The notes below the pieces were generated by a model. The model ran no database searches and was not told the DNA's origin. It saw nothing but the letters and a program-made list of their open reading frames with translations. A DNA stretch of 56,920 nucleotides, taken from IMG/VR virus record IMGVR_UViG_3300039159_000083, positions 1 to 56,920 of that record. One strand, given 5' to 3'. This DNA is from a virus. The position numbers were made by a program, and so were the translations under genes. Numbering within the stretch: position 1 is the first letter of the stretch; each line of letters starts with the position of its first letter. Positions 1 through 56,920 of the stretch are shown here, piece by piece.

Positions 1-644
1 AACTCATACACCCTAACACATTTGGGGAAGATCTGGACAAGGTCAGTTCTTCTGCTCTTACAACCATCAGCAGAGTCGTAAGGATTTAACATCCTAAGCT
101 CTGATATGAAGTGCATAGTGGAGTAAGAAGCATAGCTGATTAACTGGTCTTGGTAATCCTTCTCTGATTTAGTGGATATACTAGGTAACTCTAGAAGTCT
201 AGTAGTCTCCATTTCAATTGAGTTAGATCCTAGCTGTTGAAAGTCTTTGGCTGCGGCAGACTTACCCTGCACTAAATAGGAGTAAGCATGGAGCCAATCA
301 CCTACCCAAAGGGAGTTAATCCTACCCAAAGATTTACCCGTGGCTTCAAAGTATTTAACCTTAAACTTAGCCAGATTCTCTCCTTCAAACTTGTAACCCT
401 TACCAGCTAAGGATTCTGACGAGACGTTTTTTAGACGGGGCGTCAAACTACTTGACCAATTGTCTGTGTAGTCGCCAGCTTCTAATCCTTTAGCTACTGC
501 TAGCTCAGACATTACAACCCAAGCACCATCAGAGTTATAGACCCAATTAATATTATATTCATTAGTAAGTCTAACTAGTTCTTCTAATGTATTAATATCA
601 GCTGAGGAATCAATTGACAGAATAGAGTCTTTAAGTGTTATCAT
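1..644 (-). CDS. Hypothetical protein, 3' end cut by window edge
   Basis: An open frame starts with ATG at 642-644 (protein begins MITLKDSILS) and runs without a stop to base 1, giving at least 214 residues. Its C-terminus lies outside the window. The codon pattern matches neighbouring genes. I do not recognise the family. The N-terminal third is acidic and contains the segment WVVMSELAVAKGLEAGDYTD. Residues about 67-80 are encoded by a diverged copy of a palindromic element found twice more just upstream. A second near-identical ATG context (TATGATAACACT) occurs 17 bases further upstream but opens only a 10-codon frame. The gene is the last of the minus-strand series and follows a 249-base non-coding gap. 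Function unknown; the reading frame itself is secure. Confidence 0.75.
   Translation of the reverse strand, partial: MITLKDSILSIDSSADINTLEELVRLTNEYNINWVYNSDGAWVVMSELAVAKGLEAGDYTDNWSSSLTPRLKNVSSESLAGKGYKFEGENLAKFKVKYFEATGKSLGRINSLWVGDWLHAYSYLVQGKSAAAKDFQQLGSNSIEMETTRLLELPSISTKSEKDYQDQLISYASYSTMHFISELRMLNPYDSADGCKSRRTDLVQIFPKCVRVYE
405..444 (-). repeat. Palindromic element, copy A (short, in frame inside a gene)
   Basis: The plus strand shares AGCTAAGGATTCT at one end and CGTC at the other with the two 64-base copies at 775-838 and 896-959. The centre is shortened and rich in T. It is read in frame within the left-most gene without breaking it. That it is a decayed copy of the same element is inferred from the shared ends and the shared 61-base flank. 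Confidence 0.55.
445..505 (-). repeat. 61-base segment duplicated at 839-899
   Basis: This part of the left-most gene is repeated at 839-899 with 3 mismatches in 61 bases by hand alignment. Both copies lie next to a palindromic element (405-444 and 775-838), so the element and its flank were copied together. Confidence 0.85.
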
Positions 645-670
645 AGAAGTTGAGTGTTATCATATAGGAT

Positions 671-699
671 ATAGGTGCTCCTTTATTGGTAGCACCTAT
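671..699. terminator. Hairpin between two minus-strand genes, possible terminator
   Basis: Perfect 9-base arms ATAGGTGCT (671-679) and AGCACCTAT (691-699) enclose an 11-base loop. The T-rich tail (ATTTTATTATAA) follows on the plus strand, which would suit a plus-strand terminator, yet no plus-strand gene is seen here. On the minus strand it sits 27 bases before the ATG of the left-most gene, with a purine-rich AAAGGAG in the loop, so a leader role is equally possible. Confidence 0.5.
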
Positions 700-774
700 T
701 TTATTATAACCTATGTATAGGGCTACTTACAGCTTTATTCTAGATTAAAGGAAGAGTTTTATTGGGGTGGGGCT

Positions 775-838
775 AGCTAAGGATTCTAACAAGGTGTTTG
801 ACTAGTCGGATCTGTTTCGACTAGTCAAACGCTCCGTC
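775..838 (-). repeat. 64-bp palindromic element, copy B
   Basis: A 64-base unit contains a perfect 13-base inverted repeat (GTTTGACTAGTCG, 796-808, with CGACTAGTCAAAC, 818-830) and a 9-base loop. It aligns without gaps to copy C at 896-959, with identical ends AGCTAAGGATTCT and CAAACGCTCCGTC. It lies in the non-coding gap between the left-most gene and the next gene. Confidence 0.8.
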
Positions 839-899
839 AAACTACTTGACCAATGGTCTGTGTAGTTGTCAGCTTCTAATCCTTTAGCTACTGCTAGCT
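775..899 (-). pseudogene. Duplicated fragment of the left-most gene, broken by stop codon
   Basis: Read on the minus strand from 898, this stretch encodes LAVAKGLEADNYTDHW, almost the same as residues in the left-most gene (LAVAKGLEAGDYTDNW). It then enters palindromic element B and meets a TAG stop. There is no start codon or ribosome site. It is a segmental duplication of part of that gene, or a remnant of a paralogue that carried a full-length element where the surviving gene carries a shortened one. Confidence 0.6.
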
Positions 900-1358
900 A
901 AGGATTCTGATGAGGCCTTTGAATGGTCGGGACAGATCCGACCGTTCAAACGCTCCGTCGGATCTAGTTAAGGCTAGATGGCTTTTAGCTTCTTCTATAC
1001 TATCTACTACAAAGGTATCCCGACTTCCTACTACCCAGCAATAGAATATCTCTTTACCGCAGGAGAGTTCTCCTCTTTGACAGAGAGCTATCTTCTTACC
1101 GTTATCAAGAAGTACTCTAGATATATTCTCTTCTCTACTAATAAGGCCTTCTAATCTAACTCCTTTCCTAGCAGCATTAGATAGCGCCGCCTTAATACTG
1201 TCTGCATCATTGGGGCAATACCTAGCCACTTCTTCTACAGATTGTCTTAGTCTTTCTATGTCTAGATGTAATTGATGAGCCACCTCTTTAGATGTCAGTG
1301 GAGTGCCACCATCATAAGTTATTAAGGGATAACACTCACAGGAAGTATGGACCGACAT
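894..1358 (-). CDS. Hypothetical protein, 154 residues, C-terminus from repeat element
   Basis: ATG at 1356-1358 has a good ribosome site (AGGAG, spacing 8) and overlaps the end of the preceding gene by 23 bases. The N-terminal half contains a helix-rich stretch (TSKEVAHQLHLDIERLRQSV) that could be a small helix-turn-helix, but this is a guess. The last 21 residues (from SDGAFERS onward) are encoded by palindromic element C, so the native C-terminus was probably replaced when the element arrived. I do not recognise the family. Its position behind the terminase suggests it is co-transcribed with it. Confidence 0.65.
   Translation of the reverse strand: MSVHTSCECYPLITYDGGTPLTSKEVAHQLHLDIERLRQSVEEVARYCPNDADSIKAALSNAARKGVRLEGLISREENISRVLLDNGKKIALCQRGELSCGKEIFYCWVVGSRDTFVVDSIEEAKSHLALTRSDGAFERSDLSRPFKGLIRILS
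896..959 (-). repeat. 64-bp palindromic element, copy C, overlapping a gene end
   Basis: The same 64-base unit as copy B. Here the arms are TTTGAATGGTCGG (918-930) and CCGACCGTTCAAA (938-950), with one G-T pair and a 7-base loop. The loop sequence is inverted relative to copy B. It supplies the last 21 codons and the TAG stop of the 154-residue gene at 894-1358. Confidence 0.8.
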
Positions 1359-2238
1359 TATTAAGTCTCCTATTATTATAAAGATTATCAGATCTATTAT
1401 TCTCTAAGAAGACCACATCACATAAGGTAAATGGTTTGATATATGTGAGGGTATATTTAGAGGCTGGTCTAGGTTGGGTTAATCCCCATTGAATACCTAT
1501 AGCTCTAGTTATATTCTCTCTTGTGATGTTTAATGTAAGGGTAATAGGAGTTATGGAATAATCAGTCCATTCTATTCCTTCCTCATCCATAATAGAGCAG
1601 ATATCAAAGGCCTCTAATTGCTGAGGTGGATAAAGATAATCCATGTCTATATCCTGAGGATTAGAATCATATCTTTCCATCTCTACCTTAATAATAGGAT
1701 TAGTATTAACCCTTCTATTTAGTAATAGATTTCCATAGGGGTAACCAGATACCTGACTGTTATAATCAAAGTTAAGAGAACCATCTGAGTTAGGTATATA
1801 CCAATACTCTTGTCTTATTAACTTATGTTTATTCTGAGCCTTATCTTTGGCTAGTCTATTCTTTCCAGGTACTCCAGATAGGGAATAACCCTTTGGTAAT
1901 AGAATCTTCTCCCATTGCCAGTATTCGATCCTATAACAGGAGTTAATACCATAACCTATAGAAGGTCTTAGTAATAGTTGAAGCTTGCCAGAGAGGATAC
2001 CAGACCTCTGTATGTGGATGATTTGCCCTTCAGTAGATAGAGAACCAGTAGTATTATGAGTAGCGGGCTTATATATCTTTATATAGAATCTAGGTGATAG
2101 ATATATAGGTTCATCTATATCAAGAGGATCTTCTGGTAATGGAGGGTCTTCTATATTAGTAATAACTAGTTCATCTAATTCTATAAGTAGAGGCGTGTAT
2201 CTTCTTTTAGTTAGATTAGGTAGATAGGGTGTTCTCAT
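1336..2238 (-). CDS. Hypothetical protein following the large terminase
   Basis: 300 residues, starting at ATG 2236-2238 just 9 bases after the terminase stop, with purine-rich AAGAAGAG as ribosome site; this site arises from a tandem AAGAAGAAGAGAT repeat spanning the terminase end. The protein is rich in Tyr, Ile and Leu with an acidic proline-rich start (PPLPEDPLD near residue 33). No signal peptide, membrane segment or catalytic motif is visible. I do not recognise it. A virion or head-tail role is plausible from position only. Confidence 0.7.
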   Translation of the reverse strand: MRTPYLPNLTKRRYTPLLIELDELVITNIEDPPLPEDPLDIDEPIYLSPRFYIKIYKPATHNTTGSLSTEGQIIHIQRSGILSGKLQLLLRPSIGYGINSCYRIEYWQWEKILLPKGYSLSGVPGKNRLAKDKAQNKHKLIRQEYWYIPNSDGSLNFDYNSQVSGYPYGNLLLNRRVNTNPIIKVEMERYDSNPQDIDMDYLYPPQQLEAFDICSIMDEEGIEWTDYSITPITLTLNITRENITRAIGIQWGLTQPRPASKYTLTYIKPFTLCDVVFLENNRSDNLYNNRRLNNVGPYFL

Positions 2239-2247
2239 CTCTTCTTC

Positions 2248-5200
2248 TTATCTCTTCTTCTTATATAAAGTATTAATAGCTCTACCTATATTTAACTTGG
2301 TATTACTTGAATTAGGTATGTTCTTTAGGTTACCTGATTTAATACTAGCTATTTGTACTTGAGTACCAAGGGTAAGCCCAGAACTAATCATATCTAAGTA
2401 ACAGGCATAGACAGCGTTAACTACTGCATCTGCCATATCTTTACCTGCTAGATTATGAGTTACCTGACCATTAGGTTTAACTATAATTTCACTAAGTTCA
2501 GTTATAAGAGTAGATATATATACTGAATCCCTGGGTAGTTCTAATAAACCTTGGGATAAAAGATCTCTAAATGTAGTGTAATAAGTTAATTGTTGAACTC
2601 TAGCAGTAGACATCTGCTCAGTAGAGAAACCTAATGTATGTAACTTCTGTATAGAAGATTCAGAGTTAAAGGAGTCAAAGGTAATCTTAGAGGCGTGTCT
2701 AGCTTTACCTAATTCTATAATGCAATCCTCTACATTTTGATAGGAGACATATCTCTGATGACCTGTAGAATCTAAATAGGGTTTCCATCTGATTAGAGCA
2801 TCAAGTGATATACCCCATCTATCATCTGCCATCTTAATGGCATGACACATAGCAAGAGCAGTGGCATCTCTTTTAACTGAGAAGTCTACATGTATGAATG
2901 ACCGGATAGAAGTATTCTTTTCTAATCTAGTTATATCTACTTCTACATATCTCTTAGTCTCAGAAGATATTTCTAAGTTCTTATCTCTCTCTAATGTATC
3001 TATACAAGAGAAACCAGTACAAGCTTTATCACATAGCTGGGCACTTATAAAACCAGTGGATAACTTCCTTCTAATACCTTCATACTCTAACTCAGCCTTT
3101 ACCCTATTCTTAATATAATCAGAGTTACAATTGGCCCTTGATACAGCCTCTAGTTTGTTTAAGTCCCAAGTACGAAGACGGAAGAAGACAGTATCAGGGT
3201 CAGCTTGAGTATCATTAATAAGTCTCTCCATAGGGTCACCAGTACACCATGCAGAGGAGATGGCTACCTTATGTCCTAGAGCACCAAATCTATTGACACC
3301 AGCCCCTACGTTAGAGAAGAGATGATCACCAGCACTTGTAATGGTTCCATCATCTTCTATCTTATTCTCAAAGCGGGCAAACTCATCTAATATCATTGCC
3401 TTAAGGGTATAACCAACTAAAGCCGGTGAGTTAGTATGTTTGGCATAGATGGCAACATTCTTAGCAGGACACTTAATAGTCTCTGCTAGTATCTCTATCT
3501 TCCCAGAGTCTTGCATTGCCTTAAAGAAATAAGAATCTGCAGCATAACCCCTTATCTTAGCAAAGAGAGTATCTTTAACTTGCTCTAAGGTCTGTGCTAT
3601 TACAAAGAGTGCTATAGGGTCATTAGGTAGTAATTTGTAGTGACGGGCAGGATTAGGTAGGGTAATGAGGGAATAGAACTCATATAAGGCTATAATGGCG
3701 GCTATCGTCGAATTGTGAGAAATGATATCATTACCAATAATGTTGGTACCCTTAACCTCTAAAGCTATAGTGGAGGCCGTACCTTCTAAAGTAAGTGATG
3801 CTATAGGTTCCCATAAGATGGGGGCATCAATGAAACAGGAAAGGTCTATAATACCTAACTTGTGGGCGGCATCTTTGGCTTTAGCCTTTGATAATCTATC
3901 CTTCCTGATATAACTATTAGGGGTAAGGCCTAAAGAGGTCCAGCTAACCTTAGATTTATATTTAGCCTTCTCAATAAGATTCAGGGCCCCTTTAGGTAGA
4001 AGTTCTATTCTTTGGTCTCTATCTAATCTCTTACTGATTATTTCTATAGCTTGATTTAAAGCTTCGCCTTTACTATATATACCTATATCTTGAGAGAACT
4101 TAAGAATATCCCTTTTAGTTCTAATAGCTAGTTCCCAAGCATCAAAGTTTTTACTATTGCATGTAGCTATCTTATGGAAGGTGTGTGAGGTAATACCAAA
4201 TTTAAGTAGCTCTCTTTGTATGTCATCAATAAAGTCTTTAGAGGCTAGGGTTATGCCTAGTGTCACCCTAGTGGGAGTACTAGAACAATATCCATCACAA
4301 GAGAACAAACGTGATAGGAAGCTGGCCACCTCTTCTTTAGGGGCTTCTTTAATACATGTTGGTATTCTTTTATTCTTAGATAACTTATCCCACTCTCCTA
4401 AACTCTTTATCCAATTCATTAGAGGATTAGGCGTACCCCCAGTCATCCCAGCTTGGTGGGATATACGATATTGTATCTTGGTGCCACCTATGAGCTTTAT
4501 TCTGTAGCTAGGGAACTCTCTATTTAATATGTCCTGTATATCTTCTATTACCATAGACTGCTCATTGGTAAAAGTGATAGATTCACCTCTTACACTACCA
4601 TCTCCCCATATATAACCTAGGAGGGCAGCTTTATCTAAACCAATGGACTTTCCACCAAATAACTCTTGGGATTTAGCTACAGCTACATAATCCCCTACTT
4701 CTAAGTCTTTAACTTCCACCCATCTAGGTACATCCCAATCATCTCTCCAAACTAGGTAAGGATGTTCCGCAGTAACTTTATCAGCTCTCCCACTCTTAGT
4801 TCTAAGTTCATATACTTCTTTAACGCCATTAAACTCAGTAGCTATGTCGTAGCTAATATACTTTTCCCAGGTAGCAGGGTTATAAGTAAATATTCCTATT
4901 CTTTCTCCTCTAGATAATCTCTGATGTAAATCTCCATAGGAAAGGCTACCTACCGTAGTAGTAATAAAAGAGTCTTCTGAACAGCACTTACTGTTATGCG
5001 AGATTATGGAGTTCCCTATAATACTAGTATCTGTAACTTCTAATCCTACTATTCTTTTCATACCTACTTCGATGAGTTCTTCTACCCCATCCCATCTAAT
5101 ATTAGATTGGGCTAAAGTTTTAAGTTCCTCATCCTTTAGATTAGTAGCATAAGTAATAACCTTTGACTTAGAGGGAGCATATTGCTTTCTAAGTCTGGAA

Positions 5201-6588
5201 TGATCTGTGTTAATCCCTCCAGTAACTTGCCTATTACTAAATTTAAGAGTCTCTTGCTTATCGTTTATCCTATCCCAAACTGAGCAGGGTAGGGTGTCTA
5301 CCTTACATTGAGACCTTATATCTGGGTTAGATGTGATTGCTTCTATAGCCTTCAACTTATCTTCTTTGGAGAAGATGCCAATCTGATGAATGAAGTTAGA
5401 AAGGGATTGTTTATCACTAATAGTTAAGGCCCAGGCATCAAATAGCTTACCATTACACTTGGATGCTTTGTAGTTTACTCTACTAGCTATGCCAAACTTT
5501 ACCAGCTCTCTTTGTATATCTTCTATAAACTCTTTGGAGGCTAAGCATATACCAATAATACATTTAGGATTAGGATGTTTGTCTATTAGTTTACCTACAC
5601 ACGCATATCCATCACAGGCAAATAGTCTTGATAAGAAGGTAGCTATCTCTTCTTTAGGGGCTTGTTTAATACAAGGAGGTATCCTTTTATGAATAGCTAG
5701 TTTACCATGCTCTCCTATTTCTCTTAGCCAACATAAGAGAGGATTACCTTGACCAGGTTTAGCAGATAATGTGTAGCCATACTTTGCTGCCCCTTTTCTT
5801 ATACGTATAGTCGGAAAGGATTCATCTAATATAGATTGTATCTCTTCTATTATTCTAGAGTCCATATTAGTAAACCTAATAGAGGAGCGCTGAGATAAGC
5901 CTCCATCTCCTAATAGATAGCCTAATAGTTTAGCCTTAGCTACTCCTATAGAAGTAGTACCAAATAAGGGAAGGTTATCTAGTACTGCTATACGATCCCC
6001 TACTACTAAATCCTTTAGTTCTACCCATTCTGGTAGCCCCTTTCTCCATATAAGATAAGGGTGGTCATAAGTGCACTCTTCTTCTTTACCCGCCGCAGTC
6101 TTTATTCTTATGGCAGGTTCCTCCCCTTTATCCCAAGTCTTTATGTCATAAGTAGTATAGGATTCCCACGTGTCTGGATTAAGAGTAGTAATTCCTATGG
6201 TTTCTCCTAATAACTTTCTATCTCTTAGTTCTCCATATGTAATAGTTCCTACTGTAGTTATTACATAAGAATCTTCAGAAGGGCATCCACCACGCCCTAC
6301 TTCTAGTATTAAATTCTTATAGCTTCTACCTTCTACCCAATTAGTTCTACCCTCATATTTCCATTGAGCTAATACATTCTTCTCTATATCATTTAGGTCT
6401 TCACCATACATGGTTTTGAGAAGTGCTGTCTGCTGAGGGAATAACTGGGCACTACCATTAAATACAATATCCTCAGCAAACTCTATTATAGATATGGAGT
6501 TATTCTGATTAGACCCTATACCAGCAGCAGCAGAAGTAATAAAACCATCAAAGAGGTTATCTAAGTTAGTGGTTTTCTTATTAACCAT
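2248..6588 (-). CDS. Large terminase subunit with two inteins
   Basis: DNA-packaging motor: ATPase plus nuclease that cuts concatemers and drives DNA into the capsid. The 1446-residue precursor holds residues 1-101 of the ATPase, intein 1 (102-532), Ser533-Lys534, intein 2 (535-959), then the rest of the ATPase and the nuclease. After removal of both inteins the protein is 590 residues, normal for the family. The joined P-loop reads GRGGSKST. Walker B is AMILDEF (Asp1068-Glu1069). The RNase H-like nuclease acidic residues are Asp1235 (HVDF), Asp1305 (TFDSFN) and Asp1384/Asp1387 (KDMADA). ATG 6586-6588 has AGAGG upstream and overlaps the preceding gene by 8 bases. Odd points: both inteins interrupt the P-loop, and the Gly that normally precedes the P-loop Lys is Ser. 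Confidence 0.96.
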   Translation of the reverse strand: MVNKKTTNLDNLFDGFITSAAAGIGSNQNNSISIIEFAEDIVFNGSAQLFPQQTALLKTMYGEDLNDIEKNVLAQWKYEGRTNWVEGRSYKNLILEVGRGGCPSEDSYVITTVGTITYGELRDRKLLGETIGITTLNPDTWESYTTYDIKTWDKGEEPAIRIKTAAGKEEECTYDHPYLIWRKGLPEWVELKDLVVGDRIAVLDNLPLFGTTSIGVAKAKLLGYLLGDGGLSQRSSIRFTNMDSRIIEEIQSILDESFPTIRIRKGAAKYGYTLSAKPGQGNPLLCWLREIGEHGKLAIHKRIPPCIKQAPKEEIATFLSRLFACDGYACVGKLIDKHPNPKCIIGICLASKEFIEDIQRELVKFGIASRVNYKASKCNGKLFDAWALTISDKQSLSNFIHQIGIFSKEDKLKAIEAITSNPDIRSQCKVDTLPCSVWDRINDKQETLKFSNRQVTGGINTDHSRLRKQYAPSKSKVITYATNLKDEELKTLAQSNIRWDGVEELIEVGMKRIVGLEVTDTSIIGNSIISHNSKCCSEDSFITTTVGSLSYGDLHQRLSRGERIGIFTYNPATWEKYISYDIATEFNGVKEVYELRTKSGRADKVTAEHPYLVWRDDWDVPRWVEVKDLEVGDYVAVAKSQELFGGKSIGLDKAALLGYIWGDGSVRGESITFTNEQSMVIEDIQDILNREFPSYRIKLIGGTKIQYRISHQAGMTGGTPNPLMNWIKSLGEWDKLSKNKRIPTCIKEAPKEEVASFLSRLFSCDGYCSSTPTRVTLGITLASKDFIDDIQRELLKFGITSHTFHKIATCNSKNFDAWELAIRTKRDILKFSQDIGIYSKGEALNQAIEIISKRLDRDQRIELLPKGALNLIEKAKYKSKVSWTSLGLTPNSYIRKDRLSKAKAKDAAHKLGIIDLSCFIDAPILWEPIASLTLEGTASTIALEVKGTNIIGNDIISHNSTIAAIIALYEFYSLITLPNPARHYKLLPNDPIALFVIAQTLEQVKDTLFAKIRGYAADSYFFKAMQDSGKIEILAETIKCPAKNVAIYAKHTNSPALVGYTLKAMILDEFARFENKIEDDGTITSAGDHLFSNVGAGVNRFGALGHKVAISSAWCTGDPMERLINDTQADPDTVFFRLRTWDLNKLEAVSRANCNSDYIKNRVKAELEYEGIRRKLSTGFISAQLCDKACTGFSCIDTLERDKNLEISSETKRYVEVDITRLEKNTSIRSFIHVDFSVKRDATALAMCHAIKMADDRWGISLDALIRWKPYLDSTGHQRYVSYQNVEDCIIELGKARHASKITFDSFNSESSIQKLHTLGFSTEQMSTARVQQLTYYTTFRDLLSQGLLELPRDSVYISTLITELSEIIVKPNGQVTHNLAGKDMADAVVNAVYACYLDMISSGLTLGTQVQIASIKSGNLKNIPNSSNTKLNIGRAINTLYKKKR
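3712..4986 (-). other. Intein 2 in terminase P-loop, LAGLIDADG type
   Basis: 425-residue protein intron, precursor residues Cys535 to Asn959, inserted between Lys534 and Ser960, two residues after intein 1. Block A begins CCSEDSFI; block B has Thr606-x-x-His609; the end is GNDIISHN with His958 and Asn959, and the +1 residue is Ser960. LAGLIDADG motifs are LLGYIWGDGS (Asp663) and FLSRLFSCDG (Asp765). It matches intein 1 over the splicing and endonuclease parts but differs in the linker before block F, so it is a diverged paralogue rather than a fresh copy. Confidence 0.95.
4993..6285 (-). other. Intein 1 in terminase P-loop, LAGLIDADG type
   Basis: 431-residue protein intron, precursor residues Cys102 to Asn532, inserted between Gly101 and Ser533. 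Splicing block A starts with Cys102 (CPSEDSYV). Block B has Thr173-x-x-His176. Block F/G ends GNSIISHN, with penultimate His531 and terminal Asn532; the +1 residue is Ser533. The central homing endonuclease has both LAGLIDADG motifs, LLGYLLGDGG (Asp228) and FLSRLFACDG (Asp326), so it looks catalytically intact. It is clearly homologous to intein 2 throughout. Boundaries come from matching both inteins end to end and from restoring the P-loop. Confidence 0.95.
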
Positions 6589-7498
6589 TACTAGCCTCTA
6601 GAGTTAATCTAATAATGTTATCTCTAGAGAAGGCGGCAGGTCTCCTATTAATAAGACCCATACTCTGTCTGAGAAGACTGGTATTTAATTCCTCTCCTAA
6701 TGCTATATAGAATAGATACTCATTAGCTTGTATAAACCTATCATCTCCAGCACCTATTAGATTGATTAGTTCAAGGGGTGTTTGATTATTAAGCTGGATA
6801 AAGAACCAACCACTCTCTTTAGGGAAGTATATAAATAGAGAGTCATCACTTGATAAGTAATGCTCTTCTTTTATAGTTAGAGGATTAGAACTTACATACT
6901 CTAAGGTAGGAGGAGTATGACCTACTGACTTAAGGAATAAGGTAGTAATAGTAATAGAAGATGGCCCATTAAGAAGGACTTGAGAACATTCAATATTGAT
7001 ATAGTTATTGGATGGTTCTATAGAAGGAGGGGCAGGTACTCTAATAGCATCATCATCAGAGATGGGATTGGATAATCTTAATGCTAAGTTATTAATAATT
7101 AAGAGGGATTGCTGTATACCTTGGAAGGTGGTATAAGTCAGGTAGAACATATAACCAGTCATACTTTGAAGCACTAAAGCCTTATCTAAAAGGGACTCGC
7201 CCCAAATAGCCCCATGCTTAGTTACTCGATATAGAAGTCTGCCATCTATATCATTTATCTTATAACCATGGGAAGGAATAATAGAATCCTCTTCTGAGGC
7301 ACCCTTCATTTCAAATAGGAAATCCCAAGGGGATATTACTTTTATCTCTCCTGAGTGGGATAGAAGTCTAGATATTTTAAAGGTGGTTGAGAAATCATCA
7401 TCAGCTAGACTAATCTGTCTTATCATAGCTTCTGGCCCCCCAAACTTCTGAGAGGTATAGTAATATCTCTGTCTAAGTTCTTCTAGTATCTCTTCCAT
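6581..7498 (-). CDS. Hypothetical protein upstream of terminase
   Basis: 305 residues, ATG 7496-7498 with AAAGGATATAG as ribosome site, and an 8-base overlap with the terminase start that suggests translational coupling. The N-terminus (MEEILEELRQRYYYTSQKFG) is a charged helix; the rest appears beta-rich, with segments such as GDDRFIQANEYLF near the end. No enzyme motif is visible. The small-terminase position is suggestive, but the protein is long for one and lacks an obvious DNA-binding helix-turn-helix, so I do not assign it. Confidence 0.7.
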   Translation of the reverse strand: MEEILEELRQRYYYTSQKFGGPEAMIRQISLADDDFSTTFKISRLLSHSGEIKVISPWDFLFEMKGASEEDSIIPSHGYKINDIDGRLLYRVTKHGAIWGESLLDKALVLQSMTGYMFYLTYTTFQGIQQSLLIINNLALRLSNPISDDDAIRVPAPPSIEPSNNYINIECSQVLLNGPSSITITTLFLKSVGHTPPTLEYVSSNPLTIKEEHYLSSDDSLFIYFPKESGWFFIQLNNQTPLELINLIGAGDDRFIQANEYLFYIALGEELNTSLLRQSMGLINRRPAAFSRDNIIRLTLEASNG

Positions 7499-7548
7499 CT
7501 ATATCCTTTATATCTCCTATATTCCCTATATTCTCTATATTCTCTATG
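7499..7548 (-). repeat. Short tandem repeat in ribosome-binding region
   Basis: The 45-base gap between two genes is built from degenerate 10-11-base units of the form GAATATAGAG on the minus strand, ending in AGGAGATATAAAGGATATAG just before ATG. Several units resemble ribosome-binding sites. Confidence 0.6.
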
Positions 7549-8056
7549 CCACAAAGCTATTAATATTAATTGGAACACTTAACTTATACTTCTCTGGGGC
7601 TTGTAGTATAAGGCCTCTATTACCTGCTGATAGGATACGTGAGGTAACTGGAATGACTGCAATTAAATCACCCTGAAAGTCTCCTCTATTATTACCATTA
7701 GAAGGAGACATATCAAAGATGTTGGCCCCTCTAGCTACACAGGCATGAGAGAAGGGGCCGATATCTCCAGCTATAGCTTGGAACTCAACTCTAATTAATA
7801 TAGATGAGTTAGAAGAGGTATGTCTTAACTCAGGTTCTTCTACATAGGATCTTTTATATCCATTAAGAGTGAGACCCCCTATCTCATGTAGGACTGCCTC
7901 ATTCATTGTTAGAGTTCTCCTTTTGTTATACTCCATTTCACTAGGAGTATCATCATAACCAAGGTCAACTTTATTAATGAGAAAGACTATTAAGCCATAA
8001 CCTAAATAGTCCTTAGCAATCTTTTCTCTTATTTGATTGGATATTGTAGGAAGCAT
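7544..8056 (-). CDS. Hypothetical protein, probable virion component
   Basis: 170 residues, ATG 8054-8056 with AAAAGG about 10 bases upstream. It lies between the fibre cluster and the genes leading to terminase. The protein looks beta-rich, with no signal peptide or membrane segment. The middle carries Gly/Asn-rich loops (MSPSNGNNRGDFQGDL near residue 115) and a run of hydrophobic strands to the C-terminus. I do not recognise the family. A structural role is inferred from context only. Confidence 0.65.
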   Translation of the reverse strand: MLPTISNQIREKIAKDYLGYGLIVFLINKVDLGYDDTPSEMEYNKRRTLTMNEAVLHEIGGLTLNGYKRSYVEEPELRHTSSNSSILIRVEFQAIAGDIGPFSHACVARGANIFDMSPSNGNNRGDFQGDLIAVIPVTSRILSAGNRGLILQAPEKYKLSVPININSFVA

Positions 8057-8079
8057 TGTAAAAGAACCTTTTATTTTTA

Positions 8080-8955
8080 TTAACCTATTACCACTACTCT
8101 ATATTGATTAGTAGTAGGAGCCACTGAGAATGTCAGGGTAATAGTATTTACAGTCGTATGATCTATATCAGTAATAATATAAGAGTAAGGAGATGCAGTA
8201 GTGTAAATATGGGCAACTACATCTCTAGTATTAAGGTTATGAGTGATGGTGATAGAGGTACTACTACCATCCCCTATAGAAGTATTATATTTACCAACTC
8301 CAGTAGGTCTTGAATCTACATATAATTTAGTTACTGCATCTGTATCCAGAGTAGGAGTAGCTAAGTTAGTTATCTTATTAGAGTTAAGGTTTAAGTTAAC
8401 TGTAGGGGCAGCTAGTTGATCTAATCTATTAGTACGTACCTGAGTATCAAAGTTACTAATAGTAGATGCTAACTGAGAGCCACTATGATTAGTTCTAGAT
8501 AGGTAATAAGTACCTACCTGACTTTCTAGTTGACTAGCATTACTGGCTAAGCCTGTTAAGGGGCCTATAAAACTAGTGGCAGTGATAGCACCACTACTAT
8601 CTCTTAGGGTAAGTGTAGAAGCTGTAGATAAGGCAGTAGCCCCATCTAATTTATCTTTATCACTTATAGATAGACTACCTGCAGTAATAGATGAAGCAGC
8701 GGGTATACCTATAATAGGTGCCTGACTAGTACCTGTATTGACTAAGGGGGCACTAATAGTTATAGAACTTATAGAGTTATCAGCTCCTACTAATGACTGC
8801 CATATTGTCCCATCAAAGTTACGTAAGGCTTTAGTAACAGTGTCATAATATAATTGCCCTTCTAAAGGTGTAGAAGGGGCAGTACTTAACCTATGTATTA
8901 CTGCCTGTCTTAATTCATTCTGATTAAGGTCTAGGTGGAATTGAACTTGTGGCAT
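8080..8955 (-). CDS. Tail fibre protein, short paralogue
   Basis: 291 residues, ATG 8953-8955 with a strong AGGAGG site at spacing 4. Modules in order: an N-terminal attachment-like segment with EGQLYYDTVTKALRNFDG (about residues 34-51), typical of phage fibres; a Ser/Thr/Gly-rich shaft; a segment with NHSGSQLAST and NRLDQLAAP also found in the 1031-residue fibre; a DAVTKLYVD motif; and a C-terminal beta domain with ITITHNL shared with three other fibres here. It most likely forms part of the host-recognition fibre set at the baseplate. The assignment as fibre is firm; the receptor is unknown. Confidence 0.85.
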   Translation of the reverse strand: MPQVQFHLDLNQNELRQAVIHRLSTAPSTPLEGQLYYDTVTKALRNFDGTIWQSLVGADNSISSITISAPLVNTGTSQAPIIGIPAASSITAGSLSISDKDKLDGATALSTASTLTLRDSSGAITATSFIGPLTGLASNASQLESQVGTYYLSRTNHSGSQLASTISNFDTQVRTNRLDQLAAPTVNLNLNSNKITNLATPTLDTDAVTKLYVDSRPTGVGKYNTSIGDGSSTSITITHNLNTRDVVAHIYTTASPYSYIITDIDHTTVNTITLTFSVAPTTNQYRVVVIG

Positions 8956-8974
8956 ATAACCTCCTAAGGAAATA

Positions 8975-9024
8975 AGTTAGAGTTAGAGTTAGAGTTAAAA
9001 TTGAAGCTAGAGTTAGAGTTAACT
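8975..9024. repeat. Hexamer repeat (AGTTAG) between two fibre genes
   Basis: The plus strand shows interrupted tandem copies of GTTAGA between the 671-residue and 291-residue fibre genes, broken once by AAATTGAAGCT. It overlaps the stop codon of the upstream fibre gene. Such simple repeats arise by slippage and may act as a recombination point between fibre genes. Confidence 0.75.
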
Positions 9025-11034
9025 TGTATAAGTAATTACTACCTTAAATTGATTTAAGGTAGGGGCAACTGTAAATACAAATTGTAAGGCGTTATTACTT
9101 ATTCTTCTTACAGTAGGAATAACATCTTCAAAGCTATTTCCATTCTCATATACCTGCCATATAACATTCTTAGAACCTAAGTTATGAGTGACAGTAATAG
9201 AATTATTAGTTCCATCTCCCACATCAGTAGTAAAAGCTGTAGTGTTAGAAGAACCACCGCCGCCCCCATCTAGAGATACCCAACTTGAGGTACTAGCTCT
9301 GTAATATTGGAAGTTATTAGAAGCCCATCTAAGGGTTCCTTTATCATTTCCTTGTCCTAAGACTAGATAACCCTGACTACCAGGTAAGGCAGCTATAGTA
9401 AGATTTCTATCTCCTACTACAGGAATAAGAGGTGAAGGTAATACAGGGGCTTGATCTCCATAACCTATTAATATGTTTCCTTCACTATTAATAGTGAGAG
9501 AATCTAATAAGAGATTGGAACCATCTGCTTTGACCTTAAATCTAAGGCCTCCACCTATATTAACTGCAACACCTTCAGCATAACCTTCTATAATACTCAC
9601 ACTCTTTAGAGGCTGAGTAGAAGAAGATAGGTTGAAACTGACTCTACCTGCCACATCCCCAGCAGTAATACTGGATTTAGGGTTATTAAGTAGAAGTAAT
9701 CCAGGTCTATCTACCTTACCTGATACAGTAAGAAGAGTATCATTAGGGTTAAATACAACACCTAAGGTGGGGTCACTTAATCCTATTCCTACATTACGTG
9801 TAGTTATAAGACTATTACCTATAGTATTCTGTATAGATAAGGGGCCGGTAAGCGTTCCTCCAGTAAGAGGTAGATAAAAACCAACTACTCCAATAGCAGT
9901 TAATAAATCATTACCTCTCCGACCTATAAAGGTTCCTGTGTTATCAATTATAGGTATTGTTCCTTCATCTCCTGTGAGAGAAGGTATAACACTTATCTCA
10001 TTTAGGTTAGAGGAGGGAACTAGGTAATCTGTGCCAGGTATAGCAGCAGTAAAGGCAGAAGTACCACTACCTTTAATTAGTCCTGTAAGGGTAGCTACTC
10101 CAGTACCTCCTCTATTAACAGGTAGGGTACCAGTTACATTAGAGGCTAAGTTAAGTAATCCCCAGCTAGCTTCAGTAGTGGGGCCTTGACTACTAAGTAC
10201 TTGTCCTGTAGTACCCCCAGCCACTTGTAAATAACCTAGGTTATTTATAAGGGTAATAGGGCTAAAGTCTAGACTAAAGACATCTCCAATCTTAGATATA
10301 GGTGCTGCTGCTTGATAAGAAGCAACACTAGAGAATTGGGTAAAGACTAAGTCTGTGCTATTAAGAGTGATGGGGGCATTAGTAATTAGTACCCAACCAG
10401 TATCTGCTTGAGTGATACCTTCTTGAATAAAGATGAAGGAACCAGGGGATACTTCAATTGAAGTATCATAATCGCCAGCTCTAATCCAAGTTCCAGTATC
10501 AACTATATAAATACCATTTTCAACAGGAAGCAGTTGGTCTTTAACTAAAATCCTATCTCCTGCAACTAAGAGGATTCCATCTATAGTCTGAACACCTGTT
10601 AAAGCTATATCACTAATAGTAGCTACCCTAGCAGAGTCTTTAATATCAAGCCCAGTAGCTATTGCATCAACATAGGCCTTATTTGTAGCATCATTGGGTA
10701 GGGTAGGTGAGGCTAGGTTTATTAACTTCTGTGAGTTAAAGGAGACTGATAAGTTAGGGGCAGTTAATTGATTTAATCTTTGCCCTTTAACATAAGCAGT
10801 TGTAGCTAGTCTCAAACTACTATCAGTTAGAGTAGGTGTAGGAGCAGTAGGAGTACCAGTAAATACTGGACTATTTCTAGGGGCAAATACTCCTAATCCT
10901 CCTACTGCAACTACTGATCCAGCCTTACCTATAAACAAGGTGTCTGATAGATCAGACCAGGCTAGTTCTCCATTAAATAATACGGTTGGTTCCGCAGAAC
11001 TAATACTTCTCTTTATAAGAATAGTATTGGTCAT
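9019..11034 (-). CDS. Tail fibre protein, 671 residues
   Basis: ATG 11032-11034 overlaps the stop of the preceding gene (TAATG) with GGAGG upstream, so translation is coupled. The N-terminus is a common fibre start (IKRS near residue 7, NGELAW near 21) followed by the PVFTGTPTAPTPTLTD repeat (56-71) and ATTAYV. DATNKAYVD (115-123) leads a module (about 115-235, with GDRILVKDQ and NGIYIV) also present in the 1031-residue fibre. A PVNRGGTG repeat follows, then a long beta-rich shaft. The C-terminal domain (about 598-671) has ITVTHNLG, shared with the other fibres. It acts outside the virion as part of host adhesion. Confidence 0.9.
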   Translation of the reverse strand: MTNTILIKRSISSAEPTVLFNGELAWSDLSDTLFIGKAGSVVAVGGLGVFAPRNSPVFTGTPTAPTPTLTDSSLRLATTAYVKGQRLNQLTAPNLSVSFNSQKLINLASPTLPNDATNKAYVDAIATGLDIKDSARVATISDIALTGVQTIDGILLVAGDRILVKDQLLPVENGIYIVDTGTWIRAGDYDTSIEVSPGSFIFIQEGITQADTGWVLITNAPITLNSTDLVFTQFSSVASYQAAAPISKIGDVFSLDFSPITLINNLGYLQVAGGTTGQVLSSQGPTTEASWGLLNLASNVTGTLPVNRGGTGVATLTGLIKGSGTSAFTAAIPGTDYLVPSSNLNEISVIPSLTGDEGTIPIIDNTGTFIGRRGNDLLTAIGVVGFYLPLTGGTLTGPLSIQNTIGNSLITTRNVGIGLSDPTLGVVFNPNDTLLTVSGKVDRPGLLLLNNPKSSITAGDVAGRVSFNLSSSTQPLKSVSIIEGYAEGVAVNIGGGLRFKVKADGSNLLLDSLTINSEGNILIGYGDQAPVLPSPLIPVVGDRNLTIAALPGSQGYLVLGQGNDKGTLRWASNNFQYYRASTSSWVSLDGGGGGSSNTTAFTTDVGDGTNNSITVTHNLGSKNVIWQVYENGNSFEDVIPTVRRISNNALQFVFTVAPTLNQFKVVITYTS

Positions 11035-11540
11035 TAAAATGATCCTCCATCAACTGTTAAATTAGTTATGTATACATCTAAATCTTCTATAGCACTTTGA
11101 ACATTAGTAGCACTAATATTAGTAGTTGCTATAGAGGTAATGGTTGAGGCAGCATGAATATGCGCGGAGGTCGCAAAAGCAGAACTAGGTTGAGTAGCTG
11201 CCGAACCTAATCCTAGGTTTGTTCTAGCTTGAACTAAACTAGTTAGGTCTGATAAGTTATTAGTTCTTACTAAAGCATTAGGAGTTCCAGCACCACCACT
11301 AGTTTGTAAGCTAAGAAGACTAGCATTAGGATTAGTAAACCAATCTGTTTCTCCTGTAATAGTCTTTATTCTATTAAGAATCCAAGGTAGCCACTCATCA
11401 AGAGTGGCCGCTTGGTTTGATAAGGGTATAGTGCTACTAGGGTATGGACCAAATAACTCTGTTTTAGTGCCTGTTAATTGGTAAGTAGCATCACCTCTAT
11501 ATCTAATACCCCCTTGGGCTTCTATTCTTCCTGATCTCAT
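11034..11540 (-). CDS. Short tail fibre-like protein, 168 residues
   Basis: ATG 11538-11540 with GAGG upstream. Contains the fibre-repeat signature NNLSDLTSLVQARTNLGLG (about residues 93-111) followed by an Ala/Ser/Thr-rich segment with SAHIHAAS, common in phage fibre shafts. It lacks the THNLG C-terminal domain of its neighbours. One-base overlap with the next fibre gene and 4-base spacing from the preceding one place it in the same translation unit. It could be an adaptor joining fibre segments; that is an inference. Confidence 0.8.
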   Translation of the reverse strand: MRSGRIEAQGGIRYRGDATYQLTGTKTELFGPYPSSTIPLSNQAATLDEWLPWILNRIKTITGETDWFTNPNASLLSLQTSGGAGTPNALVRTNNLSDLTSLVQARTNLGLGSAATQPSSAFATSAHIHAASTITSIATTNISATNVQSAIEDLDVYITNLTVDGGSF

Positions 11541-11544
11541 TTGT

Positions 11545-14037
11545 TTACCTCACTAAGGCTAATGTCCATATACCTGGTATAGGCGTAGGAGTATTATATG
11601 AAATTAGACTAACGATTAGTGTGTTATCATCTATTACTTCTATTTCATCTGGGATTACTACTCTATTAGAGTTATTCCAAAGGGTAACACTAGATAATCT
11701 GAGTTTACCTAAGTTATGAACTACGGTAAGTGAATTACTAACTAGGTTAGATGCTTGGAAATCTATAGAGAAAGGTAACACTAAATCAGGTAGTTGAATT
11801 AGAGGAACCTTAGCATCAGAGCCTAGACTAGCCACACCGTTAGCTACAGCCTTCTGAGTAAGAGGTATAGCCCCTACTTGGACTGCAGTTACACTATGAG
11901 GGTTATTAGTAAGAGATGAGTGAAGACTTACTTCTTGTAGGGCTGCTTGAGCATTAGTACTAAGCAAAGTACCTACAGGGGTAAAGGTAATCTGTGATGC
12001 AGTATAATCACCAAGCATCGAAGTAACTATACCAGCTCTTCCATAGATTGAGGTTACTGTACCACTACCACTGGGAGTGAGAAGCTCTTGCCAATTAGCA
12101 ATATCAGTAGCAGGTAATCCTTTTAATATAAAGGAGACATTAATATCAGTTCTTACAGCTACATCACCTATGCTATCAGCACTTAATGCAAGCATGGATG
12201 GTTCACTACCAACTACATATACATCAGTAATGTTAAAGGCAGGTAGTTGATTAGTAGGAACCTTTCCATTACCATCTAGAGAGGCAATACCATTAAACTG
12301 AGCTATGCTATCTAATCTAGCAAAGGTAGAATCTATGGAACTCTTTAGATAAACAATAGGGTTAACACTATTAACATCAGATCTTACAGTACCTGATATG
12401 GTAATAGAGGCCACCTCTTCATCTCCAGTATTAACCCCTGATAGGTTAGATGCTGAGATAAGTCCATTGGCATTTACATTTCCACCAAAGACAGAGTTAC
12501 CACTAACAGAAAGAGATGTAAGAATAGCAGACCCATTTACATCTAAATTACTATTGGCTACTATAGAACCAGTAATAAAAGAGGCTGAAGATAAGTTACC
12601 TACTACAAGTCCATTACCAGATAATATTAAATCTCTACCATTAATATCACCAAGTACTACTAAGTCACCTTCTATTGATTGAGAACCTTCTACTATTAAA
12701 TCATTCTCAAAGGTAGCCTCACCTCTAGTAATAGAAGCTCCTCTAACATCTTGGTTACCAAGTATAAGAACATTAGTACCTACACTAAGATTAGTAGTTA
12801 TGACAGAGGAACCTGAGGTTAATACCCCAGTCACACTTGCCGTAGTTCCTACAGATAAGGCACCTGCTAATGTAGTAGCGCCTCCTATGGAGGTATCACC
12901 TACTATAATGGCTGTCTGTCCTCTAAGTGCTCCACCAGCTGTTATATCGCCAGCACTGCCTAGTATAGAAACAGTAGTAGGGCCTACAACATTAAGAGTA
13001 CCTGTTAAAGAAGTATTTCTACCAACAGATAGGTCTCTAATAACTGTAAGGTCATTACCTACAGATACATTACTACCAGCATTTACTTGGCCATTAAGAT
13101 TACTAATTCCTCCTATACTAAGAGAGGAAGGGCTAGTTATACTGCCTGTGATATTAATATCACCAGCTATAGATACATCATCTCCTACAGTTAAATCATC
13201 TTGTATAGTCAGGTCATTAGTAGTAAGAACACCTGTAACTGTTAGGTTATTACCAAATAGTGAGGCACCATTTACAGTTAATGAACCGTTAATTAAAGAG
13301 TTACCACCAATATTAGTAGCTCCTGTTACTGTCAAGGAAGTACCAACTAATAAGCTACTTGTAGTATTGACAACACCTATTAAACTAGTAGTACCTTGAA
13401 CTGATAGGGTAGAGCTAAGATTGGTAGCACCACCTACTGTTAATACACTGGCAAGAGTAGTAGCTTGGGCTACTGCAAGAGTAGCATTGGCTAATATAGG
13501 GGCTTGGAAGGTGGCTTGATTATCAACCCTTAAGGTTCCTAGTAATATCGTACCTGAGGTTACTGATAGAGTAGACCTTAGGTCAGTACCTTGATTAACT
13601 CTTAGAGTGCCATCTATTATGACATTTCCTGAGTTAATATCATTAGTAGTAAGAAGTCCTACTATACCTACCGCACCACTAGCTTGTAGAGTATTAACAG
13701 TGGTACTACCACTAAAGGATTTATTACCAAGCATTACTTGGTTAGAGTATAAATCTACTCTTTCCTCATAAGCTAAACCTCTAGGTGAAGCAGTAGCACT
13801 AATTAGACAATATTTATCAACACCAGGGGGTAATTGGCTTATAGCCTGAGCATTGGTCTTAGTAACTAGATAACCCTTATCTGCGGGCTCTACTCCATTA
13901 CTAGAGAGTTCTATAGCATCTATAAGACCATTGATCTTATTAACTACTGCAGTACCATTAGACCCTAAGATTGGGTCTTCATATATATAATCGTTATCGC
14001 TACCTATGATTATCTTATAGGTTTGTAAGTTAGGCAT
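11545..14037 (-). CDS. Long repetitive tail fibre protein, 830 residues
   Basis: ATG 14035-14037 with GGAGG, overlapping the upstream gene by 8 bases. The central part (about residues 100-530) is many degenerate repeats of the pattern Gly-x-Leu-x-Val-x-Gly-x-Thr-x-Leu with short-period Val/Leu/Gly/Asn, as expected for a trimeric beta-helical shaft. Near residues 600-700 there are common fibre segments (LDGNGKVPTNQLPAF, SIYGRAGIVT). The C-terminus carries SLTVVHNLGKL, the domain shared with the other fibres. The low stop frequency on the opposite strand comes from the repetitive Thr/Val/Ser codons. Confidence 0.88.
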   Translation of the reverse strand: MPNLQTYKIIIGSDNDYIYEDPILGSNGTAVVNKINGLIDAIELSSNGVEPADKGYLVTKTNAQAISQLPPGVDKYCLISATASPRGLAYEERVDLYSNQVMLGNKSFSGSTTVNTLQASGAVGIVGLLTTNDINSGNVIIDGTLRVNQGTDLRSTLSVTSGTILLGTLRVDNQATFQAPILANATLAVAQATTLASVLTVGGATNLSSTLSVQGTTSLIGVVNTTSSLLVGTSLTVTGATNIGGNSLINGSLTVNGASLFGNNLTVTGVLTTNDLTIQDDLTVGDDVSIAGDINITGSITSPSSLSIGGISNLNGQVNAGSNVSVGNDLTVIRDLSVGRNTSLTGTLNVVGPTTVSILGSAGDITAGGALRGQTAIIVGDTSIGGATTLAGALSVGTTASVTGVLTSGSSVITTNLSVGTNVLILGNQDVRGASITRGEATFENDLIVEGSQSIEGDLVVLGDINGRDLILSGNGLVVGNLSSASFITGSIVANSNLDVNGSAILTSLSVSGNSVFGGNVNANGLISASNLSGVNTGDEEVASITISGTVRSDVNSVNPIVYLKSSIDSTFARLDSIAQFNGIASLDGNGKVPTNQLPAFNITDVYVVGSEPSMLALSADSIGDVAVRTDINVSFILKGLPATDIANWQELLTPSGSGTVTSIYGRAGIVTSMLGDYTASQITFTPVGTLLSTNAQAALQEVSLHSSLTNNPHSVTAVQVGAIPLTQKAVANGVASLGSDAKVPLIQLPDLVLPFSIDFQASNLVSNSLTVVHNLGKLRLSSVTLWNNSNRVVIPDEIEVIDDNTLIVSLISYNTPTPIPGIWTLALVR

Positions 14038-15439
14038 TTATACAGTCCTCCATGACAAAAGATCCATCTATAAAGTTGATATCATTCACTAAACAATCCT
14101 CTAATAGATCCCTGAAAGGACTTTCTAGTTGCTCCTTACAGAAACCATTATCAAACATAAACTCATCGTTTATAAGGGCATCATCATCTACTAGTTCTAT
14201 TCCTTTATCTCTATTAAAATCATCACCAATAATATTACAGTCATTAAATATAGATAGAGATAGAGGAATATATCTACTACATAATCTATCTCTTACAGCT
14301 AAGTTGATTCCACAGCTATGACTATCTTCTATCTCTATAGAATCTATAGCTATATCAGTCTCCAGTAGTAGGCCACCTATATCTAAACCTAATAGTTCAA
14401 TACCTATATTAATTACTGTTTGAGCATAAGAAGAAGGTGGAGCTGGATGAAGAAATACACTACCATCCTTTCTCTTATATAAATAATAAGTCTGATAAGG
14501 ATTATAAGAAGAAGTGCTTATATAACCTGTGAACTGGCCTATATAAGGGATAGACCCATAAGAAGGATAGAAGCCTAATAGGGAATCTAAACACTGGTCA
14601 TAGATTATATCCCCTGGTTTAGGTTTACCTAAGGGGAAGTCTAATTCTATAGGTTGAAGTGGAGAGGTGTATAACTCATCCTTAATACCATAGATACCTT
14701 CTATGTCTGTATACTCATAAAGGATAGTTCCCTCAGCATTAAGAATCATTTTCCCTGTAAAGTAGAAACCCTTAACAAAGGGATGGGTCAAGTCATCTAC
14801 TACTGAGCTATAGAAACAAGGCCAGTCTTCAGCACTAGCATTAATAACATATTCTTTATATGGGTATTGATTCCATATAAGAGGTTTAATAGGTCTACTA
14901 TCCCAGTTATAAATGAAAGGTAATTGAGCCTTAAGTAAGAGAGCTAAGTTAGGTCTTATAGGAACATAAAGGAATCTTCTATATTCTTTATCTAACTCAG
15001 CACCATATAAAGAAGGGCTATAAAACTCCCAATATAAATTGTTACTCCCATACTCAGTCACTTCTGAATAGATGTAAGAATCCCCAGATATAAACCCATC
15101 ATTAATCTGATTTCTATTGTTATATAAGGTGTCTCTTTCTAATGAGAGGGAATCCTCATATATCTCATCCTCTATCTTCCTAACCCCTATATAAGTATAT
15201 TCACCTGTTTGTATCTGTCTAATTACCTCTGGCAGTTCTATATCTGTGTATACATGAGGTCTAATATCTACCTCATATTTAGGGTATTTCTTAGACCTTA
15301 TCTGCTGTTCTTTTATTTCATTGAAGTAGGTTAAATAGTTTAGACCATTACTAATCCTTTCTTCTCTATTAAGTAAAGCAGTATTAGAAATAGAGGTGGC
15401 ATATTTATTTAAGTATTCATAATAGTTTATTGCTTCCAA
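14030..15439 (-). CDS. Hypothetical virion-region protein, TTG start
   Basis: 469 residues. The start is TTG at 15437-15439, backed by a strong GGAGG site at spacing 6; no early in-frame ATG exists. It overlaps the preceding gene by 13 bases and the next by 8. The protein is rich in Tyr, Ile, Pro and Asp, has a helical charged N-terminus (residues 1-60) and a beta-like middle. Its acidic C-terminus has repeated Asp-rich pieces (GDDFNRDKGIELVDDD, NDEFMFDNGF). No family recognised. It is sandwiched between fibre genes and likely belongs to the fibre or baseplate periphery. Confidence 0.7.
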   Translation of the reverse strand: MEAINYYEYLNKYATSISNTALLNREERISNGLNYLTYFNEIKEQQIRSKKYPKYEVDIRPHVYTDIELPEVIRQIQTGEYTYIGVRKIEDEIYEDSLSLERDTLYNNRNQINDGFISGDSYIYSEVTEYGSNNLYWEFYSPSLYGAELDKEYRRFLYVPIRPNLALLLKAQLPFIYNWDSRPIKPLIWNQYPYKEYVINASAEDWPCFYSSVVDDLTHPFVKGFYFTGKMILNAEGTILYEYTDIEGIYGIKDELYTSPLQPIELDFPLGKPKPGDIIYDQCLDSLLGFYPSYGSIPYIGQFTGYISTSSYNPYQTYYLYKRKDGSVFLHPAPPSSYAQTVINIGIELLGLDIGGLLLETDIAIDSIEIEDSHSCGINLAVRDRLCSRYIPLSLSIFNDCNIIGDDFNRDKGIELVDDDALINDEFMFDNGFCKEQLESPFRDLLEDCLVNDINFIDGSFVMEDCINA

Positions 15440-15888
15440 TGGAGACCTCCTTCTAGTTCTAGCCTAGATATATTTGATACTTGATAATCATCTAGACCTA
15501 TTGGATAATCAGCATTAGTAATAAGCTGGCCTCCTTCTCTTCTACATTCCCTTCCTCCTTCTATTACATCCATGTAAAGAGTATCTCTCTTCACATATAA
15601 AGTTTTTACCTTTAGATGAATGATAGGTCTATTGCCAAAGCTAATACCTATACTCTTAATATAGGTCTGAGGCATGTTAGATTGAATGATAAAATCTTCT
15701 AGTGTTTCTGTTACTCCCTTATCTGTCTCACCATATATAAGAGAAGATGCAAGGAAGGGTAAATCACATCCTTGTAATAGTTCTTGTAGGGTAATTTTAT
15801 TAGAAGCGGCATAAAGAGGTTTGATCTTAGAGTAGATAGAGAAGGCTCCACTAGCCATTAGGGTTATTGGTTCTGTTCTAGTTATCAT
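15427..15888 (-). CDS. Hypothetical protein in fibre cluster, 153 residues
   Basis: ATG 15886-15888; the upstream sequence CCCCTAC gives only a weak ribosome site, so coupling to the gene ending 11 bases before is likely. A second in-frame ATG lies 10 codons in. The sequence has no Cys cluster, membrane segment or enzyme motif. Its end overlaps the TTG start of the 469-residue gene. I do not recognise it. Confidence 0.6.
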   Translation of the reverse strand: MITRTEPITLMASGAFSIYSKIKPLYAASNKITLQELLQGCDLPFLASSLIYGETDKGVTETLEDFIIQSNMPQTYIKSIGISFGNRPIIHLKVKTLYVKRDTLYMDVIEGGRECRREGGQLITNADYPIGLDDYQVSNISRLELEGGLHWKQ

Positions 15889-15899
15889 TTTGTAGGGGT

Positions 15900-18800
15900 T
15901 TAAGGGTTGAATAAACGTGAACCTAACTGACTTAAAGCGTCAGTAATAGGAGAGGGAAGGGCATCTGCTATCCCACCAAGCACAGCCCCCTCAAGTTGAG
16001 CATTAGCAGGTCTTCTACTATTGGCAGGGGAAGTAGATTCGCCTGGGGTAGGAGAGGTGGCTGAAGTTGTGGTAGCCGGATTAGTTGGTATACAAGGGTC
16101 AGTATTAGCTGATTCTATCTTTATAGTTCCACTAGATAGATAAGTCTTGATGTCATCTATGTTTCCTTTGTTGACTCCATATAAACTTAATAATAGGGCA
16201 GCACTACCTAACGGTGCTCCTAAGCCCAACGTTAGGGCCTCACTCCCACCTAATATGTAATTAACTGTTTGTATAGGTTCAAGTATAGTGACAGTAGCAT
16301 TAGTAAGAATATCTAGTGCAATACTACTAGTCTGTAAAATTACCCCATAACCAGAAGGATGAAAATACTTTCTATTATTAACTTGGAAGGTATTATCTCC
16401 TAATCCAGCTCCTACATCTGTAGCTTCTATGAGAGTTAATCCTAGTTCAGACACACTCTTAGATTTTATATCTCTCTCTGTGGGTTTACTACCTATAGGC
16501 TTTATTGATACCCAACTACCATTTAAGTATCTACTAACATCATTTATTTCCCATCTAAGAAGACCTGAGAACCAATTCCTAGGGGCATCAGCTAATATGG
16601 CAGCAGTCTGTAAAGGAGTATATATCCTATCCTCTGCTATTTCATCTCTCATGTAGAAACCTTCCCCAGTAATCTCTGAGTAGCAGAACTTCCTAGATGC
16701 TCCGGTATCTAATCTAGATATATCTTTACACCACACCTTACCAGTGTCATAGAGGCATTGGGCCTTCTTCTGACCTCCATCTATTAATGCAGCCGCCGCT
16801 TCTTGTGACGCTAATGCAACATTAGCTCTAGCTGTAATGTCATCAGTAAGGTTAATAGCCTTCTTACCTACAAGACCATGATCAGTAACTTCAAGTTCAA
16901 TCATGTACCAGGTTCTATCTGACCTTGCTTGATATACTTCTAACCTTCTGACATAACCCTTGAACTTAGGGTTACCTGTTTTACCATCACGTAATGGGTC
17001 ATCATCTAATCCCTGTGTAGGATACATTCCATCCTTATTCTTTCTAAGGTTTATCTCTACTTCTAGTTCATGTCCTTGTTGCATGGATAACTTATAGAAG
17101 GAGACAAACTCATGATAGGAATCAAGCTTAGAAGCTATTTCATATAAGGGTTTGAAAGTGCCTGAGTTAACTGGGCTGCTCTCTTTAGTAGAATTCCAAT
17201 GACCCTTCTCAAGTTTATCTATACCTGGCTTAGGACACTCACCTGGACACCCATCTGCTAGGAATTCATTATGTAAGTTATATGTGGTGACAGGGGAAGC
17301 TTGGCCTATAGCAGTAAGAGTAGATAAAGAGGAAGTATCTAAATTAACACCTGAGGAATTATTAGATATATTATTAGGATTGATCTCATAATATATTGCA
17401 CCATTCTGTATACTATTATTAATCTCAGCTTGAGCATTTAGAGAGGGGATTGGTAAGTAAGAAGTGGAGCTAAGTTCTTCTATTTGAGAGGCTGACCTAT
17501 AACTTTTAAGGTCATTAGAGTATTGAATATAGAATTGCCCAGTACCCTGTTTCAAAAGATAAGTATTACCTCCTTTTACATTATTACCATTTGATAAAAT
17601 AGCCCCTTGATTATCATTTCTAGATGATTGAAACACAGGGCCTTGCTGAGCTACTTGAGAACCAACTGTTAACCCATTGCTATTAATACCTGCTAAACGA
17701 GTCACCTTACCTAAGCCACCATCACCCGTAAAGGTTCCTACTAGTGTTATATAAAGAGCTTCTACTCCTAAGTTCTGATAGATAGGTTGGAAGCCGGGTA
17801 CCCTATGTTTAGCTATGTTAGACATCACTCTGAATTGAAGACCAGGCATAGCATTAGGAGTATCCATACCACCTTGTATAGGAAGTATTGACCTCATAGC
17901 AGGAAGGAGAGTAAGGAACCATTCCTTATCCTCTCTTATAAAGGGAAGAGAGTTACCAGAGTTATCAGTAGTAGAAAAGGATCTAGAAGCTACACAGTTA
18001 CCTTGATTAGAATTATCACTATACTTAAACCTAACACCCCATTTCTCTGCTTCTACTTCTGGACAGATGGGTACAGCAGGTTTCTGAGGGGGTTTAGGTT
18101 TTGGTTGACTTACTTCAGGAGGAGGGCATGAAGGTATCTTAGGTAGATCCTGCCATGCATTTAGGTAGCATTGAGCTACTAAGAGACAATCCCTATCATC
18201 AGGAGCTATGTTATTTATAGAATCTGAAGGTCGACGATTAGTAACAGGGCCATTATTAAGTAGGTCTCTAAGATTATCTCTAGGTACTCCTGTATATACA
18301 CCAAGAGAGAAGGCTTGATTAATAAAGTTGGCCATCTCTGCCACTTGTTTATAATAAGCTTGGGTGCCTCTCTTTTCATCCTTAATAGCTTTTAGATGAG
18401 ATTTTAAGGCCCGACTATTCTTCTTTAGAATGTTTAATGTTACCCTATTCTTAGTATTATCCCCATCAGTAGAGGTAGTATTAGCAGCTACTCTAACAGA
18501 TTCCTTTAATACATTAGATAGTCTTTGAGCACAAGCTATATTCTTATTAACTAAAGGGTCTAATCTTCTTGTATAGAATTCACTTCTAGCTTTAGTGGCG
18601 GCTTCTCTATCTACTTTGATGGAATCAGAGCAGGAAGAAGAACCTGTAGAGGTAGTAGTAGAATAAAGTCCTCCTGTTATAAGAGTCTGAAGGAAAACCT
18701 TAGCTGGCTCCCCCGTATATGTAACTGAATTATTCTTAGTAGGGGGATTGGATTCAGAATAAAATAAGCTTCCATCTGATTGTAGCTGAGCATAATATCT

Positions 18801-18902
18801 ATCGGCTTTATATACTAATCCAGGCTTTACTTCTGATGTATTAGATATCTTTGACCCAGTAATTCTTGATGTACTAGGTGTGGCTTGAATTGGTGCTGTC
18901 AT
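15900..18902 (-). CDS. Large hypothetical tail protein, 1000 residues
   Basis: ATG 18900-18902 with AGAGAAT upstream, 2 bases after the preceding stop. N-terminal third: mixed helices with Arg/Lys-rich parts (SRALKSHLKAIKDEKRG near 163). A proline-rich linker (PKPKPPQKPAVPICPE, about 268-283) precedes a large beta-rich region with scattered Cys. The segment FKGYVRRLEVYQARSDRTWY (near 650) looks like part of a beta sandwich. The last 80 residues are Thr/Ser/Pro/Ala-rich, then a short helical tail. No catalytic signature is seen. Size, low complexity linkers and position suggest a virion component in the fibre/baseplate area, family unknown. Confidence 0.72.
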   Translation of the reverse strand: MTAPIQATPSTSRITGSKISNTSEVKPGLVYKADRYYAQLQSDGSLFYSESNPPTKNNSVTYTGEPAKVFLQTLITGGLYSTTTSTGSSSCSDSIKVDREAATKARSEFYTRRLDPLVNKNIACAQRLSNVLKESVRVAANTTSTDGDNTKNRVTLNILKKNSRALKSHLKAIKDEKRGTQAYYKQVAEMANFINQAFSLGVYTGVPRDNLRDLLNNGPVTNRRPSDSINNIAPDDRDCLLVAQCYLNAWQDLPKIPSCPPPEVSQPKPKPPQKPAVPICPEVEAEKWGVRFKYSDNSNQGNCVASRSFSTTDNSGNSLPFIREDKEWFLTLLPAMRSILPIQGGMDTPNAMPGLQFRVMSNIAKHRVPGFQPIYQNLGVEALYITLVGTFTGDGGLGKVTRLAGINSNGLTVGSQVAQQGPVFQSSRNDNQGAILSNGNNVKGGNTYLLKQGTGQFYIQYSNDLKSYRSASQIEELSSTSYLPIPSLNAQAEINNSIQNGAIYYEINPNNISNNSSGVNLDTSSLSTLTAIGQASPVTTYNLHNEFLADGCPGECPKPGIDKLEKGHWNSTKESSPVNSGTFKPLYEIASKLDSYHEFVSFYKLSMQQGHELEVEINLRKNKDGMYPTQGLDDDPLRDGKTGNPKFKGYVRRLEVYQARSDRTWYMIELEVTDHGLVGKKAINLTDDITARANVALASQEAAAALIDGGQKKAQCLYDTGKVWCKDISRLDTGASRKFCYSEITGEGFYMRDEIAEDRIYTPLQTAAILADAPRNWFSGLLRWEINDVSRYLNGSWVSIKPIGSKPTERDIKSKSVSELGLTLIEATDVGAGLGDNTFQVNNRKYFHPSGYGVILQTSSIALDILTNATVTILEPIQTVNYILGGSEALTLGLGAPLGSAALLLSLYGVNKGNIDDIKTYLSSGTIKIESANTDPCIPTNPATTTSATSPTPGESTSPANSRRPANAQLEGAVLGGIADALPSPITDALSQLGSRLFNP

Positions 18903-18904
18903 TA

Positions 18905-19321
18905 TTAATTCTCTAGTATAGATAATAGGTCATAGTTATTCCTATTAGACCTTGCTGTTAAGTAATTGATTTGACTAGTAGATACTCCTCTTCTAGATAG
19001 AAGGCCCATTACCCTATAAGAACCCGTGTCTACTAATCCTGTCTCTGGTCTTATAGCAGTGGGTAAACATTCATTAGGATTACTACTAAGTAAATCTAAT
19101 CTCTTAGATGCTACGGCTAGTAACTCCTTATCATTAAATAAGGATAATTCTAAATGTTGTAGGAATATACCAAGAGCTATAAGATTATTAGGTTCTAAAT
19201 TGGGTAGCCGCTTATTTAATTCTTTAATCTTTCCTTCTACTTTCAATCCTCCTTGTCTAAATGGTGGAAGGGATTCAGTAGGGGGCAACTTATTAATAAA
19301 TGAGAGTATATCTTCTTCCAT
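18905..19321 (-). CDS. Hypothetical protein, 138 residues, first gene after terminator
   Basis: ATG 19319-19321; no clear ribosome site. The protein is acidic and helical at the start (MEEDILSFINKLP), with Leu-rich helices in the middle (IALGIFLQHLELSLFNDKELL). It is the first gene after the terminator at 19439-19462, so a promoter probably lies in the 117 bases between, where a TATAGAAT is present on the minus strand. Small helical proteins beside fibre genes can be assembly chaperones, but no homology is seen to support that. Confidence 0.6.
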   Translation of the reverse strand: MEEDILSFINKLPPTESLPPFRQGGLKVEGKIKELNKRLPNLEPNNLIALGIFLQHLELSLFNDKELLAVASKRLDLLSSNPNECLPTAIRPETGLVDTGSYRVMGLLSRRGVSTSQINYLTARSNRNNYDLLSILEN

Positions 19322-19325
19322 GGTC

Positions 19326-19358
19326 TAGGATTAATATAGGATTAGTATAGGATTAATA
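19326..19358. repeat. Three tandem 11-bp repeats
   Basis: The plus strand reads TAGGATTAATA, TAGGATTAGTA, TAGGATTAATA in tandem, immediately upstream of the 138-residue gene's start. It lies between a terminator and a gene, so it could be regulatory or slippage-derived. Confidence 0.7.
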
Positions 19359-19438
19359 GGGTATATAAGAGATTCTATAACCTGTATTAGGGCTAAGGTG
19401 TGTGCATATAAGTGAATGACATTAATATAAATAGGAAA

Positions 19439-19462
19439 AAGGGGGCCATTTCTAGCCCCCTT
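19439..19462 (-). terminator. Intrinsic terminator after the 1031-residue fibre gene
   Basis: Perfect 8-base arms (AAGGGGGC and GCCCCCTT) with an 8-base loop. On the minus strand the stem is followed by TTTTTCC. It lies 35 bases past the stop of the fibre gene and separates it from the following gene set. Confidence 0.92.
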
Positions 19463-19496
19463 CATTAGGGTTTCCAACGTTTAAGTCTATTTAGGC

Positions 19497-22400
19497 TTAT
19501 GCACCAGCAGAGATTGCACTAACACTTAGAGGGCCAGTAGGTCCACCGAATGTAAGTGTAAAGCTGTTAGCTGATTGAGAAACATTAGAAGGAACTTCAA
19601 CTTCACCAGCGTTATCTACACAGAATACCAACACACGTTGAGTAGCTGTTAGACCCAAGTTATGGGTGATAGTAACCGCGTAGTTAGGGCCAGCACCAAC
19701 TATGGTTGGGGTAATAGGGGCACTGGTAGTAAAGCTCCTAGGAATACCTAAGTTAACCTGAGCCGCAGCTAATGTGGTAGCACCTGTACCACCTTTAGCT
19801 AGGGTTAGAACACCACCTAGGTTAGGAAGAAGGATGTTAGCTTCAACTACATCTAAGGTAACTGTAGAGGCGCCGCCTACTACAACTACTTTATTGGTGG
19901 CCGCTTCTAAACCTTTAAGATTTAGAGTGAAACCAGTTCCAGCTACGCCTGTTCTATCTCTGAAGATAGATACACCACCAGCAGAAGCTGCGGTAGTAAC
20001 ACCATTCAAGTTAAAGAGAGCAGCACCAGCAGTAATAGCATTGGTACCACCTTTAGCTATAGATAGCACACCACCTAAGGCATCTAGGTCTAGTTGAGCT
20101 TCATTAACTGAGAAGGTAACATCATTACCAGAGGAAGCAACAGCAACTTTAGGGCCACCAGTTATACCATCTAGAAGAGATGCAAGTCCTTTGAATTCAA
20201 GAAGGTTAGTAGCACCCGATGTATTCTTACTAAGGAAGATGGATTGTCCAGCACCCAAGTTAGAAGCATTGGCTACACCACCAAGATTCTTTAGACCTTG
20301 ATCAGCAGTAATAGCATTAGTACCACCTTTAGCAATGGTGAGAACACCACTCAAGTTATTGATGGGGATTTGAGTCTCATCAATATCAATAGCTAAATCA
20401 AAAGGTGTAGCGCTAGTAGTAACTTTAGGAGAACCAGCTAGAACTCCTTTCATGTACTGTCTACTAGAATCAGCCCCATCTCTAGCTCCTACTATGGTAG
20501 CTCCAGTGGAAGAAGGTTCTTTAAGAACTGTACCTATAGCACCAAGATTACGTAGTGCTTGAATAGCAGTAGCAGCATTAGTACCACCTTTAGCAATAGG
20601 AGTAATACCAGTAATCTTAGAAGTGGTTATATCAAGAGCGCCACCTAAGTTTTGTAGCAATAGGTTAGCTTCTACTACATCAAAAGTGATAGTAGTAGCA
20701 GTTTCTTGAACCGCAGCTCTGTTACCAGTAGCAGCTAGTAAAGTTCTTAAGTTTAGGTCGGTATTAGAATCCTTACTGATAAAGACTCTAGCAGCTCCAC
20801 CAACGTTAAGAGCAGTACGAGCGGCATCAATATTAACTCTTGCATCTATTGCAGTAGTAGCATTAGTACCACCCTGATCAATTCTCATTGGAGCAGTGAA
20901 GGGAGCACTTAGGCTAGTAATGTCAGCGTTAGCCCCAGACTTAGCAGTCTGTAGGTTAGTTCTAGCAGTAGAAGGGTCAGAAGCACCAGTACCACCTTGA
21001 GTAACACTGAGGGGTGTGGTTAGGCCAGTTAACTGAGTAATATCAGAGTTAACACCAGACTTAGCGGCTTGTAGGTTAATACGAGCATCAGCTATAGTAG
21101 AGGCTCCTGTACCACCTTGTGGGATGGAAAGAGGAGTAGTAAGACCTACTAGTTGGCTGATATCGCTATTGACTCCAGACTTAGCAGCTTGCAAGTTATT
21201 ACGAGCTTGAGCAGCTGTAGTAGCTCCAGTACCACCAAAGGTAAGGTCTACAGGAGTAGACTGCCATCTACCAGCGGTGACGGTACCAAGTGTATTAATA
21301 GATGTCTGACCAGGATAGATAGGGTCTATACCAATCTGATCAGGATAAGCAATTATCTCACCAGGTTTACCAATGGCATGGACAACATTACCAGTCTTGA
21401 TAAGACCATCGCCAGCACTAAACTGACCAGGTTGACCAAAGGTCAAGTTAGAGACACCTAAGACCACAGGGCCATTAGGACTAGTCATTAACCATTCAGT
21501 ATCAGAGAATGCTACGCCATCTTGAGCATATAGCATTACACCAGCAGATAGTTTATCACTAGTATCTGCATCAGGGGCTCTCATCCAAGCGCCAGCTTGA
21601 GCAACATAGATACCATTAGCTCTAGCATCTGATTGACCAGCAACCAAAACTCTATCGCCAATGTTAACAGTACGTCCATCAACTACCTGAGTACCAGCTA
21701 GAGATATACCAGATACTGCAACTACTCTAACAGGAGCTTTTACACTCACTTTAGATAGAAGCTCATCTACATACTGCTTGTTAGCTGCATCTTTAGGGGC
21801 AACGGGATCCTTTAGGTTACTAAACCCAAAGTTAACCATGCTGAAGTTATTGATGGGTGGTGTCAAGTCAGATAGAGAGATATTATCAATAGATGAATCT
21901 ACATATCTCTTGTTAGCTGCGTCTTGATCTAGAATAGGATTCTTAATATTAAGAAGTCTATTATTAGCTATATCTACATCACCAACAGGACTAGCCATCT
22001 GATCTAATCTATTGATTCTAACTGACTCATGAAAGTCAACAATAGTAGAGGCAGGTTGTACGCCTGTGTGATTCATCCTGTTAAGAGGATTTACTTCTAG
22101 CTTGGATAGCTTGATATTAGCAGAGGCTGAAATATCTCCATCTACAATAGCACCAGGAGCTATTGAAACTTCATTCGAGAAGCCACTAGAAACTAAGTCT
22201 CCAAATAGAGCAGGGATAATAACTGGAGAACCATTAGGAGCGCCACCAGGAACACCAGGAGCACCCACACCAGGAAACTCAACCCAACCAGTACCATTCC
22301 AGTAGTAAGCTCTCTTACTTAATAGGTTATAGTAAACATCACCTTCATTAGGGTTAGGAGGAGCCGCATTTCTAGCATTGAACTTCGACATTGAAAGAAT

Positions 22401-22592
22401 CTGTAGAAGAGCAGGACTCATCTCAATGGAGATAAAGTTCCTATAAGGGAAACTACCACTCATCATATAAATGAGCTCTTCCCTATCTTCTGACTTATCC
22501 ATATCAAGGTAATAGACACCACCTTGCTTTAAAGAAACTCTCTTACTGCCATATACATGGACAAAACTACGCAATACTGAGATCCGGATCAT
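19497..22592 (-). CDS. Major long tail fibre protein, 1031 residues
   Basis: ATG 22590-22592 with AAAGGAG at spacing 10. N-terminal module (1-58; LKQGGVYYLD, REELIYMMSGSFPYRNFISIEM) resembles the start of the 195-residue protein at 55248-55835, suggesting a shared docking site. Then a GDVYYN...YYWNG fibre segment (84-100), NHTGVQPASTI (174-184), a DAANKQYVD module (268-388, with NIGDRVLVAG and NGIYVAQ) shared with the 671-residue fibre, and four 40-residue QGGTGA...NLQAAKSGVNSDI repeats (about 452-600). Four more GGTN/GGTG repeats follow, and a C-terminal VTITHNLG domain. Codon use is somewhat more G+C-rich than neighbours, as for an abundant product. It ends at a strong terminator. Confidence 0.92.
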   Translation of the reverse strand: MIRISVLRSFVHVYGSKRVSLKQGGVYYLDMDKSEDREELIYMMSGSFPYRNFISIEMSPALLQILSMSKFNARNAAPPNPNEGDVYYNLLSKRAYYWNGTGWVEFPGVGAPGVPGGAPNGSPVIIPALFGDLVSSGFSNEVSIAPGAIVDGDISASANIKLSKLEVNPLNRMNHTGVQPASTIVDFHESVRINRLDQMASPVGDVDIANNRLLNIKNPILDQDAANKRYVDSSIDNISLSDLTPPINNFSMVNFGFSNLKDPVAPKDAANKQYVDELLSKVSVKAPVRVVAVSGISLAGTQVVDGRTVNIGDRVLVAGQSDARANGIYVAQAGAWMRAPDADTSDKLSAGVMLYAQDGVAFSDTEWLMTSPNGPVVLGVSNLTFGQPGQFSAGDGLIKTGNVVHAIGKPGEIIAYPDQIGIDPIYPGQTSINTLGTVTAGRWQSTPVDLTFGGTGATTAAQARNNLQAAKSGVNSDISQLVGLTTPLSIPQGGTGASTIADARINLQAAKSGVNSDITQLTGLTTPLSVTQGGTGASDPSTARTNLQTAKSGANADITSLSAPFTAPMRIDQGGTNATTAIDARVNIDAARTALNVGGAARVFISKDSNTDLNLRTLLAATGNRAAVQETATTITFDVVEANLLLQNLGGALDITTSKITGITPIAKGGTNAATAIQALRNLGAIGTVLKEPSSTGATIVGARDGADSSRQYMKGVLAGSPKVTTSATPFDLAIDIDETQIPINNLSGVLTIAKGGTNAITADQGLKNLGGVANASNLGAGQSIFLSKNTSGATNLLEFKGLASLLDGITGGPKVAVASSGNDVTFSVNEAQLDLDALGGVLSIAKGGTNAITAGAALFNLNGVTTAASAGGVSIFRDRTGVAGTGFTLNLKGLEAATNKVVVVGGASTVTLDVVEANILLPNLGGVLTLAKGGTGATTLAAAQVNLGIPRSFTTSAPITPTIVGAGPNYAVTITHNLGLTATQRVLVFCVDNAGEVEVPSNVSQSANSFTLTFGGPTGPLSVSAISAGA
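20877..21236 (-). repeat. Three tandem 120-bp units in the long fibre gene
   Basis: Residues 453-572 of the fibre consist of three 40-residue units beginning GGTGA and containing NLQAAKSGVNSDI; a fourth, more diverged unit follows. The repeat resembles the GGTGATT...NLG type found in many phage fibres. Unit number can change by recombination, altering fibre length. Confidence 0.85.
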
Positions 22593-22660
22593 CTGTGCTC
22601 TACTCCTTTATTAATTAATGTTATACTTAAATTAGTTCTATATATAAGAAACCACAGAAC

Positions 22661-23893
22661 ATGCTTGATACAGTAGGCAAAAGGCAAGGTTATCTATCTG
22701 GCTCTATAGATGGAGATGGATATAGCATAAACTACGAATATGATAAGCCAGATAGGAGCAATACAGAGATAGTTAAAAGGGTGGGATTTACTAATACTGA
22801 CTTATCAATATTAGAAGCTTTTAAGTCCTGTCTTAATTCCTTGAACGTTAGCTATGGAATGAGTTCACAAAAGACCGTGACAAATAAGGATAGCTATAAC
22901 ATCTCCTGTTCTAATAAAGAAGGGCTATGTGTGTTATCTAGTAATACATACTTAAAGGTTTTATATAAGGAAGAGGCCCTAACTAAAACTTTAGAGTCTG
23001 TTTATCTTCATGGAGATAAACCTATAAAGTTATGTAGCTTTGAAGATATGGACTTCAAATTAGGCTGGCTGGCGGCTATGTTAGATTCTGAGGGTTGTAT
23101 CCTTTATAGCAAAACTAACTACTCAATAAGGATATGTAATACGGACTTAGAAGTTATTGAGTATTGTCAACAGATATTAGAAAGCTTGCATATAGCCTAT
23201 AAAACTTACTCTCATAATAAACAGAATAAAGATGGAATAGTTAGAAAGCCTACACATCAAGTTTGTATATTACAAGCCAAACATATATTAAGGTTTAGTA
23301 GCTTAGTGCCTATCCAATCTGAAAGGAAGATAGAGAAACTAAAAGATCTATGTACTTATTTAAGTAGAGATAAATATAGATTTTCCACAGAAGAACTTGC
23401 TAGGATGCATGTAGAAGAAGGTCTTAGCTTCTCAGAGATAGGTAGAAGATTAGGTGTTGGCGAGTGTAGGTCAGGAGGTTTGGCTAAGCAGGTAAGGGAA
23501 GGAGGGTATGTAGTCAACACTATAAAATCTAGAGGGCCTTATGCAGCTTTGGATGTTAATGACTCTCAGCTTAAGGAGGTCTATGATAGACTTCTGAAGG
23601 GTGAATCAATGAGCCAGATACTTATCTCTATGGGCTTTAAAGCTAATAGAGGTACTACTATATATAAACTATTAGACTCTAAAGGTTATAAAGTAGATAG
23701 CGGTCATGGAAAACTATATAAATTATTAGATACATTGGGAGCAGAAGAGATTATAAAAAGGTTGGACTTAGGAGTTACAGCTTCTAGAATACTTAGAGAT
23801 GCTGGAATTGAAACTAGGTCTACAACTTCTTTGTTTAACTATCTAGAAAAAGCTGGTCATGATGTAACTAAGTATAGAAGAAAGAAGAACTAA
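22661..23893 (+). CDS. Free-standing LAGLIDADG homing endonuclease
   Basis: A 410-residue protein on the strand opposite to all neighbours. Two LAGLIDADG motifs are visible: GYLSGSIDGDGY (10-21) and LGWLAAMLDSEG (134-145), each with the acidic residue needed for metal-dependent DNA cutting. The C-terminal half carries helix-turn-helix-like units: SFSEIGRRLGVGE near 255, and two later segments with SMSQILISMGF and TASRILRDAGI, suggesting extended DNA contacts. ATG 22661 lacks a clear ribosome site, as is common for such genes. It sits between two tail genes and is followed by a weak terminator. It is not inside an intron or intein that I can see. Confidence 0.88.
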   Translation: MLDTVGKRQGYLSGSIDGDGYSINYEYDKPDRSNTEIVKRVGFTNTDLSILEAFKSCLNSLNVSYGMSSQKTVTNKDSYNISCSNKEGLCVLSSNTYLKVLYKEEALTKTLESVYLHGDKPIKLCSFEDMDFKLGWLAAMLDSEGCILYSKTNYSIRICNTDLEVIEYCQQILESLHIAYKTYSHNKQNKDGIVRKPTHQVCILQAKHILRFSSLVPIQSERKIEKLKDLCTYLSRDKYRFSTEELARMHVEEGLSFSEIGRRLGVGECRSGGLAKQVREGGYVVNTIKSRGPYAALDVNDSQLKEVYDRLLKGESMSQILISMGFKANRGTTIYKLLDSKGYKVDSGHGKLYKLLDTLGAEEIIKRLDLGVTASRILRDAGIETRSTTSLFNYLEKAGHDVTKYRRKKN

Positions 23894-23910
23894 TTATATT
23901 AGATAACTGG

Positions 23911-23934
23911 GGGCACTATTTCAAGTGTCTTTTT
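23911..23934 (+). terminator. Weak intrinsic terminator after the homing endonuclease
   Basis: The stem GGCACT with AGTGTC (one G-T pair, 6-base loop) is followed by TTTTT on the plus strand, 18 bases after the endonuclease stop. It would limit read-through into the DUF4326 gene. Confidence 0.55.
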
Positions 23935-23949
23935 ATATAAGGAGTACAA

Positions 23950-24327
23950 ATGGTAAAAATAGATAACTTAAGAAATACTAAGATAGGAATCAGAGTTGAT
24001 AGAAGTTCTGCCCTTGGTAATCCTTTTGATCTAGTTAATACTAGAGATGTGGTTATGAGACTTAGAGTATGCAATGCTTATCAAGAATACTTTGACTTAA
24101 TAGAAAAGGGGGCCGAACCTATTAATATAGTAAAGCTTCTTTGTACTAAGTACTTTGTCAGTATTCATTCCACATGGAAAGCACCAAATAGAAGAATGTT
24201 CTTGGAAGCTCTTAGTGATATAGGAGCTAATGACACTCTTCTGTGCTGGTGCACTCCAGAGTTGTGTCATGCCTTAACTATAAAGGAATGGAAGGATTCT
24301 AATAAGTCCTTAGAAACAGATTCCTAA
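23950..24327 (+). CDS. DUF4326 family protein
   Basis: 125 residues, ATG 23950 with a strong AGGAG site. It shows the family marks: LGNPF (residues 22-26), a helix with Arg, and the C-terminal LLCWCTPELCHALTI (97-111), whose Cys-Trp-Cys and Cys-His (Cys99, Cys101, Cys106, His107) may bind metal. DUF4326 proteins are scattered in phages and bacteria and have no established function that I can state. The 3' end overlaps the end of the 905-residue minus-strand gene by 29 bases, tail to tail. Together with the homing endonuclease it forms a plus-strand island in a minus-strand region, consistent with later insertion. Confidence 0.85.
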   Translation: MVKIDNLRNTKIGIRVDRSSALGNPFDLVNTRDVVMRLRVCNAYQEYFDLIEKGAEPINIVKLLCTKYFVSIHSTWKAPNRRMFLEALSDIGANDTLLCWCTPELCHALTIKEWKDSNKSLETDS

Positions 24328-27016
24328 AGAAGGAAGACTTATTAGTAGCGGTAGACATGTCTACCCTAATTACTATAGAGGTTCTATAGGAAAGTATCTC
24401 CTCTCCTGTATTATCATTTATGGTTGTTTCATAATTACTTAATCCTTCTATATACCAAGATCCCGTATATAGAAGAGAAGCGGCATCTAATAATAGAAGG
24501 GGCGACCTTTTTAATAACTTAGTCCATGTCTGAGTATTATTAGAACTGATATAGATATCTAAGTAATCTAACTTAGATATTGAATAATCCAGAGAGACTT
24601 CTACATTTCTATAAGAAGTATGGAAGTCTCTACTTTTTGATACCCAAGTACATAAAGGATTAGAACTAGAGCCGATAAATATAGAGGAACCTATATCTAT
24701 TACAGGTAAAGAATATAAAGGGTTATTAACAGATAGGGTTATCTGTTTACTTTTAGTCTTATCAAAGTTGCCAGCTAGAGTCTCTCCTAAATTATCCATA
24801 AGGGTAATGTCAGTCTCTACTGATATCTGGGCAGGGATATGATAATCAATATGAGAGAAATCTTTATCTGAAGATAACTCAATCTCCAAAGAGGATTCAT
24901 TACTATCTGAAGTATTGGTATCTATATTAATACAGAGTAACTTAGTATTATCTATTTCCCAACTAGAGGTAATTCCCTTAGTATGAAAAGAATTAAGACT
25001 AGGATTAAGCTGGGCTACATCATAAACACCTAATCTAACGTTATTAACATAACTATAAACTAGTAGACTATACTCATTATTTGTAAGGGTTATAGGATAA
25101 TCTAATGAAATACTAGAGACTCCAATGTTTAGATAATCCCTTAATAATAAATCTCCACTATATAAGACTTTATCCTCACAAGGAACACCTAATCTATTCT
25201 CTACTATGTTTAGACATAGAAGGGGTTTAGTGGGGTCTTGAATACTTATAGGTATAGAAGTAATTCTAACCCCTAACCTAGAAATGATACTACTTCCATT
25301 TATATAAAAAGATTGGGCCACCAACTTATTACTAGATATATAAGGTCTTATAGCTAGATTAGTATTACTAACCCCAGAAAAATTAGATACTAAATTAAGT
25401 CTTTCTGAATGTAGAATATCATTCGATCTTTTCAAGTAGATATGATAATTATCTGATATCTCTATATCAGGAGTTATAAAACTAACTTCTAATGTTCCAT
25501 TAACATCTGATCTAAGTTGTGAGGGATATATAAAAGTAGAGATTAATATCTGGTTTATATATAGGGAATAGGATGTAGAAGCTGACAATCCTTTATATCT
25601 TATAAATAAATTGGTAGGTCTAAGTTTATTAGTATCATCTTTATATATTGCTATTGGATAAATAGATGCTGTTATAGATGTAGCTAATAGGTTAATTGAA
25701 GAAGTTGCCCGCTCTTCTTTAATAGAAGAAACCCTAGATATAGATGGGTATAAATAAGAAGGGGAACCATTACTATTTATAACTCTAATGAAATTTACTC
25801 CTTTAATACTTGGCTTAAGTATTGAAGAGCTTAATGCACTCTGTACTCCTTTACTAGATATTAGAGCATTGAAAAGCGGATGATAGACATTGGAGTATTC
25901 TGGAGTAAGTAAAGGGTCTGAGTGTATATTTATTAATGAGTATTGGTTATCTTTATTCTGAGCTATAACTTGAGAGTATATGCTGGCTAGATTACTCCTA
26001 TTATTATTACTGGCCTCATCTAATAGGGATAAATCTTTATTAGATAAGGCCCTAGAAGTAGAAGGATTTATTTCTATTCCTTCTACTCCTTCTATTCCTA
26101 TAATTACTTGTGCCAATTCTATATAGGGCTTATATACTAATTCTCTAGATATGGTAGAAGTAACTTCTGATAATTCTAAGATAGGATCTTCATTAGTATT
26201 AGTAATAGTCACACCTTCACTATTACTAATATAGGTTAACTCCTGAGCTATATACGCCCCCACAAGACAGATAGATAGTATAGGTGTAGTATTTATCCTT
26301 ATAGAATAAGTACCTGCTATAGAGGGGATAGAGATTAGATGTGGATAATTTAGAGATACTCTTATTCCTTCTATATAGGCATGACCTGGAGTAATAGTTA
26401 AGGAAGTGGAATTAAGAGTATAAACTTGTAAACCTTTATCTATATAATTATCAGTTTCTTCTTTCCAACTGAGACTTAGTAAATCCTGTAGTTTAGATGT
26501 AATAGATGCAGATACTTCTAGCTTATCTTTTACTTTAGATATGTAAGCTATTGGATAACTATTAGCATTATTTATGGTTAACTTAGATTTGATATAACTA
26601 CGTTTAGCACCAATAGCTCCAGCAATAGGGCCAGCTATACTTGGGTCTAATAATATAGTTGAGTTATCTAATTCTAATAGATTAGATTCAATACCAATAT
26701 GGGAATCACCAAAGGGTAATGTGAGATAAGTGGCATTAATCTCTGATATATAGAATTGATCTTCTATCTCTAAGTAAAACTTACCTCCATTAATAAAGAT
26801 GGTTCTATTAGCTTGAGAAGTTATGGTAATATCTAATCCTTCTATTATATGAAAGGAATCATAAAAGTTAGATATTAATGCACGTGTATTATTATTAGCT
26901 ATTGATTGTAAGTCTAATAGGTCTTCTAACTGAGCCTTCTTATCAGCTCTAGGTAATAATCTAATCCAATCCTTATCTTTATTCCATCTATTACCTAACT
27001 CTTTATTAATAGACAT
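24299..27016 (-). CDS. Large tail/baseplate protein, paralogue of its neighbour
   Basis: 905 residues, ATG 27014-27016, overlapping the preceding gene by 11 bases with AAGGAAT upstream. The N-terminal segment (WIRLLPRADKKAQLEDLLDL, 17-36, then QSIA..NTRAL) aligns with that of the 1398-residue gene before it; the pattern resembles the start of DUF4815-type phage tail proteins. The body is a long array of beta domains rich in Ser, Ile, Asn and Tyr. The C-terminus also matches the paralogue in layout (YRNVEVSLDYSI, then a strand-rich end). It is the last gene of the baseplate operon before the plus-strand island. Likely a baseplate-to-fibre connector, inferred from position. Confidence 0.8.
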   Translation of the reverse strand: MSINKELGNRWNKDKDWIRLLPRADKKAQLEDLLDLQSIANNNTRALISNFYDSFHIIEGLDITITSQANRTIFINGGKFYLEIEDQFYISEINATYLTLPFGDSHIGIESNLLELDNSTILLDPSIAGPIAGAIGAKRSYIKSKLTINNANSYPIAYISKVKDKLEVSASITSKLQDLLSLSWKEETDNYIDKGLQVYTLNSTSLTITPGHAYIEGIRVSLNYPHLISIPSIAGTYSIRINTTPILSICLVGAYIAQELTYISNSEGVTITNTNEDPILELSEVTSTISRELVYKPYIELAQVIIGIEGVEGIEINPSTSRALSNKDLSLLDEASNNNRSNLASIYSQVIAQNKDNQYSLINIHSDPLLTPEYSNVYHPLFNALISSKGVQSALSSSILKPSIKGVNFIRVINSNGSPSYLYPSISRVSSIKEERATSSINLLATSITASIYPIAIYKDDTNKLRPTNLFIRYKGLSASTSYSLYINQILISTFIYPSQLRSDVNGTLEVSFITPDIEISDNYHIYLKRSNDILHSERLNLVSNFSGVSNTNLAIRPYISSNKLVAQSFYINGSSIISRLGVRITSIPISIQDPTKPLLCLNIVENRLGVPCEDKVLYSGDLLLRDYLNIGVSSISLDYPITLTNNEYSLLVYSYVNNVRLGVYDVAQLNPSLNSFHTKGITSSWEIDNTKLLCINIDTNTSDSNESSLEIELSSDKDFSHIDYHIPAQISVETDITLMDNLGETLAGNFDKTKSKQITLSVNNPLYSLPVIDIGSSIFIGSSSNPLCTWVSKSRDFHTSYRNVEVSLDYSISKLDYLDIYISSNNTQTWTKLLKRSPLLLLDAASLLYTGSWYIEGLSNYETTINDNTGEEILSYRTSIVIRVDMSTATNKSSFFRNLFLRTY

Positions 27017-30000
27017 AAGTAGTGATATTCCTTATAACCGGGGGTCTAGTACTTCCAAGAATAGGACTATTAAGTTCTATCTTATAAAACATCTGTCTTC
27101 TATTAATAGAAGGGGATAATCCTTCTACTCTATAAGTCAATTCTTCTAAAAGGAGGGCAGGATCTATTACCTTAGTCATACTAGGTCTAGGTATAAGAGC
27201 TATCCAAATTATCCCATCTTGGGAGGTATAACATCTAATTGGGAAAGAAAGTGGATTAAATACTTCTATGCTAAGAGATACATTATGATAAGGCTGGGAA
27301 TACTCTTTCAGATTAGATATTACTACTCCAGATTGGGAGTAACTATATAAACTAATAGAGGTTCCTTCCAAACTTAATAGAGGGCTGATTCTATTATTAG
27401 AACTCCCTATTCTAGCTCTAACCTTAATCAGGTTAGTAGATTCTATTAATGGTGTACATACATTAGGAAGGAAGTCTATCCAAATATCATCTACTAGATA
27501 TTGATATTGAACATAAGTGTTATAAGGACTTATATCCCTAGTGTTGAGACAGAAATGAGTAGTATTAGCAAAGGATTGATTAATCCCATATTCTCCTAAT
27601 AATATAGTTTCTTCTTCTTGGTTAAATACCAAGCTATTAAATCTATAGGATAAATCCTCATTAGTTTGGGGTATAAGGTCATAACCATTAGGACTAATCC
27701 ATAAATGTCCTTTTCTCAATGGTTGTAATCCTATAGTTTTACCATTAAGTAAATCAGGTTTACCAATGACTGAGGTAAAGATTGAATAACCTTTAGGGGC
27801 GCATATTCCAATACAATACTCTTTACCTGGCAATAGTAATAAGGGGTTATCTAAGAAGAAGGTAGTGTAAGTAGAAGCATCATTAGAATAAGCTAGGCTA
27901 GTATTATGAGCATAGGCAAGTATATAATGCTGCGGTAAGTTATCTACTGATCTAATTACTAAATATATATCTTTATCTAAAGCTATCTCTTTAAGTTTGA
28001 TATCTATTGAGGATAGGTAATTAGCCTCATCTACTGAGAATGTCTGCATTAGATATTCAAAGGGAGGAATAGAACCTGTCTCAGCTATATCCGGATAACT
28101 AAGTGCTAACATTTCATTAGAGCTAGTAAGTATAGTATCTCTAGACCAAAGATGACTAGAAGTAATAGAGGTCTGATTTAATATGTTATTAAATATGGAT
28201 ACTCTTCCTTTTGCACTATTACTAATGAGAGAGTTGATAGACTTAACTTCTATTAAATGAACCCCTGCAGAAATGTTATTTGGTATAGGAAACTTTAGTT
28301 CTATCTGGCCATCTATATCAGACCTAATACCTGCTGTAGTCCTAGATGTATTCTTAATAGTTATATATGAAGTAACTTCTATTCCAGATATATAAAGTCT
28401 AAATCCATTTAATCTAGCTGGAAGATTGGTCACCTTAATATATAATTCACCTCTAGCTAAATCTATATTATTAGTCATTAGATCTATATAGCCATTAGAA
28501 TCTATATAAGAACTATTCACTACAGCATTACCATCTTTAATAGATGAGGCTATTAAATCAGCCGAGGCTCCTAATAAATTATTAACAGAAGACCTTAAAG
28601 AATTAACTATTATTGAATTAGATTTGAGTCTACCCTCACTACCAATGAATGAGCTAATAGGGTCTATTGGAGAAACTTTATTAGCTATATTATTATTAGT
28701 AAATAGAGTAGAAGGATAAACCTGCATTACTCCTTGAGTTGTAATATTAACCTTAGGTATAGCCCTAGACCTTGTTACTCTATCTTGCTCATATAGGTTT
28801 AAAGGAAAAGAAGGTAAAGAAACATAGGAGTCTTGATCTAATCTATTATAAAGAGTTCCTCCCCCATCATATTTGATAGGTATATCCTTACTATTAATAC
28901 TGAGACTAAGAGCTAGTAAGGAGGGAAGTATAGAGGCTGTAGAGAGCGTTAGGTTAATAGATGAAGGATTTATCAAGGGATCATTATAAAGCCCTATAGG
29001 AGAATGTAATGGGTCAATAGAAGACCTTAATAAAGAAGATAGAATCTCATTATTAATTGCATTCTCTCTTATCTTTTTAGATAGGGCATTAATATCACTG
29101 AAAGTCCATCTCTTAGAATTAGATGGGTTAATATCTATAGAGTTATGTCTAAGTATAAATTGGGATAGGATTAATAAGTTATCAGGAGCCGCAGGATAAT
29201 AAGGATTACTACTATTAGGGCTGAGTACATAAGATATTTGACCTTCTTTATCTATAGTTAATATCCCTGCTTGAGAGAGGTAATAAGTATAGTCTATAGA
29301 AAAGGTATAACCAGAAGCGGGTTTCTTACCTATAAAGGTGAGTGAGTCGGTCTGTGGATTAAAAATATAATCAGTACCTAACTCTAATTCTTGAGTATAG
29401 ACATAAGTAATAAGATAGCTGGAACCTATTTCAGGTTCTATACTATTTACTAGATTAATGCCCCAATCAATCTGATGTTGATTAATAAGATGATAGTCTC
29501 TACCTTCAATAAAAGAAGTGCCGCCTTGTTCTATAGATAATACTCTAACTATGGAATCTTCCATTAGAGTATCAATACCATTTAGTATTGGACTCCTATT
29601 AACTATTACTTGATTAGCTATCCTTTCAGCAGTTAGTCTTTTTATCTCTTTGACTGGCTTAAAACCTAGTTGGTATGAATTAAGAGAGGGATTAGTATTA
29701 AGTCCTGTTTCATATAAGTCCCATCTAAGAGTACGATTATTAACACTACTCTTAATTACTACACCTTCATTATTAGAAGAGAAAAGTAAAGAGTTAGTGC
29801 TAGATTTAGATATCTCTACATTAGCTCTAAGCAATTGTCTTAACGTGTATTGATTTATATCTAGATTAGACCTAGTAGAAAAGATTAGATTAGCTGGGAT
29901 AACTGAGTTTGACTTAAGGTCAGTTACTAAAGCATTTAGTAGAGAATCAATGGATTGAATATTAGACGTAGGGCTAATACTATAAAAGACTCTTATTGGT

Positions 30001-31202
30001 ATAGATATGGAATCATAAGATACGCCTTCTATTACTAACTCAATAACAGTGCTGGAGCTTTTTACTTGATTAAAGTTAGCTGCGGTATTAAATATTAGAA
30101 GTCTAGAAGTATTAGGTTTAGTACCAGAGTATAAGAACTTAACACCTTTAACTTCTTTAGCTTCTAATCTCTTAGGTATTTCTATTAGTAAGGGTTGAGT
30201 TTTTATTACTCGATAACCTTCTACATAAGCTATGCCAGGATTAATAGATAGGACTTCCCTTTTGGGTGCAGTAGTTTCTATATTTACTAAGGTTAATAGT
30301 ATAGAAGATAACTCAGTCTGCTTAACTATTAAACTTGCCTTCCTATTTATAATCTCTGCTTTTAATAATTCTATTCTAGATGATAAGTTTTCTATGAATA
30401 GCTGAGTATAAGAATCTGATTCTAATAAATCCCTTTCTAAATTTATTAGATTAGTTTCTAGTTGGCTTATCTCTCTTTGTATATCTCTTATATTTAAGAG
30501 TGTATTATCCCTTTGAGTATTACTATTGGAGAGTTTAGTATTAAGTGAATCATCTTCTATACGTGATGAGTATATGACCTCAAAGCCTTTAACTCTAAAG
30601 TTACCTGATCTTTCATAGGTATAAAGGGCCTGTTGATCTAGAAGCTTAGAATTAATACTGGTAGACTTTTGAAGTACCTGGCCTGACCTAATCTTACCTA
30701 TAGGGAAAGCATCAGCATCATTTACTACTATGGATGCTTTCCATACTAATCTAGAGCTACCTTCCATACCATAGAGGGCCCCACCTTTAATTGGGTCTCT
30801 AAGACTTGGGTCATCTATTTCAGTAATAACTCTTTCTAGTATGGATACTCCAATGATATGTTCATTTGTATTAGGAATGATCAATACTTGAGCGGGAACC
30901 TCTAATACTATTCCTTCCACATATATCTGACCAAATGAAATGGAATAAGAAGAATCATTATTAGATATTGATAGTCTGTCTATTACTAAGCCAGAAACTA
31001 TAGACCCAGAACTAAATAGACTGCTAAGGGCGCGGGATTGATTGGATAATAGGATAGACTGCATCTCTATTAGTTCAGCAGTCTGTATAGGTCTTCCTGG
31101 TACTGGGAGTATCTTTACCCAACCATCAGCTTCTTTATATCTATCAGGGTAAATAGATCTGTCATAGTTAAATAGATTCTTCATATAATTCTTATAGGTC
31201 AA
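27006..31202 (-). CDS. Giant tail/baseplate protein, 1398 residues
   Basis: The longest frame uses TTG at 31200-31202, overlapping the upstream gene by 11 bases. An ATG 6 codons later (31182-31184; MKNLFNYDRS) is an alternative and neither has a strong ribosome site. N-terminal pattern WVKILPVPGRPIQTAEL (28-44) followed by QSILLSNQSRAL is DUF4815-like and shared with the 905-residue paralogue. A coiled coil is expected at about 225-310 (NIRDIQREISQLETNLINLE). The remainder is beta-rich with repeated short domains and no enzyme motif. It probably projects from the baseplate periphery and carries or links fibres. Family assignment is moderate; virion role is likely. Confidence 0.8.
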   Translation of the reverse strand: MTYKNYMKNLFNYDRSIYPDRYKEADGWVKILPVPGRPIQTAELIEMQSILLSNQSRALSSLFSSGSIVSGLVIDRLSISNNDSSYSISFGQIYVEGIVLEVPAQVLIIPNTNEHIIGVSILERVITEIDDPSLRDPIKGGALYGMEGSSRLVWKASIVVNDADAFPIGKIRSGQVLQKSTSINSKLLDQQALYTYERSGNFRVKGFEVIYSSRIEDDSLNTKLSNSNTQRDNTLLNIRDIQREISQLETNLINLERDLLESDSYTQLFIENLSSRIELLKAEIINRKASLIVKQTELSSILLTLVNIETTAPKREVLSINPGIAYVEGYRVIKTQPLLIEIPKRLEAKEVKGVKFLYSGTKPNTSRLLIFNTAANFNQVKSSSTVIELVIEGVSYDSISIPIRVFYSISPTSNIQSIDSLLNALVTDLKSNSVIPANLIFSTRSNLDINQYTLRQLLRANVEISKSSTNSLLFSSNNEGVVIKSSVNNRTLRWDLYETGLNTNPSLNSYQLGFKPVKEIKRLTAERIANQVIVNRSPILNGIDTLMEDSIVRVLSIEQGGTSFIEGRDYHLINQHQIDWGINLVNSIEPEIGSSYLITYVYTQELELGTDYIFNPQTDSLTFIGKKPASGYTFSIDYTYYLSQAGILTIDKEGQISYVLSPNSSNPYYPAAPDNLLILSQFILRHNSIDINPSNSKRWTFSDINALSKKIRENAINNEILSSLLRSSIDPLHSPIGLYNDPLINPSSINLTLSTASILPSLLALSLSINSKDIPIKYDGGGTLYNRLDQDSYVSLPSFPLNLYEQDRVTRSRAIPKVNITTQGVMQVYPSTLFTNNNIANKVSPIDPISSFIGSEGRLKSNSIIVNSLRSSVNNLLGASADLIASSIKDGNAVVNSSYIDSNGYIDLMTNNIDLARGELYIKVTNLPARLNGFRLYISGIEVTSYITIKNTSRTTAGIRSDIDGQIELKFPIPNNISAGVHLIEVKSINSLISNSAKGRVSIFNNILNQTSITSSHLWSRDTILTSSNEMLALSYPDIAETGSIPPFEYLMQTFSVDEANYLSSIDIKLKEIALDKDIYLVIRSVDNLPQHYILAYAHNTSLAYSNDASTYTTFFLDNPLLLLPGKEYCIGICAPKGYSIFTSVIGKPDLLNGKTIGLQPLRKGHLWISPNGYDLIPQTNEDLSYRFNSLVFNQEEETILLGEYGINQSFANTTHFCLNTRDISPYNTYVQYQYLVDDIWIDFLPNVCTPLIESTNLIKVRARIGSSNNRISPLLSLEGTSISLYSYSQSGVVISNLKEYSQPYHNVSLSIEVFNPLSFPIRCYTSQDGIIWIALIPRPSMTKVIDPALLLEELTYRVEGLSPSINRRQMFYKIELNSPILGSTRPPVIRNITTYVY

Positions 31203-31755
31203 TCATTAGTTCTATCTTCTGTTTCTTATTTACTAATCTATCTATGGGTGTAGAGTAAGCAACCCAATGAAGTATACCTTGATCTTCTACATAAGAAGAA
31301 GGATAACTAATTAAATTAGGGTTATGTTCTTCTATTAAGGAGACATCAGTATGTAACCCTAGTATTCTAATAGAGGAGGCTAGATAGTAATCAGGTTCGA
31401 TTAGACAAGAAATATATAAATGAGTAGGGCTAGGTAAATACATGCCCTTCTCTAAAGTTATATCTGTTAAATCTCTAATCACATGCCATTGCTTATTTCT
31501 AAATAGGAACTCACCACAAGGAGAGATAAGAGCCGGTAAACACTCATATAACCTAACTATAGATATAAGTTCTGTCACCTCTGTAAGAGAGGAGGAGGGA
31601 TTAGGAGGATTAGTATCATTGATGTTAGTATCAAATACATCTAACCATGCAGAGTCCTTAGATAAGGACATATACTTATTAGAAGGGTCTCTAACAAAGG
31701 ATAGAATCCTATTAGCCTTATTAGATAAAGTAAGTGAATTATGTATGATAGACAT
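31192..31755 (-). CDS. Small baseplate wedge-like protein
   Basis: 187 residues, ATG 31753-31755 overlapping the flavoprotein stop by one base (TAATG), with GGAGAG upstream. The pattern MSLSKDSAWLDV...NPPNPSSS (29-56) recalls phage wedge proteins in which a short strand precedes a Trp-Asp...Pro-Pro-x-Pro segment, as in many cyanophage baseplate proteins. The rest alternates strands and helices. No enzyme motif. Its place between the I-like wedge region and the two giant tail proteins supports a baseplate role. The family call is tentative. Confidence 0.6.
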   Translation of the reverse strand: MSIIHNSLTLSNKANRILSFVRDPSNKYMSLSKDSAWLDVFDTNINDTNPPNPSSSLTEVTELISIVRLYECLPALISPCGEFLFRNKQWHVIRDLTDITLEKGMYLPSPTHLYISCLIEPDYYLASSIRILGLHTDVSLIEEHNPNLISYPSSYVEDQGILHWVAYSTPIDRLVNKKQKIELMIDL

Positions 31756-32864
31756 TAACTATTTATACTCTCCATTATTTCCATAGCTGTAATACCTGAG
31801 GATAGTATTGAGGCTTGTCTAGGCCCATCATATCTAAGAGATAGAATACCTGTAAAGTATATATTACTATTTGGGGACTTAAATCCTTTTATTAATAGAG
31901 GAAAGTTTTTATCACTAGGAAGCCTTTCTACATTATTAAACATAGGACTGCTATTTAAAGAAGGTGTGGTGCCAGTACAGATAACAATGTAATCCACTTC
32001 TTCAACTATAGGTTCCATTTCTCTAGTTGAGGTAGGATTAATTATGTCTACATCAGATAGCTGATTAGATACCTCTTCTGTAATAGAAGGTTGCCAAGCC
32101 TTTACCTGTTTCAAATAACTTTCTTGGAGTGAGTTATCTCCATGGAAAGATCTATAAAAAGATCCTAAAGCACTTCTTGGTCCCCAGTCCTGATAAACAG
32201 GTGAGGGATAACGAGTTATCTTATGTTCTTTACTAATAGCCCAATGTACCTGGTTAGTCAAAGATAAATGAGCAACATACTCAGCACTTGCTTGACCAGA
32301 ACCTACAACTAAAATAGTCTTCCCTTGTACAGCAGTTCTTAGACATTCCGCTCTACTGATTATCTTAGAATAAAGATGAGTCTTATTTATCCATACAGGC
32401 ACCTTAGATAAAGAGTTAGAACCTGTGGCAATAATTACTTCATCTACTCTTAAGATATCCCTATCATCTAATCGGATCCAACCTTCTCCCATATCAATAG
32501 CATTCTTAGGTATATGAATTACACCTCTAGATATCAACTTATCAAAAGTATGTTCTAAATAAGAAAGAAACTCAGTTCTATTTACAGAGCAAGGACATTC
32601 TTCTGCTTCTTGTTGAGTAACATAAGAATAGGGAGTTCCCAAATAATTATCTAATCTCCATTCATCATAACTAGAATCTAAGAAGGAAACTAAATCAAAG
32701 GAGACAGGACTTCTCATGATAATGTCTGGAATTATATTAGGGTGTTTCCATGCAGATAGAGGTGTCCTATCTATAAGATATACCTTATTACCCTCTCTGA
32801 TAGCACATATAGCTATGGATAAGGCTCTGGGGCCTGACCCTATTATTCCTATAACACTCTTCAT
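31755..32864 (-). CDS. FAD/NAD(P)-binding oxidoreductase in baseplate operon
   Basis: 369 residues, ATG 32862-32864 with GGGAG at spacing 5. Two nucleotide-binding folds are clear. The FAD site is GIIGSGPRA at residues 6-14, ending the second strand with LIDR. The NAD(P) site is ILVVGSGQAS at 184-193. The ATG motif VIIATGSN is at 143-150, a second VICTGTTP at 294-301, and IYFTGI at 335-340 fits the C-terminal FAD contact. This layout matches the flavin monooxygenase / lysine-ornithine N-hydroxylase-like superfamily. Substrate unknown. Tail genes flank it on both sides and it shares a one-base stop-start overlap with the next, so it is made together with baseplate proteins. No signal peptide. 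Confidence 0.88.
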   Translation of the reverse strand: MKSVIGIIGSGPRALSIAICAIREGNKVYLIDRTPLSAWKHPNIIPDIIMRSPVSFDLVSFLDSSYDEWRLDNYLGTPYSYVTQQEAEECPCSVNRTEFLSYLEHTFDKLISRGVIHIPKNAIDMGEGWIRLDDRDILRVDEVIIATGSNSLSKVPVWINKTHLYSKIISRAECLRTAVQGKTILVVGSGQASAEYVAHLSLTNQVHWAISKEHKITRYPSPVYQDWGPRSALGSFYRSFHGDNSLQESYLKQVKAWQPSITEEVSNQLSDVDIINPTSTREMEPIVEEVDYIVICTGTTPSLNSSPMFNNVERLPSDKNFPLLIKGFKSPNSNIYFTGILSLRYDGPRQASILSSGITAMEIMESINS

Positions 32865-32905
32865 ATAACTCCCATATTGTAATTGTAAGATTAATCTAAC
32901 TCACT

Positions 32906-35900
32906 CTAAAAGAAGTGGGTGGGTATTATAAACATCTTCTCTGCTAACCCTGACCTAATAATACCTATTAAATTATTAGAAGGTGGGGTTTCTAGAAGGG
33001 TTACTTCTATAACATCTCCGACTAAGAAAGCTTGTACATAAATAGGCCCTTCATAAATAGCATCTAAGTTTACTAGTAAGGGGTAAGGTCTAAAAGGGTC
33101 ATACTTAGTTACACAACAAATGGATGTATATTGAGAGGTAATAATACCTGAGGAGATATTTATATAAGTATCTCCAGAGTCTAAATCCTTATCACAACTT
33201 TCTATTTGTATATGTTCTTCTATTAATACATTAGTAGCTATAGGTTTAGCATCTTCTATTATCTTGGCTATATCAGCATTAAATGCTGAACCTATAGTTT
33301 CTATTATTATAGAGCTAGTATTAGCATAGGTCTGACCTGAGTAATATGCAGAAGAAGAATCGCTATCTACATTATTCTCCATAAAGGAACTATAACCATA
33401 TATAGGTACTTCTTTTATCTTGGCGCTAATACCTTGGTTATTTAACAAGGTTATAAAATCATTAGATGAACTAGGCTTATCAGCTATTAAAGTCCTAATA
33501 CGTTCTTTAATACTAGAGTCAGTCTCTCCTATCTTTCTAGTTAGGGAAAAGTCATTAGCCCATCTATTAGTAAGAGAATCAGAAGAAAGGGATAGAGATA
33601 TACCATCTTTAGTTCTTCTATTAAGCACCCACCAAGTAGAAAGAGATTTAGAGAAAGACATTAATATTCTTCCTATATTTCCATTAGGACTAATAGCTCT
33701 TTCACTAGGCCAAGTATAATTCTTAGGTATAAGAGAAATTAACTTCTTATAGGTTGAGGTTCTATTAAATAAGAGAGTCTCCACATCATAATAACTATGA
33801 GAAGGAAACAATTCTTTATTGGAGAAGCCTTCAGATAAGCAGGTACTAAGATTAACGGCTGAGTTTATCATCCTATTAGTTATCTGTTCCTTATCTATAT
33901 TTCCCCTATTAACATCTAAGACTGGTTCAAAGTCTAAGACGTAATCTCTATCCCTACTTAAATATAAAGAAGCCTCTAGAAGATTAAGGGTAGTTAAAGC
34001 CTTTTCTATAGAAGAAGGAACTTTTAAATCATGTATGGGGATTATAGAATAACTAGACTTATAAATGGAACTTGATAAGCTTTGATCCTTATTACTTCTA
34101 TATCTACCCCCAGTAATAGATCTAACAGAAACTCCTGTGCTATTTGTTATTATTCTATCTACTTGAGAACCATTAATACTTTTAGTCTTAGTCTTTAAGT
34201 CTTTAATAATTACTTCTATGGCTTCAGACCTTATAGTTTCATTAGCAAATAATAAACCATATATTGATGATTCTAAAGAAGGGGTGGGGTCATCATAAGA
34301 TTGGAAGAATAACTTCTCATTTGAAGAGTATAAATAATCATATATAGATGTATATAAGTCTGTAGCTACATCTATATATTTAGAATTAAGGGTAATATCA
34401 TGTACTTTCATCAGACTTAAACAAACCATTATAGAGGTGGATGTTTGATATTCCTTATCTATAATTGATTGAGTATAAATATCTGAGTGGTTCCATCCTT
34501 TATAAACTAAGTTAGATTTAGAATCTACCTGTCTTATTAAGTATTCACTAACCTCTTTAATATCTATGTCATATTTAGTGGAAGAGGTAACTAATTTATA
34601 TATGGCAAGTAGATATAAATACCAGGCTATAGCTCTATTATCTATCTTTCTAGAACAGAGAGTGTCATTAGTCCAAGTACTAAAACATTCCTCACTAAAT
34701 AGATCTGGTTCAAAGGGGCTTATTTCCCTATCAAGGTAAAGCCTATCATTATATATATCTTGGGCTGATGAGTAAGTATTGATAATGGCCGGGATAGAAC
34801 CAGACCTAGCTAAACTATTCCTATCTATAAGAAGGGAAAGAGTAGATAAATTAGATTCTACTAATGCTAATAACTTAGGGTCTAAATAAATACCCTCATA
34901 AGTACCAAAGCAATCATCTGTAATAGTGTATTTAGATAAGAGTATGTTAATGAGGGAGATAGATAGATTCTCTAGGTCTACTGATTGATCCTCATTATTA
35001 TAATTAAGTAAGGGTTTAGTATATGTACGAGTTAATCCATTAGTATATTGGTAACCTGTCATATGATGCAGGATAGTAGTAGATACCTGAGAGTTAACTC
35101 TTTTTAATATAACTATTTTTACTCCTTCACTAATTGGTATGGTAGAAGAGAAAGATAGGTCAGACCTAATAGGAATATTACTCTGTTCTATTATTGGCTC
35201 ATAAGTAAGGGGATGCAGATAACCAATATCAACTACATAAACATGATCATTACTAGTAACCCCATTCAACCATATCTCTGAGTTATTACCATTACTTCTA
35301 TATCTAGTAACTCTATTGTCAGGCCCAGTCAGCTTAGTTTCTGAGCATAAGTAATCACAACTACCTATAGAGGAAGGGAGGGCCACATAAGTCCCTAGAA
35401 GAGCCTGTACGGGGCTTCCTCCTATTTGAGTTAGATAGATATGAATATCAATAGCTAAACTTGCATATCCTTGTATCTGGCTGAGAGATAAGTTGGGGTC
35501 GGATAATAGGAACTGATAATTATTACTAGGTAGAGATATTAAAGAGGGCGCTATCCCATTACCAGATAGGAAAAGATCATTAATCTGATTAGGGTCATTA
35601 TATAAACTATTAGGTAGCTGACTTATTAAGCTTCCCTCACTATTATAAATACCAATAAGAGTAGTGCAATCCATTGAGCATTGATCAAAACAAGGATCTT
35701 CTATGTCTAGTTCTGCGTATAGGAAATAGGTCTTATCAAAACAATCATCTGTACAACCTAATTCACTATAAGAAGATTCCTCTATTGAAATAATTAGATT
35801 ATCTATTCTATAGGTGGAATATAATCTGGTTCCATTTACTTTATATCCAGTAATAAAAGGTTCTGTAGTAATCCCTACATAAGGGATGGGATCAATAGGA

Positions 35901-36352
35901 ATACAATCAGAAGGAGTTAAATCTCTAATAGTATATTTACCTATATCATCTTCATATACACTCTCACCCTGTGCAGTAAAAGGGAGTCTAACTTTACATA
36001 AGGGATTAAAATCTCCTATACATCCATCTGATACACATCCTTCTTGAAAGGTACCTGTAGGCTGGTATGGAGAGCCTACATTAGATTCTAATGTCCATAT
36101 ACCTTGGGAGTTAAAGCAGCCTTCCTCAAAGCAACCAGTAGTAAATGGGGAGTCATCTTTAGCTGGGGCTATACCTATAACTCTTCCATCTATAAAGGAG
36201 TTAGTGTATGTATTACCTCTCAGTATTTCTAGATAGATGGAAGACCTTAAAGGGTCTTTACTATCTTCTCTTAGATATGAACACTCTCCCCCTTTCCTAT
36301 CAAGGGATAAGAAGGATTCATAACAGAATTGTTTCTTACTAATAATTGCCAT
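32906..36352 (-). CDS. I-like baseplate wedge protein with extra domains
   Basis: 1148 residues, ATG 36350-36352, 4 bases after the J-like stop. N-terminal 230 residues are Cys-rich with a repeated CFxxxCF-like pattern (GCFEEGCF 73-80, GCVSDGCIGD 106-114, GCTDDCFDK 199-207, CFDQCSMDC 221-229). A beta-rich part follows. Residues about 570-720 are a run of paired helices with aromatic residues (NRAIAWYLYLLAIYKL, GWNHSDIYTQS) that resembles an alpha-toroid as in six-hairpin glycosidases. The C-terminal part (around 960-1080; GETDSSIKERIRTLI, GISAKIKEV) resembles the tail protein I / wedge family. Gene order W-J-I supports the last call; the helical domain call is weaker. Confidence 0.75.
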   Translation of the reverse strand: MAIISKKQFCYESFLSLDRKGGECSYLREDSKDPLRSSIYLEILRGNTYTNSFIDGRVIGIAPAKDDSPFTTGCFEEGCFNSQGIWTLESNVGSPYQPTGTFQEGCVSDGCIGDFNPLCKVRLPFTAQGESVYEDDIGKYTIRDLTPSDCIPIDPIPYVGITTEPFITGYKVNGTRLYSTYRIDNLIISIEESSYSELGCTDDCFDKTYFLYAELDIEDPCFDQCSMDCTTLIGIYNSEGSLISQLPNSLYNDPNQINDLFLSGNGIAPSLISLPSNNYQFLLSDPNLSLSQIQGYASLAIDIHIYLTQIGGSPVQALLGTYVALPSSIGSCDYLCSETKLTGPDNRVTRYRSNGNNSEIWLNGVTSNDHVYVVDIGYLHPLTYEPIIEQSNIPIRSDLSFSSTIPISEGVKIVILKRVNSQVSTTILHHMTGYQYTNGLTRTYTKPLLNYNNEDQSVDLENLSISLINILLSKYTITDDCFGTYEGIYLDPKLLALVESNLSTLSLLIDRNSLARSGSIPAIINTYSSAQDIYNDRLYLDREISPFEPDLFSEECFSTWTNDTLCSRKIDNRAIAWYLYLLAIYKLVTSSTKYDIDIKEVSEYLIRQVDSKSNLVYKGWNHSDIYTQSIIDKEYQTSTSIMVCLSLMKVHDITLNSKYIDVATDLYTSIYDYLYSSNEKLFFQSYDDPTPSLESSIYGLLFANETIRSEAIEVIIKDLKTKTKSINGSQVDRIITNSTGVSVRSITGGRYRSNKDQSLSSSIYKSSYSIIPIHDLKVPSSIEKALTTLNLLEASLYLSRDRDYVLDFEPVLDVNRGNIDKEQITNRMINSAVNLSTCLSEGFSNKELFPSHSYYDVETLLFNRTSTYKKLISLIPKNYTWPSERAISPNGNIGRILMSFSKSLSTWWVLNRRTKDGISLSLSSDSLTNRWANDFSLTRKIGETDSSIKERIRTLIADKPSSSNDFITLLNNQGISAKIKEVPIYGYSSFMENNVDSDSSSAYYSGQTYANTSSIIIETIGSAFNADIAKIIEDAKPIATNVLIEEHIQIESCDKDLDSGDTYINISSGIITSQYTSICCVTKYDPFRPYPLLVNLDAIYEGPIYVQAFLVGDVIEVTLLETPPSNNLIGIIRSGLAEKMFIIPTHFF

Positions 36353-36356
36353 GTTC

Positions 36357-37427
36357 TTATACCACTCTTATGGAAATATCTAAAGTACCCATATCGCTAA
36401 TTAAAGAGCTGGTAGGAAAGATAGGTAGAGCAGGACTTAATACTTTTACTTTATTAACCCCAAGCACCTTTCTAGCAGCATTATTAATATCGGAAGGATC
36501 TACAGTATCATCTAAACCTAGGTTAGAAAAGTAGTTAGATAATGATTCTCTAATAGAGGCAGAGATAGTAGAGGCATAAGAAGAGGAGACTACTATTTCT
36601 AAAGATACGTCTATAGGTTTAGTTCTTATAGGTCTGACTAGAAAAGCAGTACCTATGGGTTTGATTTCTCTTATAAGATTAGTAATTACTTTAATAGATT
36701 CACTATCAGTAATATCTACAAATACTGAGAAGTAACCCGTGACTGGTTGATGCTCCTTAATATAGACTCTACTAATAAATGGGAGCTTCCTTACTTCTTC
36801 TCTAATATAAGAAAGAGTACCTTTCTGAGTTAGATTACCTGAAAAGGTAGCCTTAATCCTATTCCTAAAATCATCATCTGATTCTATAGAAGAGCCATTA
36901 GAAAGAGAGCCTATAGCTACTCTACTTATTGGGTCTCTATATTTACCTATAGTAAAGGTATGAGAAGGAAAGAGATTACTATATAGAACAGACCCTTGAC
37001 TTAAGTTATAAGCTTCGCCAGTAGTAAGGGCCTCTATAACTATAGGAGTTTCTATAGCAGCAGGTAAAGATATAGTATTAGATATCTTAAATTGTAGTAA
37101 CTGGTCTGAGGATTGCAGAATAGTGCCCGTAGGAAGATTAGTACTAGGCCCTTTACAAAGACATGTACCTATAGCATATGTTCCTCTTAATCTAGATATA
37201 CCAAAGTCTCTAGCCTTATCATCTAAACGGGAACCCTTTGCAGTAGATATAAAAGAGCTATTTATTATTTCTTCTATCCTAGTGTCTTGTTCTGCTATGA
37301 CAGTTGATACAGCTCTAAACAAGATATATAAATTACTAAAATTAGAAAACTTAGCCATAGGAGAACCTAAGGTATCCAAGCTTTTCCTTATGGACTCTAT
37401 GATATATTGGATAGTTCTAGATTGCAT
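36357..37427 (-). CDS. Baseplate wedge protein, J / gp47 family
   Basis: 356 residues, the usual length for P2 J-like proteins. ATG 37425-37427 with AGGAGAG, overlapping the gp25-like gene by 11 bases. Family marks: an N-terminal helix pair, SRLDDKARDFGISRLRGTYA (96-116 region), a Gly-rich turn with LPTGTIL, TTGEAYNLSQGSV, the segment DDDFRNRIKATFSGNLTQKG near 205, and a later YIKEHQPVTGYFSVFVDI. It builds the wedge ring of the contractile baseplate together with the gp25-like and I-like proteins on either side. Confidence 0.93.
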   Translation of the reverse strand: MQSRTIQYIIESIRKSLDTLGSPMAKFSNFSNLYILFRAVSTVIAEQDTRIEEIINSSFISTAKGSRLDDKARDFGISRLRGTYAIGTCLCKGPSTNLPTGTILQSSDQLLQFKISNTISLPAAIETPIVIEALTTGEAYNLSQGSVLYSNLFPSHTFTIGKYRDPISRVAIGSLSNGSSIESDDDFRNRIKATFSGNLTQKGTLSYIREEVRKLPFISRVYIKEHQPVTGYFSVFVDITDSESIKVITNLIREIKPIGTAFLVRPIRTKPIDVSLEIVVSSSYASTISASIRESLSNYFSNLGLDDTVDPSDINNAARKVLGVNKVKVLSPALPIFPTSSLISDMGTLDISIRVV

Positions 37428-37866
37428 GGGTCTCTCCTATTACTAAGTTCTCTACAATATCTTCTCCATCTACTGAATAGTTAATAAGAACATTTACCGT
37501 ACTAGAAGAAGTATCTCCATCTGGCACTGCTACTGTAATAGAATTAACTTGTATATTATTGTCATCTACATAAGAAGTAGCTTCTTTAACATTGGCGTAA
37601 GCATCACTTATCCATTGATAAGTAAGGGGGTCAGATAATTGATTATAAAGTTTATCCCCATAAGAACTATCTAAATGAACTATTCCGCCTCTTTCAATAG
37701 CCCATTTAGCTATCCATTTAGGTGGAGTAACCACAGATCTTCTAAGAAGATTAGTAGAACTAGCTGGAGCATCTTCAAGAATAATGTCATAAGTATTACC
37801 TTGTTCTCCTAGACCAGTCTTAATGATGGCTATATCTTCGTTATATAAACTAATATCTACACTCAT
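37417..37866 (-). CDS. Baseplate wedge protein, gp25/W-like
   Basis: 149 residues, ATG 37864-37866 with GGGGAGGGG upstream. Pattern fits the gp25/W family: an N-terminal segment leading to LLRRSVVTPPKW, then GGIVHLDSSYGDKLYNQLSD (60-79), a helical middle and two C-terminal strands with NSITVAVPDG. The exact Glu-Pro-Arg signature seen in many gp25 proteins is not evident. It immediately precedes the J-like gene, as W precedes J in P2, which strengthens the call. It forms the inner wedge that initiates sheath assembly. Confidence 0.82.
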   Translation of the reverse strand: MSVDISLYNEDIAIIKTGLGEQGNTYDIILEDAPASSTNLLRRSVVTPPKWIAKWAIERGGIVHLDSSYGDKLYNQLSDPLTYQWISDAYANVKEATSYVDDNNIQVNSITVAVPDGDTSSSTVNVLINYSVDGEDIVENLVIGETHAI

Positions 37867-37879
37867 GTATCCCCTCCCC

Positions 37880-38251
37880 TTAACTCATATTTATATGGCT
37901 ATATATAGAGTAAGGTAAACCAATAATAATCTTATTAGTAGGCCTCAATACTCCTATAGTTAATTGACCTGACTTATCAGAAGGTATCGTAGATAATCTC
38001 AATGTATAAAAACCTAGCTCTAATTGATTTGATTGATAGAGAAATAAAGCCCCTGTTCTTGATTGGGTAGAGGTTATCTCCCATATCTTTATTTCACTAT
38101 TACTACAATTAATAATATTCATGGCAGGGTTCTTAAGAGAATAAATTATCTCAAGTTTGAGCAACTCATCCTCTTTACTATAAGAACTATTAAAAGGAGC
38201 ATATAAAGCTATTCCTTTATCTATAATTTGGGGTGGGTCAATTATATTCAT
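37880..38251 (-). CDS. Small hypothetical baseplate-operon protein
   Basis: 123 residues, ATG 38249-38251, two bases after the preceding stop. It appears to be a single beta sandwich (strands around LKLEIIYSL, KIWEIT, GALFLYQS, FYTLRLSTI, TIGVLR). No catalytic or metal motif. Its place between the spike-like 1350-residue protein and the gp25-like wedge suggests a minor baseplate component. Family not recognised. Confidence 0.65.
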   Translation of the reverse strand: MNIIDPPQIIDKGIALYAPFNSSYSKEDELLKLEIIYSLKNPAMNIINCSNSEIKIWEITSTQSRTGALFLYQSNQLELGFYTLRLSTIPSDKSGQLTIGVLRPTNKIIIGLPYSIYSHINMS

Positions 38252-38253
38252 TA

Positions 38254-41200
38254 TTATGCCATTAGGTTAAGTCTATGTACTTTAGGTATGATCTTGTCTC
38301 CCACATCCTCTATAGAGTATTGATAAAGGACTCCTGAGTTATCTTCTAGTACTAAGAAAGAGGAGGGCCCTATTATCCTAGCTAAACCTTCATTACTCTC
38401 CTGGTTATAACTGAGTATGGAATAGTTAAGAACACAAGGTGTGTATTGTCTATCATCCTGAAATACTTCTAGAAGATTACCATTATTAGACCTAATAAAG
38501 GTTCTAGCACAAAGCTGAATAATACTACCAATGCCTGTATTAGTTGCAAGGTTACTTATTGAGAAGTTAATTACTCCTTTAGTGATAGATAGAAGATTAA
38601 CCTCTGATTCTTCTATATCTAATTTAGGTATGACATAACAAGAAGATGTAGAAGCTGGAAGTTGAGTAATACTCTTAGTAACAATTAACTCATCTATAGT
38701 AGATGAACTGATTCCTACTATAGCTAATCTCTCAATATCTTCTATAGAAGCCTTTTCTAATACTCTAATGTATTGAATGAGATAAGGAAGATTCTCATAT
38801 ATATAAGCAGCCTTACTATTAAATTCATCATTATTAGATAACGGAAGCTTATCATCTATAGAAAGGAGCCTATCATCAATATTAATTGGTTGTAGATTAG
38901 GGTAAGGATTAGTCCATATCATCTGACTTCCCTTCCATATCTCTTTGATATCAAGGCTAGTTAGTATAGGTTCTCCCCCATCAATTACTATCTTTATAGG
39001 TGTAGATACTCTATCTGGATAGAATCTTATGTCTCTTTCCATTACATTATCTATTAATCCAATTACTAATGTAGAAGGTATAAGTATATACTTCTCATTC
39101 TTATCATCTATCTCTATAACCATATCCTTAGTAAAAGTATTCATAGCTAAGGATAAGGATAAGTCTATTTGTTTCCTTATGGGGATAGGTAAAGGAGTAG
39201 TTATATTAATAGATGCTTGTTTCTTTAGGCTAGATCTAGCCTTAACTCTACTAAGGGCTTCTTCTACTTTTGGGTTATTAGATGAGTTAGACTTAAATAA
39301 GTCTGAGGCATTATCAATAATGCTATCTACTGAGCCAGCTATTTGTTTCAGTCTATTAAAAACATCTAAGCAACTAAGCATTAAAGTCATCTGAGCTAAT
39401 AAAGGTACATCTTGTTTATTCATCATTTCTAATAACTTAGGAATGGAAGAAAGAGCTGTTATGTTACCTATAATAGATTTAACTTCGTTATAACCTTTGA
39501 GTAGCTTAGAAGCTATATCAGTACCTAGAAAAGCGTCAATAGCTGAGGCTAACCTAGGGTCTTGTAAATCTATGTCTCCACTTTCTATAACATCTAGGAT
39601 AGGGTTTATCCTAGAATAAATAGAAGTAATCTTTGAGCTTATATTATTAAGACCCAAAACTTGAAGAGTCTCTTGTAATCTTTGGGTTAGTGCATCTTTA
39701 TCTATAGGTTCACTAGATTTAAGCTGACAGATTATCTCTTTTATTGGTTCTATAGCATTCAGATAATCAGGGCCAAGTATATCTTCTAAGGGGTCAGAAC
39801 CAAGAATATCCTCAACAAGATTCTTAACTGCTGTCTGTCTTATAAGATCTAATAATTCAGGGTTAGGGTTAGCCCTTAAGTAATCAGCTATAGAACCAGC
39901 ATTAGATAATGCAGAGGATACATTACCTGGTAAGGGTATACCTAATTCTTTAACAGCTTTTGATCCTATAGAAAGAACCTCCCCTAAATCTAAAGGCCCT
40001 TCCTGTGTAGCTATACTTTCTGTTAGGGCGGCTAGACCTAATCCTCGGCTAACTATAGATCCAATAGACCCTATACCTGGTATAGATATATTTATACCCA
40101 TAGTAGATAGGGCTTTCTGACCTAGACCTAGATAACCAGTAGCATCCTTAGCTACTGCTGCTATGCTTTGCATAGTACTAAGAGGGCCTGCAGCTAAGGA
40201 ACTTGCAATAACACCAAAGTCTTCTATATAAGCTTTAATAAATAGTTCTATTAAGGTAAAGCCTCCCTTATTTATTACTTCTCCATATAGAATAGAGTCT
40301 TCTAATTTAATATTAGAGAGTATTAAATCTAGCGGCGCTTCATCTTTTTCTTCTTTAATAAGTCTATTATATAAAACCTTTAATGTGTCTTGATGTAACT
40401 CGTCTAGAAAGAAACTTCTATAAGTATCAAATAAGGAACAAACATTAAGGTCTAGATTGGATAACTTACACCCATTCTTTATATCTTCTATAAGCTCTCT
40501 AAATTTATTACCCTTAGCTGTAAGAGTTAATAAGTTATCCTCTGTTAATATGTCTGGTATTGAAGATGAGGAGGTGGGTTTAACTTCTTTATTGGAGTAT
40601 CTATCAGGGTATATACCTAAGGGGCCTCCTGCACCTCCCACTGCTAGTGACATATCATTAATGGAAGATCCTAAGGAAGGGCTAACTTCAGCTGTTGCAG
40701 AGGCATTGTTAGCTTGATCCTGAGCGGTAGCAGATATACCAGGAGTAGTATTAGCAAGACCTTCTCTATTAGTTAAAGAACCTGCTTGTTCTTGAATAGC
40801 CTCTGGATTTATACCTAATACAGACAAGGCTTCCGCATCTTCCTTCTTCTTTTTATCCTTAGGTATATCAGTGCCTGGATTATCTAAGATAACCCCATCA
40901 GTACTCTTCTTATCTTTCTTATCTTTTTTAGGAATACACTTCTTTAAGTCTTGTACTGAGTAACCATTAGGTTTAGGAGGAAGAGCAGGTACTGTAGGAA
41001 ATTCTATTAGGTCTGTGTTTATAGAAGGAAAACCATGAACAAACCTACCACTAATAATTATCTTTCCTTGTTGATAAACATGGGACTTGGTCTGACCAAA
41101 CATACCAGTTACTCCATTCATTAACTGTTGTCCAGCTACCTGTACTGCTGAGGTAGTGGCAGTTATATAACTATTGGAACTCATATTCATTGAGCTACCT

Positions 41201-42306
41201 TTAGAGACTGTAGAAGTGGAGCCACTTGTTACTGAGGTAATACCTGCTGATTCACCATTAGCTATCATTCTTATAAAGGAAGAATCAGGTATTATATTCT
41301 CTATAGTTCCTGCTATGTCTTTAGCATCTTTTAATGATGCTGGTTCTATGGTAGGTGGGGCTGCAGGAGAACCCGCGCCCATAGTTATATGATCCTTAGC
41401 TAAGGTAACTACACCAGCCTCAGTAAAGTTATTAATACCTCCAGTAGCATGGGTAGTATGACCTCCAGACCCTGCTGTAGCTTGCATGGTCTCACCAGTA
41501 GCTGAGTGAAGCTCGGCCCCATGACTGAATACTCTAGTACTTATAGTCTGACTAGTCTCAGTGGCTCTAGTAATATCATTACGAGTGGATAACTGATTAC
41601 TATCTTCTACATGAGTAAACTTACTACCATTAACCCTAGCAATAGTAGTGTCAGACATATTAACTATAGTCTCAGAGGAAATAGTAGTTACTTGGTTATT
41701 CATAGTAACTGTACCAGTCCCTATGTAAGTACTAGAACCTGATATGTTTACACCCTCCATTGAAGTTAATCTAATACCATTATTAGAGGATATGGTTAGG
41801 TTACCTTGCTTCTGTAAATGAAGGGCAGTACTTTCCATAGAGTCTTGTGTAGCCTTTTCAGCTTTATCAAGACCTTCTTTAAGAGAGAGAGGTAAGGCTT
41901 GATCTACCTTTTCAGTTAAAGCTTGTTGATTATCTATCCTCTTTTTTATATCTCTAATACCAGATTCTATAGTTCTAGCTTTAGCAACTACCTCTTTATT
42001 CTGAGGAGAGATACCCGCAGTCATCTTTAAGGCTTCTGCTAAGGGTTGGAGTGAGGTAGTCTTTGGGGTGGGTGTAGAACTAGGCTGAGTATTGTCTCCT
42101 TGTTCTACTACTGCAAAGATATCCTTAGTAAGGGTTATGGTGCCTATCTCACCTAGTTCTATATTAGAATTCATCATTGCATCTATTTCCTCTTTAGATG
42201 CAGAGGGCACTGAACTAGCTGGAAGAGTATCTAAAGTTAAAGAAGAAGCATCTAAGGTAGATGGGTCTTGGAATACAAATAATTCTGTGGGGCTTTTATC
42301 ATTCAT
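38254..42306 (-). CDS. Giant baseplate protein with beta-helical spike-like part
   Basis: 1350 residues, ATG 42304-42306 overlapping the preceding stop by ATGA. N-terminal 100 residues are Ser/Thr/Pro-rich. Residues about 165-315 carry short repeats (NLTISSNNGIRLTSMEGVNI, then TGTVTMNNQV, and Gly/His/Thr-rich strands) like the beta-helix of gp5/V spikes. A Lys/Asp-rich linker (PKKDKKDKK) follows near 458. Residues about 600-1070 are mainly helical with hydrophobic Gly/Ile stretches (INISIPGIGSIGSIVSRGLG near 760). The C-terminus returns to beta structure. It may be a central baseplate component; with its helical core it could also do part of a tape-measure job, but it is not a typical tape measure. 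Confidence 0.7.
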   Translation of the reverse strand: MNDKSPTELFVFQDPSTLDASSLTLDTLPASSVPSASKEEIDAMMNSNIELGEIGTITLTKDIFAVVEQGDNTQPSSTPTPKTTSLQPLAEALKMTAGISPQNKEVVAKARTIESGIRDIKKRIDNQQALTEKVDQALPLSLKEGLDKAEKATQDSMESTALHLQKQGNLTISSNNGIRLTSMEGVNISGSSTYIGTGTVTMNNQVTTISSETIVNMSDTTIARVNGSKFTHVEDSNQLSTRNDITRATETSQTISTRVFSHGAELHSATGETMQATAGSGGHTTHATGGINNFTEAGVVTLAKDHITMGAGSPAAPPTIEPASLKDAKDIAGTIENIIPDSSFIRMIANGESAGITSVTSGSTSTVSKGSSMNMSSNSYITATTSAVQVAGQQLMNGVTGMFGQTKSHVYQQGKIIISGRFVHGFPSINTDLIEFPTVPALPPKPNGYSVQDLKKCIPKKDKKDKKSTDGVILDNPGTDIPKDKKKKEDAEALSVLGINPEAIQEQAGSLTNREGLANTTPGISATAQDQANNASATAEVSPSLGSSINDMSLAVGGAGGPLGIYPDRYSNKEVKPTSSSSIPDILTEDNLLTLTAKGNKFRELIEDIKNGCKLSNLDLNVCSLFDTYRSFFLDELHQDTLKVLYNRLIKEEKDEAPLDLILSNIKLEDSILYGEVINKGGFTLIELFIKAYIEDFGVIASSLAAGPLSTMQSIAAVAKDATGYLGLGQKALSTMGINISIPGIGSIGSIVSRGLGLAALTESIATQEGPLDLGEVLSIGSKAVKELGIPLPGNVSSALSNAGSIADYLRANPNPELLDLIRQTAVKNLVEDILGSDPLEDILGPDYLNAIEPIKEIICQLKSSEPIDKDALTQRLQETLQVLGLNNISSKITSIYSRINPILDVIESGDIDLQDPRLASAIDAFLGTDIASKLLKGYNEVKSIIGNITALSSIPKLLEMMNKQDVPLLAQMTLMLSCLDVFNRLKQIAGSVDSIIDNASDLFKSNSSNNPKVEEALSRVKARSSLKKQASINITTPLPIPIRKQIDLSLSLAMNTFTKDMVIEIDDKNEKYILIPSTLVIGLIDNVMERDIRFYPDRVSTPIKIVIDGGEPILTSLDIKEIWKGSQMIWTNPYPNLQPINIDDRLLSIDDKLPLSNNDEFNSKAAYIYENLPYLIQYIRVLEKASIEDIERLAIVGISSSTIDELIVTKSITQLPASTSSCYVIPKLDIEESEVNLLSITKGVINFSISNLATNTGIGSIIQLCARTFIRSNNGNLLEVFQDDRQYTPCVLNYSILSYNQESNEGLARIIGPSSFLVLEDNSGVLYQYSIEDVGDKIIPKVHRLNLMA

Positions 42307-43583
42307 AGTAATAAGTTCTTAGAGGTAGCTCTATTTGGTAAGGTCTGTTTAGTTAAAAGTATAAGATTACCTCCCAATATTCTTATATGCTGAAGACTAC
42401 TTTTCTTTAGGCAGTATCCAGCTAGATACATTAACTTAAATAATCTCTTAGTTAATACTTGTTGTTCTATAACTAAGGGGCCCACTAATTCTTTATCCTC
42501 TTTTATAACTAAGGGATTAGAAGTATGGCTTAGTATATAAGCTCTATGAAGAAGACTAGAGGCTATAAGAACTAAGAAGGAATTATAACCTCCTGGAGGA
42601 AGATTATTTATTAATAAGTCTGAGGCTTTATATAATAGTTCTCTATCTATATATGCTGGTATGCCTTGATAAAGCTCTTTAACTAATTGACCTTCATATG
42701 AATCATCCCAGGTAGGAATAATATTTCTATAAGAGATAAGTAGTGGAATCACATCATACCAATTACTATTAAGTCCTTGATGGATAAATAGATAAGCTAG
42801 ATCCTTTGAGTTACTTTCATCTAAGGCATGAGATAAACAAGTCTTTGCTATATTAATTAGAAAGGGCTTTAAAGGGGAATTGCTTTCTTCTGATTGGTCT
42901 ATATACCAACTAATAATCTTGGGTACCCAGTTAGATAAAAAGTCTAAGACCTCATAAGTAGATAATAAGGTAGGGTTAGAGTTTATTAATCCTATAGATG
43001 CTAGATATATATTCTCATCATGTATAATTTCATCTCTATATTTAATAGAAAGAATGTCATTCTTTAATAAGTTAATATACTCATCAGAACCTTTACCTAA
43101 ATAGTATCTAGAAGATTTATCTTCTATCTGAGATATAGATAGATAAGGTTCATACTCTTCTATCATATGCAAGGCATACATTAAAGAACCATATTCAGTA
43201 CCCCAAGTCTTGTTATAACCAATAGAAGTTATATCTATATAATCTTGAGAGGGTAAATCTTTAGTCTTTCCTCTGGCTAAGAAAGTAGAAAAGTGAGTAG
43301 ATAACTGAGATTTATTCGGGGTTAATATAATACTAGAAGATAGGAGAGTATATAAGTTACTTTCTATTACTAAGTGCAGCTTTATCAAACTGCTGGTAAC
43401 TAAACTTATATTTTCTACTCCTTTCTTTAATAAGTAGTTAATCCTTTCTTTAGTCCCTATTACTTGATAACAAAGATTAAGGTATTTACTATAATTAAGA
43501 TTGGCCTCAATAGACTCTTGAGAGTATTCTATTATCTCAGAGGTAATAGGAAGGGAATGAGAATACTTAAGGTTTCCAGTCAT
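42303..43583 (-). CDS. Hypothetical helical protein, 426 residues
   Basis: ATG 43581-43583, overlapping the preceding gene by 17 bases and the next by 4 (ATGA), so translation is coupled on both sides. The protein is rich in Leu, Ile, Ser and Tyr and predicted mostly helical, with hydrophobic helices that look buried rather than membrane-spanning (for example YNSFLVLIASSLLHRAYIL). No motif recognised. Position between tail lysin and spike-like protein suggests a baseplate structural or assembly factor. Confidence 0.65.
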   Translation of the reverse strand: MTGNLKYSHSLPITSEIIEYSQESIEANLNYSKYLNLCYQVIGTKERINYLLKKGVENISLVTSSLIKLHLVIESNLYTLLSSSIILTPNKSQLSTHFSTFLARGKTKDLPSQDYIDITSIGYNKTWGTEYGSLMYALHMIEEYEPYLSISQIEDKSSRYYLGKGSDEYINLLKNDILSIKYRDEIIHDENIYLASIGLINSNPTLLSTYEVLDFLSNWVPKIISWYIDQSEESNSPLKPFLINIAKTCLSHALDESNSKDLAYLFIHQGLNSNWYDVIPLLISYRNIIPTWDDSYEGQLVKELYQGIPAYIDRELLYKASDLLINNLPPGGYNSFLVLIASSLLHRAYILSHTSNPLVIKEDKELVGPLVIEQQVLTKRLFKLMYLAGYCLKKSSLQHIRILGGNLILLTKQTLPNRATSKNLLL

Positions 43584-44202
43584 TTAACATACCTCTTAGT
43601 TCATATATAGAATGTTGTGAGAATTGCCAGTCAGCAGTAAGTAAATCTAAAGCCTTAGATTTATTCCTAAAGCAGACAAGCTCCATTAGAATAACTTGTT
43701 CTCTTTCTGATATACCAAGAGATATAAATGCTTCTTCTAGTCTAGAGTTAACATGACCTATTCTATTAGGAACATAATCAATATCTAATAATAAGGCTAG
43801 TTCTCTATGCATATCTAATCTAGCTCTACTAGTAAGAATACTAGATATTCTATTACCAATAGACCTATTACATAAATTAGAACTAAGTTCTAATACCTTT
43901 ATGGGTGCCCATACCTCTTTAATATAACTTTCATCTAGTCTATCACTGAGTAACTCTTCTTCATATTGAAGAAGGAATGAAAGGTATATAGACAACCTCA
44001 TAGGGAGTAAATGTAATAGACAAGAGACACATCTAAGATCAACATAAGTAGACCCTTCTTTAATATAAGAACTAGAGAATAAGTATTTGATAATATTATA
44101 TTTATCTAAGCTGGCTCCTTCTCTAGCTATAAGAGCTTTGAGGAAGTAAGTCTGGGTATCTCCTCTGTAATAATCAAGCTTATCTTCTAGATGTCCTTTC
44201 AT
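43567..44202 (-). CDS. Hypothetical helical protein, 211 residues
   Basis: ATG 44200-44202 directly adjoins the stop of the lysin gene. The protein is helical and Leu/Arg-rich, with two Cys near residue 60 (DLRCVSCLLHLLPMR) and a charged middle (LLSDRLDESYIKEVW). It overlaps the following 426-residue gene by 17 bases. The two genes probably act together. No family recognised; in T4-like phages baseplate chaperones sit in comparable places, which is context rather than evidence. Confidence 0.62.
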   Translation of the reverse strand: MKGHLEDKLDYYRGDTQTYFLKALIAREGASLDKYNIIKYLFSSSYIKEGSTYVDLRCVSCLLHLLPMRLSIYLSFLLQYEEELLSDRLDESYIKEVWAPIKVLELSSNLCNRSIGNRISSILTSRARLDMHRELALLLDIDYVPNRIGHVNSRLEEAFISLGISEREQVILMELVCFRNKSKALDLLTADWQFSQHSIYELRGMLNDWKP

Positions 44203-45489
44203 TTATGGCCTTCCTATCTCTGCTCTGTATTCTGCTGTCTCCTCGTTCTTCTCATATGATAGTTGTTCTTTACTATCCTCAAATTGAAGTACTCCTGCTG
44301 GATTAATATTGGAACTATTCTCATTAGAACCTACTCTCACTTCAAAGTGAAGATGGACTCCGGTACTACCTCCAGTGGTTCCTTCTATACCCAATACAGT
44401 ACCAGCTTTAACCTCTTGTCCTTCTGCTACAAGTACCTTAAAGAAGTGCATATACCTAGTCCATATCTTATTAGGGTGTTCTACTTCAATAAAATTACCT
44501 GCCCCACCAGCCTGATAACTTACTAATATTACTTTCCCATCTAAAGGACTAACTATATTAGCTCCACTCACCCCATCAGGGCTAACTGAAGCCAGGTCTA
44601 CCCCATTATGATTAGGCCTTCTTACAGATCTATAAGTACCTCTAAGTGAAAATAGTACTCCTACACCATTACTAGCATCATCTCTAAGAGGCCAAGCAAG
44701 AAGACCATTAGGTAGATTAACTGGCACCTTAAGTAAGGTAGCCTGACCACTGGCCCCTGGTTTAGTAAGTGTCCCTCCAGAAGTAAGGGATGTGCCAGCA
44801 CCAAAGCCTGCTACTGCTTTCATATTACATCCAGTAGTTATCTTAGCAAAGGAAAATGTATAATCAAACTTAGGGCAATCACTTCTAGTAGCAGAGAAAG
44901 AAGAGTTACCAGCTACTAGGTCAGCATTACTAGATAATGAGGATGGGCTACCATTAGATACTTTAGAAGAGCCTGGTAAGGGTTTACCATTAAACTTCTG
45001 GAAGGTAGCTACTACCTCTTGAGTGGTCTTAGTTCCTTGACCTTTATATCTATATGGAGGTAAAGAAGCCCATTCCCAAGCTAATCCTGCTGGTAAGGCT
45101 CCAGATTTATTAGCACCATCTCCTGATAATGCCCCTACCACATCTCCTTCTATTACTCTATTAAGAACCCCTCTTTGTTCCATACGGATTACAGCAGCTA
45201 GGTCTTGGTCTCTAGGGTTAGAGAAGTCTAAACCACCACCAGCGGCTCTATTAAGGTCATCCCATGTATTGCCACAGTATTGGTATCTACCTACGGCTCT
45301 AGGCCCATTAACATCAAAGCTGCAATCTGATCCTGGAAAGGGATGAGACTTACTATTAAGGGGAAGAGTAGAACCCCCAAAGGAACAACCATAGTTATCG
45401 TCACACCCTTCTGCTTCTGCTATGGTATTAAGCATAGCTATTACATTAGGATTCTTTAGTAAGGATTCATAATACTCTCTATTAGCCAT
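44203..45489 (-). CDS. Tail lysin: GH104-type muramidase fused to M23 peptidase
   Basis: 428 residues. Domain 1 (about 15-168) matches lambda endolysin-type transglycosylases: IAEAEGCD with likely catalytic Glu27, GPRAVGRYQY (62-71), DFSNPRDQDLAAV, GVLNRVIEGDVVGAL and the AWEWASLPPYRY segment. A Ser/Gly linker (about 170-205) follows. Domain 2 (about 260-405) is a zinc M23 endopeptidase: NHNGVDLA (His294, Asp298), His348 in RYMHFF, and HLHFEV (His379, His381). No signal peptide. It sits among hub and baseplate genes, so it is probably carried on the virion to open the cell wall at infection, not the exit endolysin; a double use cannot be excluded. Confidence 0.93.
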   Translation of the reverse strand: MANREYYESLLKNPNVIAMLNTIAEAEGCDDNYGCSFGGSTLPLNSKSHPFPGSDCSFDVNGPRAVGRYQYCGNTWDDLNRAAGGGLDFSNPRDQDLAAVIRMEQRGVLNRVIEGDVVGALSGDGANKSGALPAGLAWEWASLPPYRYKGQGTKTTQEVVATFQKFNGKPLPGSSKVSNGSPSSLSSNADLVAGNSSFSATRSDCPKFDYTFSFAKITTGCNMKAVAGFGAGTSLTSGGTLTKPGASGQATLLKVPVNLPNGLLAWPLRDDASNGVGVLFSLRGTYRSVRRPNHNGVDLASVSPDGVSGANIVSPLDGKVILVSYQAGGAGNFIEVEHPNKIWTRYMHFFKVLVAEGQEVKAGTVLGIEGTTGGSTGVHLHFEVRVGSNENSSNINPAGVLQFEDSKEQLSYEKNEETAEYRAEIGRP

Positions 45490-45490
45490 A

Positions 45491-47338
45491 TTACTTATTC
45501 TCCTTAAATGGGTTGGGGGAAGTAGTTCCAGGTAACTCTTTAATATCTTCTTGAGTAAGCCCTATTTCACCTTTAGCACCTTGTCTACTAAGTTCTTTAG
45601 TAAGTGCCTCTATAGAGAGAGAACGCGGGTCTCTTCTACTACCAGAGTTATCTATTAGGTAATGAGTAGTAATACGGGATAGGTCTACCTTACTATTAAT
45701 AATGAGATGAGCTAAAGATACATATTGTTCTTTAGTATATCCAGCATGACCATCTGCTTCTGTATAAGGTTCTGGACTCTCTAAAGAGTAATGGATGGCA
45801 AAGTTATTAACAGAACACTTAACACTATTACTAGTAGAACAACCCTTATTAGCCAAGGTCTTTCTAATATCTATAGGTATACAATCTGTCTCTTCATTTC
45901 CTAGAGGAGAACTATAAGAGTCACAAAATGAGTCGGGCCCTTTACTTATAGAAGGATAAGAAGAACATCCTGCACCATAAGCATTATCTTTCTCATCTAC
46001 TAATCTAACTATAGTGCCTTCCCTTTTGATAAGGGCATGATAAGCAACATAAGAATCAGAAGCTGCTATATGAGCTAGGGCAGAAGCACCTGTAGATGCA
46101 GTTTCATGGAGAACTAATAAAGGTTTAAACTTACTAGGTGTTCTCTTAGCATAATTACAAGTTCCTACTTGACCTTTTTCTTCTTTAGGTTTACCTGTTA
46201 TAGAGGTTGTCTCTGAGGGATTATCTTTCATGGAGGAAGCTATCTGGGTACTAACCATAGTTCCTTTATTACATTGTTCTGCAGCTTCTCTATAAATGGT
46301 AGCTAGTTTCTTAGCTTGGTCTAGGTGATACCCAGTAGGGGCCCACTCGTTATAATCAATTGATATAACATCTGTGTTACTTACCTTGTTTATATCAGAG
46401 CTAGTAGGAGAAGGAGCCGGAGGTTTCTTAGTAGCTGGAGAGGCTATAAAAGAAGGGTCTTCCATATCCATATTCTCCTCCTTAGGTATAACTCCTTTCT
46501 TATCACTTCTTACATCTTTAATAATAGGATTATCCATAGACTCTTCTTTAGGTGAAGCACTTGGATTATCTATCCCTAAGTAATCTAATGATTTATCTAT
46601 GAGACAGAGATAGTAATGACAGGCTTCATTAAGAGATTGACATCTACTACTACCATTAGCATTAGTAATAATGATTAACTCTTTATCAGCATAATAAACT
46701 TGAGAACCAGAAGAGTATTGAACTATATCTCCATTCTTATTCTTTATTTCTATAGAGGCTACTTGAGGGCTGGCTTGTCTTTGAGCTATTAAGTCTTTAT
46801 GGTATTTAGGGTCATCAAATGGAGTGGCTAGGTTCTTACCTCCCACTATATGAATCCATGAGTCTGGCTGTGCTATACGTGAAGGATGTATAGAAGCTTG
46901 TGCAGCAGCTTTAGTAGTAGATATGGTATCAGCATAAGTCTTGAAGGGTTTATCACCATTACCATCACGAAGGAAATCATTATAGATTCCATTGGTATAG
47001 AAAGAACCTATAATAACTGAATCTTCTATCTTGCCATTCTTAGACATTAGAAAAATGGGGTCACCTTCTTCTAATGGTGAGTATACTCCTACCCCATCAA
47101 AGGAAGCACCTACTACTAATCTTTTACATGCACGAAGAATAATTCCATTACCAGAGACATCCTTATAATCATTAAGCTGTACATCATAATGTTGGCTAAT
47201 ATGATGATGATCAGTAACATTAACTATCTTTCCAGATAGTAATCTATTATCACCACGGATAACTCTTTGGTCAGTCCTTACATTATTCTCAGTCCAAGAT
47301 AGATAGGTACTACCTGCTAAACCAAATGCATTATTCAT
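45491..47338 (-). CDS. Tail spike OB-fold fused to N-acetylmuramoyl-L-alanine amidase
   Basis: 615 residues, ATG 47336-47338, 2 bases after the hub stop. The N-terminus (about 33-118) resembles the OB-fold of gp5/V spikes: SGKIVNVTDHHHISQHYDVQ, then EGDPIFLMSKNG and DSVIIGSFYTNG. A long linker (about 255-400) is Pro/Lys/Ser-rich. The C-terminal domain (about 403-585) is amidase_2: LLVLHETAS (His411), YHALIKREGTIVRLVDE (433-449), NFAIHYSLE, and THYLIDNSGSRRDP (His559, Asp570), fitting the three zinc ligands. It cuts the bond between MurNAc and the peptide stem. With the next gene the tail tip carries three different wall-cleaving activities. Confidence 0.88.
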   Translation of the reverse strand: MNNAFGLAGSTYLSWTENNVRTDQRVIRGDNRLLSGKIVNVTDHHHISQHYDVQLNDYKDVSGNGIILRACKRLVVGASFDGVGVYSPLEEGDPIFLMSKNGKIEDSVIIGSFYTNGIYNDFLRDGNGDKPFKTYADTISTTKAAAQASIHPSRIAQPDSWIHIVGGKNLATPFDDPKYHKDLIAQRQASPQVASIEIKNKNGDIVQYSSGSQVYYADKELIIITNANGSSRCQSLNEACHYYLCLIDKSLDYLGIDNPSASPKEESMDNPIIKDVRSDKKGVIPKEENMDMEDPSFIASPATKKPPAPSPTSSDINKVSNTDVISIDYNEWAPTGYHLDQAKKLATIYREAAEQCNKGTMVSTQIASSMKDNPSETTSITGKPKEEKGQVGTCNYAKRTPSKFKPLLVLHETASTGASALAHIAASDSYVAYHALIKREGTIVRLVDEKDNAYGAGCSSYPSISKGPDSFCDSYSSPLGNEETDCIPIDIRKTLANKGCSTSNSVKCSVNNFAIHYSLESPEPYTEADGHAGYTKEQYVSLAHLIINSKVDLSRITTHYLIDNSGSRRDPRSLSIEALTKELSRQGAKGEIGLTQEDIKELPGTTSPNPFKENK

Positions 47339-47340
47339 TA

Positions 47341-49263
47341 TTAATAATCCGCTATCATTTCTACTTTAGTTGTGTAGCCACTCTCATTACCCTGAGCAAA
47401 GATGTTATGTTGTATTGACCTTATCTTATAAACAGGTAATACTAAATCTCCAGTAGGTAATCTACCTATTTGCAACTTCTTTATTTCTTCTCTAGCTATT
47501 TCATTAGAAGCAGGATTCTTTAGAGAGGTGCCCGCAGCATCAAAGATTGTTTTATTAGATTCATCACTAAGAGATTCCCATCTTCTTTGTTGTTCCTCTA
47601 AAAGTTCTATAGACTTTTTAGTACCAGGATTAACTGAGGTAGCAAAGTCATGAAGTATAGAGTTATATATTCTAACCGCCTCACCTGGATAGAAGGTTGG
47701 GTCTCCTAATACAGTCATCTGAATAGCCGCCAATTCTCTACTAAATCTTCTAGCTTGGGCAAGACCTACTATAAGAGCGGCTCCTGCTGGATTACCTTCA
47801 TAACTAGATAAGTTTCCATCATAAAGAACATTATTCCTACATGGTGGAGTAACCTTTCTACCTTCTAGATTCCAATTATTAGCCTCAATAGCCATCTGTA
47901 TATTATCCATAAAGTCTCCATAAGTACCTCCAGATTGAGAATCTACTACTACATACCTATTAAAGGTACCTAGAGAAGATGAGGCTACTCTCATATCTAT
48001 AATCATCTGATTACTTAAAGGGGGACTATCTGATTGATCTTTAGGATAAGTCTTAAAGAAGTAGGTTCTATACATTCTATTGGGGTCATAGAAACCTGAG
48101 GTATCTATACTAGAAGGAGCAAATATAAAGTCTCCATTTACATGTGAGGCATAGAAATCAGTAAATCTCTCTTCTGTATCTCCTAAATATCTAATAATTT
48201 CTATAGGAGACTTATCTAGTATCTGGAAGACTGCACTACCATTACCTTTTCTATAAGGAGGTCTCTGCACCCACATATGGAATCTAGGAGCAGCCTCAGG
48301 ATGCATTATCTTAAACATGGCAGCTCTCACCCAACCAGCAGGGTCAGCAGGTGGTGTATTCTTAACTGCGGCACTAGTACCTATATTGGAATAACCTGTA
48401 AACTTCTTAGCTCCCTTTTTAGGGTCTCCTATTACTCGCCTCCAACAACTCTTATTATCTTGCTCAATTAATGTAGCTCCAGTAGCAGCCTGGGCTACTT
48501 GTAGGAGTATCTGATCTCTATTACCAGTAGCTAGTCCTCCTGACCCTTCATCACTTGGTTTCTGACTTTTATCAAAGAGTTGTGAACCTTGTAGAGAAGG
48601 AATAGAAATGATTTTAGTATCAGAGAAGATACGGGCTCTATCTCTACAATGAAGGATACATTGAACGCCCTTATCTACTATTACATTTACCGTATCTATG
48701 AATCCCCAGAAGATAGGAGCTAAGGGTCTGGTATGGTCTGTCTTAAATATGTATTCACCCTCAGGAGCACATATAGGATTACCATTACTATCATTACCTA
48801 AACCCTCAGGACATAAATCTATAGGGTATTGATCTAATAGGTCAGCACATATAGGAGTAGTAGGCCCATCAATCCATCCTGCATATATTCTTATTTCATC
48901 TTCATAGGTTAAATAAGGATAATTACCTCCTCTATAACTAGATAGATCTGGTAAGTTAGGTACTCTATCTGATACTTCAGGTAAGTTAATAGTAAGAATT
49001 ATCTGAGCAGTAGATACACTCCAATCTCTAACTGTAGTGACCTTAACTGATTTTATTACCCAGCATAAAGGTCTATCAATCATGCTATCTATATTAGTCC
49101 AATCACTTTTAGGATATAACTTACTAAGTCTATCCATATCCCAGAAGTTATCCTTATAACCATATTGGGTGGTAAATAATATGGGTTGAATAGCATTATT
49201 CATCCCTGCATATGTGATAGCGGCTGCTGGTAATCTAGTCTGGTCACTATAGTATTTAGTCAT
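47341..49263 (-). CDS. Baseplate hub protein
   Basis: 640 residues, ATG 49261-49263. The order of features fits gp27/D-like hub proteins: strands with CWVIKSVKVTTVRDWSVSTA (68-87), YEDEIRIYAGW (about 120-130), FWGFIDTVNVIVDKGVQCIL (about 185-204) with CRDRARIFSD, and a late FYPGEAVRIYNSIL near 545 where hub proteins define local axes. It would join the tube end to the spike encoded next. First gene after the terminator at 49311-49334. A possible -10 (TATAAT) is present upstream; the ribosome site is weak. Confidence 0.85.
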   Translation of the reverse strand: MTKYYSDQTRLPAAAITYAGMNNAIQPILFTTQYGYKDNFWDMDRLSKLYPKSDWTNIDSMIDRPLCWVIKSVKVTTVRDWSVSTAQIILTINLPEVSDRVPNLPDLSSYRGGNYPYLTYEDEIRIYAGWIDGPTTPICADLLDQYPIDLCPEGLGNDSNGNPICAPEGEYIFKTDHTRPLAPIFWGFIDTVNVIVDKGVQCILHCRDRARIFSDTKIISIPSLQGSQLFDKSQKPSDEGSGGLATGNRDQILLQVAQAATGATLIEQDNKSCWRRVIGDPKKGAKKFTGYSNIGTSAAVKNTPPADPAGWVRAAMFKIMHPEAAPRFHMWVQRPPYRKGNGSAVFQILDKSPIEIIRYLGDTEERFTDFYASHVNGDFIFAPSSIDTSGFYDPNRMYRTYFFKTYPKDQSDSPPLSNQMIIDMRVASSSLGTFNRYVVVDSQSGGTYGDFMDNIQMAIEANNWNLEGRKVTPPCRNNVLYDGNLSSYEGNPAGAALIVGLAQARRFSRELAAIQMTVLGDPTFYPGEAVRIYNSILHDFATSVNPGTKKSIELLEEQQRRWESLSDESNKTIFDAAGTSLKNPASNEIAREEIKKLQIGRLPTGDLVLPVYKIRSIQHNIFAQGNESGYTTKVEMIADY

Positions 49264-49287
49264 GTTTCAATTTTATAAGCCTTATCT

Positions 49288-49293
49288 ATTATA
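49288..49293 (-). promoter_or_regulatory. Possible -10 box for the hub/lysin/baseplate operon
   Basis: TATAAT on the minus strand lies 25 bases before the hub ATG and just after the terminator of the tube gene. No -35 of the TTGACA type is present at the right distance, so this may be a phage-specific or chance match. Confidence 0.3.
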
Positions 49294-49310
49294 AGAGACT
49301 AGATATAAAA

Positions 49311-49334
49311 ACACCTGCCTATGTGGGCAGGTGT
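49311..49334 (-). terminator. Intrinsic terminator after the tail tube gene
   Basis: A perfect 9-base stem (ACACCTGCC with GGCAGGTGT) and a 6-base loop are followed by TTTTATATC on the minus strand. It is 39 bases past the tube stop. It isolates the sheath/tube unit, needed in high copy number, from the low-copy hub genes. Confidence 0.92.
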
Positions 49335-49372
49335 ATAGTTAATCATATTAAATTAGCCTTATGTATTTAGTC

Positions 49373-50128
49373 TTATGTACTTAAACCAGGAACTCCACTC
49401 TGAGAGTTTACAGTATTAAGATTAACACTACCAGCACCATCAGGTCCAAAGAATTGGCCATAACCAGTATCTCCTCTTTGTTCCTTAAACTTCTGGATGG
49501 TGGCGGGCACATAAGTAATACCCTCAGCTACACCTTCCCAACGAAGAGCGGCTACACGTCTACCAGGCATGATACCAAGAGAGACAGAGTCAACCTTACA
49601 TCTCATTAAGTCATATCTACCTTTAGCAGTAGCTTTCTCTCCTTGGTAGTAAGACTGTTGATCGAATAGGGAATACTCTTCAGCACCTCTTCTATAAGCT
49701 ACATCACCTTGTCTGTCTACCTTACCAAAGGTTTTATCTTCGTTCTGTATACTATTCTCAATTTCATGAGCATTAGCATCAAAGGAGATTTGGAAGCGAG
49801 GGCCTCTAGTAATAAATTGGTCTCTACGTAGAGCCTTAACTCCAAATGTCCTATAGATAAACTTCATATCTACCATCCCTTGCTCTAGAACCCAGGCTAC
49901 TTGAATCTCACCATTAAGGTGGATAGGTATTCTTTGTCCTAGTTCCAAGTAGGTCTCCGTAGCATCTCTAATGGAGATGGTGAGTGATTGAAACTTACCA
50001 AACCAGGCTACCTTACCAGTACAGACATCTTGTACCCATACTTCAAAGTCAAAACCTTGAAGTGGGTCAATACCTGCGTTATTAACTGGACTACAATAAA
50101 GCGTATCTTGTACTTGTTGATCGGGCAT
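49373..50128 (-). CDS. Tail tube protein
   Basis: 251 residues. Directly follows the sheath gene and precedes a strong terminator, the standard place of the tube gene. The pattern FDFEVWVQDVCTGKVAWFGK near residue 26, then LTISIRDATETYLELGQRIP (49-68) and GEIQVAWVLEQGMVDMKFIY, fits the beta-barrel strands of myovirus tube proteins. The length is at the upper end of the family. Hexamers of this protein stack to form the inner tube. ATG 50126-50128 is preceded by GATAGATAGAAG. Confidence 0.87.
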   Translation of the reverse strand: MPDQQVQDTLYCSPVNNAGIDPLQGFDFEVWVQDVCTGKVAWFGKFQSLTISIRDATETYLELGQRIPIHLNGEIQVAWVLEQGMVDMKFIYRTFGVKALRRDQFITRGPRFQISFDANAHEIENSIQNEDKTFGKVDRQGDVAYRRGAEEYSLFDQQSYYQGEKATAKGRYDLMRCKVDSVSLGIMPGRRVAALRWEGVAEGITYVPATIQKFKEQRGDTGYGQFFGPDGAGSVNLNTVNSQSGVPGLST

Positions 50129-50191
50129 ATCTTCTATCTATCCTTATATATATCCTTTACTTAATTAGTTATACTTCCTACTTAGTAGTTA

Positions 50192-52765
50192 TTACTGTGT
50201 AGGTCTTACCCCACCCTCAGCAGACCTTTGTAGATATACGTTAATATAATCTGCAGCATATAAAGGTAAGAAGCTTACAAATATATCAACTACCCCGGTA
50301 GTAACATCAGGAGATGAAACACCAGTAGGCAAGAAGTTACTAATCTCTCCATTCCTAGCTCTAGTAGACATATAAGCATCTATAGAAGTTGCTATTTGCC
50401 TACGTAGGAGGGATGTATTAGGCTCACTCTTATATTGTTGTAAGGATTGAAATAAGTCCATCCTAATCATGTCATAGGTACGTCTAATAGTAACTTTATC
50501 AAAGGCTGTATTAGAACTTAGGGTTCTACCATTAATAAAGTTATAAGAGAGTAATGAAGGGTCAAGGGCTATAATTTCTAACTTAGCATCTGTATAAATC
50601 TGTAGATGGCTCATAGCAGAATAAGCAAGAGTATCTATTTCAGATAAGCCATAAATAGGCCCTGCACTAGACCTAGCATTAGGCCCTACAAAGAAGGGTA
50701 TAGTAGCCAGCTTACCAGCATATACAGCATCAGGCGATAGACCAAACCTAGGAGCATTAGGTTGACCAGCATAAGTAGACCAACCAGCAATCATAACAGC
50801 ACGGGTTGATTCATAACCAATAGTTTCTAGCTTAGCTTGCTCAGGAGTAAGTCCTGGCTTAGCATTAAGAATGGCTATTCTCAATCCTTCTAGTTCAGTA
50901 GAAGATTCAGCCTGAGCTATAAGAGCAGATCTAACTACATTAGATTCATACTGACCAGGAGCTAAGACTATATGTACTGGCTGAGATCTGAGGATCTTAA
51001 GGGATCTTAGATAATCTTCTTCATCAGGTCTAGGGCCATCATAACCATCCTCTAAGGATACATTCTTAAGTCTCTCAGGACCAAAGTAATTAGTATGTCT
51101 TACATCCTCTGCATCATAGATAGATCTATCAGCAGGGGCCAATCTCATAGGACTCTTAGTTAAGAGATTAACATTAAAACTAATTCTATTAAGGGCTTTA
51201 GGTAAGAAGATTCCTCTTACATGCTTAGAACCATTAAGGGCTCTGATAATACCACTATCATCTGTATCAGAGAATGAGATCATGTATGACTCATCAGTGA
51301 TTGGTGGGTCATAATTATCTTTATTGAGGTCAACTATAGTAAGACGGAATCTAGTTCTATCTACAGGATACAGTGTTGCCCTAATAGAGTTACCCCAAGC
51401 ACCTTCTGAGGTAGCTATGAGACGAAGCATTGGAATTCCACCTAGGGAATAGAAGTCTCTAAAAGCTCTTCTAGGGCCGTCCTCACCGCCTCTCATAAAG
51501 GAAGTATTATAGAAACTATAATTACTAATAGAAAGACCTTCAGGGTTAGCAAAGTGGAAGACACTAATAGAATCAAAGCTTGATTGAATTGGTTTATTTA
51601 ACCAAACAACAGCTAGGGTTCCACCAAACTGAGGAACTTCTACTCTATCAACTTTAGTACCAGGTTGTACTAAGTTAAGATTAGGGTCAAGACCTGGAGC
51701 TTCTGGATCAAAAGGATTACTAATATTAGTAACAGTATAAAGACCGCTACCCTCAATCATTCTTACATCAGCACCTGGTTGAATATAATTAGCAAACTCA
51801 ATAGGTATTTGTATATACTTTTCTCCAGCAAAGAAGGCACACTCAGCCAATACTTCACCATCAGGTTCTTGAAGATCTACATAGTATGTATAGTTATTAC
51901 CTATCTTACCTTGTAGTTCTTCTTGTAACTCAAATACAATTCCACTATCAAATTCATTACTTTCTATTAGACCTAAAGGATCTACACCTTGAAGTGATTC
52001 TATAAAGGAAGTAACAACTTGGTTAGGTGTAGCTTCTTCATAAATAGGTATCTTGAAAGAATTAGAGTTAACCCTAATACTCCAGGTATCTTCAGGGCCC
52101 ACTTCAACTGGGTCATCTTGATTTAGAGTACCAAAGCTAATATAAAGACCATGATCTACGGCTAAGGGTAATCCAGAATCCTCATTAGTATTAAAGATTA
52201 TATGTCCATAAGGAAGCATATAGTTATTGCCATCTATAGGAGTAGGTTCTGTTTCATCCCACCATATAAGAGCTTCTACACCTAAGGGTATAAATACATA
52301 CTTAATAATAGCAAAACCTTCTTCATCTACTTCTGATACCTTAAACCAAAATCTACCAGAGTTAGCGCCAATATAAGAGCCACTGGTAAAGATATCAGTC
52401 TTTAGAACTTTACTTCCTTGGTTAACAATATTACCAATAAACTTAAGAGTAAGTAAGGCCGTATTATTCTTAGAGGAAATACCTGAGAAGCTAACATCTC
52501 CTTTAGCAGGTTTACCTCTACCTAATACTCTTACACAACCAAACTCTTTAGCTCCTTGATCCCAGGCAGCTTGGAAGGCCATTGAACCTACAGAAGTATC
52601 ACTCCCATAAGTATTAGCAAAGTCTGTATAGCCGCCAACATATTTAAAGGAGTTGGAAGGGCCTCTAGTAAAAGGTCCAACTATTCCTATTCTATTTCTA
52701 ACGTTAGGTCTGATAGGTGCGGTTGCTACTGGCAACTCAAAGAACTTAATTCTAGGTACTAGCAT
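50192..52765 (-). CDS. Contractile tail sheath protein
   Basis: 857 residues. N-terminus NRIGIVGPFTRGPSNSF (25-41) followed by a Tyr-Gly...Ser motif is typical of sheath proteins. The C-terminal region has the conserved helix RRTYDMIRMDLFQSLQQY (about 765-782) and the LRRQIATSIDAYM segment. The large size comes from an inserted middle region (about 110-420), probably surface domains. ATG 52763-52765 overlaps the preceding gene by 7 bases. It forms the contractile outer cylinder around the tube made by the next gene. Confidence 0.95.
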   Translation of the reverse strand: MLVPRIKFFELPVATAPIRPNVRNRIGIVGPFTRGPSNSFKYVGGYTDFANTYGSDTSVGSMAFQAAWDQGAKEFGCVRVLGRGKPAKGDVSFSGISSKNNTALLTLKFIGNIVNQGSKVLKTDIFTSGSYIGANSGRFWFKVSEVDEEGFAIIKYVFIPLGVEALIWWDETEPTPIDGNNYMLPYGHIIFNTNEDSGLPLAVDHGLYISFGTLNQDDPVEVGPEDTWSIRVNSNSFKIPIYEEATPNQVVTSFIESLQGVDPLGLIESNEFDSGIVFELQEELQGKIGNNYTYYVDLQEPDGEVLAECAFFAGEKYIQIPIEFANYIQPGADVRMIEGSGLYTVTNISNPFDPEAPGLDPNLNLVQPGTKVDRVEVPQFGGTLAVVWLNKPIQSSFDSISVFHFANPEGLSISNYSFYNTSFMRGGEDGPRRAFRDFYSLGGIPMLRLIATSEGAWGNSIRATLYPVDRTRFRLTIVDLNKDNYDPPITDESYMISFSDTDDSGIIRALNGSKHVRGIFLPKALNRISFNVNLLTKSPMRLAPADRSIYDAEDVRHTNYFGPERLKNVSLEDGYDGPRPDEEDYLRSLKILRSQPVHIVLAPGQYESNVVRSALIAQAESSTELEGLRIAILNAKPGLTPEQAKLETIGYESTRAVMIAGWSTYAGQPNAPRFGLSPDAVYAGKLATIPFFVGPNARSSAGPIYGLSEIDTLAYSAMSHLQIYTDAKLEIIALDPSLLSYNFINGRTLSSNTAFDKVTIRRTYDMIRMDLFQSLQQYKSEPNTSLLRRQIATSIDAYMSTRARNGEISNFLPTGVSSPDVTTGVVDIFVSFLPLYAADYINVYLQRSAEGGVRPTQ

Positions 52766-53535
52766 TTGGCATGTCTCTCTGGTACTTGTGTGTATGGTTT
52801 AGGTGCTTCATCTGGCATTACATGAAGATTAATATCTTTGATCTTATGGAGGAATTTATCTCTCCAGCCTCTAGATACATAAGAATCTATTCTTATTAAT
52901 GCTTCTCCTTCATGAAAATAGATCTCTTTCTTTTTCTCCCAGGGCACAGACCTTAGGTTAATAAGGAGTAATTCGATAGAATCTACTTCTATAAAGGGTT
53001 GATATACTGCCTTATGAATGGGATCTTCTATTACTAATCTTAGTATCTCTAAGTAGTTACCTATAATGTCAGCACCTGGATTTATCTGTAACTCTACATT
53101 CTTCTTAGAGAAAGAGGTAAGCAGTATTTGATTTGGATGAGTTGCTGCTTCCCTATTAACTAATGTAATATCATCTCCTTCTACTTGATTACCTAGTATT
53201 AAATTAGAGTAATGAAACTTTATTACGAAGTGATAAACAGCTTGATCATTTCCATCAGGGCCTAAATTATGTGGTGAGAATAAGGCACTCACATTATGAC
53301 TGGAAGGGTCTGGAGCTGTAGGAGGATCTTGATAATGAGGAAATATAGAACATGCTAAACCAGATTCTAGCTCTATCCCATTGAATAACTTATACCTTTC
53401 TATCTCTACCCTTTCTTTAGTAATAGGATGAAATACTGGGGGATTAATAATAAGAGGATGATTAGCTATATATTTAAATAGAGCTTTATTCAAATAGCTA
53501 AGTGAAGGTACTGGAGAGGTAATAAGATCTATCAT
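52759..53535 (-). CDS. Probable tail terminator or connector protein
   Basis: 258 residues, ATG 53533-53535, immediately upstream of the sheath. N-terminal helix (YLNKALFKYIANHPLI) and strands with YHFVIKFHYSNLIL, then a LEILRLVIED helix, resemble the layout of small tail-completion proteins, though it is larger than most. There is no sequence signature I can name. The position before sheath in an operon that begins with head-side genes supports a neck or tail-terminator role. Confidence 0.55.
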   Translation of the reverse strand: MIDLITSPVPSLSYLNKALFKYIANHPLIINPPVFHPITKERVEIERYKLFNGIELESGLACSIFPHYQDPPTAPDPSSHNVSALFSPHNLGPDGNDQAVYHFVIKFHYSNLILGNQVEGDDITLVNREAATHPNQILLTSFSKKNVELQINPGADIIGNYLEILRLVIEDPIHKAVYQPFIEVDSIELLLINLRSVPWEKKKEIYFHEGEALIRIDSYVSRGWRDKFLHKIKDINLHVMPDEAPKPYTQVPERHAKC

Positions 53536-55239
53536 CTAAAACTGTCTCCTATTATTTCTATTAACTGAACTGAGAAAGTCTATCTTATCAAATACAGATT
53601 GTAACCTTTTACTTTTATTAATAGGGGCAGTAACTGTAGCCCCATGTGGAGAAGCTGTAGAGGCCTCATTACCACCACTAAAAGGGTTAACTATAGTCTT
53701 TACTGTTATAGATCTAGGTTGGCTTTTAAACTGTGTGAGGGGTTGAAATGATGTGCCTGTAGCTATCTCTAAACACTCTGGTATAGCAGTTATATCTAAT
53801 ACCATATTTGTTACCTCATCAGTCCTTAAGAAAGGGATAATTTGTACTGCATTAGAATGAGGCATACTACCTAATAACTTAGAGAATACATGTCTCTCAT
53901 ATAATGAAGATAATAAGGTAAAAGATACTTCTTCAGGGCTAGAACCTTCCTCTATATTTATATCCCAATCTGTATACTCTCCAAGAGGAGGAGAGGCTAT
54001 TCTAATTCCTAGGTTACCCTTCACTTCAGATGAGTCACAACCCTCCTTTAATCTGAAATAGACAGTATCTATCTGATCCTTCTGCATACTAAGGTCAGAG
54101 GCCGCAGCACCTTTCTCTACATCTATAAGAAGAGAGTGAGGGCCTTGATCATCTAAAGAGTAATAACTATTCTTAGTACCATAAACAACACCTTCAATAG
54201 GTTCAGATAAGGGACTATACCTATTAGATATAGCCTCATCTATATCTCTAGCTTGTTCTATAGGTAATTGATATAACTTGACTGATATCAACTCTTTATT
54301 ATAAGAACTAGATAATAATCTTGATGAGAAGGTAATGTAATGAATACGGGTAGATATAGTAAAGCTAAGTTCTTTATTAGGTTCTGATTCTGTAGAAGGG
54401 TATATTTCAATCTTCTTATAACTGAGAGTTTCTCTAGTTATCTCACCTCTATTAGGAGAAGAGATAAGAGTAGAACTTTTCTCTATACAAGATTCATTAA
54501 TTGATTGACTTAATACTTGTACTACTTCTTCTACTGAACTCATATCTTCTATAAAGAAGCCTGATTCAACCTGCCTGGTAACTGAAGTGCCTGTAATGTA
54601 ATACCAACAGAAAGCTTTATATCCTGGTTTAACAGTTATATATTGGTTCAGTTGAACATTATCTAATGAGGCCGACTTACCTTTTACCTTATTAAAAATA
54701 TCCTCAGATAAATAACTTTTATCTATAGAACTAGCAAAGTAAAAGCTTAGGTTAGCTAAAGAGGTGGCCGTATTATCTATAGCCTCTGCACCGGTAACTT
54801 CTATAAGACCTATGATTCTATCAAGGTCAGCTAAGGCTTGTTCTTCTAAGTGCTTACCTAGATTAAATAGTTCTATATCAGAGTTAAGTGGTATATGTTT
54901 AATACATACAGCAGAAGTAAGAGCGGCAACTACCCTTTGTATCCCTTCACTATAAACAGAAGAAAACACTACCCTTCTTACTTCTCTATATTGAGTATCA
55001 TAATCACTGTTAGGCCCTAATCCACCTAGTACAGGTCTAACATCACTTCCTTTCTTACTCTTAGTAGCAGCTAATACTAGAAAGACTCTAGGAAAAGACT
55101 CTTCTATAGCTATATCTATTATGTCTTCATTAGATATAAGGCCAGTATTACTTAGAGTAACGCTGGCCCTTCTAACTCTCCTAATAAAAGAATCAGATGT
55201 AACTAAGGCTAATAGATCCTCATCTACAGATAGGGTCAT
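53536..55239 (-). CDS. Hypothetical neck-region protein, 567 residues
   Basis: ATG 55237-55239, its TAG stop abutting the next start. N-terminal 170 residues are largely helical (DEDLLALVTSDSFIRRVRRA; FNLGKHLEEQALADLDRIIG). The rest alternates strands and loops with an Asn/Arg-rich C-terminus (SSVNRNNRRQF). No motif for protease, portal or capsid is visible. As part of the operon ending with sheath and tube it is probably a neck, tail-completion or head-tail protein. Family not recognised. Confidence 0.65.
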   Translation of the reverse strand: MTLSVDEDLLALVTSDSFIRRVRRASVTLSNTGLISNEDIIDIAIEESFPRVFLVLAATKSKKGSDVRPVLGGLGPNSDYDTQYREVRRVVFSSVYSEGIQRVVAALTSAVCIKHIPLNSDIELFNLGKHLEEQALADLDRIIGLIEVTGAEAIDNTATSLANLSFYFASSIDKSYLSEDIFNKVKGKSASLDNVQLNQYITVKPGYKAFCWYYITGTSVTRQVESGFFIEDMSSVEEVVQVLSQSINESCIEKSSTLISSPNRGEITRETLSYKKIEIYPSTESEPNKELSFTISTRIHYITFSSRLLSSSYNKELISVKLYQLPIEQARDIDEAISNRYSPLSEPIEGVVYGTKNSYYSLDDQGPHSLLIDVEKGAAASDLSMQKDQIDTVYFRLKEGCDSSEVKGNLGIRIASPPLGEYTDWDINIEEGSSPEEVSFTLLSSLYERHVFSKLLGSMPHSNAVQIIPFLRTDEVTNMVLDITAIPECLEIATGTSFQPLTQFKSQPRSITVKTIVNPFSGGNEASTASPHGATVTAPINKSKRLQSVFDKIDFLSSVNRNNRRQF

Positions 55240-55247
55240 TAAATCAT

Positions 55248-55835
55248 TTACTCCTGCTCAAACTCTATATCAAGTATCTTTTCTATAGCTTCATTCTTGT
55301 TAGTATATTCAATACCATACTTATCTGATATACCTCTAACCTTACGTGCTGAGGTATAAGTAAGTTCTTTACTTCTAGATATTCTATTGGCTTCTTTATC
55401 ACTAAGAGGCTCAAGACAAGTAATATCTATTGGTAAAGCTGTCTGTTCTACAATACCTTTATTAGAGGTATCTATAGGTTGAGACATGATACTGGTGATT
55501 ATTGGATTTAAGTAAGGACTATCAATAGGTTCTTGATAAGGAGCAGTAAAGGAAGCAGGTACTATAGGACAAACTTCCTCTGGAAGAGGATAGTAAGTTT
55601 CTATAGGATAGAAACCATCCTCTTCATTCATCTCTTGTCTAAGCTCTGAATCAACAGAGCTTAGATCAATATAAACATACTCCTTATATGTAAACCTACT
55701 AGATAGAATAAACTTAAGCTCTTCCTTTTGACTAGCATTGGAAGGGTTTAGATACATACACTCACCAGAAGTTAGCCAGACTATCTTCTGTTGGTATTGA
55801 TATCTAAATGGAGCTATTGCTTGTATTCTTATCAT
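55248..55835 (-). CDS. Small protein sharing its N-terminal domain with the long fibre
   Basis: 195 residues, ATG 55833-55835 with no clear ribosome site. Residues 1-59 (IRIQAIAPFRYQY, LTSGECMYLNPSN, KEELKFILSSRFTYKEYVYI) align with residues 1-58 of the 1031-residue fibre in length, spacing of hydrophobics, and the Leu-x-x-Gly and Glu-Glu-Leu positions. The middle is Pro-rich; the C-terminus is charged and helical (RKVRGISDKYGIEYTNKNEA), reminiscent of a small DNA- or protein-binding helix pair. Operon place suggests neck or head-tail joining. The shared module may bind the same virion partner. Confidence 0.68.
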   Translation of the reverse strand: MIRIQAIAPFRYQYQQKIVWLTSGECMYLNPSNASQKEELKFILSSRFTYKEYVYIDLSSVDSELRQEMNEEDGFYPIETYYPLPEEVCPIVPASFTAPYQEPIDSPYLNPIITSIMSQPIDTSNKGIVEQTALPIDITCLEPLSDKEANRISRSKELTYTSARKVRGISDKYGIEYTNKNEAIEKILDIEFEQE

Positions 55836-55876
55836 AGTATTTATATTAGGTATACCTCTAAGTTATTAACTAGCTA

Positions 55877-56920
55877 TTAACCAGTAATTTCATCATCTCT
55901 AACAACTACAGCACCAAATACTGTATCAATGTCAGCAGTAGTAGGAGTACAGGCGCCAGTCTTAATCTTGACTAGGGCGGCTGGGTCTGCATACCACATT
56001 AGAGCAGACTTAGGTTTAGCTGAGATACCACCAACCCTTGCAGGATGGAAGGTGTCATCTAGATAGACAGGGTTAACTCTACCATAAGGTCTAACCTGTT
56101 CTTTAGTAATGAATCTTACAACTCCGTCCTCACGGCCTTCATGACCTAGAGCGGTATAAGAACTCATGTAGTATTCAAAGGCCGCAGCATGAACTGTAGC
56201 TGGCCAGCCCAAACCATCAGGACTAGGAGCAGTAACATAATCATAAGCCTCAATCAAGTCATTAAGACTGACACCTGATAGAGGGAAAGGATTGATGTTA
56301 GCAGCTGCAGAAGGAGCATCTCTATAAAGAGCCACACTAGAAAACCTATACATCTTAGATGCAGGAGTGCCTGGTAGACCAGTAGTAGTAGCTGCAGTAA
56401 AGAAGGTGCCAGTAGCTAATACTGGGTCAGTAATGGTATAGGTAGCAGGTAGTCTAGAACTAGGAACAAAACCCTGTGAGGATAGGAAGTAAGTAAACTC
56501 ACTCTCAGTCATTCTCAAAGTTCTATCAGGACTAGAGGTATTATCCTGAGGATAAACTTGAGCTAGGATAAGCTCAACACCATTAGGAGCTAGTAGTCTA
56601 CCAGTATATCTAGGGTCAGACATACGCTCTAGTTCTTCTGAGTAAGCATCAAAAACTAGCTTCTCAGCACCAGAGATACCTACTGTAAAGGCTTTCTTCT
56701 GCATGGCATCATAACCACCATAGACTACAGCAGAGGCTTCAATAGCTGGGTTCATAAAGTAACCAGCAAAGAACTCTTTAGTAGTAGGGTTCTGATAGAC
56801 ATAATAACGGAGACCAGCAGCAACTGCGGTACTCTTATCAATAGGTTCTGCATACCTAGGAACCGCAGCAACTACATACTCAGTATTAGATACCAAGAAG
56901 GGAGAGGCTAAGTCTAGGTC
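55877..56920 (-). CDS. Virion protein of unknown type, 5' end cut by window edge
   Basis: The frame is open to base 56920 (first readable residues DLDLASPFLV), so the start lies outside the window; a TTG at 56894-56896 is not a convincing start because the frame continues through it. At least 347 residues are present. Codon choice is richer in G+C and in GCA/GTA/CCT than most neighbours, as for an abundant protein. The sequence has Ala/Val/Tyr-rich strands and segments such as YYVYQNPTTKEFFAGYF and HPARVGGISAKPKSALMWY. I do not recognise the family. As the first gene of the tail operon it may be a head or tail structural protein. Confidence 0.72.
   Translation of the reverse strand, partial: DLDLASPFLVSNTEYVVAAVPRYAEPIDKSTAVAAGLRYYVYQNPTTKEFFAGYFMNPAIEASAVVYGGYDAMQKKAFTVGISGAEKLVFDAYSEELERMSDPRYTGRLLAPNGVELILAQVYPQDNTSSPDRTLRMTESEFTYFLSSQGFVPSSRLPATYTITDPVLATGTFFTAATTTGLPGTPASKMYRFSSVALYRDAPSAAANINPFPLSGVSLNDLIEAYDYVTAPSPDGLGWPATVHAAAFEYYMSSYTALGHEGREDGVVRFITKEQVRPYGRVNPVYLDDTFHPARVGGISAKPKSALMWYADPAALVKIKTGACTPTTADIDTVFGAVVVRDDEITG

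Follow-up and report, generated by a model that had tools for sequence, protein, structure and literature searches.

The window analysed here is the whole of a 56,920-base IMG/VR virus record from an uncultivated cyanophage-like virus, and its gene for the terminase large subunit precursor (terL) was found on the minus strand at positions 2248..6588 as a single unbroken open reading frame of 1446 aa. The precursor reads ...LILEVGRGG / CPSEDSY...IIGNSIISHN / SK / CCSEDSF...IIGNDIISHN / STIAAII..., where the slashes, here and below, mark junctions between exteins and inteins. All parts of the precursor lie on the minus strand. The N-extein (aa 1-101, 6286..6588) ends in ...LILEVGRGG, the first part of Walker A, and was aligned with intein-free TerLs. 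The first intein, int1 (aa 102-532, 431 aa, 4993..6285), occupies the site GRGG/SK, here called P2, and is followed by a middle extein of two codons, AGT AAG (4987..4992), encoding Ser533-Lys534. Ser533 takes the +1 nucleophile position of int1, and Lys534 is the Walker A lysine. The second intein, int2 (aa 535-959, 425 aa, 3712..4986), lies at the classic K/S P-loop site, here P3. The C-extein (2251..3711, stop codon at 2248-2250) begins with STIAAIIALYEFY... and contains the Walker A Ser/Thr, Walker B (MILDE), motif III (ISSAW) and the nuclease Asp residues in DFS, FDSF and KDMADAV. The original prediction had placed two inteins inside one P-loop with only Ser533-Lys534 between them; this is confirmed by the reading frame and by the alignment of relatives, and the coordinates and residue numbers given for both inteins were exact, correct to the base.

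Removal of both inteins leaves a protein of 590 aa that matched PHROG terminase large subunit families (phrog_2, 3e-15; phrog_9, 3e-9) and aligned in a single piece with the terminase of Microcystis phage LMM01, with 45% identity over 92% of its length. Pfam and PDB sequence searches with the TerL gave no match. Homology to annotated TerLs, Walker A and B, motif III and the nuclease Asp residues identify the protein as a large terminase. The spliced P-loop, VGRGGSKST, is a deviant Walker A, having V for the first Gly and Ser for the Gly preceding Lys. It aligned without gaps with the P-loops of intein-free TerLs, namely ECGRRGGKSV (LMM01), EAGRRGSKSA (Microcoleus phage My-WqHQDG), EAGRRGSKST (the IMG/VR relative L006) and also AGRGSGKSV, and [GST]K is conserved among the intein-free relatives at the position of the middle extein. 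Because the P-loop is colinear and gap-free in these relatives, the intein boundaries are fixed and the middle extein is exactly Ser-Lys, in agreement with the extein residues first proposed. A start of int2 at the second Cys of 'CC' was rejected, as it adds a residue to the P-loop that the relatives keep gap-free. The tail sheath gene also indicates the Microcoleus phage My-WqHQDG/Microcystis phage group.

An alignment of int1 with int2 spans 439 columns at 44% identity (E 9e-111). Both begin with Cys1, contain the block B TxxH (T72/H75) and end in ISHN with Ser at +1 (SHN/S). The block F His is missing, being Ser in int1 and Asn in int2, at a position that is variable in related inteins too; in class 1 inteins this His is common, not universal, and hence not decisive. 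The LAGLIDADG motifs are LLGYLLGDG and FLSRLFACDGY in int1 and LLGYIWGDG and FLSRLFSCDGY in int2, and with acidic residues present in both motifs (GDG, CDG) of each intein both are predicted to carry homing endonucleases (HENs). Homology between the two inteins, complete splicing motifs in each and a pair of LAGLIDADG motifs that keep Asp had all been part of the original prediction and were all recovered, with the block F His replaced. Pfam LAGLIDADG_3 matched int1 at 4e-15 and int2 at 3e-21. Pfam Intein_splicing has a cut-off of 35.8 bits, which int2 exceeded (39.7 bits, 5e-10) and int1 did not reach (29.3 bits, 9e-7); NCBIfam intein_Nterm, with a cut-off of 24.5 bits, was passed by int1 (24.9 bits) and failed by int2 (18.5 bits). 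Both inteins also gave long matches to models of intein-bearing replicative helicase, RFC and gyrase in Pfam and NCBIfam. The AlphaFold2 model of int1, made from int1 with ten relatives (pLDDT 89.1, pTM 0.90), has a Hint splicing domain and a LAGLIDADG endonuclease. Its top PDB match in Foldseek was the TliVMA intein (7qss, E 1.3e-19), with PI-PfuI and PhoVMA also matched, and the Hint part further matched RecA, RadA and DnaB inteins. When int1 and int2 were modelled in tandem, the int2 half was intein-like, mostly with pLDDT 70-94, and the int1 half was poor; the PDB matches of this model were TliVMA and PI-PfuI. Judged by sequence, int1 and int2 are class 1-type, HEN-bearing inteins that are predicted to splice.

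Elsewhere in the window a free-standing LAGLIDADG endonuclease-like gene (22661-23893, plus strand; PF14528, 7e-14) lies on the opposite strand amid late genes and is adjoined by a DUF4326 gene (23950-24327). A gene resembling FAD-dependent lysine/ornithine monooxygenases (31755-32864, minus strand; PF13434, 2.7e-11) sits among tail genes, an odd location for a metabolic gene. Large tail-fibre-like genes (9019-14037 and 19497-22592, minus strand) show repetitive motifs of the types TKS..NAD.., GGTGA and 'VTHNLG'.

Relatives were gathered by IMG/VR scans with alignment queries, whereas searching viral contigs with the C-extein as the single query protein returned nothing. A set of genome contigs contained no relatives, and an extra scan using a second TerL family added no further contig. 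The series of alleles with none, one or two inteins, by which the original prediction could be checked, was supplied by the IMG/VR scans. The P-loop was empty in L006, L007, L008-L024 and L023, and L068. L025 has a single intein at the exact site of int1 (GRGG/C...HN/SKSLIAS), with P3 empty and the endonuclease decayed. Single inteins one codon upstream, at a site here called P1 (GRG/C..HN/SSKS), were found in L030, L067 and L069-L071; that of L030 has lost one LAGLIDADG motif (CDG to CNG), and those of L067 and L069-L071 are mini-inteins of 149 aa. The intein-free L068 falls among the intein-bearing L030, L067 and L069. At the Lys/Ser or Lys/Thr site of int2, single inteins were found in other TerLs, those of L072 and L074 (GRRGTK/C..HN/ST), and in the TerL of Bacillus phage KLEB27-3 at Lys/Thr (GRRIGK/C..HN/TW). 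Two inteins in one P-loop were found in the TerLs of the window and of L063. The allele with int1, SK and int2 was present in one assembly only, and when IMG/VR was scanned for the HN-SK-CCSED joint with a degenerate pattern, no further copy turned up, near copies possibly being missed. Among related P-loop inteins the insertion site shifts by one codon, from GRG/SSK in L030, L067 and L069 to GRGG/SK in L025 and the window, an apparent slide. Inteins also occur at a TerL site proximal to the C motif, N[VI]G[KR]G/C...SHN/T, in L025 (4771-5994) and L026 (4720-5991).

The double intein of L063 (IMGVR_UViG_3300009448_000011, 3841-6000) lies at the Lys/Ser P-loop site of its TerL, which reads EAGRRASK / ALDLNTLIETPEG...NNIITHN / CNSSSAIIATTKGDITYGEL...GIISHN / STMASII. 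The first of the pair is class 3-like: it starts with Ala1 and so lacks a position-1 nucleophile, shows the W-C-T signature of class 3 (GHLW, VKCI, ITHN) and aligns with solved inteins of the gp41-1/DnaB type bearing WCT. It matched 672 phage records, 541 of them over 80% or more of its length in a single stretch, and the TerL of Synechococcus phage B23, which is among these matches, has an insertion at the K/T site too. The second is class 1-like, belongs to the family of int1 and int2 and is unrelated in sequence to the first. Zero extein residues separate the two, both being at the K/S site, and therefore the first intein would have to use Cys1 of the second as its +1 nucleophile; both splicing orders would yield SK-ST. 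Both the L063 and the window TerLs belong to one family and carry two inteins per P-loop, but the L063 pair is unrelated and 0 residues apart, whereas the window pair is related and 2 aa apart. This zero-spacing stack may be even more unusual than the pair in the window. A third intein lies in the nuclease domain of the same L063 TerL (7045-8100; FDQWN/C...INHN/SQSL).

The origin of the window's pair was approached through an intein tree that is shallow, with 8-13 rows and long branches. Once the longest branches had been removed, int1 grouped with the upstream-site P1 inteins with support 95/96. Int1 and int2 as sisters were disfavoured (AU p 0.039 with the longest branches left out and 0.029 with all rows), and the grouping of int2 with the inteins of L072 and L074 was weak (69/78). 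Int1 would belong to a lineage of the upstream P-loop positions (GRG/S.. or GRGG/SK), and int2 sits at the classic Lys/Ser site. Since int1 goes with the upstream-site inteins and the sister grouping is disfavoured, two acquisitions appear likelier than duplication in place, and by these comparisons two separate invasions are favoured. One intein copied in place, the copies then diverging, could account for the 44% identity over the whole length and for several block sequences in common, but it is improbable because, besides the tree and the AU tests, int1 is as close to the L072 intein, at the P3 site of another gene (46%), as to int2 (44%), and the insertion points of int1 and int2 are two codons apart. 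Mis-assembly, a false join in a mixed population between alleles that each carry one intein, could be suspected in a metagenomic contig whose double allele occurs in one record only. It is nevertheless very improbable, as the joint runs from the C-terminus of int1 through 6 bp into int2, a sequence absent from either single allele, as all 1446 codons are open in frame with uniform GC and codon use, and as the independent contig L063 has a comparable stack. GC and codon use of both inteins match the phage genes, so that neither looks very recently imported from a compositionally different genome, and with intein GC equal to that of the phage genes there is no sign of contamination. In the tree of exteins, TerLs with and without inteins were intermixed, a pattern that would be expected under intein gain and loss. 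Because the two sites, 6 bp apart, must fall in the recognition sites of both endonucleases, an allele that already holds one intein should be hard to target; under two separate invasions the stack could have arisen either because a half-changed site was tolerated or because alleles with one intein each recombined. In haloarchaeal MCM, neighbouring inteins show co-homing interference, yet invade singly occupied alleles well (PMC10643990). By analogy with these, sequential invasion is the better guess as the route to the double allele.

Intact motifs and established intein chemistry predict two independent excisions. Each intein would proceed through an N-S shift at Cys1, transfer to the +1 Ser and Asn cyclisation with the SHN triad; whichever leaves first, the other would keep its normal context, and both orders would give GRGG-SK-ST. 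Until both are excised the P-loop would remain split, and precursor TerL should not bind ATP, so the dependence of the packaging ATPase on both splicing events, as originally suggested, would fit all the evidence. Splicing of both inteins, its order and the endonuclease activity are what we infer. Cross-pairing, in which the N-half of int1 and the C-half of int2 remove both inteins plus Ser-Lys and leave GRGG-ST, is chemically conceivable for adjacent homologous inteins, but the product would be without the Walker A lysine kept in all relatives, and inteins that are 44% identical should cross-pair little, as a side reaction at most; as the main outcome it is extremely improbable. The original prediction had also proposed a post-translational switch for packaging, and this found no positive support. 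In such a switch the two inteins would form an AND-gate, and conditional splicing, responsive for instance to redox or metal, would delay or control the terminase and make packaging a late step. Conditional splicing does occur at P-loops, since DnaBi1 in the DnaB P-loop of M. smegmatis is redox-sensitive (PMC6195587), and both window inteins have catalytic cysteines, the Cys-Cys start of int2 perhaps permitting a local disulfide. Against such a gate, the P-loop intein is absent from close sisters (L068, within the P1 group, L006, L007 and LMM01), HEN decay and the patchy distribution of inteins gained and lost among relatives suit mobile elements, and the tested mycobacteriophage TerL inteins spliced fast (PMC5050341). 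Conditional splicing is not favoured for the window's inteins and seems quite improbable. The intein-free sisters, the endonuclease-less mini-inteins and the patchy distribution would be consistent with a homing cycle, and we infer that int1 and int2 are mainly selfish elements, not a switch. A broader reading, that TerL P-loops are invaded repeatedly, with inteins stacking 2 or 0 residues apart and serial splicing usable as a double gate for packaging, is doubtful.

Taken together, the TerL of this LMM01-like cyanophage relative very probably holds two HEN-bearing inteins of class 1 type that were acquired independently and are stacked in Walker A, each predicted to be self-splicing. Inteins are thought to require an intact homing target and a working local splicing context. 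The dipeptide-extein pair of the window and the zero-extein pair of L063 make both assumptions testable: splicing can be followed beside a neighbouring intein and with a +1 nucleophile that doubles as the catalytic Cys of another intein, as can the way in which homing gets to a site that is already interrupted at a distance of 6 bp. One TerL family has natural alleles with none, one and two inteins, which provide matched constructs, and the case is of clear interest for intein specialists.

Inteins in P-loops, inteins in TerLs and genes that hold several inteins are already known. In the open-access literature, subscription papers being largely outside its scope, no published case of a P-loop with two inteins was found, and the arrangement, which is genuine and occurs more than once, seems not to have been described before. 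Its description as very unusual is supported by the mycobacteriophages, where 50 TerL1 inteins were found in 50 intein-containing TerL1 proteins, so one in each (PMC5050341). The tested representatives of these splice, and the HEN of TerL1-b is active (PMC5050341). Like the window, TerL1-a and TerL1-b use neighbouring P-loop positions of TerL. TerL1-a sits between K and S or T, the position taken by int2 (SK/ST), so int2 is a TerL1-a allele by site; TerL1-b is 1 aa from TerL1-a, whereas int1 is 2 aa from the site of int2 and does not have the TerL1-b position (PMC5050341). In structure, int1 and the tandem model came closest to TliVMA/PhoVMA (7qss, 7qst), which likewise combine a Hint domain with a LAGLIDADG endonuclease but differ in their archaeal ATPase host, in having one intein per P-loop and in their 18% identity. 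M. smegmatis DnaBi1 is, like int2, a P-loop intein with the Walker A Ser at +1, and its host has a second intein, as in the window, but in motif H4 and not in the P-loop; DnaBi1 is a class 3 mini-intein, whereas int1 and int2 are class 1-type (PMC6195587). The haloarchaeal MCM-a and MCM-d resemble the window in being two HEN-bearing inteins of one ATPase gene, with MCM-a in Walker A, but lie in different motifs, Walker A and the DNA channel, and in the available portion of that paper overlapping targets are not reported, whereas the window's two targets, 6 bp apart, must overlap (PMC10643990). TerL1-a and TerL1-b occur in different phages (PMC5050341), whereas the window fills two P-loop positions in one molecule.

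Follow-up and report, generated by a model that had tools for sequence, protein, structure and literature searches.

The DNA analysed here, referred to below as the window, is a virus record of 56,920 bases. Within its tail operon lies an intact gene for a flavoprotein of the Ma-LMM01 gp106 family, set among baseplate and tail fibre genes that are all read from the same strand (Table 1). The original prediction had placed a complete flavoprotein with two dinucleotide folds inside a baseplate operon and had noted a TAATG overlap with a small wedge-like gene. Both statements are borne out by the open reading frame, its GSGPRA and GSGQAS motifs and its Pfam matches, and the overlap with the next, 187-aa reading frame amounts to one base. 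Promoter and terminator signals flanking the flavoprotein gene were at the level found in shuffled sequence.

Table 1. Flavoprotein gene, its motifs and the surrounding tail genes in the window (positions are those of the whole record).
Feature	Position	Strand	Evidence or comment
Flavoprotein gene, Ma-LMM01 gp106 family (phrog_29209)	31755..32864	-	369 aa, ATG start, TAA stop
RBS-like GGGAG	32869..32873	-	4 bases 5' of the flavoprotein ATG
FAD-binding motif GSGPRA, residues 9-14	32823..32840	-	kept in all readable copies but L026
Family signature MRSPVSFDL, residues 50-58	32691..32717	-	aligns with MQVSFLKDL / LQTPFMADL of N-hydroxylases
NADP(H)-binding motif GSGQAS, residues 188-193	32286..32303	-	sequence motif
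C-terminal signature YDGPRQ, residues 345-350	31815..31832	-	family alignment
BW3TFN, baseplate wedge 3-tail fibre network connector, A511 gp105 type	31192..31755	-	187 aa; PF25691 E 5e-8; phrog_1394
BW3-type baseplate wedge protein	32906..36352	-	1148 aa, 23 Cys; clade profile
Baseplate J protein (BW2)	36357..37427	-	PF04865 E 6e-23
Small wedge protein	37417..37866	-	weak phrog_43 baseplate wedge match
Fibre-network protein, A511 gp106-type	27006..31202	-	1398 aa; phrog_877 E 3e-142; tblastn (A511 gp106 = H132)
Second phrog_877-type fibre-network protein	24299..27016	-	905 aa; PHROGs

The flanking genes had been described as an I-like wedge gene and a small wedge-like gene, a description that stands in outline and can now be made more exact. 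Profiles built from the clade recover A511 gp103, gp104, gp105 and gp106 as a series (E 1.6e-18, 4e-13, 4.5e-21 and 6e-143, respectively), which identifies the I-like gene as BW3 and the small wedge-like one as BW3TFN. The latter is reported to connect wedge 3 to the tail fibre network (PMC10811340, PMC11406892). BW3TFN is located downstream of the flavoprotein gene, with BW3 and then the J protein upstream. For the 1148-aa BW3 protein itself all Pfam matches fell below the cut-off, including a weak glycosyl hydrolase 88 match at residues 565-687 (E 0.0043), and PHROGs gave none.

The window flavoprotein scores above the Pfam cut-offs for Lys_Orn_oxgnase (43.6 bits, 2.7e-11, cut-off 21.3) and Pyr_redox_2 (37.4 bits, 2.6e-9, cut-off 26.1), and is assigned by PHROGs to phrog_29209, a family annotated as function unknown (E 3e-50). 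NCBIfam equivalog cut-offs were not reached, the best model being ArsO (35.5 bits against 425), with histamine N-monooxygenase at 15.4 bits against 700. While a PDB search with the single sequence gave only weak and partial matches, the best PDB profile matches were diamine hydroxylases, namely the putrescine and cadaverine N-hydroxylases. An AlphaFold2 model (mean pLDDT 89.7) matched putrescine N-hydroxylase and SidA best in Foldseek, and the best 24 rows of a VIA-align comparison were all N-hydroxylases, with Z scores of 26.9-29.8 over 331-340 of the 369 residues and KtzI in front (Z 29.8). Within a viral structure library the MaMV-DC homologue was far ahead of all else (E 1e-28, the next being 8e-9). 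The comparison with N-hydroxylating monooxygenases suggested in the original prediction is therefore right at the level of the fold, and the modelled structure places the protein in the class B N-hydroxylating monooxygenase fold family. KtzI, PvdA, SidA, DesB, DfoA and putrescine N-hydroxylase share this fold over its whole length (Z 27-30), together with FAD and NADP(H) motifs. The phage protein differs from these enzymes, however, in sequence (14-19% identity), in length (369 residues versus 425-501), in carrying signatures of its own (MRSPxSFDL, WxPSIT and YDGPRQ), in having Phe in place of the substrate Lys, and in being a phage-only protein encoded within a baseplate operon.

The position of this Phe bears on the likely substrate. 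Profile alignment pairs the phage MRSPxSFDL with MQVSFLKDL of KtzI and of the 9nns protein (MbtG/EtcB), and with LQIPFIADL, LQTPFMADL and LQTPFMSDL of the putrescine, cadaverine and DesB-type hydroxylases. The phage family thereby has Phe56 at the substrate-lysine position, where KtzI and 9nns have Lys and the diamine hydroxylases Ala or Ser. We take the Lys of FLKDL to bind the substrate carboxylate in the lysine/ornithine hydroxylases (SidA/PvdA/KtzI), and its replacement by Phe makes hydroxylation of lysine or ornithine doubtful. GenBank names Ma-LMM01 gp106 a 'putative lysine/ornithine N-monooxygenase', a label that appears right for the fold and doubtful for the function. No Cys was invariant in flavoprotein alignments of 4, 11 and 17 rows, and assignment to a thioredoxin-reductase-like family was rejected because the protein lacks a redox Cys pair.

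Genes of this family are rare. A tblastn search detected the flavoprotein in 10 of 50,697 phage records, all of them cyanophages at about 34% identity, nine being of Ma-LMM01 type and one a Microcoleus phage; annotated relatives were confined to these same two kinds, Ma-LMM01-type Microcystis phages and a Microcoleus phage. The fibre protein was matched in 746 phage records by the same method, many of the matches being partial. Full-length homology at 34% identity links the window protein to Ma-LMM01 gp106 and the MaMV-type homologues (phrog_29209), whose annotation goes no further than putative lysine/ornithine N-monooxygenase or hypothetical. As in the window, Ma-LMM01 gp106 stands directly before gp107/BW3TFN (annotated 'virion structural protein'), which is followed by gp108. 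The Ma-LMM01 and MaMV-type proteins are, on the other hand, about 30 residues shorter, and other genes separate BW3 from the flavoprotein gene. In Ma-LMM01-type phages (L002, L004) these intervening genes occupy several kb, and in MaMV-DH01 they include an annotated transposase.

Among viral contigs, a search with the single flavoprotein sequence returned no close relative, and alignment-based scans found many loci. For genome contigs, an earlier scan gave no flavoprotein homologue, and a second, alignment-based scan gave one match. It lies on a contig of 68 kb from the cyanobacterium Elainella saxicola, on which the phage genes follow the same order. Across 292 genomes of the cyanobacterial phylum the only full match was the seed genome, on a phage-like contig, with one further partial match (E 7e-14). 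The hosts of the clade are most likely cyanobacteria.

The resulting homologue set comprises 36 rows and 28 distinct sequences, most at 31-42% identity; two contigs were entered twice (L015/L024 and L025/L036), and a further two rows (L027 and L037) have identical gene coordinates and perhaps represent a single genome. In these last two, the fibre-network gene at 11679-16069 is present as two ORFs of 858 and 614 aa and is possibly split or frameshifted. BW3TFN directly follows the flavoprotein gene in all 36 rows, on the same strand and with a gap of -43 to +63 bases. The distance to BW3, on the other side, varies from -82 to 5,955 bases among the 26 rows in which BW3 was called: it is short in 9 (-82 to 56 bases), while in the other 17 BW3 lies 838 to 5,955 bases away with other genes intervening. 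Scans with BW3TFN as bait yielded three contigs, one already known, and scans with the fibre protein yielded five, all previously known; every one of these contigs carries the flavoprotein gene, although the baits were taken from gene-bearing phages and the scans are thus not a free survey. Conversely, the gene was absent from the slot in all six outgroups inspected (A511, Twort, phiAGATE, EF24C, SAC12B and Jeremy), which share the J-BW3-BW3TFN-gp106 order. These observations indicate that the flavoprotein gene belongs to the fibre-connector module.

The gene is also under purifying selection, with dN/dS of 0.07-0.45 over 13 pairs, values comparable to those of its neighbours. The decaying chance insertion that had been offered as the outcome refuting the original prediction is ruled out for the family by this selection together with the fixed place in 36 of 36 rows. 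Both the FAD GxGxx and the NADP(H) GxGxx(A/S) motifs are present in 26 of the 28 distinct sequences, the window included. The two exceptions are L014, a fragment without the N-terminus, and L026, in which neither motif is intact. The NADP(H) and signature motifs are kept in 27 of the 28, a count in which the L014 fragment does not extend to the FAD-motif region.

The copy on L026, a contig of 152 kb, is the single one there and is full length (379 aa), and it matches a profile built with L026 left out (E 2.5e-48), yet it lacks the FAD glycines, the NADP(H) motif, WxPSIT and DGPR. Overall it keeps 21 of 47 conserved positions, compared with 88-100% in the other 19 representatives. Its AlphaFold2 model has the same fold (pLDDT 91.9, Z 29.2 to KtzI), a result to be taken with caution, as the model leans on an alignment that contains functional homologues. 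The constant place of the gene beside BW3TFN, together with its retention here despite the loss of its cofactor parts, suggests that the protein functions within or on the tail and not in host metabolism. L026 is, however, a lone sequence on a very long branch for which no close relative was found, so early decay is possible, and from its sequence the copy could be such a case.

These observations lend themselves to a reading, to which we would give an even chance, in which the protein is a dedicated tail-module flavoprotein that is catalytic in most lineages and also plays a non-catalytic part at the BW3TFN fibre connector. Its ancestor would have been an N-hydroxylating flavoprotein monooxygenase, presumably acquired once by an A511-like baseplate operon, where it came to lie between BW3 and BW3TFN; the position of the gene and its absence from the outgroups are observed. 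The flavoprotein is probably co-translated with BW3TFN, would bind FAD and NADPH in the lineages that keep the motifs, and would most likely dock on BW3TFN or on the fibre network. There it may oxygenate an amine or thiol target without a free alpha-carboxylate, such as a protein side chain, either during assembly or as part of the virion; BW3TFN itself has no invariant Lys or Cys as a possible target. A non-catalytic role at the connector beside catalysis could be the reason why the full-length, cofactor-dead copy of L026 has been kept.

The first alternative to be weighed is that the protein is a soluble auxiliary metabolic enzyme. It would N-hydroxylate an amine or diamine, a polyamine- or siderophore-like host metabolite, in the course of infection, and would sit in a late operon for timing only. 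Such an enzyme would account for the Lys_Orn_oxgnase match and the corresponding name in the Ma-LMM01 record, for the putrescine and cadaverine N-hydroxylases being the closest solved relatives by profile, and for motifs that are conserved in most copies; indeed, the pocket-type conservation in 27 of 28 sequences equally fits a soluble enzyme merely co-transcribed with tail genes. We nevertheless regard this explanation as unlikely, given that the slot is identical in every phage examined, that the 292 cyanobacterial-phylum genomes offered no close cellular source, that Phe occupies the substrate-lysine position, and that the annotation of the neighbourhoods listed shows no partner genes of siderophore type.

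A second alternative, which develops the idea of redox action on tail cysteines in the original prediction, concerns the cysteines of BW3. The Cys content of this protein is 0.95-3.82% (mean 2.07) over 21 distinct clade sequences, compared with 0-0.43% in four outgroup BW3 proteins called by profile and with no Cys among 1043 residues and a single one among 882 in two further proteins assigned by position; a 582-aa protein upstream in L032 was not called by the BW3 profile and was left out of these counts. No such difference between clade and outgroup was seen in BW3TFN, J or the fibre proteins. A high Cys content of BW3 is thus a trait of the whole clade, a point that the present analysis adds. 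Cys79 (of CX4C type) and the distal Cys1053 of the window protein are conserved in 20 of 20 sequences, Cys74 in 19 and Cys556 in 16, when the BW3 fragment of L010 and the duplicate contigs L024 and L036 are left out. BW3 also has numerous CX3-4C pairs flanked by acidic and aromatic residues (the window, L003, L018, L025, L031 and L034), with up to 50 Cys in L003. Cys74, Cys79 and Cys1053 may bind metal or form disulfides.

Agrobacterium phage Milano provides a precedent for the latter: it has disulfide-linked wedge proteins as well as proteins of the gp8/BW3TFN fold, its baseplate is cross-linked by disulfides of BW1, BW2 and BW3, and contraction requires their release (PMC10811340). The Milano garland proteins of the gp105 fold, by contrast, have no Cys, and the main text of that paper mentions no redox, oxidoreductase, oxidase or reductase (PMC10811340). 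By analogy, the flavoprotein could be the redox partner of the Cys-rich wedge. Drawing on NADPH and O2, it would oxidise thiols either itself or by way of H2O2 or low-molecular thiols, and so drive or adjust BW3 disulfides that latch the baseplate as in Milano. The Herelleviridae A511 and Twort have the same J-BW3-BW3TFN-gp106 order without a flavoprotein gene and with a nearly Cys-free BW3. Yeast FMO, an enzyme that oxidises thiols for folding without a CXXC of its own, is a precedent. On balance this partnership seems improbable to us. The flavoprotein has no invariant Cys, so action of the thioredoxin-reductase type on tail cysteines would have no resident Cys pair to use; the BW3 Cys may bind metal instead; and in L026, where the cofactor motifs are lost, BW3 still has 22 Cys, the conserved ones included. 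Since only one clade is involved, the co-occurrence of the flavoprotein with a Cys-rich BW3 may also reflect shared ancestry. As originally stated, moreover, the idea is not supported, for the fixed partner is BW3TFN and not the Cys-rich I-like protein, which is 0.8-6 kb off in 17 of 26 rows. Judged from these sequence comparisons, the clade-wide Cys content of BW3 keeps redox action of the flavoprotein on this protein a possibility, though a weakened one.

A purely structural reading, in which an enzyme fold was recruited only as a piece of the fibre network and FAD is retained for stability, would explain the invariant place beside BW3TFN and the intact but cofactor-dead copy of L026. We give it little credence, as a pure scaffold would have no need of the NADP(H) and signature motifs found in 27 of 28 sequences.

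A bolder reading would be a redox-latched baseplate in this cyanophage clade, in which a phage-specific NADPH/O2 flavo-oxygenase at BW3TFN forms or tunes Cys cross-links, or makes some other oxidative side-chain change, in BW3 or the fibre network during assembly, with tail triggering tied to redox state and with the protein reduced to a cofactor-free structural piece in at least one lineage. We put this forward as speculation with a slim chance of being correct.

Few molecular machines have been studied as thoroughly as contractile tails, and we know of no redox enzyme among the baseplate parts of solved structures. The dihydrofolate reductase and thymidylate synthase of the T4 tail, the former an NADPH enzyme, have classically been reported as baseplate components, a claim that is disputed; they differ from the phage flavoprotein in having an unrelated fold and belonging to an unrelated operon. 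A literature search found no relevant report of a flavoprotein in a virion or baseplate, none on a cyanophage ornithine N-monooxygenase and none on My-WqHQDG. Gp106 goes unmentioned in the main text of the Ma-LMM01 transcriptome paper (PMC5780444), and the available part of PMC9927357 contains no mention of a monooxygenase; the Ma-LMM01 genome paper may say more on gp106. Should the flavoprotein prove to form part of the fibre connector or to act on it, tail assembly or triggering would gain a chemical step, and the cofactor-dead L026 protein would then represent a pseudoenzyme that a phage tail has recruited. Microcystis phages that carry the gene are in culture, which makes the question directly testable, and such phages matter for toxic blooms.

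The tail operon of the window shows two further features. A LAGLIDADG_3 protein (E 7e-14) and a DUF4326 protein are encoded at 22661-24327 on the plus strand, opposite to the minus-strand tail genes around them, and this pair is likely a mobile island. Within the operon itself, a protein with an M23 peptidase domain adjoins an amidase_2 protein (44203-47338, minus strand).
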